Below, one piece after another: positions 1 to 64,000 of a stretch of 64,000 nucleotides of DNA. The DNA comes from Bacteroidales bacterium. GTDB taxonomy: Bacteria > Bacteroidota > Bacteroidia > Bacteroidales > WCHB1-69. The stretch covers positions 109,503 through 173,502 of the forward strand of contig JAFXTE010000080.1 of assembly GCA_017525245.1 (NCBI GenBank), read 5' to 3'. The notes under the pieces are model-generated. The model worked only from the letters and a program-made list of their open reading frames with translations, was not told where the DNA came from and made no database searches. The stretch's first letter is position 1. Every line of letters begins with the position of its first letter. The position numbers and the translations under genes are program-made.

Positions 1-695
1 TCCAGGAGTACATCCTGCCGAGATACAAGAACGTCATCCCCGTGGAGTACGTTTTCCAGGAACTCGACATGCTTCCTGAAGGCTTCTCTGTGAATCCCGA
101 GCGCGTGAAACCCTACGGCACCGCGCACGCCATCCTTGTGGCGAAGGACGCCATCAAGGAACCCTTTACGGTGATCAACGCCGACGACTTCTACGGCAAG
201 GAACCCTTCCAGATCTTGGGCGACTATCTGCGCGACGTCACGGCCAACGACCCCACCGCCTTCGCGATGGTGGGCTACAGGCTCGACAAGACCTTGTCGG
301 AGAACGGCACAGTCTCACGCGGTGTCTGCCAAGTCGATGGCAACGGCTACCTGACGATTGTCAAGGAGATGCGCAAGATCGGCCGCACCGACCACGGCAT
401 TGAGAACAACGAGGACGGCGTGGTGACCCCGCTCACCGGCGAGGAGCCCGTCTCCATGAACTTCTGGGGCTTCTCCCCGCGCTTCTTCGACACGCTCGGC
501 GAGATGTTCGCACAGTTCCTGAAGGACAACGAAGGCAACATCAAGGCCGAGTTCCCGATTCCCGACGCGGTGACCTCCGTCATGCAGCGCGGTCTCGCCA
601 CCGTACGTGTCCTGCCCACCACCGCCGAATGGTTCGGCGTCACGTATGCAGAGGACAGACCGAAGGTGGTTGAGAAGCTCAAACACGTGGAATGA
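1..695 (+). CDS. sugar-phosphate nucleotidyltransferase-like protein, 5' truncated
   Basis: The frame is open from the first bases of the window (codons from position 3), so the N terminus with the usual GGxGTR-type nucleotide loop lies outside; the GTG at 42 is internal. About 230 residues remain. A GTAHAI motif near the start and the VINADDFYG segment soon after match the nucleotide- and metal-binding core of the GT-A nucleotidyltransferase fold (RmlA/GlmU-like families). Bacteroidales carry a roughly 300-residue member of this type. It would activate a sugar phosphate with an NTP in the cytoplasm; the sugar cannot be told. It is followed by an octamer repeat rather than a recognisable terminator. 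Confidence 0.75.
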   Translation, partial: QEYILPRYKNVIPVEYVFQELDMLPEGFSVNPERVKPYGTAHAILVAKDAIKEPFTVINADDFYGKEPFQILGDYLRDVTANDPTAFAMVGYRLDKTLSENGTVSRGVCQVDGNGYLTIVKEMRKIGRTDHGIENNEDGVVTPLTGEEPVSMNFWGFSPRFFDTLGEMFAQFLKDNEGNIKAEFPIPDAVTSVMQRGLATVRVLPTTAEWFGVTYAEDRPKVVEKLKHVE

Positions 696-700
696 TATTG

Positions 701-770
701 CGATGATGCGATGATACGATGATGCGATGATGCGATGATACGATGATACGATGATACGATGATACGATGA
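701..770. repeat. octamer tandem repeat, unit CGATGATR
   Basis: Nearly nine head-to-tail copies of an 8-bp unit alternate between cgatgatg and cgatgata, starting five bases after the stop codon of the nucleotidyltransferase. The same unit family recurs at 48424-48455. It is one of about fourteen intergenic short-period arrays in the window. Confidence 0.95.
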
Positions 771-800
771 ATAGGGCGGTCGTAAATCGCGGGATTCAAT

Positions 801-828
801 AACCTATAACCCATAACCCATAACCATT
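801..828. repeat. heptamer tandem repeat, unit AACCCAT
   Basis: Four heptamers (aacctat, aacccat twice, aaccatt) run directly into the ATG at 829, so the array occupies the place of the ribosome binding site of the next gene. Confidence 0.9.
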
Positions 829-3123
829 ATGCGTCCCAAAGAAATCCTGATCACCCTGCTGTGGGGGCTTCTTGCTCTCACCGCTCAAGCACAGTGTCCG
901 GATTTTATGGATTTGTCAAGTGACCAAGTGATGGGGATCTATGGACCGATTGATGGATCTCTGACGAATACCCCGACGAGCATCGGCATCGTGCCGGGAC
1001 ATCACACCCTTATCACGCAACAGGGGACGGATCTGCGGACAGGCGGACAGTTGCCGCTGCTCCCTGATGGGGAGAGTACCGTGATTAGATTAGGGTGCGA
1101 GCAGGCGGGAGGCGAGACGGAGTCACTGATCTATACCTTCACAGTTGACCCTGAATATCCTATTCTGTTACTGAAGTATGCCGTTGTTTTGGAGAATCCC
1201 AGCCACGAACTCCCCATGCAGCCGCGCTTCCTCATCCGCATGCTTGATGCTGATGGTGTTCTTTTGAACGACTGTATGGAATACGATGTAGTTTCATCAA
1301 GTGATATTCCCGGTTTCCAACCCTTTGAGTATTCAGAGAGTGTACATATTATGTGGCGGCCTTGGACGACCAATGGTTTCAACCTGTCGGCATACGCGGG
1401 ACAGACTGTAAAACTGCAGCTCTCCACGTATGATTGCGGCTATTATGTCCATTTCGGGTACGCCTATTTCACCGCAAGGTGTATCAGCAATAAGCTCTCT
1501 TTTTCCGGCTGTGACGGCACTCAGGTAACGCTTAGTGCTCCACAGGGGTTCGAAACCTACCTCTGGAACAACGGCAGCACAGCCACTTCAACGTCTTGCA
1601 TCGTGCAGGGTGATACCGTTGTCACTTGCGTGGCCAACACTGTCACTGGATGCCAGCTTACCTTCTCTGGGACCATTGTCAGTCAAAACGTGCCTACCCA
1701 GGATCAGGATTTTTATGATACCATTTGCCAAGGAGATACCTACCATAATTATGGCTTTGACTTGCCTCCACAAATGACGCAGGGAGACCAGGTCATCCAT
1801 AACGTTTATTATAATATTACCAGTTGCGAAGAGGGGGCCACATCCACCTTACATCTGTACGTCTATCAACGTTTCTATCACATTTATGATGCTGCTTGCG
1901 AGGGCGACAACTACAACGACTATGGTTTTCAGTTCAGCCAACTTTCTGAAGGGGTGATTGTGGATTCCATTACGGTGCCAAGAGCTGCCGGATGCGACTC
2001 CACAACGGTGTTGCACCTCACGATCAATGCCTCGTTCACGCTTCCCAATGTCATCAGCGGCCCCACGATAGTGTGCAGCAGGTCAATAGAACATTATTCC
2101 CTTCCCAATTCCGAAGGATTGACCTTTTTTGATTGGAATGTACCTGAAGGGGTTAGCATTGTGAACGGTCAGGGCACGAATACGGTCATGGTGTTTTTTA
2201 CGCAGAATGCACCAGCTACTTCCATCATCACGCTGACCGGTGCCAATGGTTGCGGGAATGGTTCTATCCCATTAGAAGTGAATGTTTTACCAGCCTATTA
2301 CGATTACTATTTCGACACCGTTTGCGTTGGCACCGACTATTCACAGCATGGATTCCAGCTGGGCGTTCAGGATAGTTTGGGATTCTCCATTTTCACTCAT
2401 TACGACACCACAGCCAACGGCTGTGACAGCATTACAACATTGCAGCTGATAGTAGCCGAAATTCCGGAAATCACAGCTTTGTCTGATCCCCCTCTGCTTT
2501 GTGTGGGTCAGGAGACCGAGTTGCACGCTGTGGGCGCCCAAGCCTCGGTTACGTTGTCATACGAAAGCCAAAATGTTGCGGTGGGGGATATTTTGTGTAC
2601 AGACAGTGCCTGTGTGCATCCTTCAGACTGGCCATGTGGCAAGATTGCATGGGGTGTCGTGTTTTATGTGGATAACACGGGACAGCATGGTTGGGCAGTC
2701 AACTTGCAGGATGAAAATGCCACTTTCCGATGGGCCAATTCCATTGAAGATATAGCCTCTTTGCCGAACTACTACAACTCTGCGTTCTTGGCTCTCGGGG
2801 ATATGGACGGATTCCAGAATACGGCTACCCTCAGAGCTCTTGGAAACGAAATGCAATATCCTGCGGCTTACGCTGTGGATTTTGACCATGGATGGTATCT
2901 GCCCGCTTCCGCGCAACTCTATTATTTGTATGCCACTCTTGGTATGCTGAACAACACCTTGCAAATCATTGGAGTGGATACTTTTCCACTGGATTTGGGC
3001 TGGGAATATTGGTCTTCAACAGAGGATACCGGTTTCACGGCTTGGTGTTTGAGTAGTAACTTTACGTTAAAATCGGTTGAGAAAGGTGCACAGAAGTTTG
3101 TGCGGGCTGTCCGTAATTTTTAA
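829..3123 (+). CDS. secreted repeat protein with C-terminal Lcl/DUF1566-like domain
   Basis: A signal peptide (hydrophobic LLWGLLALTAQAQ, cleavage after about residue 21) shows export. Extracellular repeats follow: units beginning DTICQGDTYHNYGF (about residue 295), DAACEGDNYNDYGF (about 353) and DTVCVGTDYSQHGF (about 493), with a PKD-like stretch near 408-480. The last 180 residues, with GWYLP, YWSSTE and a terminal FVRAVRNF, resemble the Lcl/DUF1566-type domain found on bacterial surface proteins. No type IX sorting domain is visible at the C terminus, unlike its downstream neighbour 12 bp away, which repeats the same domain type. Function is probably surface binding; the ligand is unknown. 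Confidence 0.75.
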   Translation: MRPKEILITLLWGLLALTAQAQCPDFMDLSSDQVMGIYGPIDGSLTNTPTSIGIVPGHHTLITQQGTDLRTGGQLPLLPDGESTVIRLGCEQAGGETESLIYTFTVDPEYPILLLKYAVVLENPSHELPMQPRFLIRMLDADGVLLNDCMEYDVVSSSDIPGFQPFEYSESVHIMWRPWTTNGFNLSAYAGQTVKLQLSTYDCGYYVHFGYAYFTARCISNKLSFSGCDGTQVTLSAPQGFETYLWNNGSTATSTSCIVQGDTVVTCVANTVTGCQLTFSGTIVSQNVPTQDQDFYDTICQGDTYHNYGFDLPPQMTQGDQVIHNVYYNITSCEEGATSTLHLYVYQRFYHIYDAACEGDNYNDYGFQFSQLSEGVIVDSITVPRAAGCDSTTVLHLTINASFTLPNVISGPTIVCSRSIEHYSLPNSEGLTFFDWNVPEGVSIVNGQGTNTVMVFFTQNAPATSIITLTGANGCGNGSIPLEVNVLPAYYDYYFDTVCVGTDYSQHGFQLGVQDSLGFSIFTHYDTTANGCDSITTLQLIVAEIPEITALSDPPLLCVGQETELHAVGAQASVTLSYESQNVAVGDILCTDSACVHPSDWPCGKIAWGVVFYVDNTGQHGWAVNLQDENATFRWANSIEDIASLPNYYNSAFLALGDMDGFQNTATLRALGNEMQYPAAYAVDFDHGWYLPASAQLYYLYATLGMLNNTLQIIGVDTFPLDLGWEYWSSTEDTGFTAWCLSSNFTLKSVEKGAQKFVRAVRNF

Positions 3124-3135
3124 TTTGATTGAAAA

Positions 3136-4605
3136 ATGAAGAGAAGACTTGTCACATATATGCTGCTGCAGATAGTCATACTGTTTGGCTTTGGACAGGC
3201 ATACCATGTGGGCGATCTTTATGTCGCTCCCGATGGCTCTCAAGGCATTGTCTTCTTCGTGCATGCGGACGGTGGCGGTTGGGCGGTGGCACTTCAAGAT
3301 CAAGATACTCTGCTCCCCTGGTCCACCACGGCGGTTGACGTGCCTGCATTGACCAACTATGGAGCCTCTGTGGCGCAAGCACCTATGGCGGATACATCCG
3401 GATATGCGAACACGCAAGCGATACGTAATTTTTGTGGGGCGAGTAATAATTACGCAGCAGGAGTTGTGGATTTCAACCATGGTTGGTATGTGCCTGCAAT
3501 GGCTCAACTTTGTTTGATCTATGCACAGTTACCGCTGATTCAAGCTGCATTGATATTGGTTGGGGGAACTCCTTTGGATAGTTCTTATGATCTCTATAAT
3601 TCCGATGGCTACAATGCTGCATACTGGAGCAGTACTGAAGCCAATAGCGAATCGGCTTGGTGTATGTACTTTTTTGATGATACAAATCTTTCCTATTCCT
3701 ATACAGATGTCACTGGAACGCCCAGAAAATCGCCTAAAAATCAAAGTGACTTTCGGGTGCGCGCCGTCTGCAGCTTTCCGCCACGGGAGAATGTTTACGA
3801 TTCCACGTTGACGTACCTGTGGAACACCGGAAGCACCGAACCGCACTTTCACGATGTTCCGTTGCAGAACACGACCTATACCGTCACCGTGAGCAACGCA
3901 TACGGCTGTACAAACTCCGCCTCTGCTGACGTGATGGTCATTGACAACGCCCCGCAAGTGATTTACGACACCATCTGTCAGGGTTCGACGTATAATAACC
4001 ACGGTTTTACGTTAAGTGCGCAGGAAACGGCGGAAGCTGGGGAAATAGTCCGCTCGCATACGGTATCCGCCGCTGGCTGCGAGAGCGAAGTCACGCTTTT
4101 CCTCACGGTGATGCCGCACGATACGGTCTATTTGGAGCAAACCGCCACTGGACCTTTTGTTTGGAATGGTGTAACCTACACGGAAGACGGCACTTACACC
4201 CAGTATTTCAACAACCAGAATGGATGTGACAGTACAGTTGTCCTGACACTTACACTCGATAGTGGTGTTGACCCTGATCCAGGCTACGATCCGGATTCCT
4301 TGGATTTCGGTGAAAGAGACACTCTGATTATTTACCTCCCCAATGCCATCACACCCACCCGCAACGACGGTCTCAACGACTATTTTCACCTTCCAGAAGA
4401 GTACCTCCCGCAGATCACTGACTTTGAAATCACCGTTTATAATCGTTGGGGCACAGTAGTTTTCCACTCCACCGACAAGCATTTCAGATGGAAAGGCGAA
4501 GTTAACGGCAAAATCTTCCAAGGTGTCGTTTACAACTATCTGATTCACTATTCTGATATTATTGAGAGACCATATAACTTGAGAGGAACGATTACCGTTC
4601 TTTGA
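3136..4605 (+). CDS. secreted protein with type IX secretion (type B) sorting domain
   Basis: After a hydrophobic N terminus (YMLLQIVILFGFGQA) comes an Lcl/DUF1566-like domain (about residues 25-213, with GWYVP and YWSSTE), an Ig-like segment, one DTICQGSTYNNHGF repeat (about 277) and a FVWNGVTYTEDGTY segment. The last 95 residues (LPNAITPTRNDGLND, VYNRWGTVVF, KGEVNGK, terminal GTITVL) are a gliding-motility-associated/type B T9SS C-terminal domain, which in Bacteroidota directs proteins across the outer membrane. It lies 12 bp after a paralogous secreted protein and is probably cotranscribed with it. It is likely a cell-surface protein; its binding partner is not evident. Confidence 0.82.
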   Translation: MKRRLVTYMLLQIVILFGFGQAYHVGDLYVAPDGSQGIVFFVHADGGGWAVALQDQDTLLPWSTTAVDVPALTNYGASVAQAPMADTSGYANTQAIRNFCGASNNYAAGVVDFNHGWYVPAMAQLCLIYAQLPLIQAALILVGGTPLDSSYDLYNSDGYNAAYWSSTEANSESAWCMYFFDDTNLSYSYTDVTGTPRKSPKNQSDFRVRAVCSFPPRENVYDSTLTYLWNTGSTEPHFHDVPLQNTTYTVTVSNAYGCTNSASADVMVIDNAPQVIYDTICQGSTYNNHGFTLSAQETAEAGEIVRSHTVSAAGCESEVTLFLTVMPHDTVYLEQTATGPFVWNGVTYTEDGTYTQYFNNQNGCDSTVVLTLTLDSGVDPDPGYDPDSLDFGERDTLIIYLPNAITPTRNDGLNDYFHLPEEYLPQITDFEITVYNRWGTVVFHSTDKHFRWKGEVNGKIFQGVVYNYLIHYSDIIERPYNLRGTITVL

Positions 4606-4634
4606 TAACCATCTTGATAATGAATTCAATAAAT

Positions 4635-5348
4635 ATGAAACAACATCCCAACGAAATCCTCTTCTCCTTCCTCCGGGAACTGATTCCCAACAACAACCGC
4701 GAGTGGTTCAAGGCGCATCGGGAGTTGTACGATGCGGCGTGGGCGCAGTTCAATGTGCTGGTGGAGAATGTGATAGCAGCGGTAGGGGAGTTCGATGAGT
4801 CGATTGCCGGACTCACGCCCAAGGACTGCACCTACCGCATCTATCGCGACATCCGCTTTTCGCCCGACAAAACGCCCTACAAAGGACATCTCGGGGCGTA
4901 CATGAACCAGTACGGCAAGAAGGCCTACTGGGGCGGCTACTACATCCAGATTGAGCCCGAGCAGGTGATGCTGGCGGGCGGCGTATGGTGGCTTCCCACG
5001 AAGGAGATGCACCAGTTGCGCTGTGCTGTCGCTGAACAAATGGCTGATTTCGTGAAACTTGTGGAGGAGCCAGAACTCAAGAAGTTGGTGCCGACCATCG
5101 GGCAGTCGCACTATAAACGCATCCCCAACGGTCTGCCGAAAGACTCTCCGCATCCCGAATACCTCACCTGCAAGGACTACGCCATGTCGTGCATGTTAAA
5201 GCCTGCTGACCTCTGCCGCGACGACTGCGCGCAGCGCATCGCACACGTCTTCCGCGTGATGAAGCCGGTCAACGACTTCCTCAGCGAGAACATCCTCATC
5301 AACATGGAGGAGATGGAGACGATGAAGAATGTCGTGAAGTATGTTTAA
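4635..5348 (+). CDS. DUF2461 family protein
   Basis: The protein has the hallmarks of the DUF2461/TIGR02453 family: an N-terminal FLRELIPNNNREWF helix, the central YRIYRDIRFSPDKTPYK motif and a GGYYIQIEPEQ strand. Members are about 220-230 residues and of unknown biochemical function. I chose the ATG at 4635 (MKQHPNEIL) because it places the family's N terminus at the start; an in-frame ATG at 4620 would add MNSIN. It begins about 30 bp after the T9SS-domain gene and ends about 10 bp before the panB promoter. Confidence 0.85.
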   Translation: MKQHPNEILFSFLRELIPNNNREWFKAHRELYDAAWAQFNVLVENVIAAVGEFDESIAGLTPKDCTYRIYRDIRFSPDKTPYKGHLGAYMNQYGKKAYWGGYYIQIEPEQVMLAGGVWWLPTKEMHQLRCAVAEQMADFVKLVEEPELKKLVPTIGQSHYKRIPNGLPKDSPHPEYLTCKDYAMSCMLKPADLCRDDCAQRIAHVFRVMKPVNDFLSENILINMEEMETMKNVVKYV

Positions 5349-5358
5349 GCAAAAATAC

Positions 5359-5366
5359 TATCTTTG
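5359..5366 (+). promoter_or_regulatory. Bacteroidota-type -7 element upstream of panB
   Basis: TATCTTTG, a full match to the TAnnTTTG consensus, is followed by CCGCC and lies 22 bp before the panB ATG. No clear -33 TTTG was found at the expected distance. Confidence 0.6.
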
Positions 5367-5387
5367 CCGCCATAATTTTTTAAAGAT

Positions 5388-6209
5388 ATGTCACAGTATT
5401 TATCCCAAGATGTCACCAAGGTGACGACGAACACTTTGATGAAGATGCGTTCCCAGGGCGAACGCATCGCGATGTTGACCGCGTACGACTATTCCATCGC
5501 CAAATTGTTGGATATGGCCAAGATAGATGTGATTCTGGTGGGCGACTCCGCTGCCAACGTGATGGCCGGTTACAAGACCACGTTGCCCATCACGCTCAAC
5601 GAGATGATCTACCACGCCTCGTCGGTGGTGCGCGCCGTGAAGCGTGCCCTTGTGGTGGTGGATATGCCGTTCGGCACCTATCAGGGCAACTCCAAGGAGG
5701 CACTCAACTCGGCCATCCGCATCATGAAGGAGTCCGGTGCCGACGCCATCAAGCTGGAGGGCGGCTCGGAGGTCATCGAGTCCATCGACCGCATTCTGAG
5801 TGCTGGTATCCCGGTGATGGGACACCTTGGTCTCACCCCGCAGTCCATCAACAAGTTCGGTACTTACGCTGTGCGCGCCACGTCTGAAGAAGAGGCCGAC
5901 CAGTTGCGCAAGAACGCCTTGTTGTTGCAAGAACACGGGTGCTTCGGGTTGGTGCTGGAGAAAATTCCCGCTTCCCTTGCCAAAGAGGTGACGGAGAGTC
6001 TGGAAATCCCGACCATCGGTATCGGTGCGGGCCGCCATACGTCCGGCCAGGTGCTCGTTTTCCACGACATGATGGGCATCACGCAGCAGTTCACCCCGCG
6101 TTTCCTGCGCCGCTATCTTAACCTGAGCGAGGAGATTGTGGGTGCCATCGAGCACTATATCTCCGATGTGAAAGAAAACAGCTTCCCGAATGAGTCAGAA
6201 CAATACTGA
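5388..6209 (+). CDS. panB: 3-methyl-2-oxobutanoate hydroxymethyltransferase
   Basis: PanB transfers a hydroxymethyl group from 5,10-methylene-tetrahydrofolate to 2-oxoisovalerate, giving ketopantoate for pantothenate and CoA synthesis. The 273-residue length is typical. Family motifs visible are the N-terminal [16 protein letters not shown]-like start, [16 protein letters not shown] (about residue 50), EGGSEV (about 123), [10 protein letters not shown] (about 145) and [18 protein letters not shown] (about 206), in family order. It has its own promoter and overlaps the following pseudouridine synthase gene by 20 bp, so the two are translationally coupled. Cytoplasmic decamer in the family. Confidence 0.95.
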
Positions 6210-6912
6210 AACCCGAGAGGAATTTACCAAACGCATTCTCTACGAGGACAACCACCTGGTTATCATGAACAAACTGCCCGGGGAACTGGCGCAGGGTGAT
6301 GACACGGGTGCGGAGCCGCTGGTGGAGAAGGTGCGCGACTATATCCGTGTGCAGAAGCAGAAGGAAGGCAACGTCTTCTGCGGCCTCATCCATCGTATCG
6401 ACCGGCCGGTGAGCGGCGCGATTGCCTTCGCGCGCACCTCCAAGGCCCTCGACCGCATGAACAAACTGCTGAAGGCACATGAGATGCACAAGTTCTACTG
6501 GGCGATTGTGGAGGGCATCCCGGAGATTCCGCAACAGAAATTAGTGAACTATATGTTCAAGAATGCCGAGAAAAATAAGTCGTATATTTCTGATACAGAG
6601 AAGGAAGGTTGGAAATATGCCGAACTTGACTACACTTTGTTAGCGCATTCGGAACGGTATTCGTTGCTGGAAGTAGAACTGCATACCGGCCGCCACCACC
6701 AGATCCGCGCGCAACTCTCGCACATCGGGCATCCCATCAAAGGGGACATCAAGTACGGTGCAAAGCGTCCTGAACTCGACGCCTCCATCTGTCTGCACGC
6801 CCGCCGGCTCTACTTCGACCACCCCGTAACCCACAACCAAGTCCTCGTCGAAGCTCCTCTTTTTAATCCGTTATTCCAAAAAATCTTGGAAGGCAACCAT
6901 GCTGACGAATAA
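6190..6912 (+). CDS. RluA-family pseudouridine synthase
   Basis: The enzyme isomerises uridine to pseudouridine in RNA. The signature HRIDRPVSG (residues 68-76) contains the catalytic aspartate D71, corresponding to HRLDxxTSG in the family, and [14 protein letters not shown] (about 165) is the second RluA motif. At 240 residues it lacks an N-terminal S4 domain and matches the short RluA/RluC-like branch. The RNA target site cannot be assigned. The start lies inside the 3' end of panB. Confidence 0.92.
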
Positions 6913-6935
6913 TGGACGGAAGTATCTCATCTCCA

Positions 6936-6976
6936 AAGTCCTAAGTCTCAAGTCTCAAGTCCTAAGTCTCAAGTCC
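6936..6976. repeat. heptamer tandem repeat, unit AAGTCTC/AAGTCCT
   Basis: Almost six perfect-phase heptamers (aagtcct, aagtctc, aagtctc, aagtcct, aagtctc, aagtcc) sit just before the promoter of the next gene. Confidence 0.95.
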
Positions 6977-6986
6977 AAAAAAAGTG

Positions 6987-6994
6987 TATTTTTG
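6987..6994 (+). promoter_or_regulatory. -7 promoter element upstream of the class V aminotransferase
   Basis: TATTTTTG matches TAnnTTTG and is followed by CCGC, as at 5359 and 14696. It lies 30 bp before the ATG at 7024. The region where a -33 box should lie is occupied by the heptamer array. Confidence 0.55.
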
Positions 6995-7023
6995 CCGCTT
7001 GGAAAATTCAAAACATAAAGAAT

Positions 7024-8178
7024 ATGATATATTTAGACAATTCAGCAACATCTTTCCCGAAACCGAATGAGGTTTACGAGTTTATGGATCATTTTTATCG
7101 TGTTCACGGTGTGAGTCCCGGACGTGCGGGCTATGACGCCGGCATTGAGACGGGTGAGGTTCTGACTGAAACCCGCCGGATGCTCACAAAGCTCTTTAAC
7201 GGCGGCACGGATGAGAAACGTCTGACCTTCAGCTACAACGCCACCGATTCTTTGAACATCCTGATTCAGGGTCTGGCGCAGAAAGGTTCTCATGTCATCA
7301 CCACGATGCTGGAGCACAACTCCGTGCTTCGTCCGCTCTATCATCTTGAGAAAGAGGGGATTATTGAAGTGACCTACCTGCCTTTCGACGCAGCGGGCTA
7401 TGTGCATCCGGAACAATTTGAGGAAGCCATCCGTCCGAACACCAAGATGGTGGTCTGCACGCAATGCTCCAACGTCATCGGTACGGTGCAGCCTATCAAG
7501 GAGATCGGCAAGGTCTGCAAGGAACACGGGATCACTTTCGTGGTCGATGGCAGCCAGGGTGCTGGTGCGGTGAAGATGGACATGATCGACTATAACGTTG
7601 ACGCATACGCCTTTACGGGCCACAAGTGCCTGATGGGACCCACCGGTATCGGTGGCAGCTACGTGCGCGAAGGTGTTGAGGTGCGCCACACCCGCTTCGG
7701 CGGCACCGGCGTGAAATCCGCCGTTCGTGACCACCTTGAGGAATATCCCTACCGTTTGGAAGCTGGTACTATCAACATGTTGGGTATCAGTGGTCTGCAC
7801 GCTGGCGTGAAATGGATTACGGAGAAAGGTATCGAGAATATCCACAATCAGGAGATGGCTTTGTGGAAACGTCTCCGCGACGGCATCAAGGACGTTCCCG
7901 GCGTGATCATCTATTGCGCGACCTCTTTGGAGAACCAGAACCCGGTGCTTTCCATCAACATCAAGGGCTTCGAGGCCATGGACGTGGGCACCATGCTTGA
8001 CGTCGATTACGACATCGCTTGCCGTACGGGTCTGCAGTGCGCCCCGCTGGTACACGAATGCCTCGGCACGCTCAAGATTGACGGTACGGTGCGTCTCAGC
8101 ATCGGCGCCTTCAACACCGAGGCCGACATCGACGCCTGCATCCAGGCCGTCAAGGAGATCGCTGCGATGAAAAACTAA
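7024..8178 (+). CDS. cysteine desulfurase-like class V aminotransferase
   Basis: A PLP fold type I enzyme starting with IYLDNSATSFPKP, the hallmark N terminus of the cysteine-desulfurase family. The PLP lysine is K201 in TGHKCLMGPTG and the probable persulfide cysteine is C339 in TGLQCAPLVHE. The 384-residue length and short active-site loop fit the stand-alone family that transfers sulfur from cysteine (IscS/SufS relatives, TIGR01977 type) rather than a canonical IscS. No isc or suf partner gene lies nearby. It has its own promoter and is followed by an intrinsic terminator, so it is monocistronic. Confidence 0.88.
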   Translation: MIYLDNSATSFPKPNEVYEFMDHFYRVHGVSPGRAGYDAGIETGEVLTETRRMLTKLFNGGTDEKRLTFSYNATDSLNILIQGLAQKGSHVITTMLEHNSVLRPLYHLEKEGIIEVTYLPFDAAGYVHPEQFEEAIRPNTKMVVCTQCSNVIGTVQPIKEIGKVCKEHGITFVVDGSQGAGAVKMDMIDYNVDAYAFTGHKCLMGPTGIGGSYVREGVEVRHTRFGGTGVKSAVRDHLEEYPYRLEAGTINMLGISGLHAGVKWITEKGIENIHNQEMALWKRLRDGIKDVPGVIIYCATSLENQNPVLSINIKGFEAMDVGTMLDVDYDIACRTGLQCAPLVHECLGTLKIDGTVRLSIGAFNTEADIDACIQAVKEIAAMKN

Positions 8179-8182
8179 CGAA

Positions 8183-8249
8183 GACGTGAGACGTGAGACT
8201 TTGAACTTTGAACTTTGAACCTTGAACCTGAAACTTGAAACTTGAAACC
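8183..8249. repeat. heptamer tandem repeat, units GACGTGA and AACTTTG/AAACTTG
   Basis: The array runs from 5 bp after the stop codon to the terminator. It contains two gacgtga units that change gradually into aactttg, aaccttg and aaacttg units, with a single 6-bp unit in the middle. Confidence 0.92.
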
Positions 8250-8253
8250 ACCC

Positions 8254-8287
8254 AAGGGCTCTGCCATAACCGGCAACAGCCCTTTTT
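8254..8287 (+). terminator. intrinsic terminator after the class V aminotransferase
   Basis: The arms AAGGGCT (8254-8260) and AGCCCTT (8278-8284) are exact reverse complements, with an extra GCC/GGC pairing inside, and the stem runs into a T5 tract. Confidence 0.85.
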
Positions 8288-8288
8288 A

Positions 8289-8308
8289 ATTATGCATTAT
8301 GCATTATG
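8289..8308. repeat. heptamer tandem repeat ATTATGC overlapping the start codon
   Basis: Two perfect attatgc units and a partial third; the ATG of the third copy is the start codon of the transporter at 8306. Each copy contains an ATG, so alternative starts at 8292 and 8299 exist in other frames. Confidence 0.85.
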
Positions 8309-9217
8309 AATTCTGAATTGAACAAAAAATGGGTCGGCCACCTCGCGGTGCTCACCGTCTATATCATCTTCGGAATTAATCCGAACTGTTCGAAGGCGGT
8401 GGTGCCGGAGTACATCACCCCGGAGGCCTATACGGCGTTGCGACTGGTGGTCGGGGCGGTGGGTTTCTGGATCATTTCGTTGTTCATTCCTCAAGAGAAA
8501 GTCGCCAAACGCGATATATGGATGATCGTGTTCGGGGCGGTCAGTCTCTATGGTACACTGTGGGCTTTTGCTGAAGCAATGCGTTATATATCACCTACTT
8601 ACGTTTCGCTGATTTCCGCTATGTCACCGTTGGTGGTGATGCTGATGGCGGCACTGTTCCTCAAGGAACCAATCACCACACGTAAAGCTATGGGCGTGTT
8701 CTTCGGCATCGCCGGCGCGCTGATGATGATCCTGTTCTCGCTGCACGGAGATACGCACTACAGCAATATCGGAGCCCTTCTTTGTTTCGTAAATATCTTG
8801 TTCTACGCCACTTACCTTCTGATTACCCGTGCCATCTCCCCGAAATACTCGCCCGTGACCATGATGAAGTGGATGTTCCTGTTCAGCGCAGTTTTGAGCC
8901 TCCCGCTCGCCATCCCCACCGTGAAAGATTCTCCGATACTCATGGGTACAGCTCCCGCGATGGCCTACGTCAACATGGGCATTGTCGCGCTCTTTGCCAC
9001 GGTGCTGGCCTACTATCTCCTGCCCGTCGCGCTGCGCCATATCCGCCCCACGACGGTCAGCATGTACAGCAATTTGCAACCCATTGTTACGGCGGCTCTG
9101 GCCATTGCTATCGGACAAGATGTCTTCACCTGGAATAAACCTATAGCCTTGTTGTTGGTCATTTTCGGCGTGTTTTTGGTCACAACCAGCCGCTCAAAAG
9201 ACAGTATAACCCAATAG
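8306..9217 (+). CDS. EamA/DMT-family transporter
   Basis: An integral membrane protein of 303 residues with about ten hydrophobic segments arranged as two five-helix halves, the layout of the drug/metabolite transporter superfamily (EamA). Recognisable family segments include FGINPNCSKAV in helix 1, SLYGTLWAFAEAMRYISPTYVSLISA and SMYSNLQPIVTAALAI in the second half. Such proteins export amino acids or other small metabolites; the substrate cannot be deduced. It stands between a terminator and a hexamer repeat and appears to be a single transcription unit. Confidence 0.87.
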   Translation: MNSELNKKWVGHLAVLTVYIIFGINPNCSKAVVPEYITPEAYTALRLVVGAVGFWIISLFIPQEKVAKRDIWMIVFGAVSLYGTLWAFAEAMRYISPTYVSLISAMSPLVVMLMAALFLKEPITTRKAMGVFFGIAGALMMILFSLHGDTHYSNIGALLCFVNILFYATYLLITRAISPKYSPVTMMKWMFLFSAVLSLPLAIPTVKDSPILMGTAPAMAYVNMGIVALFATVLAYYLLPVALRHIRPTTVSMYSNLQPIVTAALAIAIGQDVFTWNKPIALLLVIFGVFLVTTSRSKDSITQ

Positions 9218-9221
9218 TCTA

Positions 9222-9257
9222 AGTTATAGTCATAGTTATAGTCATAGTCATAGTTAT
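9222..9257. repeat. hexamer tandem repeat, unit AGTTAT/AGTCAT
   Basis: Six exact-phase hexamers end on the base before the ATG at 9258, so the array forms the whole translation initiation region of the metallophosphoesterase gene. Confidence 0.95.
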
Positions 9258-10412
9258 ATGAAATATTTATTATACCTCTCCCTGATTCTTTTCCTTGTGC
9301 CAGACAGGCACATTTACAGAACTTATTTACAGAAGGTTCCGTTAGTTTGGCGTCTTCTTTTCATTCTTCCGACGCTTTTGGGTTTGCTTTCAACAGTTTT
9401 ACTGTTGTTCCATGTGTCGTCAAACATCATCACGATGTTTTTTTTAATCGCCCTCCTTTGTTTCACTATTCCGAAGATGGTTATTGTTGCATTTTCATTG
9501 GTGTCCAGGCTGTTGGAAAAAAGAAATGGGAAAGTCAGCCTGTTTGTCAACCGACTTGGTGTCGCAGTTGCGTGCATAGCTTCAGTGATGGCATTCTATG
9601 GGATAGTGTTTGGATGGAAACAGCTTGAAACAGAGTATGTTGATTTGTATTTTGAGGATTTGCCGGAATCGTTTGACGGTTATCGAATCGTGCATTTGAG
9701 CGACCTGCATCTTGGCACCCACGGAAGTAAGACCGCCTTTGTGGAAAAGGTGGTGTGTCGTGTCAATGAAGAACATCCGGATTTGATTGTGTTCACGGGT
9801 GATATTGTTAATAGTTATCCTGAAGAGTTAACCCCGTTTGTCCCGGTTTTGTCCAAGCTTTTGGCTCCGGATGGGGTCTTTTCTGTGTTTGGTAACCATG
9901 ATTATTGTTACTACAGTAGAAAAGGCGCACGTGCAGCGAGTCTTGAACTGGCTGAAAAGGAGCGTTCTATGGGTTGGCAAGTGCTGTTGAACGAGTCTAA
10001 GGTGCTGAGTAGGGGGGAGGACAGGATCGCGGTGGCAGGACTGGAATATTGGGGGAAATACCTGATTTTGCAAGATTACAATATCAAGGCGACGCTTAAT
10101 GGTATAACCGACTATGATTCAATAAAATGTGACGATGACATTTTCACGATCATGTTATGCCACACCCCGTCCCAGTGGGATTTGGAGATATTGCCGAACA
10201 CCCATATCCCGCTCACTCTGTCGGGCCATACTCATGCTTCCCAGTTAAAGATAGGCAGATGGTCGCCCTCATCGTTCCTGTATAAGGAATGGGGCGGATT
10301 GTATCAGTCAGGAAATCAGCAACTTTATGTTTCGGAAGGACTCGGTGGTACTTTGCCTTTCCGCTTCGGAAGCCGACCACAAGTGATTGTCTTGACACTG
10401 CATAGCAAATAA
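9258..10412 (+). CDS. membrane-anchored metallophosphoesterase (YkuE/YaeI-like)
   Basis: About four N-terminal hydrophobic segments (residues 1-125) precede a calcineurin-like phosphoesterase domain. The dinuclear metal motifs appear in order: SDLHLG (about 149), GDIVN (about 177), GNHDY (about 213), LCHTP (about 295) and SGHTHASQ (about 320). Homologues such as YkuE and YaeI hydrolyse phosphodiester or pyrophosphate bonds at the membrane, some in lipid A or UDP-sugar metabolism; substrate here is unknown. The catalytic residues all look intact. Its coding sequence is more AT-rich than the flanking genes. Confidence 0.9.
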   Translation: MKYLLYLSLILFLVPDRHIYRTYLQKVPLVWRLLFILPTLLGLLSTVLLLFHVSSNIITMFFLIALLCFTIPKMVIVAFSLVSRLLEKRNGKVSLFVNRLGVAVACIASVMAFYGIVFGWKQLETEYVDLYFEDLPESFDGYRIVHLSDLHLGTHGSKTAFVEKVVCRVNEEHPDLIVFTGDIVNSYPEELTPFVPVLSKLLAPDGVFSVFGNHDYCYYSRKGARAASLELAEKERSMGWQVLLNESKVLSRGEDRIAVAGLEYWGKYLILQDYNIKATLNGITDYDSIKCDDDIFTIMLCHTPSQWDLEILPNTHIPLTLSGHTHASQLKIGRWSPSSFLYKEWGGLYQSGNQQLYVSEGLGGTLPFRFGSRPQVIVLTLHSK

Positions 10413-10423
10413 TCAGTTTTTTG

Positions 10424-10454
10424 TTTGTGGAATTGTCAAAATATTTTATTTTTG
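10424..10454 (+). promoter_or_regulatory. promoter of the PpiC chaperone operon
   Basis: A TTTG -33 box (10424-10427) is spaced 19 bp from the -7 element TATTTTTG (10447-10454), an excellent fit to the Bacteroidota consensus. The ATG of the next gene is at 10510. Confidence 0.75.
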
Positions 10455-10509
10455 CTCTAGTTAAAAGTATATTGGAAAAAGTATATAAATTGTTGTTATT
10501 CATTGTATT

Positions 10510-12255
10510 ATGAAAAAGTCTTTTTGTTTGTTGATGTTGCTGGTTACACTATTTGTGCTTTCCGCTTGGGCGCAGAATAACGATCCTGTCTTGATGACAG
10601 TGGGGGCGGAAACCGTCACGAAATCGGATTTTGTCAAAGCTTACCAGAAAAACAGCATGTTGTCAGAAGCAACAGAAACCGATTTGCGCGATTATTTGCG
10701 ACTTTATTCGGATTATCGGATGAAAGTTCAGGAAGCCAAGGCCATGAAACTGGACACCGCAAAAGTGTTTCAAAGGGAGTGGGAATCGTACAAGCTTCAA
10801 TATGCCCAGCAGTATTTGATTGACACAGAAGTGAGTGACCAACTGCTGGAGGAAACTACAGATCGAGCACGCTATCAAGTGCGGGCATCCCATCTTTTGA
10901 TAATGATTCCCGATGACGCGTCTCCGAAAGATACGCTTGCCGCATATCATAAAATAATGAAAATCAGGGATGAAATTGTGAACGGGCTGGATTTTAACGA
11001 TGCTGCGGCACGTTATTCTGAAGATCAGTCGGCTCAAGACCACATAAACCCGCAGTCTAAACGCACACAGTATGGAAACCGCGGCGAGTTAGGCTATTTT
11101 TCGGTTTTGGAGATGATTTATCCTTTTGAGTCTGCTGCGTATGCTACCCCAGTAGGCCAAGTTTCCATGCCTATACGCACACAATTCGGTTACCATTTGG
11201 TTTATGTGCAGGATAAGATTCCTGCTGTGGCGAAACTCTATGTGTCTCAGATTTTTATCAAAGACAGTAGTGCATTGAACAGAAATGTCAACCATGATGA
11301 ATTCATCCGGAGATGCGCCCTTGTTAAGCAGAAATTCCAGCAGGGAATTCCTTTTGACAGTCTTGCGGCGAAGTTCTCCGAAGATGTTGCCACGAAAAAC
11401 AATGGCGGACGCATGGAACCGTTTGCGCCCAATCGTCGTCCGGGCAATTACGTCCATGCCGCCCTTAGCCTCAAACAGGGCGAGATCTCCGATCCCATCC
11501 CATCTTCAATTGGCTGGCATATCCTTCGTCTGGATTCTGTGATATATACTACGGTGAACGATGAGTTCAAGTATATGATTAAAAACAGATTGGCCAGAGA
11601 CCCACGATCCAAGAAAAGCAAAGAATCGCTGGTGGAGAAGTTGAAGGTAGAGTACAACTATCAGGAACCTGGCAAGGCTGCGGCGATGAAATTCTTCAAG
11701 AAGAACATGGCAGACAACTTTTTCCAGTCGAAGCATGTCGCGGTTGACTCCTTGAAAGGAATCGAGAAACTCAAACCGATGTGTACCTTTGCGAACCAGA
11801 CCGTCACGGCTCGTGAATTCGGCAAATATCTCTCGCGTTACCAAGGTGCCCAGCTGAAAGGAAGTATGGTGAATTTTCTGGAACAGGTTTTCCCGAATTT
11901 TGTCGGGGAGAAAATATTGCACTATGAAAGTACCCAGCTGATGACCAAATATCCTGAATACCGTGACGTTGTGAACGAAGTGTATGACGGATTGATGATT
12001 TACGAAATCAATTCGGTGAAGGTGTGGAATGCCGCCATCGAGGACACTGTGGGCACACAGCTTTTCTATGAGCAAATCAAGTCCCAGTTCGAAACCGGTG
12101 ATTCGCTCAACCCGTATAAGCCCTTCGACGAGGTCCGTGCTGTGGTGATTAGCCAGTATCAAGACAAACTGGAAAAGGAATGGGTGGATGAACTTCACCG
12201 CAAGTATCCCGTGAAACTCAATGAGGAAGTTTTCCGTTCCATATTGAAAAAGTAG
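10510..12255 (+). CDS. periplasmic peptidyl-prolyl isomerase with two parvulin domains (SurA/PpiC type)
   Basis: A signal peptide (LLMLLVTLFVLSAWAQ) is followed by a SurA-like N-terminal helical region, a first parvulin domain (about residues 120-245, RASHLLIMIP, GELGYFSVLEM, FGYHLVYV) and a second one (about 247-350, VSQIFIKD, GGRMEPF, IGWHILRL). A 230-residue C-terminal helical part completes the chaperone. It should help outer-membrane protein folding in the periplasm. The next gene encodes a lipoprotein of the same type two bases downstream, so they form one operon behind the 10424 promoter. Confidence 0.92.
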   Translation: MKKSFCLLMLLVTLFVLSAWAQNNDPVLMTVGAETVTKSDFVKAYQKNSMLSEATETDLRDYLRLYSDYRMKVQEAKAMKLDTAKVFQREWESYKLQYAQQYLIDTEVSDQLLEETTDRARYQVRASHLLIMIPDDASPKDTLAAYHKIMKIRDEIVNGLDFNDAAARYSEDQSAQDHINPQSKRTQYGNRGELGYFSVLEMIYPFESAAYATPVGQVSMPIRTQFGYHLVYVQDKIPAVAKLYVSQIFIKDSSALNRNVNHDEFIRRCALVKQKFQQGIPFDSLAAKFSEDVATKNNGGRMEPFAPNRRPGNYVHAALSLKQGEISDPIPSSIGWHILRLDSVIYTTVNDEFKYMIKNRLARDPRSKKSKESLVEKLKVEYNYQEPGKAAAMKFFKKNMADNFFQSKHVAVDSLKGIEKLKPMCTFANQTVTAREFGKYLSRYQGAQLKGSMVNFLEQVFPNFVGEKILHYESTQLMTKYPEYRDVVNEVYDGLMIYEINSVKVWNAAIEDTVGTQLFYEQIKSQFETGDSLNPYKPFDEVRAVVISQYQDKLEKEWVDELHRKYPVKLNEEVFRSILKK

Positions 12256-12256
12256 G

Positions 12257-13099
12257 GTGAAAAGGATTTTGCCATTGCTGTCAGTTGCATTGCTGCTCTG
12301 CGTGTCCTGCCGAAAGAATGCAGACCCGGTGGTGGCTCAGGTGTACCAGTACAAACTTTACGCATCTGAGGTGCAGGCAGACGTGCCGTTAGGACTGTCC
12401 CAAGAGGACAGCATCACATTGGTGCGCGATTTTATCGACAATTGGGTGAAAGAGAAACTGGTGCTTCACGAGGCCGAACGCCACCTCTCCCCTCGTGAGA
12501 AAAATTTTGACCGCGAGATGACAGAGTACCGCAACTCGCTGCTGGCACAACGCTATCTGGACAAGATTTGGCAGAAAGACACCGCCAACAACGCGATTAC
12601 CGACAAGGAAATAACGGACTTTGCCCGCTCGTTGGATGACCGTTATACGGTTGAGAAAGAGATTGTACGCGTGAATTATGTGAAAATGCCCACCCGATCT
12701 GACAAATTGCCTTTGGTACGGGATATCCTTTTTGACGAACGTCAACGGGATGTTCAGAAAGAAACATTAGTGTCAATGCTGGGCGATACCATTGAATATC
12801 TGTTGGATGATGACGAATGGCTCTATCTGGATGATTTGCAGAACGAGGTGGCTTTTCAAATTGATGTGCAGAAGCTCGGAAACCGCGGCTCCTCCCTGCG
12901 AATTGAGAAGGAAGTGGGTGAAAACACGGTTCTTCTCGTGATTTTGGATTATCGCTCACAGCGTTCTGTAAACGATACAAAGGACGAACGCGCCGCTGCA
13001 GGCATGTTGCTCATGAACCAGAGACGCACCCGAATGATCAATCAATATGTGCAGACACTCTATGACAAAGCCCTGAAAGAAGGGAAAATTGTCCAGTAA
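12257..13099 (+). CDS. lipoprotein, SurA/PpiC chaperone-like without a clear parvulin domain
   Basis: A GTG start one base after the preceding stop gives a lipoprotein signal (LLSVALLLCVSC, lipobox cysteine at about residue 18). The helical segment that follows (SEVQADVPLGLSQEDS, FIDNWVKEKLVLHEAER, NSLLAQRYLDKIW) resembles the N-terminal substrate-binding region of SurA. The C-terminal part lacks the parvulin motifs seen in the upstream gene. At 280 residues it is probably a membrane-anchored partner chaperone; Bacteroidota often carry such PpiC-type proteins in tandem. The specific client is unknown. Confidence 0.82.
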   Translation: MKRILPLLSVALLLCVSCRKNADPVVAQVYQYKLYASEVQADVPLGLSQEDSITLVRDFIDNWVKEKLVLHEAERHLSPREKNFDREMTEYRNSLLAQRYLDKIWQKDTANNAITDKEITDFARSLDDRYTVEKEIVRVNYVKMPTRSDKLPLVRDILFDERQRDVQKETLVSMLGDTIEYLLDDDEWLYLDDLQNEVAFQIDVQKLGNRGSSLRIEKEVGENTVLLVILDYRSQRSVNDTKDERAAAGMLLMNQRRTRMINQYVQTLYDKALKEGKIVQ

Positions 13100-13108
13100 T
13101 CATCCAGA

Positions 13109-13129
13109 CCTTTGACCTTTGATCATTGA
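13109..13129. repeat. short heptamer repeat, unit CCTTTGA
   Basis: Two exact cctttga units and one diverged copy (tcattga) in the 47-bp gap before dut. Confidence 0.65.
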
Positions 13130-13146
13130 ACTTAAAATTATCCTAA

Positions 13147-13590
13147 ATGATTGTTAAAATATATAACAAATCCAAAAACCAATTACCGGCGTACGCATCG
13201 GCGTATGCGGCAGGTATGGATTTGAGAGCGGATTTGACAGAACCCGTTTTGCTGAAGCCTTTTGAACGGAAACTGATTCCGACAGGGCTCTTTGTTGAGT
13301 TGCCTGCTGATTGTGAGGCGCAGATACGCCCCCGCAGCGGACTTGCCCTCAAACATGGCATTACCGTCTTGAATACCCCCGGTACAATTGATGCAGACTA
13401 CCGTGGGGAAATAAGGGTCATTCTGGTCAACCTTTCACAGGAACCTTTCGAGATTCAGCCTGGAGAGCGCATCGCTCAAATGGTGGTTGCACAATTCCGT
13501 CAGGTGGAGCTGGTGGAGGTTGCCACTTTGGACGAACTGTCAGACACTGAACGCGGCACTGGCGGCTTTGGACACAGTGGAAAACAATAA
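13147..13590 (+). CDS. dut: dUTP diphosphatase
   Basis: The trimeric dUTPase converts dUTP to dUMP and pyrophosphate, keeping uracil out of DNA and supplying dTMP synthesis. All five motifs are present: AGMDLRA (about residue 22), [11 protein letters not shown] (about 62), [14 protein letters not shown] (about 76), GERIAQMV (about 108) and the C-terminal [10 protein letters not shown]. The length of 147 residues is normal. The next gene starts 11 bp downstream. Confidence 0.97.
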
Positions 13591-13601
13591 TATTGCTGAT
13601 T

Positions 13602-14561
13602 ATGAGAAAATTGTTGTTGTCGTTGGTGTTGACCGTTTTGTTGGTGTGTGGATACGCGCAGAATGGGATAAAGGTCCGCAAGACGGCCTCCGGTTCCCAA
13701 GCTGCGATATCGGAACGTTCTATCAGCAGTCGCTTCAACCAAGGCCTGCGTCACTATTATACAGCTCAGTATGAAGACGCGATGCAGTCGTTCTCCGGCA
13801 TCCTTGCCGATGCACCCAAGCATGCCCCTTCCTATTTCATGCTTTCCCGGATATATGTCGAAAGGCAGCAATTCACGGAAGCGGAGAATGCCCTGAAACA
13901 GGCCGTGAAATTGGACAAGAACAATGTTTGGTATCAGGTGGCGTTGGCGCGGATGTACGTTTCAAACGGAGATTACAAAGCCGCATCCCCGATGTGGGAG
14001 AAGATTTGTCGTGAAATCCCTGATAATGTTGAGTTCTTGACTTATTTAACCACTTGCTATGCGAAAACCGGTGCTTCCGAAAAAGCTGCTGAAATCCAGT
14101 CCCGTTTGGATGAGATGACAGGCCATGAAACTGTTGACGAGCATTCCGACAGAGATAATGCGTCAGGCGAAAGCGGCGGTTTTAAGGCACAAGGATTGGC
14201 TGCGCTGAAAGCGCAGCAATACGGACAGGCGGTTGCCTTTTTTGAAAGCGCCTTGCGTGAGGATGATACGGACTACGACCTTTGGAGCGCGTTTGCGGAA
14301 GCAGTCGCAAAGTCTGGCCAATGGCGCAAACTCACTGATTTTGAGGAAGATCTCTCCACGCTGTTCCCGCAATCATCGGCATTGTTGGCCGCACTGGCGG
14401 ACGCTTTCCTGCATGACAGCCATCCGGACAAAGCAGTGGAGTATTACAGGCAGGCATTGGCGTTCGCTTTTGACGCTGACCAAATAAAGAGTATCCGCAA
14501 AGGGCTTTACGAAGCCTACACACAGATGGGCGATGCTGAAAATGCCGCCCGATACCGGTAA
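13602..14561 (+). CDS. TPR-repeat protein, exported
   Basis: I use the ATG at 13602 (MRKLLLSLVLTVLLVCGYAQ, a signal peptide) rather than a TTG nine bases upstream. Helix pairs of tetratricopeptide type occur at about residues 48-150 (for example YEDAMQSFSGILADAPKHAP, ENALKQAVKLDKNNVWYQVA) and again at 195-315 (KAQQYGQAVAFFESALRED, PDKAVEYYRQALAF), separated by an acidic linker. TPR proteins mediate protein contacts in the periplasm or at the outer membrane. It follows dut directly and ends just before a strong hairpin. Confidence 0.88.
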   Translation: MRKLLLSLVLTVLLVCGYAQNGIKVRKTASGSQAAISERSISSRFNQGLRHYYTAQYEDAMQSFSGILADAPKHAPSYFMLSRIYVERQQFTEAENALKQAVKLDKNNVWYQVALARMYVSNGDYKAASPMWEKICREIPDNVEFLTYLTTCYAKTGASEKAAEIQSRLDEMTGHETVDEHSDRDNASGESGGFKAQGLAALKAQQYGQAVAFFESALREDDTDYDLWSAFAEAVAKSGQWRKLTDFEEDLSTLFPQSSALLAALADAFLHDSHPDKAVEYYRQALAFAFDADQIKSIRKGLYEAYTQMGDAENAARYR

Positions 14562-14599
14562 TTTTTCACCATCTTCTTGTTTTTTCGAAGCCTCTTGTT

Positions 14600-14642
14600 G
14601 ACAGGGGGGTAACTATCCTTTTGGTGTTGTTAACTCCCTGTT
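14600..14642 (+). terminator. strong stem-loop between the TPR gene and the capsule promoter
   Basis: Arms 14600-14613 (gacaggggggtaac) and 14629-14642 (gttaactccctgtt) pair at 13 of 14 positions, counting two G-U pairs, with a 15-nt loop. It is followed by a run of A, not T, so it is not a standard intrinsic terminator on the plus strand; it may still stop or stabilise the upstream transcript. Confidence 0.55.
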
Positions 14643-14671
14643 GAAAAAAAAGGTGCAAAAAACATATTAAA

Positions 14672-14703
14672 TTTGTAATATATAAGAAAATTGTTTATCT
14701 TTG
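14672..14703 (+). promoter_or_regulatory. capsule locus promoter
   Basis: TTTG (14672-14675) and TATCTTTG (14696-14703) are separated by 20 bp, matching the Bacteroidota -33/-7 consensus. The -7 box is followed by CCGC as at two other promoters in the window. Transcription would begin about 180 nt before the UpxY-like gene. No flanking invertible repeats of the kind seen at phase-variable Bacteroides capsule promoters were noticed. Confidence 0.8.
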
Positions 14704-14741
14704 CCGCTAGGTTTAATTGTAAATAGTGGGGAAGTCTATAT

Positions 14742-14849
14742 ATGTCCTTTTGGGTTCATAAGGTCTTAGATTTCAATGTGTTGAAAAACAATGTCCCCCG
14801 TGCAACCTCCTTTTTTAGGGTGGGGAATAACGGATTTTGTATCAATTAA
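14742..14849 (+). CDS. possible 35-residue leader peptide in the capsule leader
   Basis: An ATG-started frame of 35 codons lies wholly inside the 5' leader and begins MSFWVHKVLDFN. It contains the bases ACCTCCTTT, identical to the conserved anti-Shine-Dalgarno tail of 16S rRNA. Whether it is translated is unknown; a role in attenuation of the capsule operon is inference. Confidence 0.35.
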   Translation: MSFWVHKVLDFNVLKNNVPRATSFFRVGNNGFCIN

Positions 14850-14890
14850 ACCGTTTTTGTTTATTTTTTGTGCAAAAAAACTATTAAAAC

Positions 14891-15433
14891 GTGACACATC
14901 AAGGGGAAGACACACAACGGTGGTTTGCTTTTAAAGTCTTCTATAACAAGGTTTTTGAAATTGAGCGGGACATACGGGATCTGGGGGTTAAAACTTATTT
15001 CCCGAAACTCAAGGTCTATAAAAAGTGGGAGGACAAACAGAAAGAGCAAATTAAACCGGCCATCTCTTCGCTGATTTTTGTATGGTGTACTGAAGAAAAG
15101 GTTTGGGACTTGCAAAAATCATTATACGGCCGGGTGATGTTGTACACACACACGAGCGACGGGAACAAAAAGGCCTCCCCTGTTGATGAGGAAGAAATGC
15201 GCGTGTTCATGTTGGTCACCTCGGTGGAGGACGAAAGGTTGCAATACCTTGACGTGGACAGCGTCAACTACAAGGAGGGACAGCGCGTGAGAGTGCTCGA
15301 CGGACCGTACAAGGATTGCGTGGGCTACATTAAACGCATCAAAGGGAACAGACGACTGTTGGTGGCGGTCGAAGGAATTGCATTGGTGGCGACATCGTAC
15401 ATACCGTCTGTGTTTTTGGAAAAGATTAATTAA
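14891..15433 (+). CDS. UpxY-like NusG-family transcription antiterminator
   Basis: The first gene of the polysaccharide locus, with a GTG start that gives a typical 180-residue protein. The N-terminal NGN domain begins RWFAFKVFYNKVFEIERDI and the C-terminal KOW domain includes EGQRVRVLDGPYKDCVGYIKR (written here only in part: RVRVLDGPYKDCVGYI). In Bacteroides, UpxY paralogues of NusG bind the leader of their own capsule operon and stop premature termination; position and preceding leader fit that role. No UpxZ-like repressor gene, usually the second gene of such operons, follows. Confidence 0.88.
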   Translation: MTHQGEDTQRWFAFKVFYNKVFEIERDIRDLGVKTYFPKLKVYKKWEDKQKEQIKPAISSLIFVWCTEEKVWDLQKSLYGRVMLYTHTSDGNKKASPVDEEEMRVFMLVTSVEDERLQYLDVDSVNYKEGQRVRVLDGPYKDCVGYIKRIKGNRRLLVAVEGIALVATSYIPSVFLEKIN

Positions 15434-15445
15434 ATTATTCACTAT

Positions 15446-16285
15446 ATGAAAAACCACAAGTTATACCTGTTGATCCTGACTTGCCTGTTGTTCACATCTT
15501 GTGCGACAGACAAGGTGATTAGCTATTTTCAGGATGCCCAAAACGCCGATTCGGCAAGAATTGCACTCCCGTCTCCGGATATCCGCTTTAGGCCGGAAGA
15601 CAAGTTGGCTATTATTGTGAACTGTAAGGATCCCGAACTTACTACATTGTTCAATCTTCCTTACATTACTCGAACTGTGGGTGTGGATATGGGTGCCAAT
15701 ACGAATATTTCTGGTTCGAGTCGCGGGGTGTCGTCCTATGTTATAGATGACGAAGGAAACATTGATTTTCCCGTGTTGGGAAAACTTCATATAGCGGGCA
15801 AAACTCGTAATGAAGTGATTAACTATATTAAAAACGAGCTGATTACCAGAAACTTGGTGAATGATCCTATTGTGACGGTGGAGTATGCTAACCTTCAGTA
15901 TGCGGTTCTGGGCGAGGTGCGTTCCCCCGGTCGTTACAACATCAATTCAGATAGAACAACGCTGCTTGAAGCATTAAGCAGAGCAGGGGACATGACTATT
16001 AACGGAAAACGAAAGAATGTGATGGTGATCAGGTCGGATTCGCTTGGAAATGTCATGACCCACACGGTGGATTTGACCTCCATAGATTCCGTGGTCAACT
16101 CTCCGGTTTATTATCTTTGTCAAAACGATATGATTTACGTGGAACCTACCAAGAAGCGTGCTCGCGAGTCCACGGCGAATGGCAACGTCTTCTCTTCCCC
16201 TTCTTTCTGGATATCTACAGCCTCTGCCGTGGCAACACTTGTTTCCACCATATTGCTTATCCGTATCCGGGCCATTAATGACTAA
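15446..16285 (+). CDS. Wza-like polysaccharide export lipoprotein
   Basis: A lipoprotein signal peptide (LLILTCLLFTSC, cysteine at about residue 19) is followed by a Poly_export domain (RFRPEDKLAIIVNC, about 48) and a SLBB domain (YAVLGEVRSPGRYNI, about 152). A hydrophobic segment near the C terminus (FWISTASAVATLVSTILLI) spans a membrane. Proteins of this family form the outer-membrane exit channel for capsule or exopolysaccharide and work with the Wzc-type kinase encoded next, 39 bp downstream. Confidence 0.93.
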   Translation: MKNHKLYLLILTCLLFTSCATDKVISYFQDAQNADSARIALPSPDIRFRPEDKLAIIVNCKDPELTTLFNLPYITRTVGVDMGANTNISGSSRGVSSYVIDDEGNIDFPVLGKLHIAGKTRNEVINYIKNELITRNLVNDPIVTVEYANLQYAVLGEVRSPGRYNINSDRTTLLEALSRAGDMTINGKRKNVMVIRSDSLGNVMTHTVDLTSIDSVVNSPVYYLCQNDMIYVEPTKKRARESTANGNVFSSPSFWISTASAVATLVSTILLIRIRAIND

Positions 16286-16324
16286 ATTTTCTTTAATTGT
16301 AATTCCTTAACCCATAATATCAGT

Positions 16325-18814
16325 ATGGAAAATCAAAATCAAAATCAATTAGCAGAAGAAAAAAAACATAAGGTGGTGCTAAAGGATTGGCTATATATGT
16401 GCTTAAACCGTTGGTACTGGTTCCTGATTTCTGTCGTTATTATGTTAGCGGGAGCAACATTTTATATCTTGAAAACCGCTCCGGTTTATCAACGAACGGC
16501 AAAGTTGTTGGTGAAGGCAGACAAAAAAGGTAGCTCCGCAGTAAATGTGTCAGACTTTACGGATGTCGGAATGTTGAACACGAATGTGAACGTGCTGAAC
16601 GAATTGATAACCATCCAATCTATGGATAACAAGATGGAGACTGTGAGACGGCTCTGTCTGGATGTGAATTACACGGTAGATGGGCTGTTCCGTCCAACAG
16701 TCCTTTATGATGCGACTCTTCCAGTGAAAGTGACTTTTCTTGATTTGACCGATGAGCAATATGCCTCACTGGAAATGAAATTGGACAACAACAATGCCGT
16801 GCTGGCTGATTTTAAACTCAAAGGAGAAAAAGTGCCCTCAAATAAAATGACGGTGAAAATAGGGGATACCGTTTCTACGCCTGTCGGTAGGATCGTCCTT
16901 GAGAAAACCGACTTTTTTAAGGCAAAGTCCTGGCCGAAGATTGAGGTCTCCCGTACTACAATGAATTCCGCATGCCGTACATTGTCTAGTAAGATTTCTG
17001 TTACGCAAATGAATAAATCTGCGGATGTGCTTTCTATCACGGTTCAGGATGTCATCAAAAAAAGGGCTGATGACATCATCAACATGTTGATTGCGGTATA
17101 TAATGGTAACTGGTTGAAAGATAAGAACCAAATAACATTGAGCACCTCCCAGTTCATCGACGATCGTCTCAAAGTGATAGAAGGGGACCTTGGCGAAGTG
17201 GATGATGACATTTCCACATACAAAAGCGAAAACCTTCTTCCTGACGTGAAGGCTGTGTCTTCTATGTATCTGGGACAGAACCGCGAAGTGGCTCAAAATA
17301 TTATTGATTTGAATAACCGGATGGCAATCACCCGATATATCCGAAATTATCTTGCCTCAGAGGCCTCTCACGACCAACTGTTGCCTGTTAATTCAGGATT
17401 GAACAATTTAGGCATTGAAAATCAGATAGCCAAGTACAATGAATTGATGATGCGGCGCAATAGCTTGGTGGCCAGCAGCAGCAGCCAAAACCCGCTGGTG
17501 CTGGATTTGGATGAGAGACTCTCATCCATGCGGACGGCTGTGATTGCTTCTTTGGACAACCAGATAGCTTCATTGAACAAATTGATGCAAAGTGCGCTCT
17601 CCACGGAGAAGAATGTGAATGCCCATTTGGCCGCCAGCCCTACCCAAGCCAAATACCTCCTTTCTGTGGAACGCCAGCAAAAAGTTAAAGAGTCTTTGTA
17701 TCTTTACCTGTTGCAGAAAAGAGAGGAAAATGAGCTCACCCAAGCTTTCTCTGCATATAATAATCGGGTCATTGAACATCCGAATGGCAGCCCGCATCCT
17801 GTAAAGCCTCAAAAGATGATGATTCTTCTGGTTGCCTTTGCGTTTGGCCTCCTCATTCCTGTAGGTGTTATTTTTGTGATGGAGCAGATGAACACCTCGT
17901 TGCGCGGACGTGATGACTTGAAGAATGTTAAGGTTCCGTTTATTGCGGAAATCCCACTTACTGGTGAGGCTGCGATAAATAGTAGCAATCGTAAAAGTTT
18001 GATCCTTCGAGGCTTGTTGGGGAAAAAGAAAGATAGTGAAGAAACAAATACCAAGTTGGCTGAGATTGTGGTCAAGGCTGGGTCCAGAAGCACAATCAAT
18101 GAGGCGTTCCGTGTCATGCGTACGAACGTTGAATTTATGTGTAAAGGAAATGACTGTCATGTTCTGATGTTCACTTCGTTTAATCCGGGAAGCGGTAAGT
18201 CATTCATCACAATGAATTTTGCCATGTCGTTGGCTATCAAGAATAAACGTATTCTGGTTATCGATGGTGATATGCGCCACTGCTCCATGTCACAATATGT
18301 GAATGGCCCACGAATTGGTATGAGCAATTACTTGGCTGAAAAGATTGATGATGTACGCAGTGTACTTGTGCCGATCAACAGCAAGAATCCAAATCTGAAA
18401 GTGCTACCAGTGGGTACAATTCCCCCAAATCCTACGGAATTGCTTGCTACGGAACGTTTTGCAGATATGGTTAAGGATTTGCGTAAGGACTTTGATTACA
18501 TTTTCATCGACTGTCCGCCAATTGATATTGTGGCTGACACCCAAATTATCAGCGGTATGGCCGACTATACAGTATTCATTGTACGTGCCGGCAATCTGGA
18601 ACTCAGCATGTTGCCTGAACTGGATAAACTTTACGAATCCCACAAGTACAATAATATGTGCATGGTGTTGAATGGTACTTACTCTCACGAAGGCCGTTAT
18701 GGTTACCGTTATGGCTATCGCTATGGCTACCGCTATGGCTATCGCTATGGTTACAGTTATGGCAGTTATTATCATGATGAGGATGATAACGGCGCATCTA
18801 ACGATAAAGCATAA
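16325..18814 (+). CDS. Wzc-like polysaccharide co-polymerase and tyrosine autokinase
   Basis: The 829-residue protein has the fused layout of proteobacterial Wzc: a Wzz domain between two membrane helices (about residues 33-52 and 498-520), a coiled coil, then a BY-kinase domain. Kinase motifs are Walker A FNPGSGKS (K625), Walker A' ILVIDGDMR (about 643) and Walker B YIFIDCPP (about 726). The C-terminal tail (791-815) is a tyrosine cluster of repeated YGYR units with about 13 tyrosines. Phosphorylation cycling of this tail controls polymer length and export; the next gene supplies the phosphatase. Confidence 0.96.
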   Translation: MENQNQNQLAEEKKHKVVLKDWLYMCLNRWYWFLISVVIMLAGATFYILKTAPVYQRTAKLLVKADKKGSSAVNVSDFTDVGMLNTNVNVLNELITIQSMDNKMETVRRLCLDVNYTVDGLFRPTVLYDATLPVKVTFLDLTDEQYASLEMKLDNNNAVLADFKLKGEKVPSNKMTVKIGDTVSTPVGRIVLEKTDFFKAKSWPKIEVSRTTMNSACRTLSSKISVTQMNKSADVLSITVQDVIKKRADDIINMLIAVYNGNWLKDKNQITLSTSQFIDDRLKVIEGDLGEVDDDISTYKSENLLPDVKAVSSMYLGQNREVAQNIIDLNNRMAITRYIRNYLASEASHDQLLPVNSGLNNLGIENQIAKYNELMMRRNSLVASSSSQNPLVLDLDERLSSMRTAVIASLDNQIASLNKLMQSALSTEKNVNAHLAASPTQAKYLLSVERQQKVKESLYLYLLQKREENELTQAFSAYNNRVIEHPNGSPHPVKPQKMMILLVAFAFGLLIPVGVIFVMEQMNTSLRGRDDLKNVKVPFIAEIPLTGEAAINSSNRKSLILRGLLGKKKDSEETNTKLAEIVVKAGSRSTINEAFRVMRTNVEFMCKGNDCHVLMFTSFNPGSGKSFITMNFAMSLAIKNKRILVIDGDMRHCSMSQYVNGPRIGMSNYLAEKIDDVRSVLVPINSKNPNLKVLPVGTIPPNPTELLATERFADMVKDLRKDFDYIFIDCPPIDIVADTQIISGMADYTVFIVRAGNLELSMLPELDKLYESHKYNNMCMVLNGTYSHEGRYGYRYGYRYGYRYGYRYGYSYGSYYHDEDDNGASNDKA
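18695..18754 (+). repeat. 12-bp coding repeat (Arg-Tyr-Gly-Tyr) in the kinase tail
   Basis: Five consecutive 12-bp units of form CGY-TAT-GGY-TAY encode RYGY and are followed by a degenerate sixth (agt tat ggc agt). Being a multiple of three, copy-number change would alter tail length without a frameshift. Confidence 0.92.
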
Positions 18815-18816
18815 TT

Positions 18817-19509
18817 ATGTTGTTCGGGAAAAGACAATTAGCTGATGTGTGGGTCGGCGCCACCGACTGTCATTCCCACATTCTTCCGGGTGTGGATGAC
18901 GGAGTCTCTGATATGGAGACCTCGTTGAAGATACTGGCAGCGTATGAGAAACTGCAAATCCGTGAAGTGTGGTGTACGCCTCACGTGATGGAGGACATTC
19001 CGAATACGACTGAAGGGCTGAAAGCACGATTCGCAGAACTGCAAGCGGCTTATAAGGGCCCGGTGAAGTTGAACTTGGCCGCTGAGTATATGATGGACGG
19101 TCTCTTCTTGGACCGTTTGGAACAAGATGATTTGCTCACCCACGGACACGAGGGCAACGCCCTGCTGGTGGAAACTTCCTATTACACCCCTCCGATGGAT
19201 CTGAAGGGCATTTTAGAGTCCATTAAACGGAAAGGCTATTACCCAATTCTGGCTCATCCGGAACGTTATCTGTACATGAAAATGACAGATTACGAGCCTT
19301 TAAAAAAGATGGGGTTGCGCTTTCAGTTGAATGTTGCTTCATTGACGGGCGGATATGGTAAAGATGCCGTGAAAAAAGCACAAAAACTGCTGAAGGATGG
19401 AGCATATAACTTTATCGGAAGCGATATCCACCGCTATCGCCAAGTCCAAATATGGGACAATCGTATTCCTAAAAAATGGGTGCAGAAGGTGCTGGCTATA
19501 GGCTGTTAG
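18817..19509 (+). CDS. CpsB/YwqE-type protein-tyrosine phosphatase (PHP fold)
   Basis: The N-terminal DCHSHILPGVDDG (residues 17-29) supplies the first metal-binding histidines of the PHP phosphatase family, and HPERY (about 148) and SDIHRY (about 205) supply the rest. The length of 230 residues is slightly short of the usual 240-250. In Gram-positive bacteria and Bacteroidota these enzymes remove phosphate from the tyrosine-rich tail of BY-kinases. The gene starts 2 bp after the stop of the kinase gene. Confidence 0.93.
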   Translation: MLFGKRQLADVWVGATDCHSHILPGVDDGVSDMETSLKILAAYEKLQIREVWCTPHVMEDIPNTTEGLKARFAELQAAYKGPVKLNLAAEYMMDGLFLDRLEQDDLLTHGHEGNALLVETSYYTPPMDLKGILESIKRKGYYPILAHPERYLYMKMTDYEPLKKMGLRFQLNVASLTGGYGKDAVKKAQKLLKDGAYNFIGSDIHRYRQVQIWDNRIPKKWVQKVLAIGC

Positions 19510-19542
19510 CCTTTGGCCAGTCGTTCTTTTATATAAATCGAA

Positions 19543-19567
19543 AAACCGCAAATCGCAAACCGTAAAT
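19543..19567. repeat. heptamer tandem repeat, unit AAACCGC/AAATCGC
   Basis: Three and a half heptamers (aaaccgc, aaatcgc, aaaccgt, aaat) end two bases before the ATG at 19570. Confidence 0.85.
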
Positions 19568-19569
19568 AT

Positions 19570-20820
19570 ATGAACATCTCTGTTGCTGGAACAGGTTATG
19601 TGGGTATGAGTGTCGCTACTTTGTTGGCACAGCATCATCAGGTTACCGCTGTGGACATTGTGCCTGCACGGGTGGAGATGGTCAACAACAGAAAGTCACC
19701 CATACAGGATGACTATATTGAAGATTATCTGGTCAATAAACCGTTACAACTCCGCGCCACGTTGGATTGGGAGGCAGGCTACCGCGATGCCGAATTTGTG
19801 GTTATCGCAGCTCCGACCAATTACGACAGCACGAAGAACTTCTTCGATACCAGCGCGGTGGAAGATGTCATCGGAAAGGTACTTCAGGTCAATGCCACTG
19901 CTACAATGGTTATCAAAAGTACCATTCCGGTTGGTTACACTGCGGCGGTGAGACAAAAATTCGCGTCTGGCGGTCGCCAGCCAAACATTATCTTTGCCCC
20001 CGAATTCCTTCGCGAGAGCAAGGCGCTTTATGACAACCTCTATCCCTCCAGAATTATTGTCGGATATGACCAGAACGACTCGCATTTGATGGAACGGGCG
20101 CATCGTTTTGCCGAAATTGTAAGTGAGGGTGCTCTCAAGCAGGATATACCTATATTATATATGGGTAGCACAGAAGCGGAAGCCGTGAAGCTTTTCGCCA
20201 ATACATACCTTGCACTGAGAGTGTCGTATTTCAACGAATTGGACACTTACGCGGAGATGAAAGGGCTGAACACCCAGGATATCATTGACGGTGTGTGTTT
20301 GGACCCGCGTATCGGGACGCATTACAACAACCCGAGTTTCGGATATGGTGGCTATTGCTTGCCGAAGGATACGAAGCAGTTGTTGGCCAATTACGCCGAT
20401 GTGCCGCAGAACATGATGTCGGCCATCGTGGAGAGTAACCGCACCCGCAAGGATTTCATCGCCGATCAGGTACTGAAAAAAGCCGGTTACTATGACTACT
20501 ATAACCGTGGTGACTATGATGCCGCCACTGAAAAGGAATGTGTTATCGGAGTCTTCCGGCTCACGATGAAGTCCAACAGCGACAATTTCCGCCAGTCCTC
20601 CATACAAGGGGTTATGAAACGGGTGAAGGCCAAAGGCGCAAAAGTCATCATTTATGAACCCACTTTGCCCGACGGAAGCACCTTTTTCGGCTCACTTGTA
20701 GTCAATGACTTGGATAAATTCAAACACGAATCCCAAGCAATCATAGCCAATCGCTATGATGAATGTCTTGACGACGTCGCCGACAAAGTCTATACCCGTG
20801 ACATCTTCAAACGAGACTGA
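19570..20820 (+). CDS. ugd: UDP-glucose 6-dehydrogenase
   Basis: The enzyme oxidises UDP-glucose to UDP-glucuronate with NAD. The N-terminal Rossmann motif is [10 protein letters not shown] (residues 5-14) and the catalytic cysteine is C263 in [11 protein letters not shown]. The 416-residue length and the [17 protein letters not shown] segment in the C-terminal domain fit the Ugd branch found in capsule loci. A close relative, UDP-N-acetyl-hexosamine 6-dehydrogenase, is less likely but cannot be excluded by eye. It supplies an acidic sugar to the polymer. Confidence 0.88.
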
Positions 20821-20854
20821 CATAAACTTAGACATAAACTTAGACATAAACCTA
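20819..20854. repeat. hexamer tandem repeat, units GACATA and AACTTA
   Basis: Six hexamers alternate gacata and aactta, starting within the stop codon of ugd. The same words recur in the array at 29131. Confidence 0.92.
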
Positions 20855-20908
20855 AAATACTCAACAGATTCATATTCTACATTCGTCATTTTGTATTTTT
20901 TGATTTTA

Positions 20909-20941
20909 AATTTTTAATTTATAATTCTTAATTCTTAATTC
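20909..20941. repeat. AT-rich heptamer repeat, unit AATTCTT
   Basis: Aattctt units, clean in the last three copies and degenerate before, end on the base before the ATG of rmlA at 20942. Confidence 0.75.
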
Positions 20942-21862
20942 ATGAAAGGCATCGTTCTTGCCGGCGGATCCGGCACCAGATTATACCCCATCACCAAAGG
21001 GGTCAGCAAGCAGTTGCTTCCCATCTATGACAAACCGATGGTTTATTATCCCATCTCGGCTCTGATGTTGGCTGGAATCAGGGATATTCTCATTATTTCA
21101 ACCCCATACGATCTGCCGGGATTCCAACGGCTTTTAGGCGATGGATCTGACTACGGCGTGCATTTCGAGTACGCTGAACAACCCTCCCCCGACGGTCTTG
21201 CACAGGCTTTCATTATCGGTGAGAAGTTCATCGGTGATGATAGTGCCTGCCTTGTCCTGGGTGATAACATCTTCTATGGAAGTGGTTTCACTACACTGCT
21301 GAAAAAAGCGGTGGCGGACGCCGAGGAGAATCATAAAGCAACTGTCTTTGGCTACTGGGTCAGTGATCCGGAACGTTATGGTGTGGCTGAATTTGACAAG
21401 GAAGGCAACTGTATCAGTATCGAGGAAAAACCCAAGGAACCCAAAAGCAACTATGCCGTGGTGGGATTGTACTTCTATCCCAACAAGGTGGTGAACGTGG
21501 CCAAAACCATCAAACCTTCCGCCCGTGGCGAATTGGAAATCACCACTGTGAACCAGGAGTTCCTGAAAGACGGGGAACTGAAGGTCCGCGTCTTCGGACG
21601 TGGCTTTGCCTGGTTGGACACCGGCACGCATGATAGCCTCTCGGAAGCCTCCACTTTCGTTGAGGTTATTGAAAAACGGCAAGGTCTGAAGATTGCCTGT
21701 CTTGAAGGTATCGCTTACCGCAATGGCTGGATTTCCGAGGAGAGACTGCGTGAGATTGCACAACCGATGCTCAAAAACCAGTATGGACAGTACCTCCTTC
21801 GAGTCATTGACGAGCTCAAGGAAGATGTCACGTCCGACACTTTCCGCAAAAAAAATGCATAA
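20942..21862 (+). CDS. rmlA: glucose-1-phosphate thymidylyltransferase
   Basis: RmlA joins dTTP and glucose-1-phosphate to give dTDP-glucose. The nucleotide loop [20 protein letters not shown] (residues 8-27), the metal site [10 protein letters not shown] (about 103) and [19 protein letters not shown] (about 160) are all present. The length of 306 residues falls between the RmlA long forms. It is paired with rmlB 32 bp downstream, but no rmlC or rmlD follows, so the pair probably feeds a 4-keto-6-deoxy sugar rather than rhamnose. Confidence 0.96.
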
Positions 21863-21894
21863 TTCGATAAACGTGTAATCCCAAAATCTCAAAT

Positions 21895-23031
21895 ATGAAA
21901 CGTACCATTATCATTACCGGAGGCGCCGGATTCATCGGCAGCCACGTCGTTCGCCTTTTCGTGAACAAATATCCCGAATATAAAATCATCAACCTCGACA
22001 AACTGACATACGCTGGAAATCTTGCCAATTTGAAGGATGTGGAGGACAAACCGAACTACAAGTTTGTCAAGATGGACATCTGTGATTTTGAGGGAGTCTA
22101 TAAGTTGATGCAGGACGAGCATGTCGATGGTGTCATCCATCTTGCCGCAGAAAGCCATGTGGACCGCAGCATCAAGGATCCGTTCACTTTCGCGCAGACC
22201 AACGTGATGGGAACGCTTTCGTTGTTACAGTCCGCAAAACTGTATTGGGAGTCGTTGCCCGAGAAGTGGGAAGGCAAACGGTTTTACCACATATCAACCG
22301 ACGAGGTTTACGGAGCTCTCGAACTGACACATCCTCAAGGCATTGAACCTCCTTTCAGCACGAAGGCAAGCAGCGGGAAACATCATTTGGCCTATGGTGA
22401 CAAGTTTTTCACTGAAGACCTGAAATATCTGCCGCACAGTCCCTATAGCGCGGCAAAAGCGGCCAGTGACCACTTTGTCAGGGCTTTCCACGACACTTAC
22501 GGGTTGCCGACCGTTGTTACCAACTGCTCCAACAACTACGGCCCGTACCAGTTCCCTGAGAAACTGATTCCGTTGTTCATCAACAATATCCGTCACAGAA
22601 AGCCGCTGCCGGTGTATGGCAAGGGCGAGAATGTGCGCGATTGGTTGTATGTGGAGGATCATGCGAGAGCCATAGACCTGATTTTCCACGAAGGCAAGAT
22701 TGCTGAAACCTACAATATCGGCGGCTTTAACGAGTGGAAGAACATAGACCTTATCAAAGTCCTCATCAACACTGTTGACCGTCTGTTGGGTAGGGGAGAG
22801 GGTGAAGATCTCAATCTCATCACATACGTCACCGACCGAGCCGGTCATGACATGCGTTATGCCATCGACTCCACTAAACTTCAAAAAGAACTGGGTTGGG
22901 AGCCGAGCCTACAGTTCGAGGAGGGCATAGAGAAAACTGTTCGTTGGTACTTGGATAATCAGGAATGGATGGACAATGTGACGAGCGGGGATTATCAGAA
23001 GTACTATGAGGAGATGTACAAGGGGAGATGA
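21895..23031 (+). CDS. rmlB: dTDP-glucose 4,6-dehydratase
   Basis: RmlB converts dTDP-glucose to dTDP-4-keto-6-deoxyglucose. It has the Rossmann motif GGAGFIGSHV (residues 8-17), the STDEVYG catalytic segment (about 131) and the YSAAKAASDH motif whose tyrosine and lysine belong to the catalytic triad (about 183). At 378 residues it is in the normal range. Its product is the substrate of sugar 4-aminotransferases such as the one encoded at 48485. Confidence 0.96.
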   Translation: MKRTIIITGGAGFIGSHVVRLFVNKYPEYKIINLDKLTYAGNLANLKDVEDKPNYKFVKMDICDFEGVYKLMQDEHVDGVIHLAAESHVDRSIKDPFTFAQTNVMGTLSLLQSAKLYWESLPEKWEGKRFYHISTDEVYGALELTHPQGIEPPFSTKASSGKHHLAYGDKFFTEDLKYLPHSPYSAAKAASDHFVRAFHDTYGLPTVVTNCSNNYGPYQFPEKLIPLFINNIRHRKPLPVYGKGENVRDWLYVEDHARAIDLIFHEGKIAETYNIGGFNEWKNIDLIKVLINTVDRLLGRGEGEDLNLITYVTDRAGHDMRYAIDSTKLQKELGWEPSLQFEEGIEKTVRWYLDNQEWMDNVTSGDYQKYYEEMYKGR

Positions 23032-23088
23032 AAACAGAGGGAACGGAGTCTCCGCATTGCCTCATTTTTTGAGATAATGAAATAGTAA

Positions 23089-23111
23089 ATATTTGATTGC
23101 GAATCAAATAT
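23089..23111. repeat. perfect 10-bp palindrome with 3-nt loop
   Basis: ATATTTGATT (23089-23098) and AATCAAATAT (23102-23111) are exact reverse complements around GCG. It lies 20 bp before the epsG-like gene, where the base composition becomes clearly richer in AT. It could be an operator or a transcript hairpin. Confidence 0.7.
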
Positions 23112-23131
23112 AAATTATTGTTTATTGTTCC

Positions 23132-24283
23132 ATGTTAGAGTCTTTAGTAGTTTACACCTCTTTGATTTTGGTGATGGTTGTTTGTGGGATGTTGGCGGCA
23201 CGAAGAGAACCCGTGTACGTCCCCTATAGTGGCAATTATCTAAAAAATGAAAAGTTCCTACAACCGGAAGTGTTTTTTTTGATTGCTGCTTTTACTTTTG
23301 TTTTCGGTTGTCGATGGGGTGTCGGTGTGGATTATTTTCACTATTTAATTGCTTATGAATATAAGGCTGATGGACATTTTGAGTTTCTTTTTAAAAAAAT
23401 CAGTGATTTTCTGAGGTTTTTTAAGGCTCCATATCCTGTCTTTTTCAGCGTGTGGGCTTTTATACAAATCACGCTCCTATATTATGCATTAAAAAATTAC
23501 AGGTTTATTTTCCCTTTTTTCGCTTTTTTCTTGATATGTAGCCCGACCTTCCTCTCTTTGGCAAATGTTATTCGTCAGCAGTTGGCGGCATGTATTTTTT
23601 TAGTGTCACTTCAATTTATAGAGAAAAGGCAGCCTGTTTATTTTTATCTATGTGTGTTGTTGGCATTTTGCTTTCACCGATCCTCTATTTTGTTAGTCGT
23701 TATATATCCGTTGTTCCGTTATAAGGCGGATTGGTTTTCCAATGAGGCAGTCCAGATTTTCTTGTACATTATCGCACTTTATCTCGGTAGTCATTATCAG
23801 TTGGTCTCTACTTACATTGAAGCGCCGTTCCGTTGGTTTGCGAGTAATTTAGGCTTTAGCAGATATGGGTACAATATTCTTAATATAGATTCCTTGAATA
23901 ACAGAGCCCAGTTCGGCCGAAAAACAGGAATGGGAATATATGTGAGTCTTTTCAGAACAATTCCCATTATTTTGTTAAGCAAGGATCTGAAAAGGTATTA
24001 TAATTCCCGTTTTTTTGATATGATTTATACGGGTTGGTTTATTAGTGTCACAGGAGGATTGATTTTCGGTAAATCTATCATCTTGTACAGACCATTTGTG
24101 TTCTTTGTGGATTTCCAGCCTTTATTATGGTCGTTTGTCGTTTACTATGCGCTTAAAAAGCAAAAGCCGGTGAGTTATTTGTATGCGATTTTGTTTATCC
24201 TGCTTCATGTTGTTATATTTTTGAATATTATTTCTTATGGCGAGGTGAATACTTCAGCTTACACTTTTTTCTGGCAAAATTAG
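23132..24283 (+). CDS. EpsG-family O-unit/exopolysaccharide polymerase
   Basis: A 383-residue membrane protein with roughly ten hydrophobic helices. The features of the EpsG family are the early FGCRWGVGVDYFHY motif (about residue 50) and the SLANVIRQQLAACIFL segment (about 145), which resemble the GxDxxxY and RQ motifs of Wzy-like polymerases. It would join repeat units at the periplasmic face. The gene is AT-rich and unlike its upstream neighbours in base use. The glycosyltransferase gene follows without a gap. Confidence 0.85.
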   Translation: MLESLVVYTSLILVMVVCGMLAARREPVYVPYSGNYLKNEKFLQPEVFFLIAAFTFVFGCRWGVGVDYFHYLIAYEYKADGHFEFLFKKISDFLRFFKAPYPVFFSVWAFIQITLLYYALKNYRFIFPFFAFFLICSPTFLSLANVIRQQLAACIFLVSLQFIEKRQPVYFYLCVLLAFCFHRSSILLVVIYPLFRYKADWFSNEAVQIFLYIIALYLGSHYQLVSTYIEAPFRWFASNLGFSRYGYNILNIDSLNNRAQFGRKTGMGIYVSLFRTIPIILLSKDLKRYYNSRFFDMIYTGWFISVTGGLIFGKSIILYRPFVFFVDFQPLLWSFVVYYALKKQKPVSYLYAILFILLHVVIFLNIISYGEVNTSAYTFFWQN

Positions 24284-25279
24284 ATGCATAATATGAATAA
24301 CACTGTATATGCTCCGGTAATGGTTACGACCATTTGTCGTTTTGAGAAATTCAAGAGATGTATTGAATCGTTGGCAAATTGTACCGATGCGGATAAGACA
24401 GAGATTTTTATTGGAGTGGATTACCCGGCTGCAGAAGAGCATTGGGAAGGGTACAGAAAAATATGTGAGTATCTCCCTTCTATAAAGGGGTTCAAGAGAA
24501 TAAATATATTCAAACGTCCCGAAAATTTGGGCCAGTCCAAAAATGTCAAAGATCTTCGAAACAGGATTAAGGAGAATTATGACAGATATATTACAACGGA
24601 GGATGACAATGAGTTCTCACCCGATTTCCTCCAATACATGAACCAATGTTTGGAAAAGTTTAAGGACGACCCAAAAGTGTTTGCGATATGTGGTTATTCC
24701 TATCAGGAGTGGGAGAACGTAGGCGATTATCCGTACAATGCATATCCTATGGAGGGGTTTTGTGCATGGGGAGTGGGTAATTGGTTTGCCAAGACCGAGA
24801 AGTTCACGACCTTCCACTCAGCGTCGGAAGTCATCCACAATCCCAAATATGTAAAGCAATTGTTCAAGAAAAAGATGCATATTACCGTGCACAGGATGCT
24901 TTTCCGATATGATAAGTCGGGTGGAGACCTGCGTCGGCGTTGTTATTGTGCGTTGGAAAACAAGTGCTCTGTTTTCCCCGCTGTGTCAAAAGTGAGGAAC
25001 CATGGTTTTGATGGAGAAGGCGCAAATTGTGCTGTGATAAACACATACGCCAAACAAAGAATTGATGAGTCTCCGACTTTCGCACTTGATGACTTTGGAA
25101 TCAAGCAGTACCCTCAAATAGATAAATTGCATGACATCCAGTATGCAGGGAATCTTTTGTTCCGGATGCTTGTAAGAATAGAGTATTTTCAGTGGCGATT
25201 TACGGGAAAGGCTTTCCGGGATTGGAAGCTTATTAGAGCTTTGATAGAATTACGTGTGAAATATTCGTTAAATAAATAG
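24284..25279 (+). CDS. GT-A-type glycosyltransferase
   Basis: The N terminus (APVMVTTICRFEKFKRCIESL) and the acidic metal motif TTEDDNEFSPDFL (about residue 105) mark a GT2-like nucleotide-sugar glycosyltransferase; AWGVGNWFAK (about 167) resembles the acceptor loop of eukaryotic GNT-I-type enzymes. It is 331 residues, cytoplasmic or membrane-associated. Apart from the initiating transferase at 45003 it is the only recognisable glycosyltransferase of the locus, so it probably adds a key backbone sugar. The donor is unknown. Confidence 0.85.
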   Translation: MHNMNNTVYAPVMVTTICRFEKFKRCIESLANCTDADKTEIFIGVDYPAAEEHWEGYRKICEYLPSIKGFKRINIFKRPENLGQSKNVKDLRNRIKENYDRYITTEDDNEFSPDFLQYMNQCLEKFKDDPKVFAICGYSYQEWENVGDYPYNAYPMEGFCAWGVGNWFAKTEKFTTFHSASEVIHNPKYVKQLFKKKMHITVHRMLFRYDKSGGDLRRRCYCALENKCSVFPAVSKVRNHGFDGEGANCAVINTYAKQRIDESPTFALDDFGIKQYPQIDKLHDIQYAGNLLFRMLVRIEYFQWRFTGKAFRDWKLIRALIELRVKYSLNK

Positions 25280-25302
25280 TTGTTGTATAAATCAATTGCC
25301 CA

Positions 25303-25935
25303 ATGAAACATTTAATCATCATCGGTGCTGGCGGAATGGGTCGCACCTTTTATAGTAATGCTTTGGAAAGTGTCGGCTATGGGGAAGTGTTCGACATTAA
25401 AGGATTTATTGACGACAATTTGAACGCATTAGATGGTTTCCCGAATTATCCGCCTTTGTTAGGGAGCATAAAGGATTATCAGCCTGAAGAAGACGATGTC
25501 TTTGTCTCTTCAATAGGCGGTGCGTCGCGGCGTCCGTGTATGGAAGGGATCATCTCCCGAGGCGGTGAGTTTATTGAACTGATTCATCAAACCGCCCGTA
25601 TTTATACAAACGCGAAATTGGGAAAAGGTAACTTTATCGGAGCCTATACCGTGATTGGAAACGACGCGATAGTGGGTGATTACAACATGATACAGTCCTA
25701 TACTGTGATTGGTCATGATGCACATGTTGGCAGTTGGAACCGCATTGACACGCATGTGACCTGCGTCGGAGGTACCGTTGTCGAGGATGATGTGAACATT
25801 CACACCGGTGCCGTCATCAGTCACAAAGTGGTGGTGGAAAGCGGTGCCCATGTGGGTGCGTGCAGTTTCGTGATTCGTAAAGTAAAGGCAAACACCACGG
25901 TTATGGGTAACCCCGCTAAAAAATTGGAAATGTAA
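25303..25935 (+). CDS. NeuD/PglD-like sugar acyltransferase (left-handed beta-helix)
   Basis: The N-terminal half has a small Rossmann-type fold (LIIIGAGGMGRTFY, residues 4-17) and the C-terminal half consists of hexapeptide repeats (NFIGAYTVIGNDAIVGDYNM, from about residue 108), ending VMGNPAKKLEM. This architecture is shared by NeuD and PglD, which O- or N-acetylate sialic acid or UDP-4-amino sugars from acetyl-CoA. Because an ACP gene follows 17 bp later, the acyl donor here might instead be an acyl-ACP; that is inference. Confidence 0.88.
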   Translation: MKHLIIIGAGGMGRTFYSNALESVGYGEVFDIKGFIDDNLNALDGFPNYPPLLGSIKDYQPEEDDVFVSSIGGASRRPCMEGIISRGGEFIELIHQTARIYTNAKLGKGNFIGAYTVIGNDAIVGDYNMIQSYTVIGHDAHVGSWNRIDTHVTCVGGTVVEDDVNIHTGAVISHKVVVESGAHVGACSFVIRKVKANTTVMGNPAKKLEM

Positions 25936-25952
25936 ACTAAAATCATTATAAT

Positions 25953-26186
25953 ATGGAAATACAGAAATTTATAGAGAATTTTGCAGCACAGTTTGATGAT
26001 ACCGATTTGGATGTGTTCAAGCCAGAAACCGCATTCCGCGATTTGGAAGAATATAGTTCCATCATAGCCCTTTCTATCATTGCCATGATAGATGAGGAAT
26101 ATGGCGTGGCGATTAGCGGCAGCGAGATGAAATCTGCCGTTACTATTGAAGAATTGTTCAACATTGTCCAAGCAAAATTAGGCTAA
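25953..26186 (+). CDS. acyl carrier protein 1
   Basis: A 77-residue acidic helical protein of ACP type. The phosphopantetheine serine should be S36 in LEEYSSIIAL, where the usual DSL is replaced by SSI; the helix-two segment IIALSIIAMIDEEYGV is typical. It differs enough from the second ACP at 29236 that the two probably carry different intermediates. The gene overlaps the following SDR gene by one base (TAATG), so translation is coupled. A dedicated ACP in a capsule locus points to assembly of an acyl group. Confidence 0.87.
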   Translation: MEIQKFIENFAAQFDDTDLDVFKPETAFRDLEEYSSIIALSIIAMIDEEYGVAISGSEMKSAVTIEELFNIVQAKLG

Positions 26187-26938
26187 TGGGTGGCAATCCA
26201 TTCTCCCTTGATGGGAAGACGATTCTGATTACAGGTGCAGCAGGAGGTATAGGCAGTACGACAGCAAGAGTGCTTGTCGCTCTCGGTGCCCGCGTAGTGC
26301 TGACAGATATTCGCGAAGAACCTCTTGTTGCTGTCTTGGAGTCATTGCCGCATGTGGCAGAAGGCGATCATAAGGCTATCCCCTCCGACTTGACAGACGA
26401 AACAAGTCTCAAAGCATTGGTGGATGCTTGTCCTGCTTTGGACGGTTTGGTCTGCAATGCCGGCGTGATGAAATTGACTCCGGTTCCGTTCATCACAGAC
26501 GATGAACTTCGGCGCATCCAAAGCATCAATCTCAACGCTCCGATTTTGCTGACCAAATCACTTCTTCGTAAAAAGAAGATAAACAAGGGCGGATCCATCG
26601 TGTTCACCGCGAGCGCGGCGGGGGTATATCGAGTGTCCATCGGAAACGCCATTTATGCGACTACAAAATGCGGTATTGATGCCTTTATGCGTACGGTTGC
26701 CTTGGAGATGGGCTCCAAAGGGATTCGGTGCAACAGCGTCAACCCCGGAATGGTGGAAACTGCGTTGATAGCAGGCTTTACTGATGAGGAAAAAGAAAGG
26801 GAAATGCAAAATTATCCTTTGAGAAGATTTGCCAAACCTGAAGACATCGCCTATGGTATAGCCTACTTGCTTTCAGACGCTTCCTCTTTTGTGACGGGAA
26901 CCGCATTGAAAATCGATGGCGGAATGACTTTAGGTTAA
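26186..26938 (+). CDS. short-chain dehydrogenase/reductase (FabG-like) 1
   Basis: A classical SDR of 250 residues with the cofactor motif GAAGGIGSTT (about residue 16), NAGV (about 93) and the active-site YATTK (about 155) with the upstream serine in FTASAAGVYR. FabG-like enzymes reduce 3-oxoacyl-ACP to 3-hydroxyacyl-ACP with NAD(P)H. The coupling to an ACP gene supports action on an ACP-bound substrate. A sugar or alcohol substrate remains possible. Confidence 0.9.
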   Translation: MGGNPFSLDGKTILITGAAGGIGSTTARVLVALGARVVLTDIREEPLVAVLESLPHVAEGDHKAIPSDLTDETSLKALVDACPALDGLVCNAGVMKLTPVPFITDDELRRIQSINLNAPILLTKSLLRKKKINKGGSIVFTASAAGVYRVSIGNAIYATTKCGIDAFMRTVALEMGSKGIRCNSVNPGMVETALIAGFTDEEKEREMQNYPLRRFAKPEDIAYGIAYLLSDASSFVTGTALKIDGGMTLG

Positions 26939-26953
26939 TAAAGTTAAGCAGTT

Positions 26954-27712
26954 ATGGAAAGATTATTATCAGGAAAGATTTGTCTGGTCACTGGCGCGGG
27001 CCGCGGCATTGGCCGGGTGATTTCGGAACAGTTGGCCTCCGATGGCGCGGTGGTGTATGCCGCCGACCTCGCCATGGGCGATATGGAACCTTGGGCGGCG
27101 GAAAAGTCCGCGGAATGTGAAACGAAAATCGTCCCCATAGTGATGGATGTGACCGACACAGCAGCTGTCAAGGCCGGACTGATGTCCATCCACAAGACGG
27201 AAGGCCGGATCGATGTGGTGGTGAACAATGCCGCCATTATCCAGAACCAGAAGTTGGGGATGGTGACTAAACCGCTGCTGGAGAAGATGTTCGCCGTGAA
27301 CGTCTTTGCCGTCATCGACATGATGCAGATTGCCTCGCGTCTGATGGCTCGAACCGGCGGCGGCAGCATCGTGAATATCGCGAGTGTCACGGGTGTGGTC
27401 GGATCACCCGGGCAGGTGGCTTACAGTTCCACCAAGGGCGCCGTCATCTCCGCCACAAAGTCAGCTGCAAAGGAATTGTCTCCTATGCAGATCAGAGTGA
27501 ACGCGGTGGCCCCGGGCATCATCAAGACGGAACGTTTTGAGGAACTCTATGAGGCTTCCGGCGACAAAATCGACCAGCGTATCAGCCGTATCGCGCTCGG
27601 ACGCCTCGGCACGCCACAGGATGTGGCCAACGCGGTGGCTTTCTTGGCCTCCGACCGGGCTTCCTACATTAGCGGGCATATCCTCGGCGTTGACGGTTGC
27701 GCCTCTATCTAA
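26954..27712 (+). CDS. short-chain dehydrogenase/reductase (FabG-like) 2
   Basis: The second SDR of the cassette, 252 residues, with TGAGRGIGRVI (about residue 11), NNAAI (about 91), the serine in NIASVTGVVG and YSSTK (about 157). The C-terminal GVDGCASI resembles the FabG end GGM/G. It is only distantly similar to SDR 1, so a second reduction or a different chain-length specificity is likely. It begins 15 bp after SDR 1. The gene is noticeably richer in GC than the ACP and SDR 1 genes before it. Confidence 0.9.
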   Translation: MERLLSGKICLVTGAGRGIGRVISEQLASDGAVVYAADLAMGDMEPWAAEKSAECETKIVPIVMDVTDTAAVKAGLMSIHKTEGRIDVVVNNAAIIQNQKLGMVTKPLLEKMFAVNVFAVIDMMQIASRLMARTGGGSIVNIASVTGVVGSPGQVAYSSTKGAVISATKSAAKELSPMQIRVNAVAPGIIKTERFEELYEASGDKIDQRISRIALGRLGTPQDVANAVAFLASDRASYISGHILGVDGCASI

Positions 27713-27741
27713 TGCGGAATGCAGAATGTAGAATGTAGAAT
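27712..27741. repeat. heptamer tandem repeat, unit ATGTAGA/ATGCAGA
   Basis: Four exact-phase heptamers (atgcgga, atgcaga, atgtaga, atgtaga) begin at the last base of the SDR 2 stop codon. Confidence 0.92.
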
Positions 27742-27750
27742 ATATAAAAG

Positions 27751-29130
27751 GTGTTTTTAGATTTAGACAAAAAGGAACGTGGCAAAATCGCGGTTGTTGA
27801 CGACAGCGGTGGGCAGTTGACCTATGGTAATTTGTGTGATTTTTCGGAAGAGTTTGCGAAACACTTGCCGAAACGGTCGCTGATTTTCCTGTTGGCCGAG
27901 AATTGCAACGGCTCGCTGTTGGGTTACATCGCCTGCCTTTCCAATGGCATCGTTCCTCTGATTTTGAGTGCTAAAACAGAGGAGAGCTTGTATGCCTCGC
28001 TTTATAATCTGTATCAGCCGGAATACATTTGGGCTCCGAATGAAATGGTTGAGAAACTGGGGCATGAAAAAGTGTATGAAGCTCATGGCTATGCACTTTT
28101 GCATACAGGCAACGCCCCTGTTGCCATGCATCCCGATCTTGCCTTGTTGTTGCCTACTTCGGGTTCCACAGGGAGTCCCAAATTAGTTCGGCACAGCCTG
28201 CGCAACATCGAGGCTAACGCCGACAATGTGCGGCGGATGTTTGAGATGGACGGTACTGAAAAAGCGATGGCCATCCTTCCCATGCACTATACCATGGGAT
28301 TGTCGGTCATTGCGAGCCATCTGCTGGCCGGAGCCACGTTGCTTCTCTCGGGCCGTTCCCTCTTGGACAGAGGCTTCTGGACGATGCTAAAAGAGGCGAC
28401 CAGCTTCACGGGCGTTCCCTACAGTTACGAACTGTTGATGAAGATGCGTTTCACGAGAATGGATTTGCCCAACCTCCGCATCATCACGCAAGGCGGTGGC
28501 AAGTTGACCGAGGAAATGTTCAAGGCCTTGGCGCAATATGCCCACGAGAAAGGCAAGAAATTCATCGCCACTTACGGACAATCGGAATGCACGGCGCGTA
28601 TGGCCTATCTGCCTGCCGAGCTCGCGATGGAGAAAACCTGCAGCATCGGAATGGCTGAGCCAGGGGGACAGTTGTCTATCATTGACGAGAGTGGCAACGA
28701 GACTTTCGAGGGAGAGGCTACGGGCGAAATGGTCTATCGTGGCGAAAATGTCACCTTGGGTTATGCCAACAGCAAAGAGGATTTGCTGAAGGGAGATGAG
28801 AACCACGGTGTGATGCATACGGGCGACCTTGCACGGCGCGACGCGGACGGTTGTTACTTTATTGTCGGGCGGCTTAAACGCTTTTTGAAGATTTTCGGCC
28901 TGCGCATCGGCTTGGATGAAGTGGAGAACCTCATCAAATCAGAATACGGTGTTGATTGTTACTGCAAAGGTGATGACGAGAAGCTTGTCGTTTTGGTCAC
29001 AAAGCTGGAGCTCGTTGATATTCTGCCTGGCTTCATAGAAGAGAAAACCCACTTGTTCCATAAGAACATCGAAATAAAGTTAGTTGACGCTATTCTCCGC
29101 AATGAGGCGGGGAAGGTGGTTAATCAATAA
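27751..29130 (+). CDS. acyl-AMP ligase (ANL superfamily)
   Basis: The protein has the adenylate-forming signature LLPTSGSTGSPKLVRH (about residue 130), the ATYGQSECT segment (about 275), TGDLARRDADGCYF (about 356), GRLKRFLKIFGLRI (about 373) and a terminal NEAGKVVNQ with the conserved catalytic lysine. At 459 residues it is compact. It should activate a carboxylic acid with ATP and load it onto an ACP, most simply the one encoded downstream. The GTG at 27751 is the chosen start because it directly precedes the first conserved strand; the N terminus is short for the family. Confidence 0.88.
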   Translation: MFLDLDKKERGKIAVVDDSGGQLTYGNLCDFSEEFAKHLPKRSLIFLLAENCNGSLLGYIACLSNGIVPLILSAKTEESLYASLYNLYQPEYIWAPNEMVEKLGHEKVYEAHGYALLHTGNAPVAMHPDLALLLPTSGSTGSPKLVRHSLRNIEANADNVRRMFEMDGTEKAMAILPMHYTMGLSVIASHLLAGATLLLSGRSLLDRGFWTMLKEATSFTGVPYSYELLMKMRFTRMDLPNLRIITQGGGKLTEEMFKALAQYAHEKGKKFIATYGQSECTARMAYLPAELAMEKTCSIGMAEPGGQLSIIDESGNETFEGEATGEMVYRGENVTLGYANSKEDLLKGDENHGVMHTGDLARRDADGCYFIVGRLKRFLKIFGLRIGLDEVENLIKSEYGVDCYCKGDDEKLVVLVTKLELVDILPGFIEEKTHLFHKNIEIKLVDAILRNEAGKVVNQ

Positions 29131-29202
29131 CTTAGACATAGACTTAAACTTAGACTTAAACTTAGACATAGACTTAGACATAGACAAAGACTTAAACTTA
29201 GA
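29131..29202. repeat. hexamer tandem repeat, units CTTAGA, CATAGA, CTTAAA
   Basis: Twelve hexamers in exact phase start on the base after the stop codon of the ligase gene. Units mix cttaga, cataga, cttaaa and one caaaga. The array shares words with the one at 20819. Confidence 0.95.
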
Positions 29203-29235
29203 ATAATTTAGATATAAAAACAAGAATAGGAAGCA

Positions 29236-29475
29236 ATGACAAATTTAGAAAAGTTAAATGCGATTTTTTGCGAAGTGTTCGGTGTCGAAGCAGCTGCATT
29301 AGGCACGGAATTTGACAATAAGACTGTGGAAGGCTGGGACAGTGTGCGTCAGTTGAGCCTCACTTCGGCTGTGGAGGACACTTTTGACATCATGCTCGAT
29401 CCCGAGGACATCCTTGAGTTCACCTCATACGACAATGCCAAGGCTATCCTCAACAAATACGAAATCGAACTGTAA
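29236..29475 (+). CDS. acyl carrier protein 2
   Basis: A 79-residue ACP with the normal phosphopantetheine site S36 in EGWDSVRQLSL and the usual four-helix pattern. It overlaps the KAS III gene by one base (TAATG). With the ligase upstream and the condensing enzyme downstream it is the probable carrier of the extended acyl chain. Confidence 0.9.
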   Translation: MTNLEKLNAIFCEVFGVEAAALGTEFDNKTVEGWDSVRQLSLTSAVEDTFDIMLDPEDILEFTSYDNAKAILNKYEIEL

Positions 29476-30530
29476 TGGCACTTTGGGAAATAAAGAACGT
29501 GGCGGTGCGCGGTGTGACGGGCACCGTTCCGGATCATGCGGTGAAGACCGCCGATTTCGACATTTTCACGCAGGAAGAGGCTGACATTTTTGACAATACA
29601 GTCGGCATCAAGAACCGTTACATCGGTTCTGAAGACATTTGCACCTCTGACCTCTGTTTCGATGCTGCGGAACGGCTGTTGGCCGCTTTGGGCTGGGAGA
29701 AAGAGAGCGTTGACGTGTTAGTGTTCGGTTCGGTGACGGGCGACTACAAAACGCCCCCGACGGCGGGCATTCTGCAACATCGTCTGGGCTTGCCGACGAG
29801 CACGTTTGTGTTAGACATCCCGATGGGGTGCTGCGGCAGCATGTATGCCATCAACGTGGCTGGCAACCTTTTGAGTGCCGGAACGGTGAAACGCGCCTTG
29901 CTTCTGGTTGGCGACACCGCTTTGCGCATGGGCTCGATGAAGGACAAGAGCCGCGTTCCCCTGTTTGGCGACAGCGGCACGGCAATGGCCTTAGAATATG
30001 ATCCTTCGGCAGAAGACATTGTCATTGAATTCAATACCCTTGGCTCTGGCTATGAGGCGTTGATAACCCCTCACGGCGGCTTCCGTCATCCCATTACTGC
30101 GGAGTCTTTCATTGAGGAAGATTTCGGGAACGGCATCATTCGTGCCCCGAAAGACACGCTCATAAACGGTATGGATGTCTTCTCTTTCGCCATCTCGCGT
30201 CCGCCCATCAGCATCAAGAAGATGATGGAGAAATACGAGTTGACCACAGAGAATGTGGACTATTTCCTTATCCATCAGGCCAACAAGCTGATTGTCGATC
30301 GCATCGTGAAGAAACTGAAACTCCCGTTGGAGAAAACCCCATACGATTTGCAGGAGTTCGGCAATTTAGGAGGTGCTTCCGTTCCTATGCTGATGACTTA
30401 CAATCTCCGTGAGGAGTTGCAATCCCGTCCTTTGACGTTGTTGTGTTCATCGTTCGGCCTCGGTCTCACATGGGGCACGATGATTTTGAGGACTCAAGAG
30501 ATGGTGGTGTTGGAGGTAGGGAAGATATAA
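29475..30530 (+). CDS. 3-oxoacyl-ACP synthase III-like condensing enzyme
   Basis: A 351-residue KAS III (FabH-like) thiolase-fold protein. The catalytic triad appears intact: C119 in PMGCCGSMYA, H267 in LIHQANKLI and N297 in FGNLGGASVPM. FabH-type enzymes condense acyl-CoA with malonyl-ACP; in secondary gene clusters relatives also act as acyltransferases. Being translationally coupled to ACP 2 it likely starts or transfers the acyl chain made by this cassette rather than serving bulk fatty acid synthesis. Confidence 0.92.
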   Translation: MALWEIKNVAVRGVTGTVPDHAVKTADFDIFTQEEADIFDNTVGIKNRYIGSEDICTSDLCFDAAERLLAALGWEKESVDVLVFGSVTGDYKTPPTAGILQHRLGLPTSTFVLDIPMGCCGSMYAINVAGNLLSAGTVKRALLLVGDTALRMGSMKDKSRVPLFGDSGTAMALEYDPSAEDIVIEFNTLGSGYEALITPHGGFRHPITAESFIEEDFGNGIIRAPKDTLINGMDVFSFAISRPPISIKKMMEKYELTTENVDYFLIHQANKLIVDRIVKKLKLPLEKTPYDLQEFGNLGGASVPMLMTYNLREELQSRPLTLLCSSFGLGLTWGTMILRTQEMVVLEVGKI

Positions 30531-30571
30531 ATTGAATGTTGACGCAAGACTTCAGGTAGTAATTGTGACAA

Positions 30572-31051
30572 ATGGTTATGACTATCCTTACAGAAAAAGA
30601 GCGTCAAGAACAGATGGATGACATGCGATCGTTCGATGAGCAAATGCCTTGTGTAGGCATCTTCTGGTACGATCCCACAGACCACTCCTTTTTTGGCATT
30701 AGGAAAAAGGAACTAACTCCGCGAGAGGTGGAAGAAGCCGCTATGAACGGAAAGCCCTTTATTAACTATCCTCATCTGCACCGTCAGGTTTGGGCGAGGG
30801 AGTATTTTCGTGCTCAAGCCAAGCATGCTGAAACAAAGTTCAAAGGCGACTACACTCAGATTCCTCGAGGCCGAGTGGCGTGGACAATTGACAAATTCAT
30901 CGTGCTGGTCGGGCATTGGGCAGAACCTATACAAGAAGAGTTGACTGAACTTATAGAAAAAGAGTTCTCTTTGCCGTATTTCGAGTTCGTTTATGATGAG
31001 CATTGGGATCTCGGACACGGCTGGTCGGGCGACATGCCTGCACGTCGGTAA
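30572..31051 (+). CDS. conserved hypothetical protein
   Basis: A 159-residue protein, hydrophilic, without signal peptide or membrane segment. I do not recognise an established domain. Visible features are VGIFWYDP near residue 27, a GIRKKELTPREVEEAA helix, a PHLHRQVWAREYF segment and a C-terminal YDEHWDLGHGWSG rich in His, Trp and Asp that could bind a metal or carbohydrate. An in-frame ATG at 30578 is an equally good start. It sits 41 bp after KAS III and 62 bp before the dehydrogenase gene; its link to the capsule is by position only. Confidence 0.75.
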   Translation: MVMTILTEKERQEQMDDMRSFDEQMPCVGIFWYDPTDHSFFGIRKKELTPREVEEAAMNGKPFINYPHLHRQVWAREYFRAQAKHAETKFKGDYTQIPRGRVAWTIDKFIVLVGHWAEPIQEELTELIEKEFSLPYFEFVYDEHWDLGHGWSGDMPARR

Positions 31052-31113
31052 TTGTGGCTTTTCTTTGCACAATCAAAAAATGTTTCATATCGATATTTAA
31101 ACAACAAATAATA

Positions 31114-32322
31114 ATGAAAATAGGTATCATCAAAGAAACTAAAACCCCGGTGGACAACCGAGTGGCATTATCGCCAAAACAAGTGTCAGCACTGAACAAG
31201 CGGTTTCCGCAACACGAGATCGTAGTGCAAGCCAGTGATATCCGTGCCTTTTCGGATGATGAATATCGTGCCGAAGGTGTGAAAGTGGTTGACGATTTGA
31301 ACGACTGCGATGTTTTGTTTGGCATAAAAGAGGCAAAAATCGAAAGTTTGATTCCGGACAAGCACTATTTCTTTTTCGGGCACATTGCCAAGATGCAGGA
31401 GTATAACCGTCCGCTGTTGCAGGCTTTTATGCAAAAGCATATTACGTTCTGCGACTATGAGTATCTCGTGGACGACAACAACATCCGGGTCTGTGCCTTC
31501 GGCTGGTGGGCCGGAGTCGTGGGTGTTTATTACACCTTGCGCGGTTATGGCTTGAAACATAAACTTTACGAATTGCCCAAACCCGATCGTCGTTTCACGC
31601 TTACCCAATTGTTGGAATCGTTGAAAGGTGTCCAATTGCCCAAGGTGAAACTGTTGGTCACGGGTGCCGGACGCGTTTCGCAGGGTGCGCAGCATGTACT
31701 TGAAAACATCGGCGCCCATAAAATGACGGAAGAGGAATACCTCTCAGATGCCCCCGTTGACACTTTGTCCTATTGCGTGGCCGATGTGGACCGCTTGGTG
31801 AAACGCAAGGATGGCGGTGCTTTTTCGTGGGCTGATTTCACGCATAATGCGAAAGAGTATGAAAGCGATTTTATGCGTTGGGCGAAGAAAACCGATATGT
31901 TAGTCTGTGCCCACTTCTGGGGTCCGGAGGCTCCGGTCTATTTGAGCGAGGAGGACTTGCGCGACAAGGAGATGCGCATCCGCATGATCGGCGATGTGAC
32001 GTGCGACATAAAAGGCAGCGTGAAATCCACGGTTCGTCCCGCCACACACGACGCTCCTTATTACGACTACAACCCAATGACGGAAAAAGACGAGCCCGCC
32101 TTTTCGTCACCGGAGAGCATCTCCGTGATGGCGGTGGACACCTGCCCGAATGCCCTGGCGATGGATACAAGTTCCTATTTTGGAGAAATGTTGACGAAAC
32201 ATGTGTTTGAGCCTTTGTTGGAAGGGAAGCATTCTGATGTGATTGACCGTTCCATGATTTTGAAGGAAGGCCAACTGACACCGAGATTTGATTATTTGAA
32301 GGATTTTGCCGAAGGGAAATAG
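31114..32322 (+). CDS. saccharopine/alanine dehydrogenase-family oxidoreductase
   Basis: The protein starts MKIGIIKETKTPVDNRVALSP, the N terminus of the AlaDH/PNT and lysine-forming saccharopine dehydrogenase families, and has a nucleotide-binding segment LLVTGAGRVSQGA (about residue 178). I use the ATG at 31114; an upstream extension exists but lacks family residues. Members couple NAD(P) to oxidation or reductive amination at an amino-acid carbon, making or splitting opine-type secondary amines. In this locus it could make an opine or amino-acid substituent, which is inference. The flippase gene begins 2 bp downstream. Confidence 0.82.
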   Translation: MKIGIIKETKTPVDNRVALSPKQVSALNKRFPQHEIVVQASDIRAFSDDEYRAEGVKVVDDLNDCDVLFGIKEAKIESLIPDKHYFFFGHIAKMQEYNRPLLQAFMQKHITFCDYEYLVDDNNIRVCAFGWWAGVVGVYYTLRGYGLKHKLYELPKPDRRFTLTQLLESLKGVQLPKVKLLVTGAGRVSQGAQHVLENIGAHKMTEEEYLSDAPVDTLSYCVADVDRLVKRKDGGAFSWADFTHNAKEYESDFMRWAKKTDMLVCAHFWGPEAPVYLSEEDLRDKEMRIRMIGDVTCDIKGSVKSTVRPATHDAPYYDYNPMTEKDEPAFSSPESISVMAVDTCPNALAMDTSSYFGEMLTKHVFEPLLEGKHSDVIDRSMILKEGQLTPRFDYLKDFAEGK

Positions 32323-32323
32323 A

Positions 32324-33856
32324 ATGCCACAAAAGAACCTAAAACAAAAAGCCGCTTCCAGCATGGTGTGGACAGCGATGCAGAAATACTCGACGATGGG
32401 AATACATTTCATCTCGGGTATCATTCTGGCTCGACTGTTAACTCCTTATGACTATGGCTGCATCGGGATGTTGTCTATCTTTATGGTAGCTTCGGACTCG
32501 TTCATAAATGGAGGTTTTGGCTCTGCATTGATTCAAAAAAAGCGACCGACGCAGGTGGATTATTCCACTGTTTTTTGGTGGAATATGTTCATGGCTGTGG
32601 TAATGTACGCTATTCTTTTCTTATGCGCACCAGCCATCTCCCGTTTTTATGATACCCCTATTCTTTGTGATGTGTTAAGGGTATATGGGTTGGTGCTATT
32701 TGTCCATGCATTTAATCTTGTGCAACGGAATCAGTTAAAGAAAAAACTGAATTTCAAAATGTTGTCAATCGTTTCCACGACCACGTCCGTAATCTCTCTT
32801 GGCGTCACAATCATTATGGCGCACAGAGGCTTCGGGGTGTGGGCGTTGGTGACACAATATGTCCTTGTTTCGCTGATACCTTGTTTGGTGTTTTGGTTCT
32901 ATATGAAGTGGCGCCCATCATGGGTCTTCTCCTGGAAATCTTTCAGGGAACTGTTCAGTTTTGGCTTCTATATGTTTTTGACTCATCTGATTAACAATGT
33001 TGGTCAGAAAATGCAAGGGTTGTTGATAGGTAAATTCTTTGATCCGTCAACAATGGGATACTACTCTAAGGCCGAAGGTACAGAGAAATTGGCCTCGCAT
33101 AGTATTTCCGGCATTATGACTCAAGTCACTTATCCGCTATATGCTGAGGTTCAGGACAATAAGGCCGCTTTGTCAAATATGATCAAAAGATTGACAATGA
33201 CTCTGGCATACATAACGTTCCCGTTAATGTTCATATTGTTGCTTTGCGCCAAACCGATTTTTGTGCTGCTTTATTCGGAACGATGGCTACAAAGTATCCC
33301 GTATTTTCAGGTGCTTTGTTTTGCAGGACTGGCGGGTTGTCTGCAAGCGGTGAATTTGCAAGCCATTTCTGCCATTGGAAAGAGTAGAACCATGTTTGTC
33401 TGGACCTTGCTGAAACGTACGATTGGCATAGGGGCTGTTGTGCTGGGTTTGATGTTTTTTGGAATGAACGGCTTGTTGGCAGGTGTTGTCATTAATTATT
33501 GGTTTTCATATTTTGTGAATATCAGTCTGGTTTCAAAACATGTCGGTTACAAATCATGGAGGCAGATTCTTGATTTGCTTCCCGTAGCGATAACCTCGTT
33601 GCTTGCCGCAGTGGTTAGTTATGGCGTCGGTTATCTGCTTCATTTGAGCATGTATCCGGACGGCTTGGTGAAACTGATTGTTTACGTGACTATTTATATG
33701 GGATGGTCTTTCATTTTCAGACCGGAGGCCTATACTTATTTTTTGACCATCATTCCTGCAAAGTTCAGGTTTTGGGAAAGAAAAAAGAAAACCCATGCGA
33801 AACGCGATGCGTCACCTTCAAATTTGAATGACAATGAAGATAATACTAAATGCTGA
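32324..33856 (+). CDS. Wzx/MOP-family polysaccharide flippase
   Basis: A 510-residue membrane protein with about 14 hydrophobic helices and the N-terminal signature KAASSMVWTAMQKYSTMGI and ILARLLTPYDYGCIGM of the Polysacc_synt/WzxC branch of the MOP superfamily. It should move undecaprenyl-linked repeat units across the inner membrane to the EpsG-like polymerase. The ATG at 32324 is chosen over a TTG 18 bp upstream that lies in the preceding gene. Its 3' end overlaps the deacetylase gene by 29 bp. Confidence 0.93.
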   Translation: MPQKNLKQKAASSMVWTAMQKYSTMGIHFISGIILARLLTPYDYGCIGMLSIFMVASDSFINGGFGSALIQKKRPTQVDYSTVFWWNMFMAVVMYAILFLCAPAISRFYDTPILCDVLRVYGLVLFVHAFNLVQRNQLKKKLNFKMLSIVSTTTSVISLGVTIIMAHRGFGVWALVTQYVLVSLIPCLVFWFYMKWRPSWVFSWKSFRELFSFGFYMFLTHLINNVGQKMQGLLIGKFFDPSTMGYYSKAEGTEKLASHSISGIMTQVTYPLYAEVQDNKAALSNMIKRLTMTLAYITFPLMFILLLCAKPIFVLLYSERWLQSIPYFQVLCFAGLAGCLQAVNLQAISAIGKSRTMFVWTLLKRTIGIGAVVLGLMFFGMNGLLAGVVINYWFSYFVNISLVSKHVGYKSWRQILDLLPVAITSLLAAVVSYGVGYLLHLSMYPDGLVKLIVYVTIYMGWSFIFRPEAYTYFLTIIPAKFRFWERKKKTHAKRDASPSNLNDNEDNTKC

Positions 33857-34646
33857 TGATTTTGGAAAGAGTCCGGGGCGAAATCGGGCTATAGACGATT
33901 CCTTAAGACAAGGTTTGGTCAGTTCAGCCGGATTAATTGTGACGGGCAAGCATCTTAAAGAAGCGGTGGATTACATCGATGCGGGAGGCTATCACGAGAA
34001 AATCCATCTGCATTTGAATTTGTCGGCAAATTTGTTGCATGAGGATTCAGATGACACCCCTCTAACGGAGGCTATGCGAAAAGATCCGTTATTTTGCACG
34101 AACGGGAAATTCAAAGCTTATAAGGGTCTGCCGCGCAAGTTTTCAGATATTCGAAAGTGGAGGGTCGCCTATCGTGAAATTGTCGCCCAATATAAAAAAT
34201 TCATTGAAGTGACAAACGGGAAGGCCGATAACAAGCATGTCGATTTTCATTTGTGGTATAATTTGACGTATCCTGTCGCGGTGGCGCTCAACTTGTTCAC
34301 TTTGCGTTATAACATCAAGACAGTTAGATATATTGGTGAACACCAAAAGAATCTCAAGGTGTTCAAGAGATGTCTGTTCCTCAGCCGGAATCCTTTCGTT
34401 AAAAGTGTTCCGGCCACCAATATTGATTACTATCTTTCAAAAAGGGAGCTGTTTGGCAATTCCAAAGTTGTTGAATTGTACTGTCACCCCCACTATAAAG
34501 ACGGGGTGTTCTTGGATGACAGCCCTTCTTATCTTGACCACGACAGACAACCCATGTTGCAACAAATACAAATGTTGAAAGAATCAGGGGAGATCGAACT
34601 CCTGTCATGGCATCAAGTGGGGGAGAAGGGGTTACGTCGCATATAG
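33828..34646 (+). CDS. YdjC/ChbG-family carbohydrate deacetylase
   Basis: The N-terminal LNADDFGKSPGRNRAI carries the metal-binding aspartates of the YdjC/ChbG family, with further ligands in HLHLNLSAN (about residue 62) and VDFHLWYN (about 137). Characterised ChbG removes an N-acetyl group from chito-oligosaccharides. Here it may deacetylate an N-acetylated sugar of the repeat unit, providing a free amine. At 272 residues it is of normal length. An ATG at 33834 is an alternative start. Confidence 0.85.
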   Translation: MTMKIILNADDFGKSPGRNRAIDDSLRQGLVSSAGLIVTGKHLKEAVDYIDAGGYHEKIHLHLNLSANLLHEDSDDTPLTEAMRKDPLFCTNGKFKAYKGLPRKFSDIRKWRVAYREIVAQYKKFIEVTNGKADNKHVDFHLWYNLTYPVAVALNLFTLRYNIKTVRYIGEHQKNLKVFKRCLFLSRNPFVKSVPATNIDYYLSKRELFGNSKVVELYCHPHYKDGVFLDDSPSYLDHDRQPMLQQIQMLKESGEIELLSWHQVGEKGLRRI

Positions 34647-34673
34647 TCAAACAAAAAGATTCTGTTTTAAAGT

Positions 34674-35810
34674 ATGAAGATATTCTTTGCCGGGGACTTT
34701 TGCTCCAAACCATCGACTTCTGTGATTTCAGTGTCGGAAGATTTGCGGACGCTGATTCAATCATGCGATGTTAAGGTAGTTAACTTTGAAGTTCCATTGA
34801 AGCCGGATAATGTCCAGTTGCCGTATCAAAAAAGGGAACGCTTTTTCCAAAGTGATGACGCTCCTGATTTCCTGAGAGGAATAGGGTTTGATTTGTTCTC
34901 TTTGGCAAATAACCACGCTTTTGATTTTGGGGATGAGGGCTTCAAGAAGACCAAGTCGGTTCTGGGTGATGCTGCTTTCGGGGCAGGCACCTATGAGGAG
35001 GCATACAAAATCAAAGTGGTTGAGAAAGATGGCGTTAGAGTAGGTTTTCTCGCCCTGTCATTTGCCGCATATACAGGGGTTTTCGATGATGTGATGAATC
35101 AGGAGGGTCTGGGATGTGCCTATATCAATGACTTGAAAGTGAATCATATCATTCTTGAGGCAAAGAAGAAACTGGATTACCTGTTCATTCTGCCACATGA
35201 CGGGATTGAATATGTGGATGCTCCCATGCCTGAGACGATAGCCCGTTATCGCGATTTTATTGATTATGGCGCGGATGGGGTGATCGGCTCACATCCTCAT
35301 TGTCCACAAGGATGGGAAACATATAAGGGCAAGCCTATTTTTTACAGTCTTGGGAATTTTCTCTTCAACAGTAAAGAAACCACTCAGTTCAGAGCCGACA
35401 AACCGCACTGGTACGAGGGCGTTTGTGTGATAATGACTCTTGATAATGGAGAGGTTAGCTGGGAGGTGGTTAACACCAAGAATGTGGATAACATAGGCAT
35501 CGAAGTCGATCATAGCGAGGGAAGGAAAAAGCATAATGAGATAATTTGCCAATATCTAACTAATGCTGATAGCTATAAATCCTACCTTATGCCGATTCTT
35601 CTTAGCCAGTTCGCAAAAGAAGACATGAAGTGCTTGGAGCGCAAGCAGCCTTCCAAGCGAGATGCTCTCATGCTGTTGTTGGGCAGAAAGGAAAGTGCTG
35701 TGAACAATGATTCGAACAAAGAACAAGAAAGATTGTTTTTGCTTAAGAATGATTTGAAACGATATAGGATGCTTAGAGCGATGCGCGAACGCAAGCATAA
35801 TAACAAATAA
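34674..35810 (+). CDS. CapA-family protein 1 (poly-gamma-glutamate-type metallophosphatase fold)
   Basis: The motifs of the CapA/PGA_cap family occur in order: FFAGDFC (residues 4-10), NFEVPL (about 37), LANNHAFDFGDEGF (about 79), LPHDGIEY (about 174) and GSHPHCPQGWE with YSLGNFLFN (about 205-230). The fold is calcineurin-like. CapA of Bacillus is needed for poly-gamma-glutamate export or assembly, but the reaction is unclear. No hydrophobic N terminus is present, so this copy may be cytoplasmic. It heads a block with ATP-grasp genes and has a paralogue at 38093. Confidence 0.9.
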   Translation: MKIFFAGDFCSKPSTSVISVSEDLRTLIQSCDVKVVNFEVPLKPDNVQLPYQKRERFFQSDDAPDFLRGIGFDLFSLANNHAFDFGDEGFKKTKSVLGDAAFGAGTYEEAYKIKVVEKDGVRVGFLALSFAAYTGVFDDVMNQEGLGCAYINDLKVNHIILEAKKKLDYLFILPHDGIEYVDAPMPETIARYRDFIDYGADGVIGSHPHCPQGWETYKGKPIFYSLGNFLFNSKETTQFRADKPHWYEGVCVIMTLDNGEVSWEVVNTKNVDNIGIEVDHSEGRKKHNEIICQYLTNADSYKSYLMPILLSQFAKEDMKCLERKQPSKRDALMLLLGRKESAVNNDSNKEQERLFLLKNDLKRYRMLRAMRERKHNNK

Positions 35811-35848
35811 GAAAGACAATAATCATCAGAAATAAAAAAAACCAAGAT

Positions 35849-36949
35849 ATGAGTACAAAGATAAACAGCCTTCTTTACCGCTACCAAATGAGTCAAAGAG
35901 TCGTACAGATTGAAAAAAGACATGAGCGGAAAATAAAGGAATCCATGAAATTGTTTCCCTTAAAACCGTTGACAAAAGGTCAAGAAGCGGATATCAAGGC
36001 ATATTTTAAAAAGCATTTTGGACGGGAAGTCCCGACATACTGGCATCAATATATGTATTCCAGAAACGGGGTCTATTCAGAGAAATATATCCCTGCAAGC
36101 ATCTATTTTTCAAGTATCATATTCAGATTAAATGATTATCGCTTCGGTCCTGCGTACGCTGATAAAGGCTTTTACGACACGCTCTTCCCGGATGTCAACA
36201 GGCCACGTACATTTGTCAAGAATATTAACGGGTTCTTTTATGATGGCAGTAAAGCTATATCCAAAGAAGAAGCCGTCTCAATATGTCAGAACCTTGAGGG
36301 TGCAGTCATAAAACCTACGTTGTATGGTCATTGGGGCGAGGGGGTGAAGTTGTTCCACACAGAAAATGGTCATATTCCGGAATTAGATCTTTCGGTTGCT
36401 GATTTGTTAGCAAATTATAAAAAGAACTTCATCATCCAGAGCAAATTGGAACAACATCCGGATCTTGCAAAACTGAACCCCACTTCTGTCAATACCATAA
36501 GGGTGATGTCTTATAGGAAGGATAATGAAGTTATTGTTCTCTATGCTGTTATCCGGATTGGCCGTTTGGGGAAAAGTGTCGATAATGAAACGGCTGGCGG
36601 AATAAAGGCTGATATTGATTTGGCTACAGGCCGAATAAAAGGGCTTGCTTTTGGTAGTCCTACCGAAAAAGACATGCCTCAGACGGATTCCGGTGTGGTG
36701 TTGGATAAATATTTGATTCCGTGCTTCCCGAAGGTGTTGGATTTCGTCAAAGACTTGCATTGCAGACTCCCGTATTTCAGGTTGATAGGTTGGGATATAT
36801 CTGTGGATACCAATGGAAATCCAATCATGATAGAATGGAACAGATCTGCCGAACTAAGTCAAGTGGCGCACGGTCCCGCGTTTGGGGAATATACGGAAGA
36901 GATTTTGGCGGCCGCGCTGAAGAGAAAAAATACGTTGTTAGAATTTTAG
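35849..36949 (+). CDS. sugar-transfer-associated ATP-grasp protein 1 (subgroup A)
   Basis: Residues from about 70 on show the ATPgrasp_ST family pattern: MYSRNGVYSEKYIP, VNRPRTFVKNINGFF, a GAVIKPTLYGHWGEG lysine-glycine loop (about 151), NPTSVNTIRVMSY (about 212), a DNETAGGI segment and GWDISVDTNGNPIMIEWN (about 315), whose Glu and Asn should bind Mg-ATP. ATP-grasp enzymes join a carboxylate, activated as acyl phosphate, to an amine or thiol. The family is known mainly from polysaccharide loci and its substrates are not established. Closest in sequence to the copy at 43788. Confidence 0.85.
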   Translation: MSTKINSLLYRYQMSQRVVQIEKRHERKIKESMKLFPLKPLTKGQEADIKAYFKKHFGREVPTYWHQYMYSRNGVYSEKYIPASIYFSSIIFRLNDYRFGPAYADKGFYDTLFPDVNRPRTFVKNINGFFYDGSKAISKEEAVSICQNLEGAVIKPTLYGHWGEGVKLFHTENGHIPELDLSVADLLANYKKNFIIQSKLEQHPDLAKLNPTSVNTIRVMSYRKDNEVIVLYAVIRIGRLGKSVDNETAGGIKADIDLATGRIKGLAFGSPTEKDMPQTDSGVVLDKYLIPCFPKVLDFVKDLHCRLPYFRLIGWDISVDTNGNPIMIEWNRSAELSQVAHGPAFGEYTEEILAAALKRKNTLLEF

Positions 36950-36970
36950 TCTTTACTTCGATTGTTGGTT

Positions 36971-38092
36971 ATGGGCATTTCATCATTGATAAAAAATAAC
37001 GCTGTTTGGAAGAAATTTTGGCCGATAATATGCGAAAAGAGGATTCTTTCCTTTGAAAAGAAGAAATTTGTTTCTGAAGCCAAGGGAAAGTTCAAGGCAA
37101 ATCCGGAACATGGCAGCTTTGAGGACTATGTTGACGCATTCAAGAAACACCGTGTCACCTATGGTGAGTATATGCACAAATTTGAATATTGGAAACTCGA
37201 TGAAAAGCAAAGAGATGCGTTCATTTCTTGTTCTGAAATGCAGTGCATATACAGGAAGATGGTCCAGCCTGAAGTGAAAACCGTGTTTTGGAACAAGATT
37301 TTGTTTTTGAATAAATTCTCCGGTTTTGCTCAACGCAGATGGGTGGAGGTGCGGAAATCCACTTATGAGGAGTTTGCCGAAATGCTTCATTCGTTTGACT
37401 GTATTGCCAAACCGATTGAAGGCTGGCGCGGACGGGGGATAAGGAAGATAGCACGGGTGGCGGACGACGCCGATGTCAGGCCTTTATATGACGAATGTGT
37501 GAAAAACAATATCCTGTTGGAAGAGTGCATCCACGCCTGCAAAGAGATTGAGGAGTTCCATCCCCAATCTTTGAACACACTCAGGGTGGTCACCGTATCC
37601 AATCCTGAAAAATGCGTGGTGTTTGGAGCCATACTGAGAATGGGGACAGGAGACAGTATTATCGACAATACCCATAACGGAGGAGTGTTTGCCTCCATCG
37701 ATGTCAAAACGGGAATTATTGAAACGGATGGTTTGGATTCGTCCGGCAATCATTATGTCGTTCATCCGGACTCAAAAAAGGTCATCAAAGGTTTCCAGAT
37801 TCCTCATTGGGACAAAGTGGTGGAAACCTGCTCCCGCGCCACGAAGGTGTTGCCTAAATTAGTGTATGCCGGTTGGGACGTGGTGGTGAAAGAGGGTGGT
37901 GATGTCGCCTTGATTGAAGGGAATCACGGTCCGGATTTCGATGGCGGCATGCAAGCTCCCAAGAAAATCGGTGTCAAGCAGCGTGTGAAAGACACGGTTA
38001 TGGATTTGTATGGGATAGACCCGCTTCAGTTCATCTCCGTTAATAGTGGTACCTTGAACGGGTATAGATATAACGAAAAAGTGATTGAATAA
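36971..38092 (+). CDS. sugar-transfer-associated ATP-grasp protein 2 (subgroup B)
   Basis: This copy belongs with those at 39241 and 42653. Shared features are the RVTYGEYMHKFEYWKLDE helix, SEMQCIYRKM, HSFDCIAKPIEGWRGRGIRK (about 140), EECIHACKEIEEFHPQSLNT (about 178), DNTHNGGVFASIDVKTG and the C-terminal GWDVVVKEGGDVALIEGNHG with the metal-binding Glu and Asn. I use the ATG at 36971 rather than a TTG nine bases earlier. The stop codon touches the start of CapA 2, so the two are coupled. Substrate unknown; amide or ester ligation is inferred. Confidence 0.85.
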   Translation: MGISSLIKNNAVWKKFWPIICEKRILSFEKKKFVSEAKGKFKANPEHGSFEDYVDAFKKHRVTYGEYMHKFEYWKLDEKQRDAFISCSEMQCIYRKMVQPEVKTVFWNKILFLNKFSGFAQRRWVEVRKSTYEEFAEMLHSFDCIAKPIEGWRGRGIRKIARVADDADVRPLYDECVKNNILLEECIHACKEIEEFHPQSLNTLRVVTVSNPEKCVVFGAILRMGTGDSIIDNTHNGGVFASIDVKTGIIETDGLDSSGNHYVVHPDSKKVIKGFQIPHWDKVVETCSRATKVLPKLVYAGWDVVVKEGGDVALIEGNHGPDFDGGMQAPKKIGVKQRVKDTVMDLYGIDPLQFISVNSGTLNGYRYNEKVIE

Positions 38093-39175
38093 ATGATTAA
38101 GATTGTCGGAGTCGGTGACATAATGCCGGGCGGCCTGCTTACAGACAGCCAAAATCCTTGTGTGAACGATGATGTACTGAAATTGCTTTTGCAAGGCGAT
38201 GTGAGGTGTGGAACCCTGGAATGCGCATTCGGGAATGAGCCTACCTACGATGAGGCAAAAGTGGCCGATAGAGGTAATGTCATCTATGCCAAAGATGCGG
38301 ATATCAGAAGGTTGAAGGAATTGCATGTTGACATAGTCAGTTTGGCAAACAACCACTTTTTTGACCTTGGTGCAGAAGGGGCGCTACATACCATAGAATT
38401 GTTGGACAAGGAGGGCATACAGCATTGTGGGGCAGGACGGAATTTGGAAGAGGCTGGGAGACCCGTTGTGAAGGAAATACAAGGCAAAACGGTTGCTTTC
38501 CTGGGCTTTTGCGACACAAATTACAACCACGTGTTTATGTGTACATACGCGACCGAAAACTCCCCGGGTGTCAATCCGATGCGTAAGAAATATGTTGAGA
38601 GTGAAATCAGGAAATATGCTGAATTATATGACTATGTGGTTGTGTTGGCGCATTGGGGCGTTGAGAATGTCTTCTGTCCAAGTCCTTCAACGGTTAAAAT
38701 GGGCGATTTGATGCTTGCGGCCGGCGCCTGTCTGGTTTTGGGAAGCCACCCGCATAGCATTCAACCGGTTGTTAACAAACGCAACAAGAGTATTGTTTAC
38801 AGTATGGGGAATTTCTTGTTTCCGGACAGGTTGATTGCGCCTCCGAAAGTCACGTATTATCCGACAACCCCAATAGACTATTCAACATTGCCAGTCACGG
38901 ACAAATACCCTCTGGTGGATTGTGTCACGCTCAAAATTCTTCCATATTGGGCGCGTGTCGGTCAGATAGTGGAAAGCCAACTGAATAAAGACTCTGCTGT
39001 GTCGAATTATAGGTTCACTTATTTGAATAAAGACAATTGTTTGACGTTGTTGAACGAGAAGAAGAGTGGCGAGGCCGAGAAAAAAATCAAGGCTTTGTCT
39101 TGGCTGTTGAAAAGAGGTTTGTATTCAACCTATATAACCGTTCACGGAAAGCTGTCTAAATTTTTGAGGAAATAG
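38093..39175 (+). CDS. CapA-family protein 2
   Basis: A second CapA-type protein of 360 residues with GVGDIMPGG (residues 5-13), GTLECAFGNE (about 41), LANNHFFDLGAEG (about 83), LAHWGVENVF (about 184) and GSHPHSIQPV with YSMGNFLFPD (about 218-245). It is clearly diverged from CapA 1, with a different loop after each motif. It lies between two subgroup B ATP-grasp genes and begins on the base after the stop of the first. The repeated CapA/ATP-grasp neighbourhood suggests the two families act together. Confidence 0.9.
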   Translation: MIKIVGVGDIMPGGLLTDSQNPCVNDDVLKLLLQGDVRCGTLECAFGNEPTYDEAKVADRGNVIYAKDADIRRLKELHVDIVSLANNHFFDLGAEGALHTIELLDKEGIQHCGAGRNLEEAGRPVVKEIQGKTVAFLGFCDTNYNHVFMCTYATENSPGVNPMRKKYVESEIRKYAELYDYVVVLAHWGVENVFCPSPSTVKMGDLMLAAGACLVLGSHPHSIQPVVNKRNKSIVYSMGNFLFPDRLIAPPKVTYYPTTPIDYSTLPVTDKYPLVDCVTLKILPYWARVGQIVESQLNKDSAVSNYRFTYLNKDNCLTLLNEKKSGEAEKKIKALSWLLKRGLYSTYITVHGKLSKFLRK

Positions 39176-39240
39176 AAATAAATAGGAACTCCTGTTTCGG
39201 AGTGAAGCTATAAATCATTTTGTGGTGATTGTTAGGACAA

Positions 39241-40308
39241 ATGGATAAAAAAGTAATCACATCCACGAGGATGTTTAAGTTCTTTTTGGAACTTAAGCTT
39301 TGGATCAAACAAAGGCAAGAGTCGCTGAAGGAGGCGAAACTTCGTTTTGAGAATGACAAGCCTGCTGTGGGGTCTTTCGCGGATTTCAAACAGGCCAATT
39401 GGAAACACCGAGTCACGTATTCTGAATATATGTACAGCTATGAGTTCTGGAAGCGGAATGAAGAGCAACGTGACGAATTCATTTCGGCTTCAGAGATGCG
39501 GTGCATATACAGGAAGTTGGGCGAAAGGCATGTGCGGGATGTTTTTCATGACAAAGTCGAATTTTTGAAGACATTCCACTCTTTTGTACACAGGCGTTGG
39601 GCCATGACAGCGGATTTGGACCGGGAGCAGTTCGAGTCGATGATCCGGCAACATGATTGTATCGCGAAACCCGTTGATGGCACGCAAGGGGAGGGGATTT
39701 TTTTGATCCGAGCCGCGGAAGTGGAAGATTGGGATGCCCTTTATCGTAAATGCTTGAAAGGTAACAGATTGATCGAGGAATGTATTCAGGCGTGTGATGA
39801 AATAGCGGAATTCCATCCGAGCTCTTTGAACACCATCCGGGTGGTCACTTTTTCGGGACAAGGCAAATGTGTGGTCTTTGGCGCTCTGTTCCGTATGGGA
39901 GCGCACGGAAGTGTGGTGGACAACACCCATGCGGGCGGTGTGTATGCCCCGATCAATGTGGAGACGGGCACTATAGACATTGACGCCATAGACGCCCATA
40001 ACAATCATTATCCCAATCATCCCGACACGGGAAAGCCCATCAAAGGGTTCAAGATACCTTATTGGGAGCAAATGCTCGCGGCGTGTAAAGCTGCCACCCA
40101 AACCATGCCCAACATTCATTTTGCAGGATGGGATCTTTGTGTGACGAAGGACGGTCAGGTGGAACTCATAGAAGGGAATCACGCCCCCGATTTTGATGGC
40201 GGAATGCAGGCTCCGTTGAAAATCGGCGTGAAGAAGAAAGTTCAACAAACGGTGTTGGATGTCATGGGGGTTGATCCGTTGAAATTAATTTCTATATGGA
40301 AATATTAG
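39241..40308 (+). CDS. sugar-transfer-associated ATP-grasp protein 3 (subgroup B)
   Basis: Very like the copies at 36971 and 42653: VGSFADFKQANWKHRVTYSE, FWKRNEEQRDEFISASEM, RQHDCIAKPVDGTQGEGIFL (about 137), IEECIQACDEIAEFHPSSLN (about 180), DNTHAGGVYAPINVETG and GWDLCVTKDGQVELIEGNHA (about 300). The ATG at 39241 is used. The C terminus (GVKKKVQQTVLDVMGVDPLK) is shared with copy 2, indicating recent common ancestry. All residues expected for ATP and metal binding look intact, so it is probably an active ligase. Confidence 0.85.
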   Translation: MDKKVITSTRMFKFFLELKLWIKQRQESLKEAKLRFENDKPAVGSFADFKQANWKHRVTYSEYMYSYEFWKRNEEQRDEFISASEMRCIYRKLGERHVRDVFHDKVEFLKTFHSFVHRRWAMTADLDREQFESMIRQHDCIAKPVDGTQGEGIFLIRAAEVEDWDALYRKCLKGNRLIEECIQACDEIAEFHPSSLNTIRVVTFSGQGKCVVFGALFRMGAHGSVVDNTHAGGVYAPINVETGTIDIDAIDAHNNHYPNHPDTGKPIKGFKIPYWEQMLAACKAATQTMPNIHFAGWDLCVTKDGQVELIEGNHAPDFDGGMQAPLKIGVKKKVQQTVLDVMGVDPLKLISIWKY

Positions 40309-40317
40309 TGTTTGATT

Positions 40318-41445
40318 ATGAATAGTGTATTAAAGAAGTTGTCGGCCATCGGATATATTCCTAAGTACCTTATTATCAATAAATATTTGGTTCGTAAGGT
40401 TGCGATTTGGTTTGATGGCAAACGGAGATCCGAACATGCAAACGGGCGTGTGATCAGGAAAACTCGTGTGAAATTGTCCAGGAACGAGGTTAAAGCCTTT
40501 AATGATTACTGGAAAGATTGCAAAAAAACAAGTTACGAGTTCTATAAAGCCTTTGGAGTGCCGTTCAATCCGCAAAATGTTCCGAATGACTATTATGATT
40601 TTGCCGAGCATGTGTTGAATTTGCGTTGGGCCTCATTCTTTCTTCAACACAAATGTAATCTCAAATACATCATCCCCGAGGCAAACAGACCGAGAACAAT
40701 ACTTCAAAAAATAGACGGGCACTATGTGCTTGAAGATAACACAGAGGTTTCTTTGGAACAGGCGAAACAAATCTTGAAAAGCAACGAAACATTCATCCGC
40801 AAGGTCGCTTTAGGCTTGGGCGGGGGAAAAGGTGTTCAAAAGATATGTTGGGCAGAAGAATCGGATCCGGATAAACTGCTGGATCAATTGATGAAACCTG
40901 AAGATTTGATTTTCCAGGAGGTTTTGGAGCAGAGTGATTTCATGGCAAGCTTCAACCCCGATTCCGTGAACACGTTAAGATTGCTCACTTTGAATATAAA
41001 CGGGAACTGTACTGTGTTGAGCTCATTCGTGAGGATGGGGGCAAAGGGGTCGTTCGTTGATAATTTGTGCTCGGGCGGAGGCGCATTGGTGGGAATAAAC
41101 AAGGATGGATATTTGAGTGAATTTGGAATAAAAAAGAATTACTCAAAATGTTACAAAGCATCCACGGGAATACCTTTCAAGGGTATGAAAGTGCCTGATT
41201 GGGAAAGTGTCAAGGAAAAAGTCATCGAATTCCACCAGCACATCCCTCATGCCAACCTGATTGGTTGGGATATCGCCATAAACAAAGACGGCGTCCCTGT
41301 TGTTGTGGAGGTTAATCTTGACCATGCGGAAGTAGAGGCTCATCAGATTTTCAACGGGCCGATTTTCGGAGACAGATTTGACGAAGTCAGAAAATATGTT
41401 AAAAGGAAGAAACCAATGTTGAGACATTCGGTGATAGCCTATTAG
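40318..41445 (+). CDS. sugar-transfer-associated ATP-grasp protein 4 (divergent)
   Basis: The most divergent copy, 375 residues. It keeps ANRPRTILQKIDGHYVLEDN, the glycine loop VALGLGGGKGVQKICW (about 162), FNPDSVNTLRLLTLNINGNC (about 217), DNLCSGGGALVGINKDG and GWDIAINKDGVPVVVEVNLD (about 316). The Glu-x-Asn metal site is present as EVN. It starts at the ATG at 40318, 9 bp after the preceding stop. The N-terminal 90 residues, basic and with aromatic residues, differ from both other subgroups and may set acceptor specificity. Confidence 0.82.
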   Translation: MNSVLKKLSAIGYIPKYLIINKYLVRKVAIWFDGKRRSEHANGRVIRKTRVKLSRNEVKAFNDYWKDCKKTSYEFYKAFGVPFNPQNVPNDYYDFAEHVLNLRWASFFLQHKCNLKYIIPEANRPRTILQKIDGHYVLEDNTEVSLEQAKQILKSNETFIRKVALGLGGGKGVQKICWAEESDPDKLLDQLMKPEDLIFQEVLEQSDFMASFNPDSVNTLRLLTLNINGNCTVLSSFVRMGAKGSFVDNLCSGGGALVGINKDGYLSEFGIKKNYSKCYKASTGIPFKGMKVPDWESVKEKVIEFHQHIPHANLIGWDIAINKDGVPVVVEVNLDHAEVEAHQIFNGPIFGDRFDEVRKYVKRKKPMLRHSVIAY

Positions 41446-41495
41446 TATGCAATAAGCAAGTCAAGAAGAAACGCATTCGTTTTCCTGTTGAAACT

Positions 41496-41588
41496 ATGAA
41501 CAAGTTGTTGAAAATCATAATGTTGAGAAACCCTCGCTTTTGGGTTAAGGTGTTGTATTCAAATATATGGCGTTTGAGGAAAAAATAA
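41496..41588 (+). pseudogene. N-terminal fragment of the serine-acetyltransferase-like gene, separated by a frameshift
   Basis: An ATG-started frame of 30 codons (MNKLLKIIMLRNPRFWVKVL, then YSNIWRLRKK) ends at TAA 41586-41588, directly after a run of six A (41580-41585). One extra A in that run would continue the frame as IWRLRKKIKAKRTFDKR, exactly into the downstream acetyltransferase. The fused product would have 189 residues, a usual length for this type. Cause may be mutation, assembly error or slippage at the A tract. Confidence 0.65.
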
Positions 41589-42064
41589 AAGCCAAACGCA
41601 CATTTGACAAGCGCACTCCTCCGTCGTATAGATGGACAGGCTGGAGGGTGGCACTTTATAATGCATATTGGAATTCTTTTGGCGGATTTATCGGTGTTGA
41701 TGCTGTGATAGAGTCGATTCCGATATTCCCGCATGGCCCGTTAGGCGTGTTTATCAGTAATTCAGCCCACATCGGGAAAAAATGTGTGATTTTCCAACAA
41801 GTGACGATTGGGAGCAATACGATAAAAGACAGCAAGAACCAAGGTTCACCATATTTGGAAAATGGTGTTTATGTAGGATGCGGCGCAAAAATCATTGGAA
41901 AAGTCCACGTGGGCAGAAATGCAAGGATTGGTGCCAATTGTGTTGTGGTTAAGGACGTGCCGGCAAACAGTGTTACGGTGATTCGCGGGGTTGAAACAAT
42001 AGTTAAAGACTATGAGTTGGATAATGAATACGTTGAAAACGAGAACAAATTACCGCAGCAATAA
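41567..42064 (+). CDS. serine acetyltransferase-like hexapeptide acyltransferase, N terminus out of frame
   Basis: The frame from the ATG at 41567 gives 165 residues. SNSAHIGKKCVIFQQVTIGS, GSPYLENGVYVGCGAKIIGK and GRNARIGANCVVVKDVPANS are hexapeptide repeats of the CysE-like left-handed beta-helix fold, with the histidine of SAHIG in the usual place. It would transfer an acetyl or other acyl group to a sugar or amino acid. The amphipathic N-terminal helix of the family is found upstream in another frame (41496-41588), so the ATG used here is probably not the original start. Confidence 0.8.
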   Translation: MAFEEKIKAKRTFDKRTPPSYRWTGWRVALYNAYWNSFGGFIGVDAVIESIPIFPHGPLGVFISNSAHIGKKCVIFQQVTIGSNTIKDSKNQGSPYLENGVYVGCGAKIIGKVHVGRNARIGANCVVVKDVPANSVTVIRGVETIVKDYELDNEYVENENKLPQQ

Positions 42065-42133
42065 TAGATAGAAGAAATAAAAGAAAAGAGGCTGGGATTC
42101 CCGGCTTTATCGTTGAAACATATATTTTAACAA

Positions 42134-42592
42134 ATGGAAAAACCAAGTGTAAGGCAAAAAATTGCTTTGTTGATAAACAAAAAGTTTATCGTTGGCTATC
42201 ATCGCCTGAGGGGATGTGACATCGGTGAAAACTGTAAAATCTCCAAAAGTGCAATCATTGACCGGGCGCATCCTAAGGGTGTGCATATCGGAGACAATAC
42301 GCGGGTGCTGATTGAGGCGATGATTTTAGCGCACGACTATTCAAGGGGTGCCTTGGAAGGCCATTCCATGTGGTGCGACACCTACATCGGGAAGAACTGT
42401 GTCATCGGTGGGCGTGCCATGATTATGCCCGGTGTGAAGATCGGTGACCATGTTTATGTGGCAGGTGGGGCAGTCGTCAGCCGCTCCGTCCCGGATCATT
42501 GTATTGTGGCTGGAAATCCTGCAAGAATAGTGAGAAAAGGAACTGTTATCAGCGACAAGGGACAGATTGTGGAAAAGGGGGAGCGCGTGTGA
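42134..42592 (+). CDS. hexapeptide-repeat acyltransferase (WcaF/maltose-acetyltransferase-like)
   Basis: A 152-residue left-handed beta-helix protein with hexapeptide turns ([56 protein letters not shown]) and the end motif [11 protein letters not shown] seen in sugar O-acetyltransferases. The likely catalytic histidine is in LAHDYS (about residue 65). It probably acetylates a repeat-unit sugar. It lies between ATP-grasp genes and 70 bp after the broken acyltransferase, with which it may partly overlap in function. A GC-rich hairpin at about 42091-42105 precedes it. Confidence 0.88.
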
Positions 42593-42652
42593 TGTCTCTT
42601 CTTGTGGAAGGTTCTGTGAAATGATTGATAATTGTTGAATCGTAAATAGAGA

Positions 42653-43741
42653 ATGATTATGGGACGTTCGTTAAATGCATTATTGAGTGATATAGCCTAT
42701 TCCCCTGCCGTCATGAAATTGGTAGCATTGACCGGAGGGCAAAGGATTTACGCAGAATTGAATGTTCGTATCACAAAAATGCGCCTGCTTGCCGGTGCAA
42801 AAGAAATGTTCAAAAAAGATACCGCAGTAGGCTCGTTTTCCGACTACAAGAAGGCATTGGAAAAACATTGGGTTACATACTCCGAATATGCTAAAAAATA
42901 TGAATTCTATAAGAAGACGGAAGAAGAAAGGGACGAGTATGTTTCAAGGCTGAAGATGGCCTATTTTTATTGGAGATATGCCCCGGGCGCTGCCAAGGCA
43001 GTGTTCAGAAACAAATTGAAATTCCTCAAGGCTTTCCGGAAGTTTGTCCATAGGGAGTGGTTGTACGCTCCGGATTCAACGTTCGAGCAATTCTCGAAAA
43101 TGATGTCCAACTACGATTGCATCGTTAAGCCATGTGGTGGAAAACTGGGGCGAGGAATTTTCAAGACGTATAAGGATGCCCCGCACAATGATGACAAAAA
43201 ACTGTACGAGTCCTGCGTGAGAGACCGGATGTTGGTTGAGCAATGCGTTGAGGCATGTGAGGAATTGAAGGCATTTCATCCGCAGAGTTTGAATACCCTG
43301 AGGGTGGTTACAATCGCGAACAAGGAAAAGGCGTGTGTCCTCTCCGGTGTGCTTAGGACAGGTGTCGGGGAAAGCGTGGTGGATAACACTCACCAGGGAG
43401 GCGTGTCCGTTCAGGTCAATGTTGAGGATGGTGTTGTTGAAACAGACGGCGCGAACATGAAAGGAGAGAGATTCGTGAGCCATCCTGACAGCGGGATTGT
43501 CTTCAAGGGGTACAAGATTCCGAAATGGGACAAGATTGTCGAGACTTGTTGTGAGGCGGCCAGATTGACGGAAAATCCGATAACGGGTTGGGATGTGGTG
43601 CTGAACAATCAGGGAGAAGTGGAATTCATTGAAGCCAACTATGGCCCGGATATGGACATGATGCAGACTCGGTATAACAAGGGTGCCAAGAAGAGACTGT
43701 TTTCTTTGATAAAGGAGTATCTTGGGATTGAGATGAAATGA
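42653..43741 (+). CDS. sugar-transfer-associated ATP-grasp protein 5 (subgroup B)
   Basis: A third member of subgroup B, 362 residues. Recognisable blocks are AVGSFSDYKKALEKHWVTYS, YDCIVKPCGGKLGRGIFKTY (about 158), VEQCVEACEELKAFHPQSLN (about 199), DNTHQGGVSVQVNVEDG and GWDVVLNNQGEVEFIEANYG (about 320). Compared with copies 2 and 3 the C-terminal tail after EANYGPDMDMM is different, which suggests another acceptor. The ATG at 42653 or at 42659 may be the start. Intact Lys, Glu and Asn residues argue for activity. Confidence 0.85.
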   Translation: MIMGRSLNALLSDIAYSPAVMKLVALTGGQRIYAELNVRITKMRLLAGAKEMFKKDTAVGSFSDYKKALEKHWVTYSEYAKKYEFYKKTEEERDEYVSRLKMAYFYWRYAPGAAKAVFRNKLKFLKAFRKFVHREWLYAPDSTFEQFSKMMSNYDCIVKPCGGKLGRGIFKTYKDAPHNDDKKLYESCVRDRMLVEQCVEACEELKAFHPQSLNTLRVVTIANKEKACVLSGVLRTGVGESVVDNTHQGGVSVQVNVEDGVVETDGANMKGERFVSHPDSGIVFKGYKIPKWDKIVETCCEAARLTENPITGWDVVLNNQGEVEFIEANYGPDMDMMQTRYNKGAKKRLFSLIKEYLGIEMK

Positions 43742-43787
43742 GATTCCTTATGTGAATGATTATAACAATTGAATAAAAATCTGAAAA

Positions 43788-44939
43788 ATGAATATAAAGA
43801 AATTGTTTAATAAAATCACAGGCCGGTTTTTCCTTTTATGTAAAAAGGGATATGCCTCATATTATAATTTGACAGGTGCCATAAGGAAGAAAATCACATA
43901 CATGTATGACGATTTCTTCATAAAAAGCCAGTACAGGAGACTGTCAAGCAAGAAAAAACTCACAAGAGAACAAAAAAAGGAAATACAGGCTTTTTACAAA
44001 AGCATCATTGGCAAAAGGGTGACATTGTATTCACATGAATATTTTTATTCGCGTACGGGTATTTACTCGAAGGAATATGTCCCCAAAAGCCTGTATGAGG
44101 TGGAACTGATGCCAAAAGCGAATATGGTTCCGTACCGGGATGCCTATGCAGACAAGAACATGGTTGACATATTGCTGCCTAATGTAAAGCATCCCCATAC
44201 AATCCTCAAAAGGATGAACGGATATTTTTATTATGAAAACAAGCCCGTCTCAAAACAAGAAGCGGTCAATCTGTGCCAAAACATTCATCATGCGTTGATA
44301 AAACCGGTCTTGAACCATAGTGGAGAAGGAATCCAGAGTCTGGAAGTGGAAAACGGAATGACGAATGTGAACGGGTTGTCTGTTGAGCAACTTTTTGATT
44401 ATTACGGAAATAATTTCCAAATTCAGGAAAGGCTCCAACAGCACGAAAAGATGAACCAGCTGAACGAGACGTCTGTTAATACACTTAGAATCCTCACGTA
44501 TCGTTCCGGGATGGAGATTCTGGTGCTGTATTCTGTGGTTCGTATAGGAAGGAAGGGTGCTGTGATAGACAATCAAAGCGCCGGAGGCATCAGTACCATC
44601 GTTGGAGAGGACGGCAAATTAGGGGGAACTGCTTTCGGAGGTTTCAAAGGCGACGGGGTTGGCAAAACGGATTCCGGTGTTGTTCTTGACGGATTTGAAA
44701 TCCCTTCCTATCACAAAGCGGTTGAAACGGTTAAGCAGCTTCACTATCAGCTCCCGTTTTTCAATATCATCGGATGGGATGTCGCCATTGACGTGGAGGG
44801 GGATCCTGTTATAATCGAATGGAATGCGGGTCCCGGATTAAGCCAATCCGCATACGGCCCCGGATTCGGACAATATACAGAAAGAATCTTGCGCGAGCTT
44901 TGGCCGCGTGTGAACACCAAGTACTCTGTAAAAGCATAG
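43788..44939 (+). CDS. sugar-transfer-associated ATP-grasp protein 6 (subgroup A)
   Basis: The sister of the copy at 35849: YFYSRTGIYSKEYVPKSLY, VKHPHTILKRMNGYFYYENK, HALIKPVLNHSGEGIQSL (about 168), NETSVNTLRILTYRSGMEIL (about 225), DNQSAGGISTIVGEDG and GWDVAIDVEGDPVIIEWNAG (about 329). It differs in a longer basic N-terminal region (residues 1-75) that could sit at the membrane. It ends the ATP-grasp block; the initiating sugar transferase gene follows 63 bp later. Substrates are unknown. Confidence 0.85.
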   Translation: MNIKKLFNKITGRFFLLCKKGYASYYNLTGAIRKKITYMYDDFFIKSQYRRLSSKKKLTREQKKEIQAFYKSIIGKRVTLYSHEYFYSRTGIYSKEYVPKSLYEVELMPKANMVPYRDAYADKNMVDILLPNVKHPHTILKRMNGYFYYENKPVSKQEAVNLCQNIHHALIKPVLNHSGEGIQSLEVENGMTNVNGLSVEQLFDYYGNNFQIQERLQQHEKMNQLNETSVNTLRILTYRSGMEILVLYSVVRIGRKGAVIDNQSAGGISTIVGEDGKLGGTAFGGFKGDGVGKTDSGVVLDGFEIPSYHKAVETVKQLHYQLPFFNIIGWDVAIDVEGDPVIIEWNAGPGLSQSAYGPGFGQYTERILRELWPRVNTKYSVKA

Positions 44940-45002
44940 TGCCTTTCTGTGGCTGTATTGTCACAAAACATAAATTTTGTTCTGAAAGAAAGAAGATAAT
45001 AT

Positions 45003-45611
45003 ATGTACAAACGTTATTTCAAACGCTGTATCAGTGTCTTTGGCTCTGTAATGGCACTTTTGGTAATAGGGTGGCTTATCATCTTGGTGGCCATCATTCT
45101 CCATTTCGCCAACAAGGGTGCCGGTGTGTTTTTCACACAGGAACGGCCTGGTAAGGATGCCAAGATCTACAAGGTCATCAAATTCAAAACCATGACGGAT
45201 GAGCGAGATGCGGACGGCAAGTTGTTGCCTGACGCGCAGCGGCTTACCAAAGTGGGAAAAATCGTGCGCAGCCTCTCCATTGACGAACTGCCGCAGCTGA
45301 TCAACATCCTCAAGGGGGACATGTCGTTCATCGGGCCGCGGCCGTGGAAGGTGGAATACCTGCCGTTGTACTCTCCGGTACAGATGCGCCGCCATGAGGT
45401 CCGTCCCGGCATCAGCGGTTGGGCGCAAGTGAATGGAAGAAACGCCATATCGTTCACCAAACGTCTGGAATACGATGTCTATTATGTTGACCATCTGACT
45501 TTTTGGCTGGATGTGAAGATTTTCTTCATGACGATTTTCAAGGTTTTTAAGCGTGAAGGGATATCGGAAGAGGGGCAGGCGACATCGGAGGCGTTTAACG
45601 GATACAATTAA
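45003..45611 (+). CDS. initiating undecaprenyl-phosphate sugar-phosphate transferase (PglC-type)
   Basis: A 202-residue monotopic phosphoglycosyl transferase: one N-terminal membrane segment (SVMALLVIGWLIILVAIILH) followed by the catalytic core FFTQERPGKDAKIYKVIKFK, the Asp-Glu dyad in SIDELPQLINIL (about residue 92), GDMSFIGPRP and RPGISGWAQVNGRN. It transfers a sugar phosphate, often a di-N-acetyl-bacillosamine or similar UDP-sugar, to undecaprenyl phosphate to start the repeat unit. The small size matches PglC rather than the longer WbaP/WcaJ. It is the second and last clear glycosyl-type transferase of the locus. Confidence 0.95.
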   Translation: MYKRYFKRCISVFGSVMALLVIGWLIILVAIILHFANKGAGVFFTQERPGKDAKIYKVIKFKTMTDERDADGKLLPDAQRLTKVGKIVRSLSIDELPQLINILKGDMSFIGPRPWKVEYLPLYSPVQMRRHEVRPGISGWAQVNGRNAISFTKRLEYDVYYVDHLTFWLDVKIFFMTIFKVFKREGISEEGQATSEAFNGYN

Positions 45612-45615
45612 TTCT

Positions 45616-47049
45616 ATGAATACAATTAAGAAATTTTCCTTGCTTGTTGCGGCTTTTTGGCTGTGTGTGACGGTAACGACAGCATCCGCACAGGGTACGG
45701 CGCTGTTGACCCAACAAATGCTGGATCAGGCTGGTGGGACTTTCGTGGTGAAAAAAAACTACACAGCCAAAGGGGCCGTTCTGCATTTGGCAAACAAACA
45801 AAAGCTGGAGTTTTCAGGCGGTTCGATAGACGATGCAGAATTGGTGGGCAACCACTCCACGGTGAAAGTCTCAGGGAAAACCCCGGTTTTCGGCAAAAAA
45901 GTCATTATTTCCGGCGTGTGGGATGTGAAAGAGGCGCATGACGGGTGGTTTGCGTATGAGTCGGGCAAAGACTTCCTGTCAAACCAACTCATCAAGAACA
46001 TGCTGGCCTTCTCAAATGACGATACATTCTGTCATCTTTTGTTTGAGGAGAAGCGAATATATTATTTTGAGTTGCCATACAAGGGGAATGCGAAGTTGGG
46101 GGATGAGTTTTCCTATCATATTAATAAGGCGGGGAAAAAGAAACGGCATTACGGAGAAGTCTATACCAGCAAGTATTCTTTTTTGAGAATATTCACCATC
46201 CCTTCGAACACGAAGGTGACAATACACAGCACGTTGCAGATGCTTCCGACCAATCAGGGGGCGTATTTTGTGTTTTGGGAGTATGGCAAGGAGAATATCA
46301 CGATAGAAGGTACTGGCACAATTGCCGGTGACAATAAGGAACACTTGTACACCTCTCCGTATGCCGGGTCGAAGTACTTTGGAGAGTGGGGCTTTATTTT
46401 CCGTTGCGCAAAATGCAGGAATTTTGTCTTTCGGGGAATCACGCTGAGAGACGCCTTTGGCGACTGTCTGATTTTTCAGGGAGCGCAGTCAACCACTCAA
46501 AAAGGTCCTTTGTATTCGGATGGACTTCTGATGGAAAATGTCAAAATAATCGGCGCACGGCGCAATGGTGTTTCTATCGGGGCGCGCAACGTGGTTATCC
46601 GGAATTGCCATTTTGAAAACTGTGGAATCAAGGCTGTACATGGAACACCGCCAAGATGTGCCATTGATTTCGAGCCGGATGCCGTGAAAAAATATCCCGA
46701 AATCGGAAACCAAAATGTGTTGATGGAGAAATGTACCTTTAAGAATAACTATTACGATGTGGGCTCCTATCGGAACAATTTGGAAAGTTACGGGAAAATT
46801 GCCACAACAATAAAAAATTGCCGTTTTTCCGCTCCCCTTAAGATTCAGGGAACGTATTGGATGCGTTTTGAAAATTGTTATATCCCTTTCGTGTGGAACA
46901 GTCAGGACAAAAGGTCGGTTTTGCTGTATTCAAAACACATGGAGTTCATAAACTGTGAGTTCGCAGAGCTGGATACTACAATGTTAGGGCTGGCTACACG
47001 ATGGTATAACAAGTATTCCCATTGCAAATATAATACTAAAAAGAAATGA
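45616..47049 (+). CDS. exported right-handed parallel beta-helix protein
   Basis: The ATG at 45616 gives a signal peptide (SLLVAAFWLCVTVTTASAQ). The body contains repeated short strands typical of pectate-lyase-like beta-helices: ENITIEGTGTIAGDN (about residue 230), NFVFRGITLRDAFGDCLIFQ (about 272), LLMENVKIIGARRNGVSIGA (about 303), NVVIRNCHFENCGIKAVHG and NVLMEKCTFKNNYYDVG. It has no sorting domain and should be periplasmic. Such proteins inside capsule loci may be lyases, epimerases or polymer-binding factors; catalytic residues cannot be assigned. It begins 4 bp after the sugar transferase gene. Confidence 0.83.
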   Translation: MNTIKKFSLLVAAFWLCVTVTTASAQGTALLTQQMLDQAGGTFVVKKNYTAKGAVLHLANKQKLEFSGGSIDDAELVGNHSTVKVSGKTPVFGKKVIISGVWDVKEAHDGWFAYESGKDFLSNQLIKNMLAFSNDDTFCHLLFEEKRIYYFELPYKGNAKLGDEFSYHINKAGKKKRHYGEVYTSKYSFLRIFTIPSNTKVTIHSTLQMLPTNQGAYFVFWEYGKENITIEGTGTIAGDNKEHLYTSPYAGSKYFGEWGFIFRCAKCRNFVFRGITLRDAFGDCLIFQGAQSTTQKGPLYSDGLLMENVKIIGARRNGVSIGARNVVIRNCHFENCGIKAVHGTPPRCAIDFEPDAVKKYPEIGNQNVLMEKCTFKNNYYDVGSYRNNLESYGKIATTIKNCRFSAPLKIQGTYWMRFENCYIPFVWNSQDKRSVLLYSKHMEFINCEFAELDTTMLGLATRWYNKYSHCKYNTKKK

Positions 47050-47094
47050 AGTTTTCTGCAGTCAGGGATTATTCCTCTGCGGATTTTGATTTTG

Positions 47095-47102
47095 TATTTT
47101 TG
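47095..47102 (+). promoter_or_regulatory. possible internal -7 promoter element before the DegT gene
   Basis: TATTTTTG matches TAnnTTTG, 20 bp before the ATG at 47123 in the only AT-rich gap of this part. No -33 TTTG is seen at the right spacing, so it is a weak candidate. Confidence 0.4.
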
Positions 47103-47122
47103 TTAATTAATCAAATAAAAAC

Positions 47123-48430
47123 ATGACAAATAACCGAAATCGTATCTACCTTTGTCTCGCTCACATGAGTGAAACTGGACTTGAACAGAAATTCATAAAA
47201 GAGGCTTTTGACACCAACTGGGTGGTGCCGCTCGGTCCGAATGTGAACGGATTTGAGAAAGACCTTGAAGATTTTGTCAACAACACCATAGAGACGTCCC
47301 CTGAAACGTCTCCATCGTCAAACAAATCGTTGCAGAAGCGAGTGGTTGCACTCTGTTCCGGCACCGCTGCCGTACACCTCGCCTTGATTGCCTGTGGTGT
47401 CGGCCCTGGCGATGAGGTTTTAGTGCAGGATTTCACCTTCTGCGCTTCCTCTCACCCCATCACCTATCTTGGCGCGACACCGGTGTTCGTGGATTCCGAG
47501 AAGGATTCCTGGAACATGGACACCGAGCTGTTAGAGGAAGCCATCAAGGATAGAATCAGCAAGACGGGGAAGAAACCGAAGGCCATCGTGCCGGTTGCGC
47601 TTTATGGTATGCCTTACGACATCGAGCGCATCATGGAGATTGCCAACCGCTATGAAATTCCCGTCATTGAGGATGCCGCCGAGGGCTTCGGTAGCCGTTG
47701 GAAAGGGCAGGTTTTGGGCACCTTCGGTGTATATGGCGTGCTGAGCTTCAACGGAAACAAGATGATCACCACCTCGGGTGGCGGCGCACTGGTTTGCCCC
47801 GATGAACAGGCATGGAAGAAAATCATGTGGTTGGCCACACAGGCCCGCGAGGCGTATCCTTATTACCAGCATGAGGCCATCGGCTACAACTACCGCATGA
47901 GCAATATCTGTGCGGGTATCGGTCGTGGACAGATGACGGTGTTGAATGACCATATCGCCCATCACAAGCATGTGCAGCAGTTCTATGAAAAGGCGTTTGC
48001 GGAGGTGCCGGGCATTACCGTGCATGGGAATCCCGACGACCGCTACGATTCGAATTTCTGGCTCTGCACCATCTTGTTGGATGAACAGCTGAAGGTGCGC
48101 GGTCAGGAGCAGGCTTACGGCACTGCCGTGCAAGGCGCGGTGGGCGGCGCGGCCGGCGTGGTACACGGCGGCGGCACCCTGCACACGGATTGCGAGCCTA
48201 ACACCAACGTGGAAGCCATGCGGGTGTGGCTCGACCAAAAGGGCATTGAAGCCCGTCCGTTGTGGAAACCGATGCACAAACAGCCGGTTTACAAGAACGC
48301 GCCCGCCTACGTGAACGGCGTTTCCGAAGCACTCTTCAAAGTGGGTATGTGCCTGCCCGGCGGACCCATGGTCACGGACGAGGATTTGGCCTACATCGTG
48401 GAAAGCATCAAAGAAGCCATTGTGCGATGA
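47123..48430 (+). CDS. DegT/DnrJ/EryC1 sugar aminotransferase (PglE-like), with two insertions
   Basis: A PLP-dependent nucleotide-sugar aminotransferase. Conserved blocks are ALCSGTAAVHLALIACGVGP (about residue 76), VIEDAAEGFGS (about 178), the PLP lysine K213 in FNGNKMITTSGGG and GYNYRMSNICAGIGRGQM (about 254). This subgroup transaminates 4-keto-6-deoxy sugars such as UDP-4-keto-6-deoxy-GlcNAc in bacillosamine-type pathways. At 435 residues it is about 50 longer than usual because of a Ser/Thr-rich insert near residues 53-72 and a Gly/Ala-rich one near 325-355. The matching UDP-sugar dehydratase is not in the window. Confidence 0.9.
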   Translation: MTNNRNRIYLCLAHMSETGLEQKFIKEAFDTNWVVPLGPNVNGFEKDLEDFVNNTIETSPETSPSSNKSLQKRVVALCSGTAAVHLALIACGVGPGDEVLVQDFTFCASSHPITYLGATPVFVDSEKDSWNMDTELLEEAIKDRISKTGKKPKAIVPVALYGMPYDIERIMEIANRYEIPVIEDAAEGFGSRWKGQVLGTFGVYGVLSFNGNKMITTSGGGALVCPDEQAWKKIMWLATQAREAYPYYQHEAIGYNYRMSNICAGIGRGQMTVLNDHIAHHKHVQQFYEKAFAEVPGITVHGNPDDRYDSNFWLCTILLDEQLKVRGQEQAYGTAVQGAVGGAAGVVHGGGTLHTDCEPNTNVEAMRVWLDQKGIEARPLWKPMHKQPVYKNAPAYVNGVSEALFKVGMCLPGGPMVTDEDLAYIVESIKEAIVR

Positions 48431-48455
48431 AGCGATGAAACGATGAAGCGATGAT
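48424..48455. repeat. octamer tandem repeat, unit GCGATGAA
   Basis: Four octamers (gcgatgaa twice, acgatgaa, gcgatgat); the first contains the stop codon of the DegT gene. Related to the array at 701-770. Confidence 0.9.
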
Positions 48456-48484
48456 ATAATGTTTGTTCGTAAGATGTAATAAAA

Positions 48485-49594
48485 ATGGATAAGAATACTA
48501 TTACTGTCACTTCGCCTCTTTTGCCCGACAGAGCGGAGTTCGAACTGATGCTCAAGGAAATTTGGGACAGTAAGTGGATCACCAACAACGGACAGTTCCA
48601 CAAACAGTTGGAAAAAGCGCTGTGCGAGTATCTCAAGGTGCCGTACATCAGCCTTTTCACCAACGGGACCTTGCCGTTGCTCACCGCTTTGCAGGCGTTG
48701 CGCATCACGGGCGAGGTCATCACCACGCCTTACAGTTTCGTGGCCACCACCCATTCCATTTGGTGGAACGGGTGCAAGCCGGTGTTCGTGGACATTGAGG
48801 AATCGACCTGCGGCATAGACCCCGACAAGATTGAGGCCGCCATCACTCCGCACACCACCGCCATCATGCCGGTGCATTGCTATGGCAAACCTTGCGACAT
48901 GGAACGCATCCAAGCCATTGCAGACAAGTATGGTCTGAGAGTGATTTACGATGCCGCTCATGCTTTCGGAGTGGAGGTGAACGGTAAGTCTGTTCTTGAG
49001 CAAGGGGATATGGCCACTTTAAGTTTTCATGCAACAAAAGTCTATAACACCCTTGAGGGCGGCGCGTTGGTGATTCACGACGAGCAGACGAAAAAGCGCA
49101 TTGACTTCTTGAAGAACTTCGGTTTCGCGGGCGAGACGGAGGTGGTGGCACCCGGCATCAACAGCAAGATGGATGAGGTGCGCGCCGCATACGGTCTGCT
49201 GAACCTCAGGCAGGTTGACGAGGCGATAGAAAAACGCCATCAGGTGGCAATCAAGTACCGTACGGCGTTGCGAAACGTGAAGGGTGTCCGTTTCTTCGAC
49301 GACATGCCCGGTGTGCGGCATAATTACAGCTATTTCCCCATCTTCATCAATGCGGAGGAATACGGCATGACCCGTGACGAACTCTATTTCAAGATGAAGG
49401 AGCAGGGTGTGCTTGGCAGACGCTACTTCTTCCCGCTAATCAGCACTTTCAGCACCTACCGCGGCTTGCCAAGTGCGGCTCCGGACAATTTGCCCGTGGC
49501 CACCAGAATCGCCAACGAGGTGATTTGCTTGCCGATGCACCATGTGTTAAGCGATGAGGAAGTGAACAGGATTTTGGACCTTATTGTGAGATAA
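48485..49594 (+). CDS. DegT-family dTDP-4-keto-6-deoxy-sugar aminotransferase (VioA/FdtB-like)
   Basis: A 369-residue sugar aminotransferase beginning ITVTSPLLPDRAEFELML, with SLFTNGTLPLLTALQAL (about 58), DAAHAFGVEVNG (about 158) and the PLP lysine K185 in SFHATKVYNTLEGGA. The SFHATKxxNTLEGG signature is that of enzymes acting on dTDP-4-keto-6-deoxyglucose or its 3-keto isomer (VioA, QdtB, FdtB). Since rmlA and rmlB lie in the same locus without rmlC/D or a keto-isomerase, dTDP-4-amino-4,6-dideoxyglucose (viosamine) is the simplest product. The next gene, 2 bp away, is an ATP-grasp ligase. Confidence 0.88.
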   Translation: MDKNTITVTSPLLPDRAEFELMLKEIWDSKWITNNGQFHKQLEKALCEYLKVPYISLFTNGTLPLLTALQALRITGEVITTPYSFVATTHSIWWNGCKPVFVDIEESTCGIDPDKIEAAITPHTTAIMPVHCYGKPCDMERIQAIADKYGLRVIYDAAHAFGVEVNGKSVLEQGDMATLSFHATKVYNTLEGGALVIHDEQTKKRIDFLKNFGFAGETEVVAPGINSKMDEVRAAYGLLNLRQVDEAIEKRHQVAIKYRTALRNVKGVRFFDDMPGVRHNYSYFPIFINAEEYGMTRDELYFKMKEQGVLGRRYFFPLISTFSTYRGLPSAAPDNLPVATRIANEVICLPMHHVLSDEEVNRILDLIVR

Positions 49595-49596
49595 TC

Positions 49597-50802
49597 ATGC
49601 AAAAGAAACTTATGCTTCTCGGCGGTATCCGCTATCTGCTGCCTGTTATCAAGGCGGCGCACGAGCAGGGGTATTATGTCATCACTGCCGACTATTTGCC
49701 CGGAAATATCGCCCACAAGTACAGCGATGAATATGTCAATGTGAGCATCATCGACAAAGAGGCTGTGCTGAAAGTGGCGCAGGAAAAGCGGATTGACGGC
49801 ATCATGTCGTTCGGGGTGGATCCCGGTGTGGTGAGCGCGGCCTATGTGGCCGAAAAGATGGGCCTCCCGTTCCAATGTTCATACGAGTCAGCGTGCATTC
49901 TTCAGGACAAATCGCGGTTCCGCCAGTTTTTGTCCGAACACGGCTTCAACTGTCCGAAAGCGAAAGGCTATGACAATGTGGAGGATGCGTTGCGAGATGC
50001 CGGTTATTTCACATGGCCCGTCATTGTGAAGCCTGTGGATTTGGCCGGATCCAAAGGTGTCACCAAGGTGGAGCGAAAAGAGGATTTGTCCGCGTCCATT
50101 GAGAATGCGTTGTCCTCCTCTTTCTCCAAAAGATTCATTGTCGAGGACTTCTTGGACATTGTCGGCTACCAGTCCAGCGCCGATGTGTTCGCGGTAAACG
50201 GAAAATTGGTTTTTCCGGCCTACTCTGACCAGTTGTTCGACAAAAAAGCCGCCAACCCTTATACACCCGCTATTGAAATCTGGCCGTCGTCGATGCCAGA
50301 GGATGCGCAAAAGGAGCTGTCGGACGAATTGCAGCGGCTTTTCACACTGCTTGGGATAAAAACAGGCATCTTTAACGTGGAGAGCCGAATCTGTTCCAAT
50401 GGGAAGGCGTATCTGATGGAGGTGTCTCCCCGGGGTGGCGGCAACCGAATTGCAGAGTTGCAGACGATGGCCACAGGACAGGATTTGGTCGGGAATGAGG
50501 TCAGACAGGCCATGGGAGTCCCAGTGGAAGGCATCGGCACCCCTGTTTATGATGGGGTGTGGTGCAATTACATTTTGCATTCAGATAAGGAAGGATTATT
50601 GAAATCCATCGATATTGAGCCCGAATTTAAGCATGATATCGTCAAAGATGAAGGGTACAGTGTGAAAAAAGGGGATAAGATAGTCCCATTCACAGGGGCG
50701 AACACCTCCCTCGGCACGTTGTTTTTGAGGACGGATACCCGAAAGGGAATGGATACCTTGCTGAACGATATTGACAAGTATGTGAAAATTGTCTTGGAAT
50801 GA
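49597..50802 (+). CDS. ATP-grasp carboxylate-amine ligase 7 (CarB/PurK-like)
   Basis: The N-terminal pre-ATP-grasp domain (LMLLGGIRYLLPVIKAAHEQ) and the ATP-grasp core (VIVKPVDLAGSKGVTKV at about residue 145, VEDFLDIVGYQSSADVF at about 182, FNVESRICSNGKAYLMEVSP with RGGGNRI at about 260-290) are well conserved. It differs from the six sugar-transfer-associated copies and resembles amino-acid ligases. Placed directly after a sugar aminotransferase gene and overlapping the next PLP-enzyme gene by 4 bp (ATGA), it could attach an amino acid or hydroxy acid to the amino sugar. Confidence 0.9.
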   Translation: MQKKLMLLGGIRYLLPVIKAAHEQGYYVITADYLPGNIAHKYSDEYVNVSIIDKEAVLKVAQEKRIDGIMSFGVDPGVVSAAYVAEKMGLPFQCSYESACILQDKSRFRQFLSEHGFNCPKAKGYDNVEDALRDAGYFTWPVIVKPVDLAGSKGVTKVERKEDLSASIENALSSSFSKRFIVEDFLDIVGYQSSADVFAVNGKLVFPAYSDQLFDKKAANPYTPAIEIWPSSMPEDAQKELSDELQRLFTLLGIKTGIFNVESRICSNGKAYLMEVSPRGGGNRIAELQTMATGQDLVGNEVRQAMGVPVEGIGTPVYDGVWCNYILHSDKEGLLKSIDIEPEFKHDIVKDEGYSVKKGDKIVPFTGANTSLGTLFLRTDTRKGMDTLLNDIDKYVKIVLE

Positions 50803-51764
50803 CCAACAAGGGGATAGGCGGCTATTTTGAACTGGAACTGTCCGACCGTGGCGGCTTCCTTCACGACGACGGAGTTTTGCTCAACAGTGGGCGAAACGCA
50901 TTGGAATACGCGCTTCGGGTACTGGGGGATGTGAAAAGCCTGCTCGTTCCTTACTACACATGCGATGTGGTCATGGAACCCATTGAAAAACTCGGCGTTC
51001 CGTACACATTCTATTCTATAAACCCCAAACTTGAAATAGAGGATTTACCCTCTCTGAAAAACGGAGAGTATCTGATATACACCAACTACTTCGGAATCAA
51101 GGACGAGTATGTCAGGAAATTGGCTGGCGATTACGGCTGCCAGTTGATCGTGGACAATGCGCAGGCGTGGTTCGCCGAACCGTTAGAGGGTGTCAATACC
51201 ATTTACAGCCCCAGAAAATATGTGGGAATACCCGACGGTGGTGTGGTGTATTGCCTGAAGCGGATGGACGAGAGCGTATTGGAACAGGATTTGTCGTATG
51301 ACCGTTGCTCCCATCTGCTGAAACGAATTGATTTGGGTTCGTCGGAAGGTTATGCTGACTTTAAGGCGAACAGCAGGCAGTTGGTGGGGCAGCCCGTTAA
51401 ACGGATGTCAAAACTGACCGGGCGGATGCTCTCTTCGATAGATTTTGAAGAGGTCAGAAGCATCAGGAGAGAAAATTTCGAATACCTTCACACGCATTTG
51501 AAGGAGAAGAATCTTTTTGAAGTGCCGCTGTTGGATTCGTTCGCGTGCCCGATGGTCTATCCTTATCTGACCGAGGACGCGACATTGAGACAAACGTTGA
51601 TTGAAAACAAGGTGTTTGTGGCGACCTATTGGCCGAATGTGAAAGAGTGGACAACTCCCGAAATGCTGGAAAATGTGTTGATGGACAGATTGCTTCCGAT
51701 ACCTGTTGACCAGCGGTACGGAGTAGGGGAGATGAAGGAAATAATAGATATTATCGTAAAATAA
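50799..51764 (+). CDS. PLP-dependent aminotransferase-fold protein, DegT-related
   Basis: A 321-residue protein of fold type I, distantly like DegT enzymes. LLNSGRNALEYALRVLG (about residue 27) forms the phosphate-binding turn, LIVDNAQAWFAE (about 116) carries the aspartate that contacts the PLP nitrogen and SPRKYVGIPDGG supplies the Schiff-base lysine K140. It is about 50 residues shorter than sugar aminotransferases. It may transaminate a keto acid or keto sugar. It is translationally coupled to the ATP-grasp gene before it and followed within 10 bp by another. Confidence 0.82.
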   Translation: MTNKGIGGYFELELSDRGGFLHDDGVLLNSGRNALEYALRVLGDVKSLLVPYYTCDVVMEPIEKLGVPYTFYSINPKLEIEDLPSLKNGEYLIYTNYFGIKDEYVRKLAGDYGCQLIVDNAQAWFAEPLEGVNTIYSPRKYVGIPDGGVVYCLKRMDESVLEQDLSYDRCSHLLKRIDLGSSEGYADFKANSRQLVGQPVKRMSKLTGRMLSSIDFEEVRSIRRENFEYLHTHLKEKNLFEVPLLDSFACPMVYPYLTEDATLRQTLIENKVFVATYWPNVKEWTTPEMLENVLMDRLLPIPVDQRYGVGEMKEIIDIIVK

Positions 51765-51773
51765 TTGTCTGAA

Positions 51774-53024
51774 ATGGATATAAAAGGGAAAAAACTGTTG
51801 ATTCTCGGGGCGAACGCCATCACATGTGAAATTGTGAATGCGGCAAAGGCGCTTGGTGTTTATACCATTGCCACCGATTACAATCCGGTGGAGAAAGCGC
51901 CGGCTAAATTGATTGCCGACGAGTATTGGAACGACAGCATCATGGATTATGATGTGCTGCTGCCCAAAATCAAGGAACACAAGGTTGATGGCATTCTGAC
52001 TGGTTTTATAGACATCGTGTTGCTGCCCTACCAGCATCTGTGCGAACTTGCGGGGCTGCCCTGTTACGCAACGAAGGAGGTCTTTGAGACCACTATGGAC
52101 AAGGCCAAGTTCAAGAAACTTTGCCGCGACAATGGCGTGACCGTGATTCCGGAATATGATTTGGACACCTTTGACCCCAATGTCATCAACGAAAAGAACA
52201 AGGTCATTATCAAGCCGGTTGACAACAGCGGTTCCCGAGGGGTGATTATCTGTGGCAAACCGGAGGATTTCAGCAAATGTCTTGATTATGCCATGTCTTT
52301 CTCGAAGAAGAAGCAAGTGGTGATAGAAAAGTATATGGAGTTGGACAGCGTTTCGGCCTCCTACAACATACAGGACGGTGTCATTAGCCTTTCCACGTTT
52401 AATGACCGGTATGTCCATAAATCCCCGGACGGCGGAGCGGTGACCTGCTTGAGCCTTTATCCCTCAAAATACCTTGATGATTACATGGAGAAGATGAATG
52501 AAAAGGTCTGTGCCATGTACAGGAATTTAGGGGTGAGGAACGGCCTCTTGTCCCTGCAGTTTTTTACAGATGGGAATGATTTTTATGTGATGGAGATGGG
52601 TCACAGGCTGACCGGTGGACAGCATTACATGATCAGCAAGGCGGAGAATGGGATCAGTTCATTGGACCAGCTGATTCATTTTGCGGTTACAGGAAAGATG
52701 GCAGACTTTTCCATTGCCGAAAAAGACAATGCACGGTTCAAAAATGTTTACTGCCATCTGTATATATTGGGTAAAGAGGCAAAGATAGCGCGGTTTGAAG
52801 GGTTGGATTATTTGAAAAACTTGCCAGAGGTGATTCATTTCTCCCAGATGAAAAGGGTGGGGGACACCATTGGCCCGGACGGAACTTCAGCGCAAAAGGT
52901 CGTCGGCCTGCATTTGAAGGTAAAAGACAGGGACGACTTGAACCGTATTCTGCGGGATATCCAGCAAAAGTTCCACTTTTATGACGAAGAAGGAAATGAT
53001 TTGAAACTAGAAGTGATAAAATAA
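51774..53024 (+). CDS. ATP-grasp carboxylate-amine ligase 8 (CarB/PurK-like)
   Basis: The ATG at 51774 gives MDIKGKKLLILGANAITCEI, a typical pre-ATP-grasp Rossmann-like start. The core contains VIIKPVDNSGSRGVIIC (about residue 142), VVIEKYMELDSVSASYNIQD (about 180) and FFTDGNDFYVMEMGHRLTGG (about 263) with the metal-binding Glu. It is 416 residues and only distantly similar to ligase 7. The pairing with a PLP enzyme gene directly upstream repeats the arrangement at 48485-50802, suggesting a second amine/acid pair. Confidence 0.9.
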   Translation: MDIKGKKLLILGANAITCEIVNAAKALGVYTIATDYNPVEKAPAKLIADEYWNDSIMDYDVLLPKIKEHKVDGILTGFIDIVLLPYQHLCELAGLPCYATKEVFETTMDKAKFKKLCRDNGVTVIPEYDLDTFDPNVINEKNKVIIKPVDNSGSRGVIICGKPEDFSKCLDYAMSFSKKKQVVIEKYMELDSVSASYNIQDGVISLSTFNDRYVHKSPDGGAVTCLSLYPSKYLDDYMEKMNEKVCAMYRNLGVRNGLLSLQFFTDGNDFYVMEMGHRLTGGQHYMISKAENGISSLDQLIHFAVTGKMADFSIAEKDNARFKNVYCHLYILGKEAKIARFEGLDYLKNLPEVIHFSQMKRVGDTIGPDGTSAQKVVGLHLKVKDRDDLNRILRDIQQKFHFYDEEGNDLKLEVIK

Positions 53025-53035
53025 ATTTTTTTGCT

Positions 53036-53932
53036 ATGAAATATTACACAATGAAAGAAACCCGTGAGTTTCTTGAAAGTATCGGTATGCCTGGCGGCGA
53101 CCTTTACGATTTGCCTACATCTGAAAAACGCTTCCCCGACGGTGGCCAGTACCGTTTTGAGGTTCCGGGCATCCAAGGCCCTGGCCCGATGAAGGCCTTG
53201 TTGGAGGCTCTTGACGAATATGGGATACAGATCCATCGCGTCACCCAGACCAAGGGCATCATGTTCCTCACAGACGAGGAAATTTCCAAAATGGTCGAAT
53301 ACGCGAAGAAGTGGAAGGTGCAGCTTGTTTTAGCCTGCGGACCGCGTGCCACGACCGACACGTCCGCTTCCGTGAAGACGGAGGAGGGGCAGCGTATGGG
53401 CTACCGTCTGCGTGGACAAGAGCAGATTGTCCGAGGCATTGAGGAAATCCGTCGTGGCGCCCGCTTGGGTGTGCGCGGATTCCTGATTTATGACGAGGGT
53501 CTGCTGTGGGCTCTCAGCGAAGCCCGTAAGAAAGGCTACATTCCCGCCGACTGCCACTTTAAGGTGAGTGCCCACTCGGGTCATGGCAACCCGTGCTCTG
53601 CTCATGTGTTGGAGACTTTGGGCGCCGATTCCATCAACCCGATTCGCGATATTCAGATACAGATGCTGGCCGCCATGCGCGCTGCCATCGATGTGCCGAT
53701 TGATTTGCACACGGAGAACCCCAAATCCAGCGGTGGCTTTATCCGTCACTACGAGGTGCCGGACTTCATCCGCGTGGCCGCTCCCGTTTACCTTAAGACC
53801 GGCGGCTCAGTGGCTGCAAACCACAGCTATGACACCACTGAGAAAGAGGCCAGACAACGCGCCAAGCAGATTGCTTTGGTAAAACGGGTGATTGACACCT
53901 ATTATCCGGAGGCGGTGGTTTCGCCGAAGTAA
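53036..53932 (+). CDS. TIM-barrel-like protein, peptidase U32-related
   Basis: A 298-residue cytoplasmic protein. I recognise it only as a relative of proteins often labelled U32 family peptidase: ESIGMPGGDLYDLPTSEKRF near the N terminus, GIMFLTDEEI (about 79), GARLGVRGFLIYDEGLLWAL (about 140), HSGHGNPCSAHVLETLGADS (about 180), IDLHTENPKSSGGFIRHYEV (about 222) and APVYLKTGG. The alternation of strands and helices suggests a beta/alpha barrel, so an aldolase- or lyase-like reaction is as likely as peptidase activity. It starts 11 bp after ligase 8 and is the first gene of the organic-acid group. Confidence 0.72.
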   Translation: MKYYTMKETREFLESIGMPGGDLYDLPTSEKRFPDGGQYRFEVPGIQGPGPMKALLEALDEYGIQIHRVTQTKGIMFLTDEEISKMVEYAKKWKVQLVLACGPRATTDTSASVKTEEGQRMGYRLRGQEQIVRGIEEIRRGARLGVRGFLIYDEGLLWALSEARKKGYIPADCHFKVSAHSGHGNPCSAHVLETLGADSINPIRDIQIQMLAAMRAAIDVPIDLHTENPKSSGGFIRHYEVPDFIRVAAPVYLKTGGSVAANHSYDTTEKEARQRAKQIALVKRVIDTYYPEAVVSPK

Positions 53933-53936
53933 GTAT

Positions 53937-53967
53937 AATTGATAATTGATAATTGATAATTGATAAT
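53937..53967. repeat. heptamer tandem repeat, unit AATTGAT
   Basis: Four perfect heptamers and a partial fifth lie between the stop codon of the U32-like gene and the ATG at 53974, where they replace any ribosome binding site. Confidence 0.95.
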
Positions 53968-53973
53968 AGGTTA

Positions 53974-55110
53974 ATGCGACATCATCAATATAATCCGTCA
54001 TATAAGTTTGTTAAGGAACCAATTGACTTTAACAAATACACAGATCGCAGCTTGTTGCAGTATTGTTTGGGTGCCACGATGTATATGCCGGGCACCAAGG
54101 ATTTTGCGCAGGCCATCATCGACAAGAAATATCCTGGCCTCACCTCCATGGTGATGTGCTTTGAGGATGCTTGCAAGGAAGAAGATGTGCCTGCTGCCGA
54201 GCAAAACTGCATCCGCGTGTTGGAAACATTGCGCGAAAAAGTAGAAAAAAAGGAGTTGGCCTATGAGGATATCCCGCTCATCTTTTTCCGAGTGCGCAAT
54301 GTGGAACAGTTCAAGCACTTTGTGAAACTGCTGCCCATTGAAACGGTTCCGTATATCACAGGCTTCAATTTCCCGAAGTTTAACAGCTTGAACGCGGCAG
54401 CCTATATGGACCACTTGGTTGATATCAACGAGCGGGCCGGAGAGGTGCTGTATGGCATGCCTATCATTGAGGATGCCCGTGTGGCCTTCAAGGAGAGCCG
54501 TTTGGACGAACTGATTGCCATAAAACGGGTGCTTGACCAAAACAAGGAATTGGTGCTGAACGTACGCGTGGGCGGAACAGACTTCTCCAGCTGCTTCGGC
54601 GTGCGGCGCGGCATCAACTACACCATTTACGAAATCATGACCGTGTCGAACTGCCTGATGGACATTCTGAATGTCTTCACCCGCAACAATGACTACACGG
54701 TGAGCGGTCCCGTTTGGGAATACTTCCGTGTGAACAAGCGGATGAAAGGCATGGCCGAACTGCCGAAGGTTGACCTCCAGCAGACCTTGATGAAACGCAA
54801 GGCTATCGTCAATGATGCCGTTGACGGGCTGATGCGCGAGCTGGTGCTCGACCAGGCCAACGGCTTTATGGGAAAGACCTGCATTCACCCTTCGCACTTG
54901 AACTACATTAACGGCATGTTGGCCGTGACGAAAGATGAGTATGATGACGCTTATCAGATTATGCATACCTCAGGCGGTGTCATCAAAGGCACCAAAGGCA
55001 TGAACGAGATCGGGCCGCACAAAAACTGGGCGGAGAAGATTATGATGCGCGCACAGGCATACGGTGTGATTGAGAATGACGCAAGCTACATTGAATTATT
55101 TGGAGAATAA
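53974..55110 (+). CDS. HpcH/HpaI-citrate lyase superfamily C-C bond lyase
   Basis: The protein (378 residues from the ATG at 53974) resembles the C-C_Bond_Lyase branch of the citrate-lyase-beta/HpcH TIM barrels. Visible are LGATMYMPGTKDFAQAIIDK, MVMCFEDACKEEDVPAAEQN (about 56), LIFFRVRNVEQF (about 100), MPIIEDARVAFK (about 168), VLNVRVGGTDFSSCFGVRRG (about 197) and FMGKTCIHPSHL (about 302). The Glu-Asp pairs and Arg fit metal and substrate binding. Members split or form carbon-carbon bonds next to a carboxylate. Related genes occur in tellurite-type operons, but no ter genes are here. Confidence 0.87.
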   Translation: MRHHQYNPSYKFVKEPIDFNKYTDRSLLQYCLGATMYMPGTKDFAQAIIDKKYPGLTSMVMCFEDACKEEDVPAAEQNCIRVLETLREKVEKKELAYEDIPLIFFRVRNVEQFKHFVKLLPIETVPYITGFNFPKFNSLNAAAYMDHLVDINERAGEVLYGMPIIEDARVAFKESRLDELIAIKRVLDQNKELVLNVRVGGTDFSSCFGVRRGINYTIYEIMTVSNCLMDILNVFTRNNDYTVSGPVWEYFRVNKRMKGMAELPKVDLQQTLMKRKAIVNDAVDGLMRELVLDQANGFMGKTCIHPSHLNYINGMLAVTKDEYDDAYQIMHTSGGVIKGTKGMNEIGPHKNWAEKIMMRAQAYGVIENDASYIELFGE

Positions 55111-56120
55111 TGGCAACAACAAAACAGTATAATTACTGCCTTGATTTTCTGAAGGGTATAGCATGTATGTTCGTGGTGTTCATGCATTGCGAATTTCCTG
55201 GCCTTACGGGTACCGCTGTGCAGGCGATCAGTCGTTTCTGTGTTCCGTTCTTCTTTATGGTTTCAGGCTATTTCTGCTTCAAACCATTAGAAGATTTGGA
55301 AAGAGAAGGATACGAATCCTTGAAGATCAAAAAAAAGGTAGCACATATTGGGAAAATAACCCTGTGGGCATCGTTGTTCTATCTCGCATTCGTCCTGCTT
55401 CTGCAGTTGTTGTTCCACAATCAAAACTTAACAATAACATGGAATGATGTTGTAAATTGGATTGTATTCAATGTTCCCAAAGTGGTGGCTGGACAATATT
55501 GGTTCTTGTTCGCTCTTTTGTATGCCTATATTTTATATGGAATATTGGAACGCTTGCATCTTCGCCGTTTTTCATACATTCTTGCGGCGGTGATGTTTGT
55601 CGTTTACATCTTGATGGCCCAGGGGTTGCATCTTGCAGGTGTCGAGATACCGAATTGCTATTACCGCAACTGGCTGATTGAGGCATTCCCGTTTTTTATG
55701 TTGGGTCATTGGATTCATGGTAACCAAGAAAAGATTAATGTTTCAAACAAGGCTTTGATTTGGATTATTGTCTTGACTACATTGTTATGCTGGTTGGAAC
55801 GCTATTTGTTGGGACGCGATTTCGGAGTCAATATCTGCACATTTCCACAGGTGTTCGCTCTCTTCGTTTATGGGGTGAAGAACCCTATGCGACATGAAGG
55901 TGTTCTTCAAAGGCTGGGCCGCGACTGTTCGATGTTAGTTTACATTTTCCATCCGGCGGTATGGCATTCATTAGACGGTGTTTACTATTTAGGAGGGATC
56001 TCCGACAATATGTTTGCCTTATACATGAAACCTATTTTGGTCTTGGCTTTATCCATACTTATGTCTTTGGCCTTTAATTATTTGATGGCATTCGTCCAAA
56101 CAAAGAAACAAAAAGCATGA
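55110..56120 (+). CDS. acyltransferase 3 family membrane protein
   Basis: A 336-residue integral membrane protein with about ten helices. The N-terminal LDFLKGIACMFVVFMHCEFP contains the conserved histidine of the Acyl_transf_3/OafB family (H22), and VSGYFCFK follows at about residue 48. Such enzymes move acetyl, succinyl or other acyl groups across the inner membrane onto glycans. Its place between the lyase and the hydratase genes, with start and stop overlaps on both sides (TAATG and ATGA), suggests it may transfer a group made by those enzymes. Confidence 0.88.
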   Translation: MATTKQYNYCLDFLKGIACMFVVFMHCEFPGLTGTAVQAISRFCVPFFFMVSGYFCFKPLEDLEREGYESLKIKKKVAHIGKITLWASLFYLAFVLLLQLLFHNQNLTITWNDVVNWIVFNVPKVVAGQYWFLFALLYAYILYGILERLHLRRFSYILAAVMFVVYILMAQGLHLAGVEIPNCYYRNWLIEAFPFFMLGHWIHGNQEKINVSNKALIWIIVLTTLLCWLERYLLGRDFGVNICTFPQVFALFVYGVKNPMRHEGVLQRLGRDCSMLVYIFHPAVWHSLDGVYYLGGISDNMFALYMKPILVLALSILMSLAFNYLMAFVQTKKQKA

Positions 56121-56623
56121 TAGAACTTACCACACCATTAAGCGATGACGCCATCCGCCAGCTGAAAGTCGGCGACGTGGTGTCTATAACAGGCTATATT
56201 TTCTGTGGCCGAGACGCTGTTTTGCCCCGGATTTGCAAAGAACTGGAGGCAGGAACCTGGGACAGCAGAGGCATAGACTTGAGAGGTGGGGTGATTTTCC
56301 ATACCGCAGTAAGTCCTGCCGGCGTGGGTCCCACCTCAAGCAATAAATTGGAGATTGAGGGCAGCTTTGAGACGCTGTCGAATCATGGCGTGAAGATGCA
56401 CCTCGGCAAGGGCGCCATCAAACCCGAGACGGTGAAGGCGTTGGAGGAAAACAACGCCGTTTTCGCCATCATCCCTCCGGTGACGGCACTGTTGGAGAGC
56501 CAAACGCTGGAAAGGGAGTGCGTGGCTTGGCCGGAACTCGGCATGGAAGCGCTGTACAGAATCAAGGTTGAGAATTACCAGGCGATTATTGCCGCCGCGA
56601 AAGGAGAATCCATCTATGAATAG
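56117..56623 (+). CDS. class I fumarase/tartrate dehydratase-like beta subunit
   Basis: A 168-residue protein matching the Fumerase_C domain: LKVGDVVSITGYIFCGRDAV (about residue 15), GVIFHTAVSP (about 58), the substrate-binding GPTSSNKLE (about 71) and GVKMHLGKGAI (about 91). It resembles TtdB-type subunits of two-component hydro-lyases. With the alpha subunit encoded next it should add or remove water from a dicarboxylic acid such as fumarate, tartrate or a methylated analogue. It overlaps both neighbours. Confidence 0.9.
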   Translation: MIELTTPLSDDAIRQLKVGDVVSITGYIFCGRDAVLPRICKELEAGTWDSRGIDLRGGVIFHTAVSPAGVGPTSSNKLEIEGSFETLSNHGVKMHLGKGAIKPETVKALEENNAVFAIIPPVTALLESQTLERECVAWPELGMEALYRIKVENYQAIIAAAKGESIYE

Positions 56624-57461
56624 TATCGTTGACAAAGTCGCGGATTGCCTTGTCCGTGCCGGCTCCACCTTCCGCGAAGACCAGAAGGAAGCCTACCGCA
56701 AGGCGATTGCCGATGAACCCAACAACCAAAGCTGCTGGGTGATGCAGCAGGTGCTTGACAATGCACTTGTCGCGGAAAAAAACAGAAGCCCCTTGTGTGA
56801 CGACACGGGCATCCCGCATCTGTTCCTTGAGGCGGGGCCGAACCGCAATGTCACAGGGGAATTGTTGGAACAGATAAAAGAAGGTGTTGCGCAGGGGTTG
56901 CGCAAACTCCCCGGTCGTCCTATGGCTATCAAGGGCGATGACTACGCCCGCATAGACCAGAGCGGCGGACTGGACGAGGACAGCGGAGCCTTGGCCCCGT
57001 CCCCGATATTGATAAAGCCGGTAAAGGAAGATGTGCTGCGCCTCACCGTGCTGATGTTGGGCGGCGGTCCCGCCATCCGTGGCATCACACAGCGTGTGTT
57101 CCACAAACACAGCGTGGATGTGGTGATTGACGAAATCGTCAGCCGCGCTAAAGAAGGTGTTTCCAAGCTCGGATGCAGCCCGTGTGTGTTAGTCGTCGGC
57201 ATCGGTCGTTCGCAGTTCGAGGCTACCAGCTTGATGATGGAGGCGATGGTGTATGGCGACTTCGGCAAACAGACCGAATTCGAGAAAAAAATCACCGAAA
57301 AGGTGAACGAGGCCAATGTCGGTCCGCTCGGACTGGGTGGCAAGCACAGCGTGTTGGCGACTTTCGCCAAGGTGGGTCCCCAACGGGCAAGCGGTGTCCG
57401 TATTGTGGCGTTGAGGCCTTGCTGCTGTTTTGAACCGAGACGCGCATCTGTAGAATTGTAA
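56616..57461 (+). CDS. class I fumarase/tartrate dehydratase-like alpha subunit (4Fe-4S)
   Basis: From the ATG at 56616, preceded by AAGGAG at 56600-56605, an unusually strong Shine-Dalgarno for this phylum, the protein has 281 residues. Iron-sulfur cysteines are expected at C61 (SPLCDDTGIPH), C190 (GCSPCVLVVGIG) and C269-C271 (RPCCCFEPRR), the positions conserved in Fumerase/TtdA proteins. The order beta then alpha is the reverse of the single-chain fumarase. TCA-cycle fumarase is possible, but the operon context argues for a dedicated hydratase. Confidence 0.9.
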   Translation: MNSIVDKVADCLVRAGSTFREDQKEAYRKAIADEPNNQSCWVMQQVLDNALVAEKNRSPLCDDTGIPHLFLEAGPNRNVTGELLEQIKEGVAQGLRKLPGRPMAIKGDDYARIDQSGGLDEDSGALAPSPILIKPVKEDVLRLTVLMLGGGPAIRGITQRVFHKHSVDVVIDEIVSRAKEGVSKLGCSPCVLVVGIGRSQFEATSLMMEAMVYGDFGKQTEFEKKITEKVNEANVGPLGLGGKHSVLATFAKVGPQRASGVRIVALRPCCCFEPRRASVEL

Positions 57462-57464
57462 ACT

Positions 57465-58436
57465 ATGCCAAAGATATTACATACCGCAAGATATACAGGG
57501 CTGCCTTTGGAAATCCTCCAAAGCGCCTGCCCGGAAGGCTTTTCCGTCAAGACGTTGGACGAGGCCGCTCACGAACAGCTTGTGAAAGAGGCGGTTGACG
57601 CGGACTATTTCTTGGTCAGCGGACGCCTGTCGATAGACAAGGCCGTGTTGGACAATGCCCCGCACCTGAAGATGATTCAGCGGACGGGTGTGGGCACCGA
57701 AATGTTGGACACGGAAGAAATCAAGAAACGTGGCATTCCCGTCTATGTCAATGCCGGCGTGAATGCCAGAAGTGTGGCGGAGCATACGATGACGCTCTTG
57801 TTAGCCTGCCTGAAACGGCTGCCGCAAGTCAACAAGCAGACCCACGAAGGGGTTTGGAAAAAACAGCAGACCGGCGTGACCACCCGCGAATTGTACGGCA
57901 AAACGGTCGGGCTGGTCGGTATGGGGCATATTGGTCGTTTGGTCGCCTCCATGCTCCAACCTTTCGGGGCGAAAGTGATTTACACGGATGTGATAAGGCA
58001 AACCGATGAGGTTGAAAAGAACCTGTCGTTGACCTATTGCAGCTCATTCCAAGAATTGCTGCCGCAAGTGGATATATTAAGTTTCCATTGTCCGCTGACG
58101 AAGGAGAACACCGACATGCTGAACCAAAAGACCCTTGCCTTGATGAAACAAGGTGCTATGGTCGTCAATACCGCCCGGGGCAAACTTATCAACCCGGGCG
58201 ATTTGTATGACGCGTTGAAGTCCGGCCAGGTCCGGGCAGCGGCGTTGGACACGCACTACGAGGAACCGCTCAAAGAGGACTATAAGTTGGCCGAATTGGA
58301 GAACGTGATTCTTACGCCACACATCGGCGGTCTGTCATACGAGGCTTTTGAGTCCATGATGGCGGGTGCGATGGAAAACATCGTGGCATTTGAGCAAGGG
58401 AAACTATCGGAGATAGAAGGGAAGAGGTTGTTGTGA
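57465..58436 (+). CDS. D-isomer-specific 2-hydroxyacid dehydrogenase
   Basis: A 323-residue NAD-dependent enzyme with the substrate-binding arginine region IQRTGVGTEM (about residue 70), Rossmann motif VGLVGMGHIGRLV (about 146), VVNTARGKLINPGDL (about 225) and the catalytic histidine in LTPHIGGLS (about 282). The family interconverts 2-keto acids and D-2-hydroxy acids (phosphoglycerate, glyoxylate, lactate, formate relatives); the substrate cannot be read from sequence. It begins 3 bp after the hydratase and overlaps prpD-like by one base. Confidence 0.92.
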   Translation: MPKILHTARYTGLPLEILQSACPEGFSVKTLDEAAHEQLVKEAVDADYFLVSGRLSIDKAVLDNAPHLKMIQRTGVGTEMLDTEEIKKRGIPVYVNAGVNARSVAEHTMTLLLACLKRLPQVNKQTHEGVWKKQQTGVTTRELYGKTVGLVGMGHIGRLVASMLQPFGAKVIYTDVIRQTDEVEKNLSLTYCSSFQELLPQVDILSFHCPLTKENTDMLNQKTLALMKQGAMVVNTARGKLINPGDLYDALKSGQVRAAALDTHYEEPLKEDYKLAELENVILTPHIGGLSYEAFESMMAGAMENIVAFEQGKLSEIEGKRLL

Positions 58437-59746
58437 TGAAACAGAATCTGACAGAGAGTTTTATTGACGGCCTTGTTGCCAAAGCGCAAGCAATACCCGA
58501 GCGGGTGATCCGGCAGGCAAAGAAGTGTCTGTTGGACTATTCGGGCGTGGCGGTCGGCGGGGCCAAGTATTTGCAGGAGCGGCATCCGGCCTTTTTTGAG
58601 GCTTTCACGAAAGAGGCAGGGGAGTGTTCCGTGTTTGGCACGGCATACAAGACCACAGCCGCAAATGCCGCCTTACTGAACGGCTTCAGTGCGCATGTGT
58701 TAGAGTTGGACGACGGTCACCGCAAGGGGATGATCCATCTTGGGGCATCCGTCGTTTCCGCGGTTCTTGCGGTTGCGGAGAAAGAGAAATTGGCGTTTGA
58801 AGCGGTTCTGCGGGGCGCGGTTATGGGTTACGAGGCCGCTGTGCGCTGTGCCTGCGCGTTGCAGCCAGGGCACAAGGTGCGCGGCTACCACGTGTCGGGA
58901 ACGTGCGGCACTATCGGTTCGGCAGTGGGCATTGCGTTCGCCTGCGGTTACACGAAGGAGCAGATGAGGTCCACCTTGGCGTGTGCGGTGACCAGCGCGG
59001 CCGGGGTGTTGGAGATACAGGAAGAGGCTTCCGAGCTGAAGCCCTACAACTTGGGTCGCGCCGCCATGGACGGCCTGATGGCTGCCCTGACCGGGCGTTT
59101 GGCGTTGCCGGGTCCCGATGACATCTTGGGCGGCAAACGCGGCTTCCTCGCCGTACTGACGGATACGCCGGTTCCAACCCATCTGACTGATTTTCAGAAT
59201 GAAGACTATTGCATTGAAGGCATCTATCAGAAAATGTATGCTGCCTGCCGCCACTGCCATCCGGCCATTGAGGCAGCCATCGCCATCCGCGATGACCACA
59301 ACATGGAGCCTGATGAGGTGGATAGGGTAGAGGTGCGTACCTACAAGTTAGCGGTCGGGGGGCACAACCACACGGACATACAGGGCATCAGTTCTGCCAA
59401 GTTGAGTACGCCCTTCAGTGTGGCGTTGGCCATGGTGAAGGGGGATGCCGGATTTGAGGATTTCAATGCAGACAACCTCAGGGATCCCGACATCATCGGC
59501 CTGACACGCAAAGTCAGCGTCATGGAGGACGAGCAATTGACGGCCCAGTCTCCGGCCGTGCGCGGGGCGCGGGTGATTGTGCGGCTGAAGAACGGCGAGG
59601 AGTATGCGAAGGAGGTTCTCTATCCGAAAGGCGAGCCGGAGAATCCGATATCGATTGAAGAGATTAGATTGAAGGCCGCTTCTTTATTGCGCGGATGCAA
59701 CGGAGGGGAGATATTCAGGTCGGTGTGGCCATCGGCTGAGATATGA
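58436..59746 (+). CDS. MmgE/PrpD-family dehydratase or decarboxylase
   Basis: The last gene of the locus. The 436-residue product shows MmgE/PrpD features: CLLDYSGVAVGGAKYL (about residue 27), NAALLNGFSAHVLELDDGHR (about 73) with the catalytic Asp/His region, AVMGYEAAVRCACAL (about 125), HVSGTCGTIGSAVGIA (about 150) and HCHPAIEAAIAI (about 279). Known members are 2-methylcitrate dehydratase, cis-aconitate decarboxylase and iminodisuccinate epimerase, all acting on tri- or dicarboxylic acids. I chose the ATG at 58436; a GTG sits directly before it. Confidence 0.9.
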   Translation: MKQNLTESFIDGLVAKAQAIPERVIRQAKKCLLDYSGVAVGGAKYLQERHPAFFEAFTKEAGECSVFGTAYKTTAANAALLNGFSAHVLELDDGHRKGMIHLGASVVSAVLAVAEKEKLAFEAVLRGAVMGYEAAVRCACALQPGHKVRGYHVSGTCGTIGSAVGIAFACGYTKEQMRSTLACAVTSAAGVLEIQEEASELKPYNLGRAAMDGLMAALTGRLALPGPDDILGGKRGFLAVLTDTPVPTHLTDFQNEDYCIEGIYQKMYAACRHCHPAIEAAIAIRDDHNMEPDEVDRVEVRTYKLAVGGHNHTDIQGISSAKLSTPFSVALAMVKGDAGFEDFNADNLRDPDIIGLTRKVSVMEDEQLTAQSPAVRGARVIVRLKNGEEYAKEVLYPKGEPENPISIEEIRLKAASLLRGCNGGEIFRSVWPSAEI

Positions 59747-59808
59747 CAGGGAACGGATGGCGGCATTGTTCATAACTTGTTAACAACTTTTTGTTGAATA
59801 CCTGACCC

Positions 59809-59837
59809 CGCGAATGTGTGAGTTTTGTATTTTCGCG
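59809..59837. promoter_or_regulatory. inverted repeat around a promoter-like element before the last gene
   Basis: CGCGAA (59809-59814) and TTCGCG (59832-59837) flank a 17-bp spacer. The second arm overlaps TATTTTCG (59829-59836), a one-mismatch -7 element followed by GCGGCTTGG, close to the sequence at 6987. It may be the promoter and an operator for the secreted protein gene starting at 59904. Confidence 0.5.
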
Positions 59838-59903
59838 GCTTGGATTATAAAAAATGGATAAACCCATTATATTAACCTTAATTATTCACAAAAAAAAAAC
59901 ATT

Positions 59904-62900
59904 ATGAAAAAATTCTTATTGTTTTTGATGTTTGCGCTGTTCTGCATCCCATGGGCGGCGAACGCGCAAGAAGAACTGACCGTGTATGATGGAACGAATA
60001 CCAATAGTTATGTTCCATTCTATGGTTTGTATGCAGACACACAAGGAGCTGCTTCCGAATGTGTTTTCCCAAGCGATGAATTGGATGCTATGACAGGCGG
60101 CCAAATCACCGCAATAAAGTTTTACATTACATCATCTGCAGCTGCGGCCTGGACTGGTACTCACCAAGTGTATGTTGGTGAAGTTGATGCAACAACCCTG
60201 ACGGGAATCACGGGACCCAGTGCGTTCACTGTAGTCAAAACAGCTTCTTTCGATGCAACAGGAACCGAATTGACTATCACATTTGATGAACCCTACACCT
60301 ATGGTGGTGGTAACCTGCTGATTGGCACATACGTCAGTGTGGCAGGCAATTGGAAATCGTGTTCTTTCGCTGGTGTAAACCAAACCGAAAACACGGGATG
60401 GTATAGAACTAGTGCAACTGCCTCAGGCAATGCTGTTAAGTTCCTCCCCAAGACCACTTTCACCTACACTCCTGGCAGTGGCCCGGTTTGTGATAAACCT
60501 GAAACCTTAGTTGCTGAAAACATCGCCAGCGATGGTGCCACATTGACTTGGACTGGCGGTAGTGGTGTTTACAACATCGAGCTCAATGGTACCGTCATTG
60601 AAGAAAACTATGCAGGCTACACTTACAATCTGGCCGACCTCACCCCTACTATGAACTACACGGTGAGACTGCAGAGTGTGTGCGACGAAGCCACCAGCAG
60701 TTGGAAAACCGTGAGCTTCACCACACCGTGCGCTACTTACGACATTCCTTACACCTACGACTTTGAGGAAGAAGCCCCGTTTGCCTGCTGGACACCCATC
60801 ACAGGCGTGACTCGTGGAAACAGCTCTTCTAACGCTCACAATAGCACCTACTACTTGAGATTCGCAGGCACCACCTCCAATCTTGTGGCTTTGCCGCAAT
60901 TCAACGAGCCCACCAACAACCTCCGTGTGGAGTTCTGGACCCGCCCCGAAAGCAACACCAATTCCAGCTGCGGCACATTCTCCGTAGGTTATATGACCGA
61001 TATTACCGATCCCAGCACCTTCGTTGAAGTGGCTAATTATGCTTACAACGACTGGACCAGTGCCACATACGTCAAGAAAGCGGTTGACTTCATCAACGTA
61101 CCCGCCAACGCCAACATCGCTTTCCGTCATAATGCAGGAAGTTCCTCTTGGTATTGGTATGCTGACGATGTCACCGTGAAGGAAATTCCGAGCTGTTTGG
61201 CTCCTACGGCTCTTGCCGCCACCGCCACCACCAACTCAGCCGAACTGAGCTGGACGGCCAACAGTGGCGAAACCGCTTGGACGGTTTATTACAAAAAGAC
61301 CTCCGATGAGAACTACTCCGAAGTGACCAACGCCACCAATCCCTATACGCTGAACGGATTGGATGCATCCAGCAACTATCAGTATTATGTGGTGGCCAAC
61401 TGCTCCGCCGACGATGCCAGCGAGGCCTCCGATGTGTTCACCTTCGCCACCGAGTGCGAAGCCATCTCCTCCTATCCGTGGACGGAGAATTTCGATTCCT
61501 ACACGGGTGTGACAGTTGGCACCACCAACAATCTGCCTGTCTGCTGGAACTATATCAATACTTGTACATATAGCTATTACAAAGGCTATCCGGTCATTTA
61601 CAACGCATCTGGCTTTTCCAACTCCGGCAACAACCACCTGAGATTCTATACCTATTATTCGTCATACTCTTCCTACGATCCGCAGGATCAATACGCTATC
61701 CTGCCTGAGATGGAAGGTTTGAACGGCAAGATGCTTACCCTTTATGCGAGAGGTGGTACCAACAGCTCGTTCAAGGTAGGTATGATGACCGATCCGACGG
61801 ATGTTTCCACGTTCGTGGAGATTGGAACGACTACCCCGGCTACATCCTACGGGGAGTACACTTACATGCTTGAAGGCGAAGGCAACTATGTGGCCATCAT
61901 GGTTGAAGCGGCTAACTCTTCGGTTACCACCCGTACGGTCTATATCGATGACATTACTATTGCTGAGCCTCCTACCTGCATCAAACCCACAGGCCTGACC
62001 TACAGAAATGTTTACGGTCACGGAGCCACCCTCAGCTGGCTCTTGAACGACGAGACCCAAACCGCTTGGGACGTGCAAGTTTCCGACACTACTGATTTCA
62101 GCCGTATCGTTGCACTTGTTGAAAACGTTGATAACCACGAGAACTATGTGCTGGGCGGTCTCGATCCCGAGACACATTATTATGTGCGTGTCCGTGGCAA
62201 CTGCGGCGGTGGAGACGTGAGTGAGTGGAGTAACACTGTCAACTTCACCACCACGGTGGCCTGTCCTGCTCCCACTGGATTTGCAGCCAGCGAAATCTCT
62301 GGCTACACTGCCAAACTGAACTGGACCGGTAACAGCGAAAACTACACTGTCAGCTATAGAACAGCCGCTACTGCGATTGGCTTCTTTGAAGCATTCAACG
62401 CCAGTGGTATTCCAACTGGCTGGACACAATACAGCGGTTTGGTGGACGGAGTGCTGGACGGCACCGCCGAATTGACATCAGGATCCAACTGGACAACCAC
62501 CACTTATGGTTTGGGCGCTTATAACGCAAAACTCAACATCTACGGAACCTCACGCAAGAATTGGCTTGTGACTCCTGAAGTCACCCTTGAAAATGACTAC
62601 AACTTGGACTTCGACCTCGCCTTGACCGACTATGGCAACTCGGTTCCCATTGAAGACCCCACTGCCCAAGCCGATGACAGATTCGTTGTTTTGGTTTATG
62701 CCGATGAAGCATGGACCATCCTGCGCGAGTGGAACAACAGCGGTTCTGAATATGTCTATAACACCATCGCCACCACGGGCGAACATGTCAGCATCGATCT
62801 TTCGAATTACGTTGGCAAGACCGTGAAGATTGCCTTCTACGGTGAATCCACCGCAGAAGGCGGTGACAACGACATGCACATCGACAATGTGATCGTCGGT

Positions 62901-64000
62901 ATTCCTGTTGCCGCTGGCGAATGGCAGACCGTCACCGTTGACGAAGCTCCTGTCACCCTTACCGACCTCACTCCCGAGACCACTTACGAAGCCAAGGTGC
63001 AAGGCAACTGCGGCGACGACGGTTTGAGCCTTGAGACCAACGTCATCACCTTCACCACCCTTGAAGCTTGCCCGACACCTACTGGTCTGGCCGTTGTTGA
63101 CAGCTTGTTGACGGCAACCACCGCTGGCCTCAGCTGGAACGGTTTTGCTGATGTGGATAGCTACACGGTGCAATACAGAATAGCTGCCCATGAAGAAGCT
63201 CCGTTCATGCAGAACTTCGAAAGCGAAACTTCGTTAAACGGCTGGACCTTCATTGGTGATGATGTCAATGGCATTGACGGTACAGGAACTAATCCTGCTG
63301 GACTTTATTCAACTGCTGCGCACAGTGGCTCGAATGGCTTTAGATTCTCCTCTTACACCAGTTCAGAAGATTACAACCAATATCTGATTTCTCCCGAGCT
63401 GACCGTAACTGGCGAACTCAAGTTCTGGTATAAAATGTATGGCACTGGTGATGAATTAAATTTCGGTTATTCCACAACTACTGACGATGTAGAGTCCTTC
63501 ACTTGGCTTGAACTTACCAATACAACAAGTTGGCAGGAATACACGCAAGTACTTTCAGCCGACGTGAAGTACATCGCCATCCACTACTATGGAGACTACA
63601 AATTCTATGGCTATGTTGACGACATCACCATCGGTGCCCAAGAAATTCCCGCTGGCGAATGGCAAACTGCAAGCAGCGCTACCACCAACGTCACGCTGAC
63701 GGACCTCACTCCTGAGACTCCTTACGAAGCCCAAGTGAAGAGCGATTGCTCCGATCCTGAAGAATGGAGCAACATGGTTACCTTCACGACTCTTGAGCAG
63801 ACGGATCTTCCTCAGACTATAGCTTTGGTCACTGGTACGAACTGGGTGTCATTCAATGAGGAAATCACTCTGGACGACCTGAAGGCCGCCTTGGTTGCAG
63901 CAGCTCCTGGCACCGCCATCAAGATCTACAGTCAGAGCAATTCCACCACATACAACCCCGCAAGAAACCTTTGGTTAGGAAGTTTGACATGGGATGTGGC
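59904..64000 (+). CDS. large secreted fibronectin III/choice-of-anchor-J protein, 3' truncated by the window
   Basis: The frame is open for 1365 codons from the ATG at 59904 to the end of the window. A signal peptide (FLLFLMFALFCIPWAANAQ) begins it. Fibronectin type III modules recur (for example around residues 195-275, 430-515, 690-780), alternating with choice-of-anchor-J/cleaved-adhesin jelly-roll domains marked by segments such as YVDDITIG, YIDDITI and IDNVIVG preceded by a Glu/Asp-Phe start (NFESETSLNGWTF). Proteins of this design are exported through type IX secretion; the sorting domain would lie beyond the window. It is likely an adhesin or protease-associated surface protein. Confidence 0.9.
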   Translation, partial: MKKFLLFLMFALFCIPWAANAQEELTVYDGTNTNSYVPFYGLYADTQGAASECVFPSDELDAMTGGQITAIKFYITSSAAAAWTGTHQVYVGEVDATTLTGITGPSAFTVVKTASFDATGTELTITFDEPYTYGGGNLLIGTYVSVAGNWKSCSFAGVNQTENTGWYRTSATASGNAVKFLPKTTFTYTPGSGPVCDKPETLVAENIASDGATLTWTGGSGVYNIELNGTVIEENYAGYTYNLADLTPTMNYTVRLQSVCDEATSSWKTVSFTTPCATYDIPYTYDFEEEAPFACWTPITGVTRGNSSSNAHNSTYYLRFAGTTSNLVALPQFNEPTNNLRVEFWTRPESNTNSSCGTFSVGYMTDITDPSTFVEVANYAYNDWTSATYVKKAVDFINVPANANIAFRHNAGSSSWYWYADDVTVKEIPSCLAPTALAATATTNSAELSWTANSGETAWTVYYKKTSDENYSEVTNATNPYTLNGLDASSNYQYYVVANCSADDASEASDVFTFATECEAISSYPWTENFDSYTGVTVGTTNNLPVCWNYINTCTYSYYKGYPVIYNASGFSNSGNNHLRFYTYYSSYSSYDPQDQYAILPEMEGLNGKMLTLYARGGTNSSFKVGMMTDPTDVSTFVEIGTTTPATSYGEYTYMLEGEGNYVAIMVEAANSSVTTRTVYIDDITIAEPPTCIKPTGLTYRNVYGHGATLSWLLNDETQTAWDVQVSDTTDFSRIVALVENVDNHENYVLGGLDPETHYYVRVRGNCGGGDVSEWSNTVNFTTTVACPAPTGFAASEISGYTAKLNWTGNSENYTVSYRTAATAIGFFEAFNASGIPTGWTQYSGLVDGVLDGTAELTSGSNWTTTTYGLGAYNAKLNIYGTSRKNWLVTPEVTLENDYNLDFDLALTDYGNSVPIEDPTAQADDRFVVLVYADEAWTILREWNNSGSEYVYNTIATTGEHVSIDLSNYVGKTVKIAFYGESTAEGGDNDMHIDNVIVGIPVAAGEWQTVTVDEAPVTLTDLTPETTYEAKVQGNCGDDGLSLETNVITFTTLEACPTPTGLAVVDSLLTATTAGLSWNGFADVDSYTVQYRIAAHEEAPFMQNFESETSLNGWTFIGDDVNGIDGTGTNPAGLYSTAAHSGSNGFRFSSYTSSEDYNQYLISPELTVTGELKFWYKMYGTGDELNFGYSTTTDDVESFTWLELTNTTSWQEYTQVLSADVKYIAIHYYGDYKFYGYVDDITIGAQEIPAGEWQTASSATTNVTLTDLTPETPYEAQVKSDCSDPEEWSNMVTFTTLEQTDLPQTIALVTGTNWVSFNEEITLDDLKAALVAAAPGTAIKIYSQSNSTTYNPARNLWLGSLTWDV

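Follow-up and report, generated by a model that had tools for sequence, protein, structure and literature searches.

Why should a compact set of organic-acid enzymes be lodged in a capsule locus, and what might it make there? The set in question lies in a 64,000-nucleotide stretch of Bacteroidales DNA (the window), where seven ORFs, all open and all on the + strand, run from 53036 to 59746 (Table 1). The original prediction had described these as overlapping or nearly touching genes, and so they are: every junction is an overlap or a 3 bp gap, except for the 41 bp between the U32-like gene and the lyase gene (taking the lyase to start, as in most relatives, with the Met at 53974, the listed TTG at 53953 being a mechanical extension). 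Predicted active-site residues of the cassette enzymes are retained. The answer that we favour, with a probability of roughly 0.6, is that the operon is one version (type A, with a D-2-hydroxyacid dehydrogenase as its tail) of a pathway that is modular and has spread horizontally, and that would supply a surface glycan with a small polycarboxylic acid, hydroxylated or unsaturated.

Table 1. Features of the window discussed in the text
Feature	Position	Strand	Remarks
RmlA, glucose-1-phosphate thymidylyltransferase	20942..21862	+	Model score above cut-off
RmlB, dTDP-glucose 4,6-dehydratase	21895..23031	+	Model score above cut-off
DegT2, probable dTDP-4-keto-6-deoxyglucose 4-aminotransferase	48485..49594	+	
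ATP-grasp ligase ATPg1	49597..50802	+	LAL-type ligase family
DegT-like PLP-fold protein without Pfam match	50799..51764	+	Flanked by two ATP-grasp genes
ATP-grasp ligase ATPg3	51765..53024	+	11 bp 5' of U32-like gene
U32-like enzyme (putative TIM barrel)	53036..53932	+	298 aa; cassette's most conserved member
PF15617 C-C bond lyase (CitE superfamily)	53974..55110	+	378 aa; Pfam 1e-113
Membrane acyltransferase (PF01757)	55110..56120	+	Pfam 3e-30; optional accessory
TtdB-like (class I fumarase C-terminal subunit)	56117..56623	+	PF05683 5e-22
TtdA-like (class I fumarase Fe-S subunit)	56616..57461	+	From ATG 56616; PF05681 3e-48
D-2-hydroxyacid dehydrogenase (type A tail)	57465..58436	+	PF02826 2e-60
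MmgE/PrpD-family enzyme (tail-specific)	58433..59746	+	PF03972 7e-49; PF19305 3e-37

A co-inherited gene set, mostly in a glycan context

Relatives were surveyed in the best 80 of 369 loci, which are the closest ones, are not independent and come mostly from MAGs (by title, of Bacteroidota, Bacillota and one spirochaete). Their neighbourhoods were read by tblastn with a fixed gene panel, ORF-based maps being dropped because the U32-like ORF was lost in 14 of the 80; 71 of 94 unassigned ORFs, drawn from 15 of the 19 loci lacking panel genes, were pooled as a heterogeneous set solely for a count of Pfam families. In these best 80 of 369 loci the U32-like gene is accompanied by genes for the PF15617 lyase (76 loci), PrpD (67), TtdB (63) and TtdA (60), and 383 of 384 cassette-gene matches share its strand, so the grouping is not a matter of chance. 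In G171 and G182, no TtdAB genes were detected next to the U32-like gene. Of the 64 loci that span 14 kb or more, ATP-grasp genes are present in 52 and polysaccharide-panel genes also in 52, with one or the other in 57. The cassette genes are a conserved, co-inherited unit, mostly in a glycan context. A random sample of one Clostridia order gave 2 positives in 295 genomes, the query's own included (too few for a comparison of context), and the titles returned by a literature search, with subscription journals largely outside its coverage, held no description of the cassette.

The expected co-occurrence with polysaccharide loci is not universal. In seven of the 80 loci, all Clostridia by title, the cassette is joined by a transporter gene (DctM in six, CitMHS in one), with a LysR-type gene as well in four; ATP-grasp genes lie within 8 kb in none of the seven, compared with 53 of the 73 others. 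More distant relatives of the U32-like gene likewise keep different company: their 20 neighbourhoods include genes for TRAP transporters (nine), PanB-like proteins (seven), malic enzyme (six) and ELFV (amino-acid) dehydrogenases (four), at least one of these being present in 15, and IlvD in one. The transporter-linked loci are perhaps catabolic and the distant relatives have a catabolic look, so some loci may run these reactions in the degradative direction; in part, this counts against the original prediction. Might the operon of the window itself, then, be degradative, a unit that was captured by a glycan locus and breaks down a polycarboxylic acid along methylcitrate-like lines (dehydration, rehydration, cleavage, then oxidation or decarboxylation), with a capsule neighbourhood that is incidental? 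We think this unlikely in view of the 57 long loci with polysaccharide or ATP-grasp genes. Moreover, three of the seven transporter-linked loci keep a glycan-type gene farther out (a flippase gene in L081, rmlB in L092 and, in L086, an ATP-grasp gene about 9 kb upstream that is cut by the locus end), and the window operon has no transporter gene, being preceded at gaps of no more than 11 bp by DegT2 and ATP-grasp genes, an upstream arrangement that is identical in G013.

Shared and exchangeable enzymes

The original prediction of a U32-like barrel holds at the level of remote homology, although the protein (67-96% identical to 23 relatives) has no Pfam match to U32 (PF01136) up to E 1. A profile of 44 U32-like sequences aligned with one of 20 PF01136 members at an hhalign probability of 92.7 (P 4e-7, 90 columns), five other pairings giving at most 5.2, and NCBI labels two distant relatives 'U32 family peptidase'; on these two grounds the name is defensible, and a TIM-barrel fold would follow from the relationship. 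All 24 nearer sequences keep C187, but the 44 together have no cysteine in any column that is at least 95% conserved, and thus do not show the conserved Fe-S cysteines of the U32 family. Searches by sequence found no relative in the PDB, and no characterised relative was found; beta-keto acid cleavage enzyme was rejected as a relative (E 0.14, profile-profile probability only 5.2).

The lyase covers the whole PF15617 model (2-320 of 320, 1e-113), and is weakly similar to the C-terminal part of CitE/malyl-CoA lyase (E about 0.01). By its models the TtdA/TtdB-like pair belongs to the class I fumarase/TtdAB superfamily: PF05681 and PF05683 are both above cut-off, the five cysteines of the TtdA-like subunit are kept in 60 of 60 sequences, and the large subunit exceeds the TIGR00722 cut-off (110 vs 100.65 bits), the small one falling below that of TIGR00723 (82 vs 145.15). 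The L-tartrate dehydratase equivalogs are not reached (alpha 61.4 vs 365 and beta 75.6 vs 264 bits), nor are those for PrpD (38.4 vs 575, 34.6 vs 950 and 26.3 vs 458 bits). No gene of the operon passes a tartrate or methylcitrate equivalog cut-off, in line with the original prediction. The closest solved relatives of the PrpD-type protein are IDS-epimerase and cis-aconitate decarboxylases (IRG1), and R238, E267 and H286 of the D-2-hydroxyacid dehydrogenase are conserved in 26 of 26 sequences.

This dehydrogenase is one of three nearly exclusive tails of the cassette, the others being a phosphonopyruvate-decarboxylase-like protein with an aldo-keto reductase, and an Ldh2-family dehydrogenase. 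The 80 loci comprise 24 with the D-2-hydroxyacid dehydrogenase alone, 42 with decarboxylase and reductase, two with the reductase alone, three with Ldh2 alone, one with both dehydrogenases, one with both main tails and seven with none. Trees were made from 50 rows, the window and 49 of the 80 loci, each having all four genes (for the lyase, PrpD, U32-like protein and TtdA), a tail type and no in-frame stop (by manual labelling, L057, with both tails, was set to type B, and L076 was left untyped). The tail distribution required two changes on the lyase tree and three on that of PrpD, compared with 10 for the U32-like protein and 11 for TtdA, so the lyase and PrpD are tail-specific and the other two shared; shuffled labels needed 15.5-15.6 changes on average, with minima of 10-12. 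There is some clustering by tail on the U32-like and TtdA trees too, whose 10 and 11 changes compare with lowest shuffled values of 11 and 10.

What might the tails act on? Two of the decarboxylases, with scores of 406 and 383, pass the TIGR03297 cut-off of 312.5, and the best model for one Ldh2 tail is L-sulfolactate dehydrogenase, below cut-off (290 vs 500); the tail enzymes point to 3-substituted pyruvates. The same scores could be read as signs of a phosphonate or sulfonate pathway, acting on phosphonopyruvate or sulfopyruvate, but PEP mutase is above cut-off in only three of 16 decarboxylase-tail genomes (of unstated completeness), and TtdAB, PrpD and a CitE-type lyase would, from general pathway knowledge, be superfluous in such a route, which we therefore consider highly improbable. 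PEP mutase is accordingly rejected as the source of the decarboxylase substrate in most genomes; the substrate would usually have another origin, plausibly the cassette.

On the polycarboxylic acid reading, the shared TtdAB hydratase and U32-like barrel are predicted to yield a C4-type dicarboxylate or oxoacid as common intermediate. The PF15617 lyase would make a C-C bond (or break one, if run backwards), and PrpD with TtdAB would shift a hydroxyl group by dehydration and then rehydration, to leave a 3-substituted 2-oxoacid for the tail. The dehydrogenase of the window would interconvert this with a D-2-hydroxyacid, and an Ldh2 tail with an L-2-hydroxyacid, while the decarboxylase and aldo-keto reductase would decarboxylate and then reduce it.

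Proposed attachment to an amino sugar

Because the membrane acyltransferase gene lies in mid-operon, the product had been thought to end up on a glycan. That argument fails: the gene is optional, being present in just 14 of the best 80 of 369 loci, so it is silent on the destination of the product and is ruled out as the key to glycan attachment. Its function is probably O-acetylation. The ATP-grasp ligase provides a better link to glycan. ATPg1 is of the same family as a LAL-type ligase whose gene, in some relatives, separates the U32-like gene from the lyase gene.

Nor is the proposed transamination of the keto acid borne out. DegT2 scores best with the model for dTDP-4-dehydro-6-deoxyglucose aminotransferase (DesI; 295 bits, below the cut-off of 650), and the window also contains rmlA and rmlB, from which it seems probable that DegT2 makes an amino sugar, which would be the acceptor for the acid. 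RmlA/RmlB genes accompany the DegT2-like gene in several loci. Such a gene is present in 24 of the 64 long loci (14 kb or more); an ATP-grasp gene lies no farther than 8 kb away in 23 of these 24 and in 24 of the 40 without it. At E 1e-80 it was found in 17 of 26 whole genomes (in 11 of them no more than 10 kb from the U32-like gene) and was absent from nine, so this amino sugar is not the acceptor in every case.

The PLP enzyme reported just upstream of the operon (at 50799) has no Pfam match, but its family aligns by profile with DegT families (probabilities 97.5 and 95.9, two unrelated families giving no more than 0.2). Its gene lies between two ATP-grasp genes in the window and in several other loci, and ATP-grasp genes are plentiful in the window. 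Conceivably, then, a DegT-like protein (encoded at 48485 or 50799) transaminates the keto acid to a non-proteinogenic amino acid, from which ATP-grasp enzymes build a peptide-like capsule component. The 50799-type gene occurs, however, in just 12 of the best 80 of 369 loci, and the resemblance and neighbours of DegT2 speak for sugars; we judge this decidedly unlikely.

If the acid is instead destined for a capsule amino sugar, the ATP-grasp ligase would join the two by an amide bond, the acceptor most simply being dTDP-4-amino-4,6-dideoxyglucose made by RmlA, RmlB and DegT2, and glycosyltransfer and Wzx export would follow. Amide attachment to this particular sugar is the least certain step, and we hold it to be less likely than not. 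It is possible, but we would put it only tentatively, that all these features belong to one carbon-chain pathway, in which a U32-superfamily barrel without an evident cofactor site and a class I fumarase give a common intermediate, lyase, PrpD and tail are swapped as a block that converts it to different acids, ATP-grasp enzymes attach these products to capsule amino sugars, and the transporter-linked versions in Clostridia import and degrade the same or a related acid.

Were the main reading true, gut and rumen bacteria would share a plug-in kit for varying the chemistry of their coats with acids made on site, the tail swaps predicting three related products. The U32-like barrel family would also gain a biosynthetic role, as would those PF15617 lyases that are not in Ter loci, and coat acids of unusual kinds could be traced by a genetic marker.

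Relation to known systems

The U32 peptidase family (PF01136) includes TrhP, RlhA and UbiU/UbiV; the cassette protein resembles it over the 90 columns detectable by profile-profile comparison, and differs in lacking a Pfam match and (among 44 sequences) a family-wide conserved cysteine. The methylcitrate cycle employs PrpC, PrpD, AcnB and PrpB, and leucine-type chain elongation has a related logic. The PrpD, Fe-S hydratase, C-C lyase and dehydrogenase of the cassette would give a comparable condensation, isomerisation and oxidation, but this PrpD falls far below the equivalogs (38 bits vs 575), the hydratase is of the class I fumarase type, and the lyase is of PF15617. A PF15617-type lyase also occurs in the Ter-associated set of tellurium-resistance plasmids (C-C lyase, ATP-grasp and phosphoribosyltransferase): the window lyase shares 31% identity with the copy on a Salmonella plasmid, which has ATP-grasp nearby, and 46% with one from a Brevibacillus plasmid. 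A Pfam scan of 30 window proteins found no Ter partners (phosphoribosyltransferase, StiP or TerD families). The phosphonopyruvate decarboxylase (aminoethylphosphonate) pathway is echoed by TIGR03297 members above cut-off in the second tail type, but the window has a dehydrogenase tail, and decarboxylase-tail genomes usually lack PEP mutase. Finally, N-acylated dTDP-4-amino-4,6-dideoxyglucose occurs in O-antigens and capsules, and the window shares with such systems RmlA, RmlB and a DesI-like aminotransferase; it would differ from them in drawing its acid from a dedicated cassette, and, for its attachment, probably in using an ATP-grasp enzyme in place of a CoA- or formyl-dependent transferase.

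The seven-gene operon and its first gene

The run of seven overlapping or nearly touching genes in the original prediction is present in the window, which forms the final 64 kb of contig C80 in genome G000, and all seven are open and on one strand (see table). Six of the labels proposed for them are backed by Pfam; for the first gene, labelled U32-like, neither Pfam nor NCBIfam gave a match at E 0.001, and the U32 Pfam model gave none up to E 1. When a profile of 44 sequences of this family was compared with 20 PF01136 (U32) members, the two aligned with a probability of 92.7 over 90 columns (5.2 or less for five other profile pairings). The 44 aligned sequences share no conserved cysteine; Arg, Lys, Asp, Glu and Gly are frequent among their conserved residues, as would be expected of an enzyme handling anionic substrates. 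In the other families, the conserved cysteines of TtdA are present in 60/60 sequences, Arg/Glu/His of the D-2-hydroxyacid dehydrogenase in 26/26, and His/Lys of PrpD in 36 or 37 of 37.

Features of the window
Position	Feature	Remarks
25303-30530	Hexapeptide-repeat protein, two SDRs, AMP-binding enzyme, KASIII-like enzyme	Possibly a second acyl-building group
31003-32322	Alanine dehydrogenase N-terminal domain protein	Directly upstream of Wzx-like flippase gene
35849-44939	Six ATPgrasp_ST genes (35849, 36962, 39229, 40312, 42653, 43788)	With PGA_cap genes (34674, 38093); a dense ligase set for a single glycan locus
45553-47049	Predicted right-handed beta-helix protein	Within glycan locus
53036-59746	Seven-gene set	One strand; all open; overlapping or nearly so
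59904-63998	Large protein, 1365 aa read	Signal-like N-terminus; right after the cassette; open at contig end

Spread of the cassette and exchange of its tail

Scanning 84,980 species (one genome each) with the alignment of U32-like proteins turned up 369 relatives, and the search for conserved co-occurrence was made in the loci of the best 80 of these. By record title they belong to Bacteroidota (47), Bacillota (31) and Spirochaetota (1), with one unassigned, some titles being doubtful because most of the genomes are metagenome-assembled. The PF15617 lyase gene accompanies the U32-like gene in 76 of these best 80, PrpD is present in 67, TtdB in 63, TtdA in 60 and all four in 55, counts that are lower bounds because several loci are short. 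The lyase match starts no more than 300 bp past the U32-like match in 57 of the 76, and a single one of 384 cassette-gene matches lies on the opposite strand. The U32-like gene is patchily distributed, occurring in 3/395 genomes of a phylum sample and 2/198 of the order (the window's own included in each). This patchiness, with 75-96% identity across titled phyla, leads us to infer that the cassette spread horizontally. Two genomes from a different class of the same phylum carry genes for the U32-like protein, lyase, PrpD, an ATP-grasp enzyme and DegT2, a probable dTDP-sugar aminotransferase, together; TtdAB was not found among their cassette genes. The U32-like copy of one metagenome-assembled locus (L054, 10001-10894) has an internal stop codon.

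The cassette ends in an exchangeable tail. The window's kind, a D-2-hydroxyacid dehydrogenase only, was found in 24/80 loci, and a decarboxylase with an aldo-keto reductase in 42; an aldo-keto reductase alone (2), an Ldh2-family enzyme alone (3), dehydrogenase plus Ldh2 (1; L076, which has two U32-like matches), both main tails (1; L057) or no tail (7) account for the rest. L057 has a dehydrogenase and PrpD pair and, past DegT2-RmlA-RmlB, a complete decarboxylase-tail cassette. With the phosphonopyruvate decarboxylase model, whose cut-off is 312.5 bits, two tail decarboxylases scored 406 and 383, and the best model for one Ldh2 tail enzyme was L-sulfolactate dehydrogenase (290, cut-off 500). 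Both families use 3-substituted pyruvates, which suggests that the tails share one type of 2-oxoacid. The usual source of phosphonopyruvate is PEP mutase, which exceeded its cut-off in only 3/16 genomes with the decarboxylase tail.

On trees of 50 rows having all four genes and an assigned tail, the fewest tail changes were 2 for the lyase, 3 for PrpD, 10 for the U32-like gene and 11 for TtdA, shuffled labels giving means of 15.5 to 15.6 and minima of 10 to 12; these are quick trees of related rows, and that of PrpD has meeting long branches. With all usable rows the changes numbered 18 for the U32-like gene (80 rows) and 2 for the lyase (72 rows). This means that the lyase and PrpD move together with the tail, and that the U32-like protein and TtdA serve any tail; from this pattern we read the cassette as a shared part (U32-like, TtdA) and a swappable part (lyase, PrpD, tail). 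Enzyme families, conserved residues, gene order and modular co-inheritance are established at the level of sequence, and a pathway may be proposed in which TtdAB and the U32-like protein supply a C4-type intermediate, the lyase makes or cleaves a C-C bond, PrpD and TtdAB together shift a hydroxyl, the final oxidation state depends on the tail and an ATP-grasp enzyme carries out ligation.

The glycan setting

Had these genes lain mostly away from polysaccharide loci, the predicted capsular role would have been in difficulty. Among the 64 of the 80 loci that are at least 14 kb long, an ATP-grasp gene was found in 52 (counting the LAL type up to 8 kb away and ATPgrasp_ST at any place in the locus), a gene of the polysaccharide panel in 52, and one or the other in 57; because the panel was built from genes of the window, it overlooks glycan genes of other kinds. 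Flippase genes occur in two of the seven leftover loci (L081, L087), and an ATP-grasp gene lies slightly past 8 kb, at the locus edge, in a third (L086); no glycan-type or ATP-grasp gene was found in L068, L074, L076 or L091.

A DegT2-like gene is present in 24 of the long loci. An ATP-grasp gene lies no more than 8 kb away in 23 of these 24, compared with 24 of the 40 without a DegT2-like gene (Fisher P 0.001, relatedness ignored). In whole genomes (28 handles, representing 26 distinct genomes since G020 = G470 and G013 = G473), 17/26 encode a DegT2-like protein at E 1e-80, its gene lying less than 10 kb from the U32-like gene in 11, about 13 kb away in one, and only on another contig in five. 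The best model for DegT2 is DesI, at a score below that model's cut-off, and the window's RmlA and RmlB are above theirs; the simplest option would therefore be that the acid is attached as an amide to a 4-amino-4,6-dideoxy sugar.

Relatives outside glycan loci, and known systems

Seven of the 80 loci (L073, L074, L081, L086, L090, L091, L092) bear transporter genes (DctM in six, a citrate transporter in one); all have the decarboxylase tail and are Clostridia by title, and four (L073, L074, L086, L090) have a LysR-type gene. ATP-grasp genes within 8 kb are missing from all seven but present in 53 of the 73 others (Fisher P 0.0003, relatedness ignored). A glycan-type gene lies farther out in three of the seven (flippase in L081, RmlB in L092, ATP-grasp in L086). 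In the phylum of G462, the Ruminococcus-titled genome that contains L057, more distant U32-like relatives occur in 32/398 genomes, G462 included. Twenty of their neighbourhoods were read, partner genes being sought by BLAST against Pfam-identified members. One, L115, is a cassette copy; TRAP genes occur in nine, malic enzyme in six, PanB-like genes in seven, an ELFV dehydrogenase in four, and at least one of these in 15. In four (L116-L119) genes for TtdAB and malic enzyme come after the U32-like gene, with Ldh2 in three; their TtdAB shows 22-24% and 33-35% identity to that of the window. E1 subunits of a 2-oxoacid dehydrogenase lie near the U32-like gene of L123. These neighbourhoods point to a role of the wider U32-like family in 2-oxo- and hydroxyacid metabolism. 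The transporter-linked loci and the distant relatives count against a purely capsular role, and the pairing of U32-like, TtdAB and Ldh2 genes in both settings suggests that the cassette of capsule loci may descend from a catabolic module that came to serve synthesis. A 34% identical U32-like gene on Enterobacter chuandaensis plasmid pE20191216 (L182) has same-strand neighbours for an oxidoreductase, an aminotransferase, iron-containing redox enzymes, a nucleotidyltransferase and an MFS transporter, a run that looks like a small natural-product cluster.

As to assembly into a known catabolic pathway such as tartrate or methylcitrate use, the alternative named with the original prediction, the distant relatives do lie in hydroxyacid-metabolism contexts, but no equivalog-level model places the operon enzymes in a known pathway. 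Lyases of Ter regions are among the relatives of the window's PF15617 lyase on annotated plasmids, but the Ter partner genes are absent from the 30 window proteins scanned. Since, in addition, no description of the cassette was found in the titles of the literature searched, we call it a new version of the enzyme-built acid decorations of bacterial glycans.
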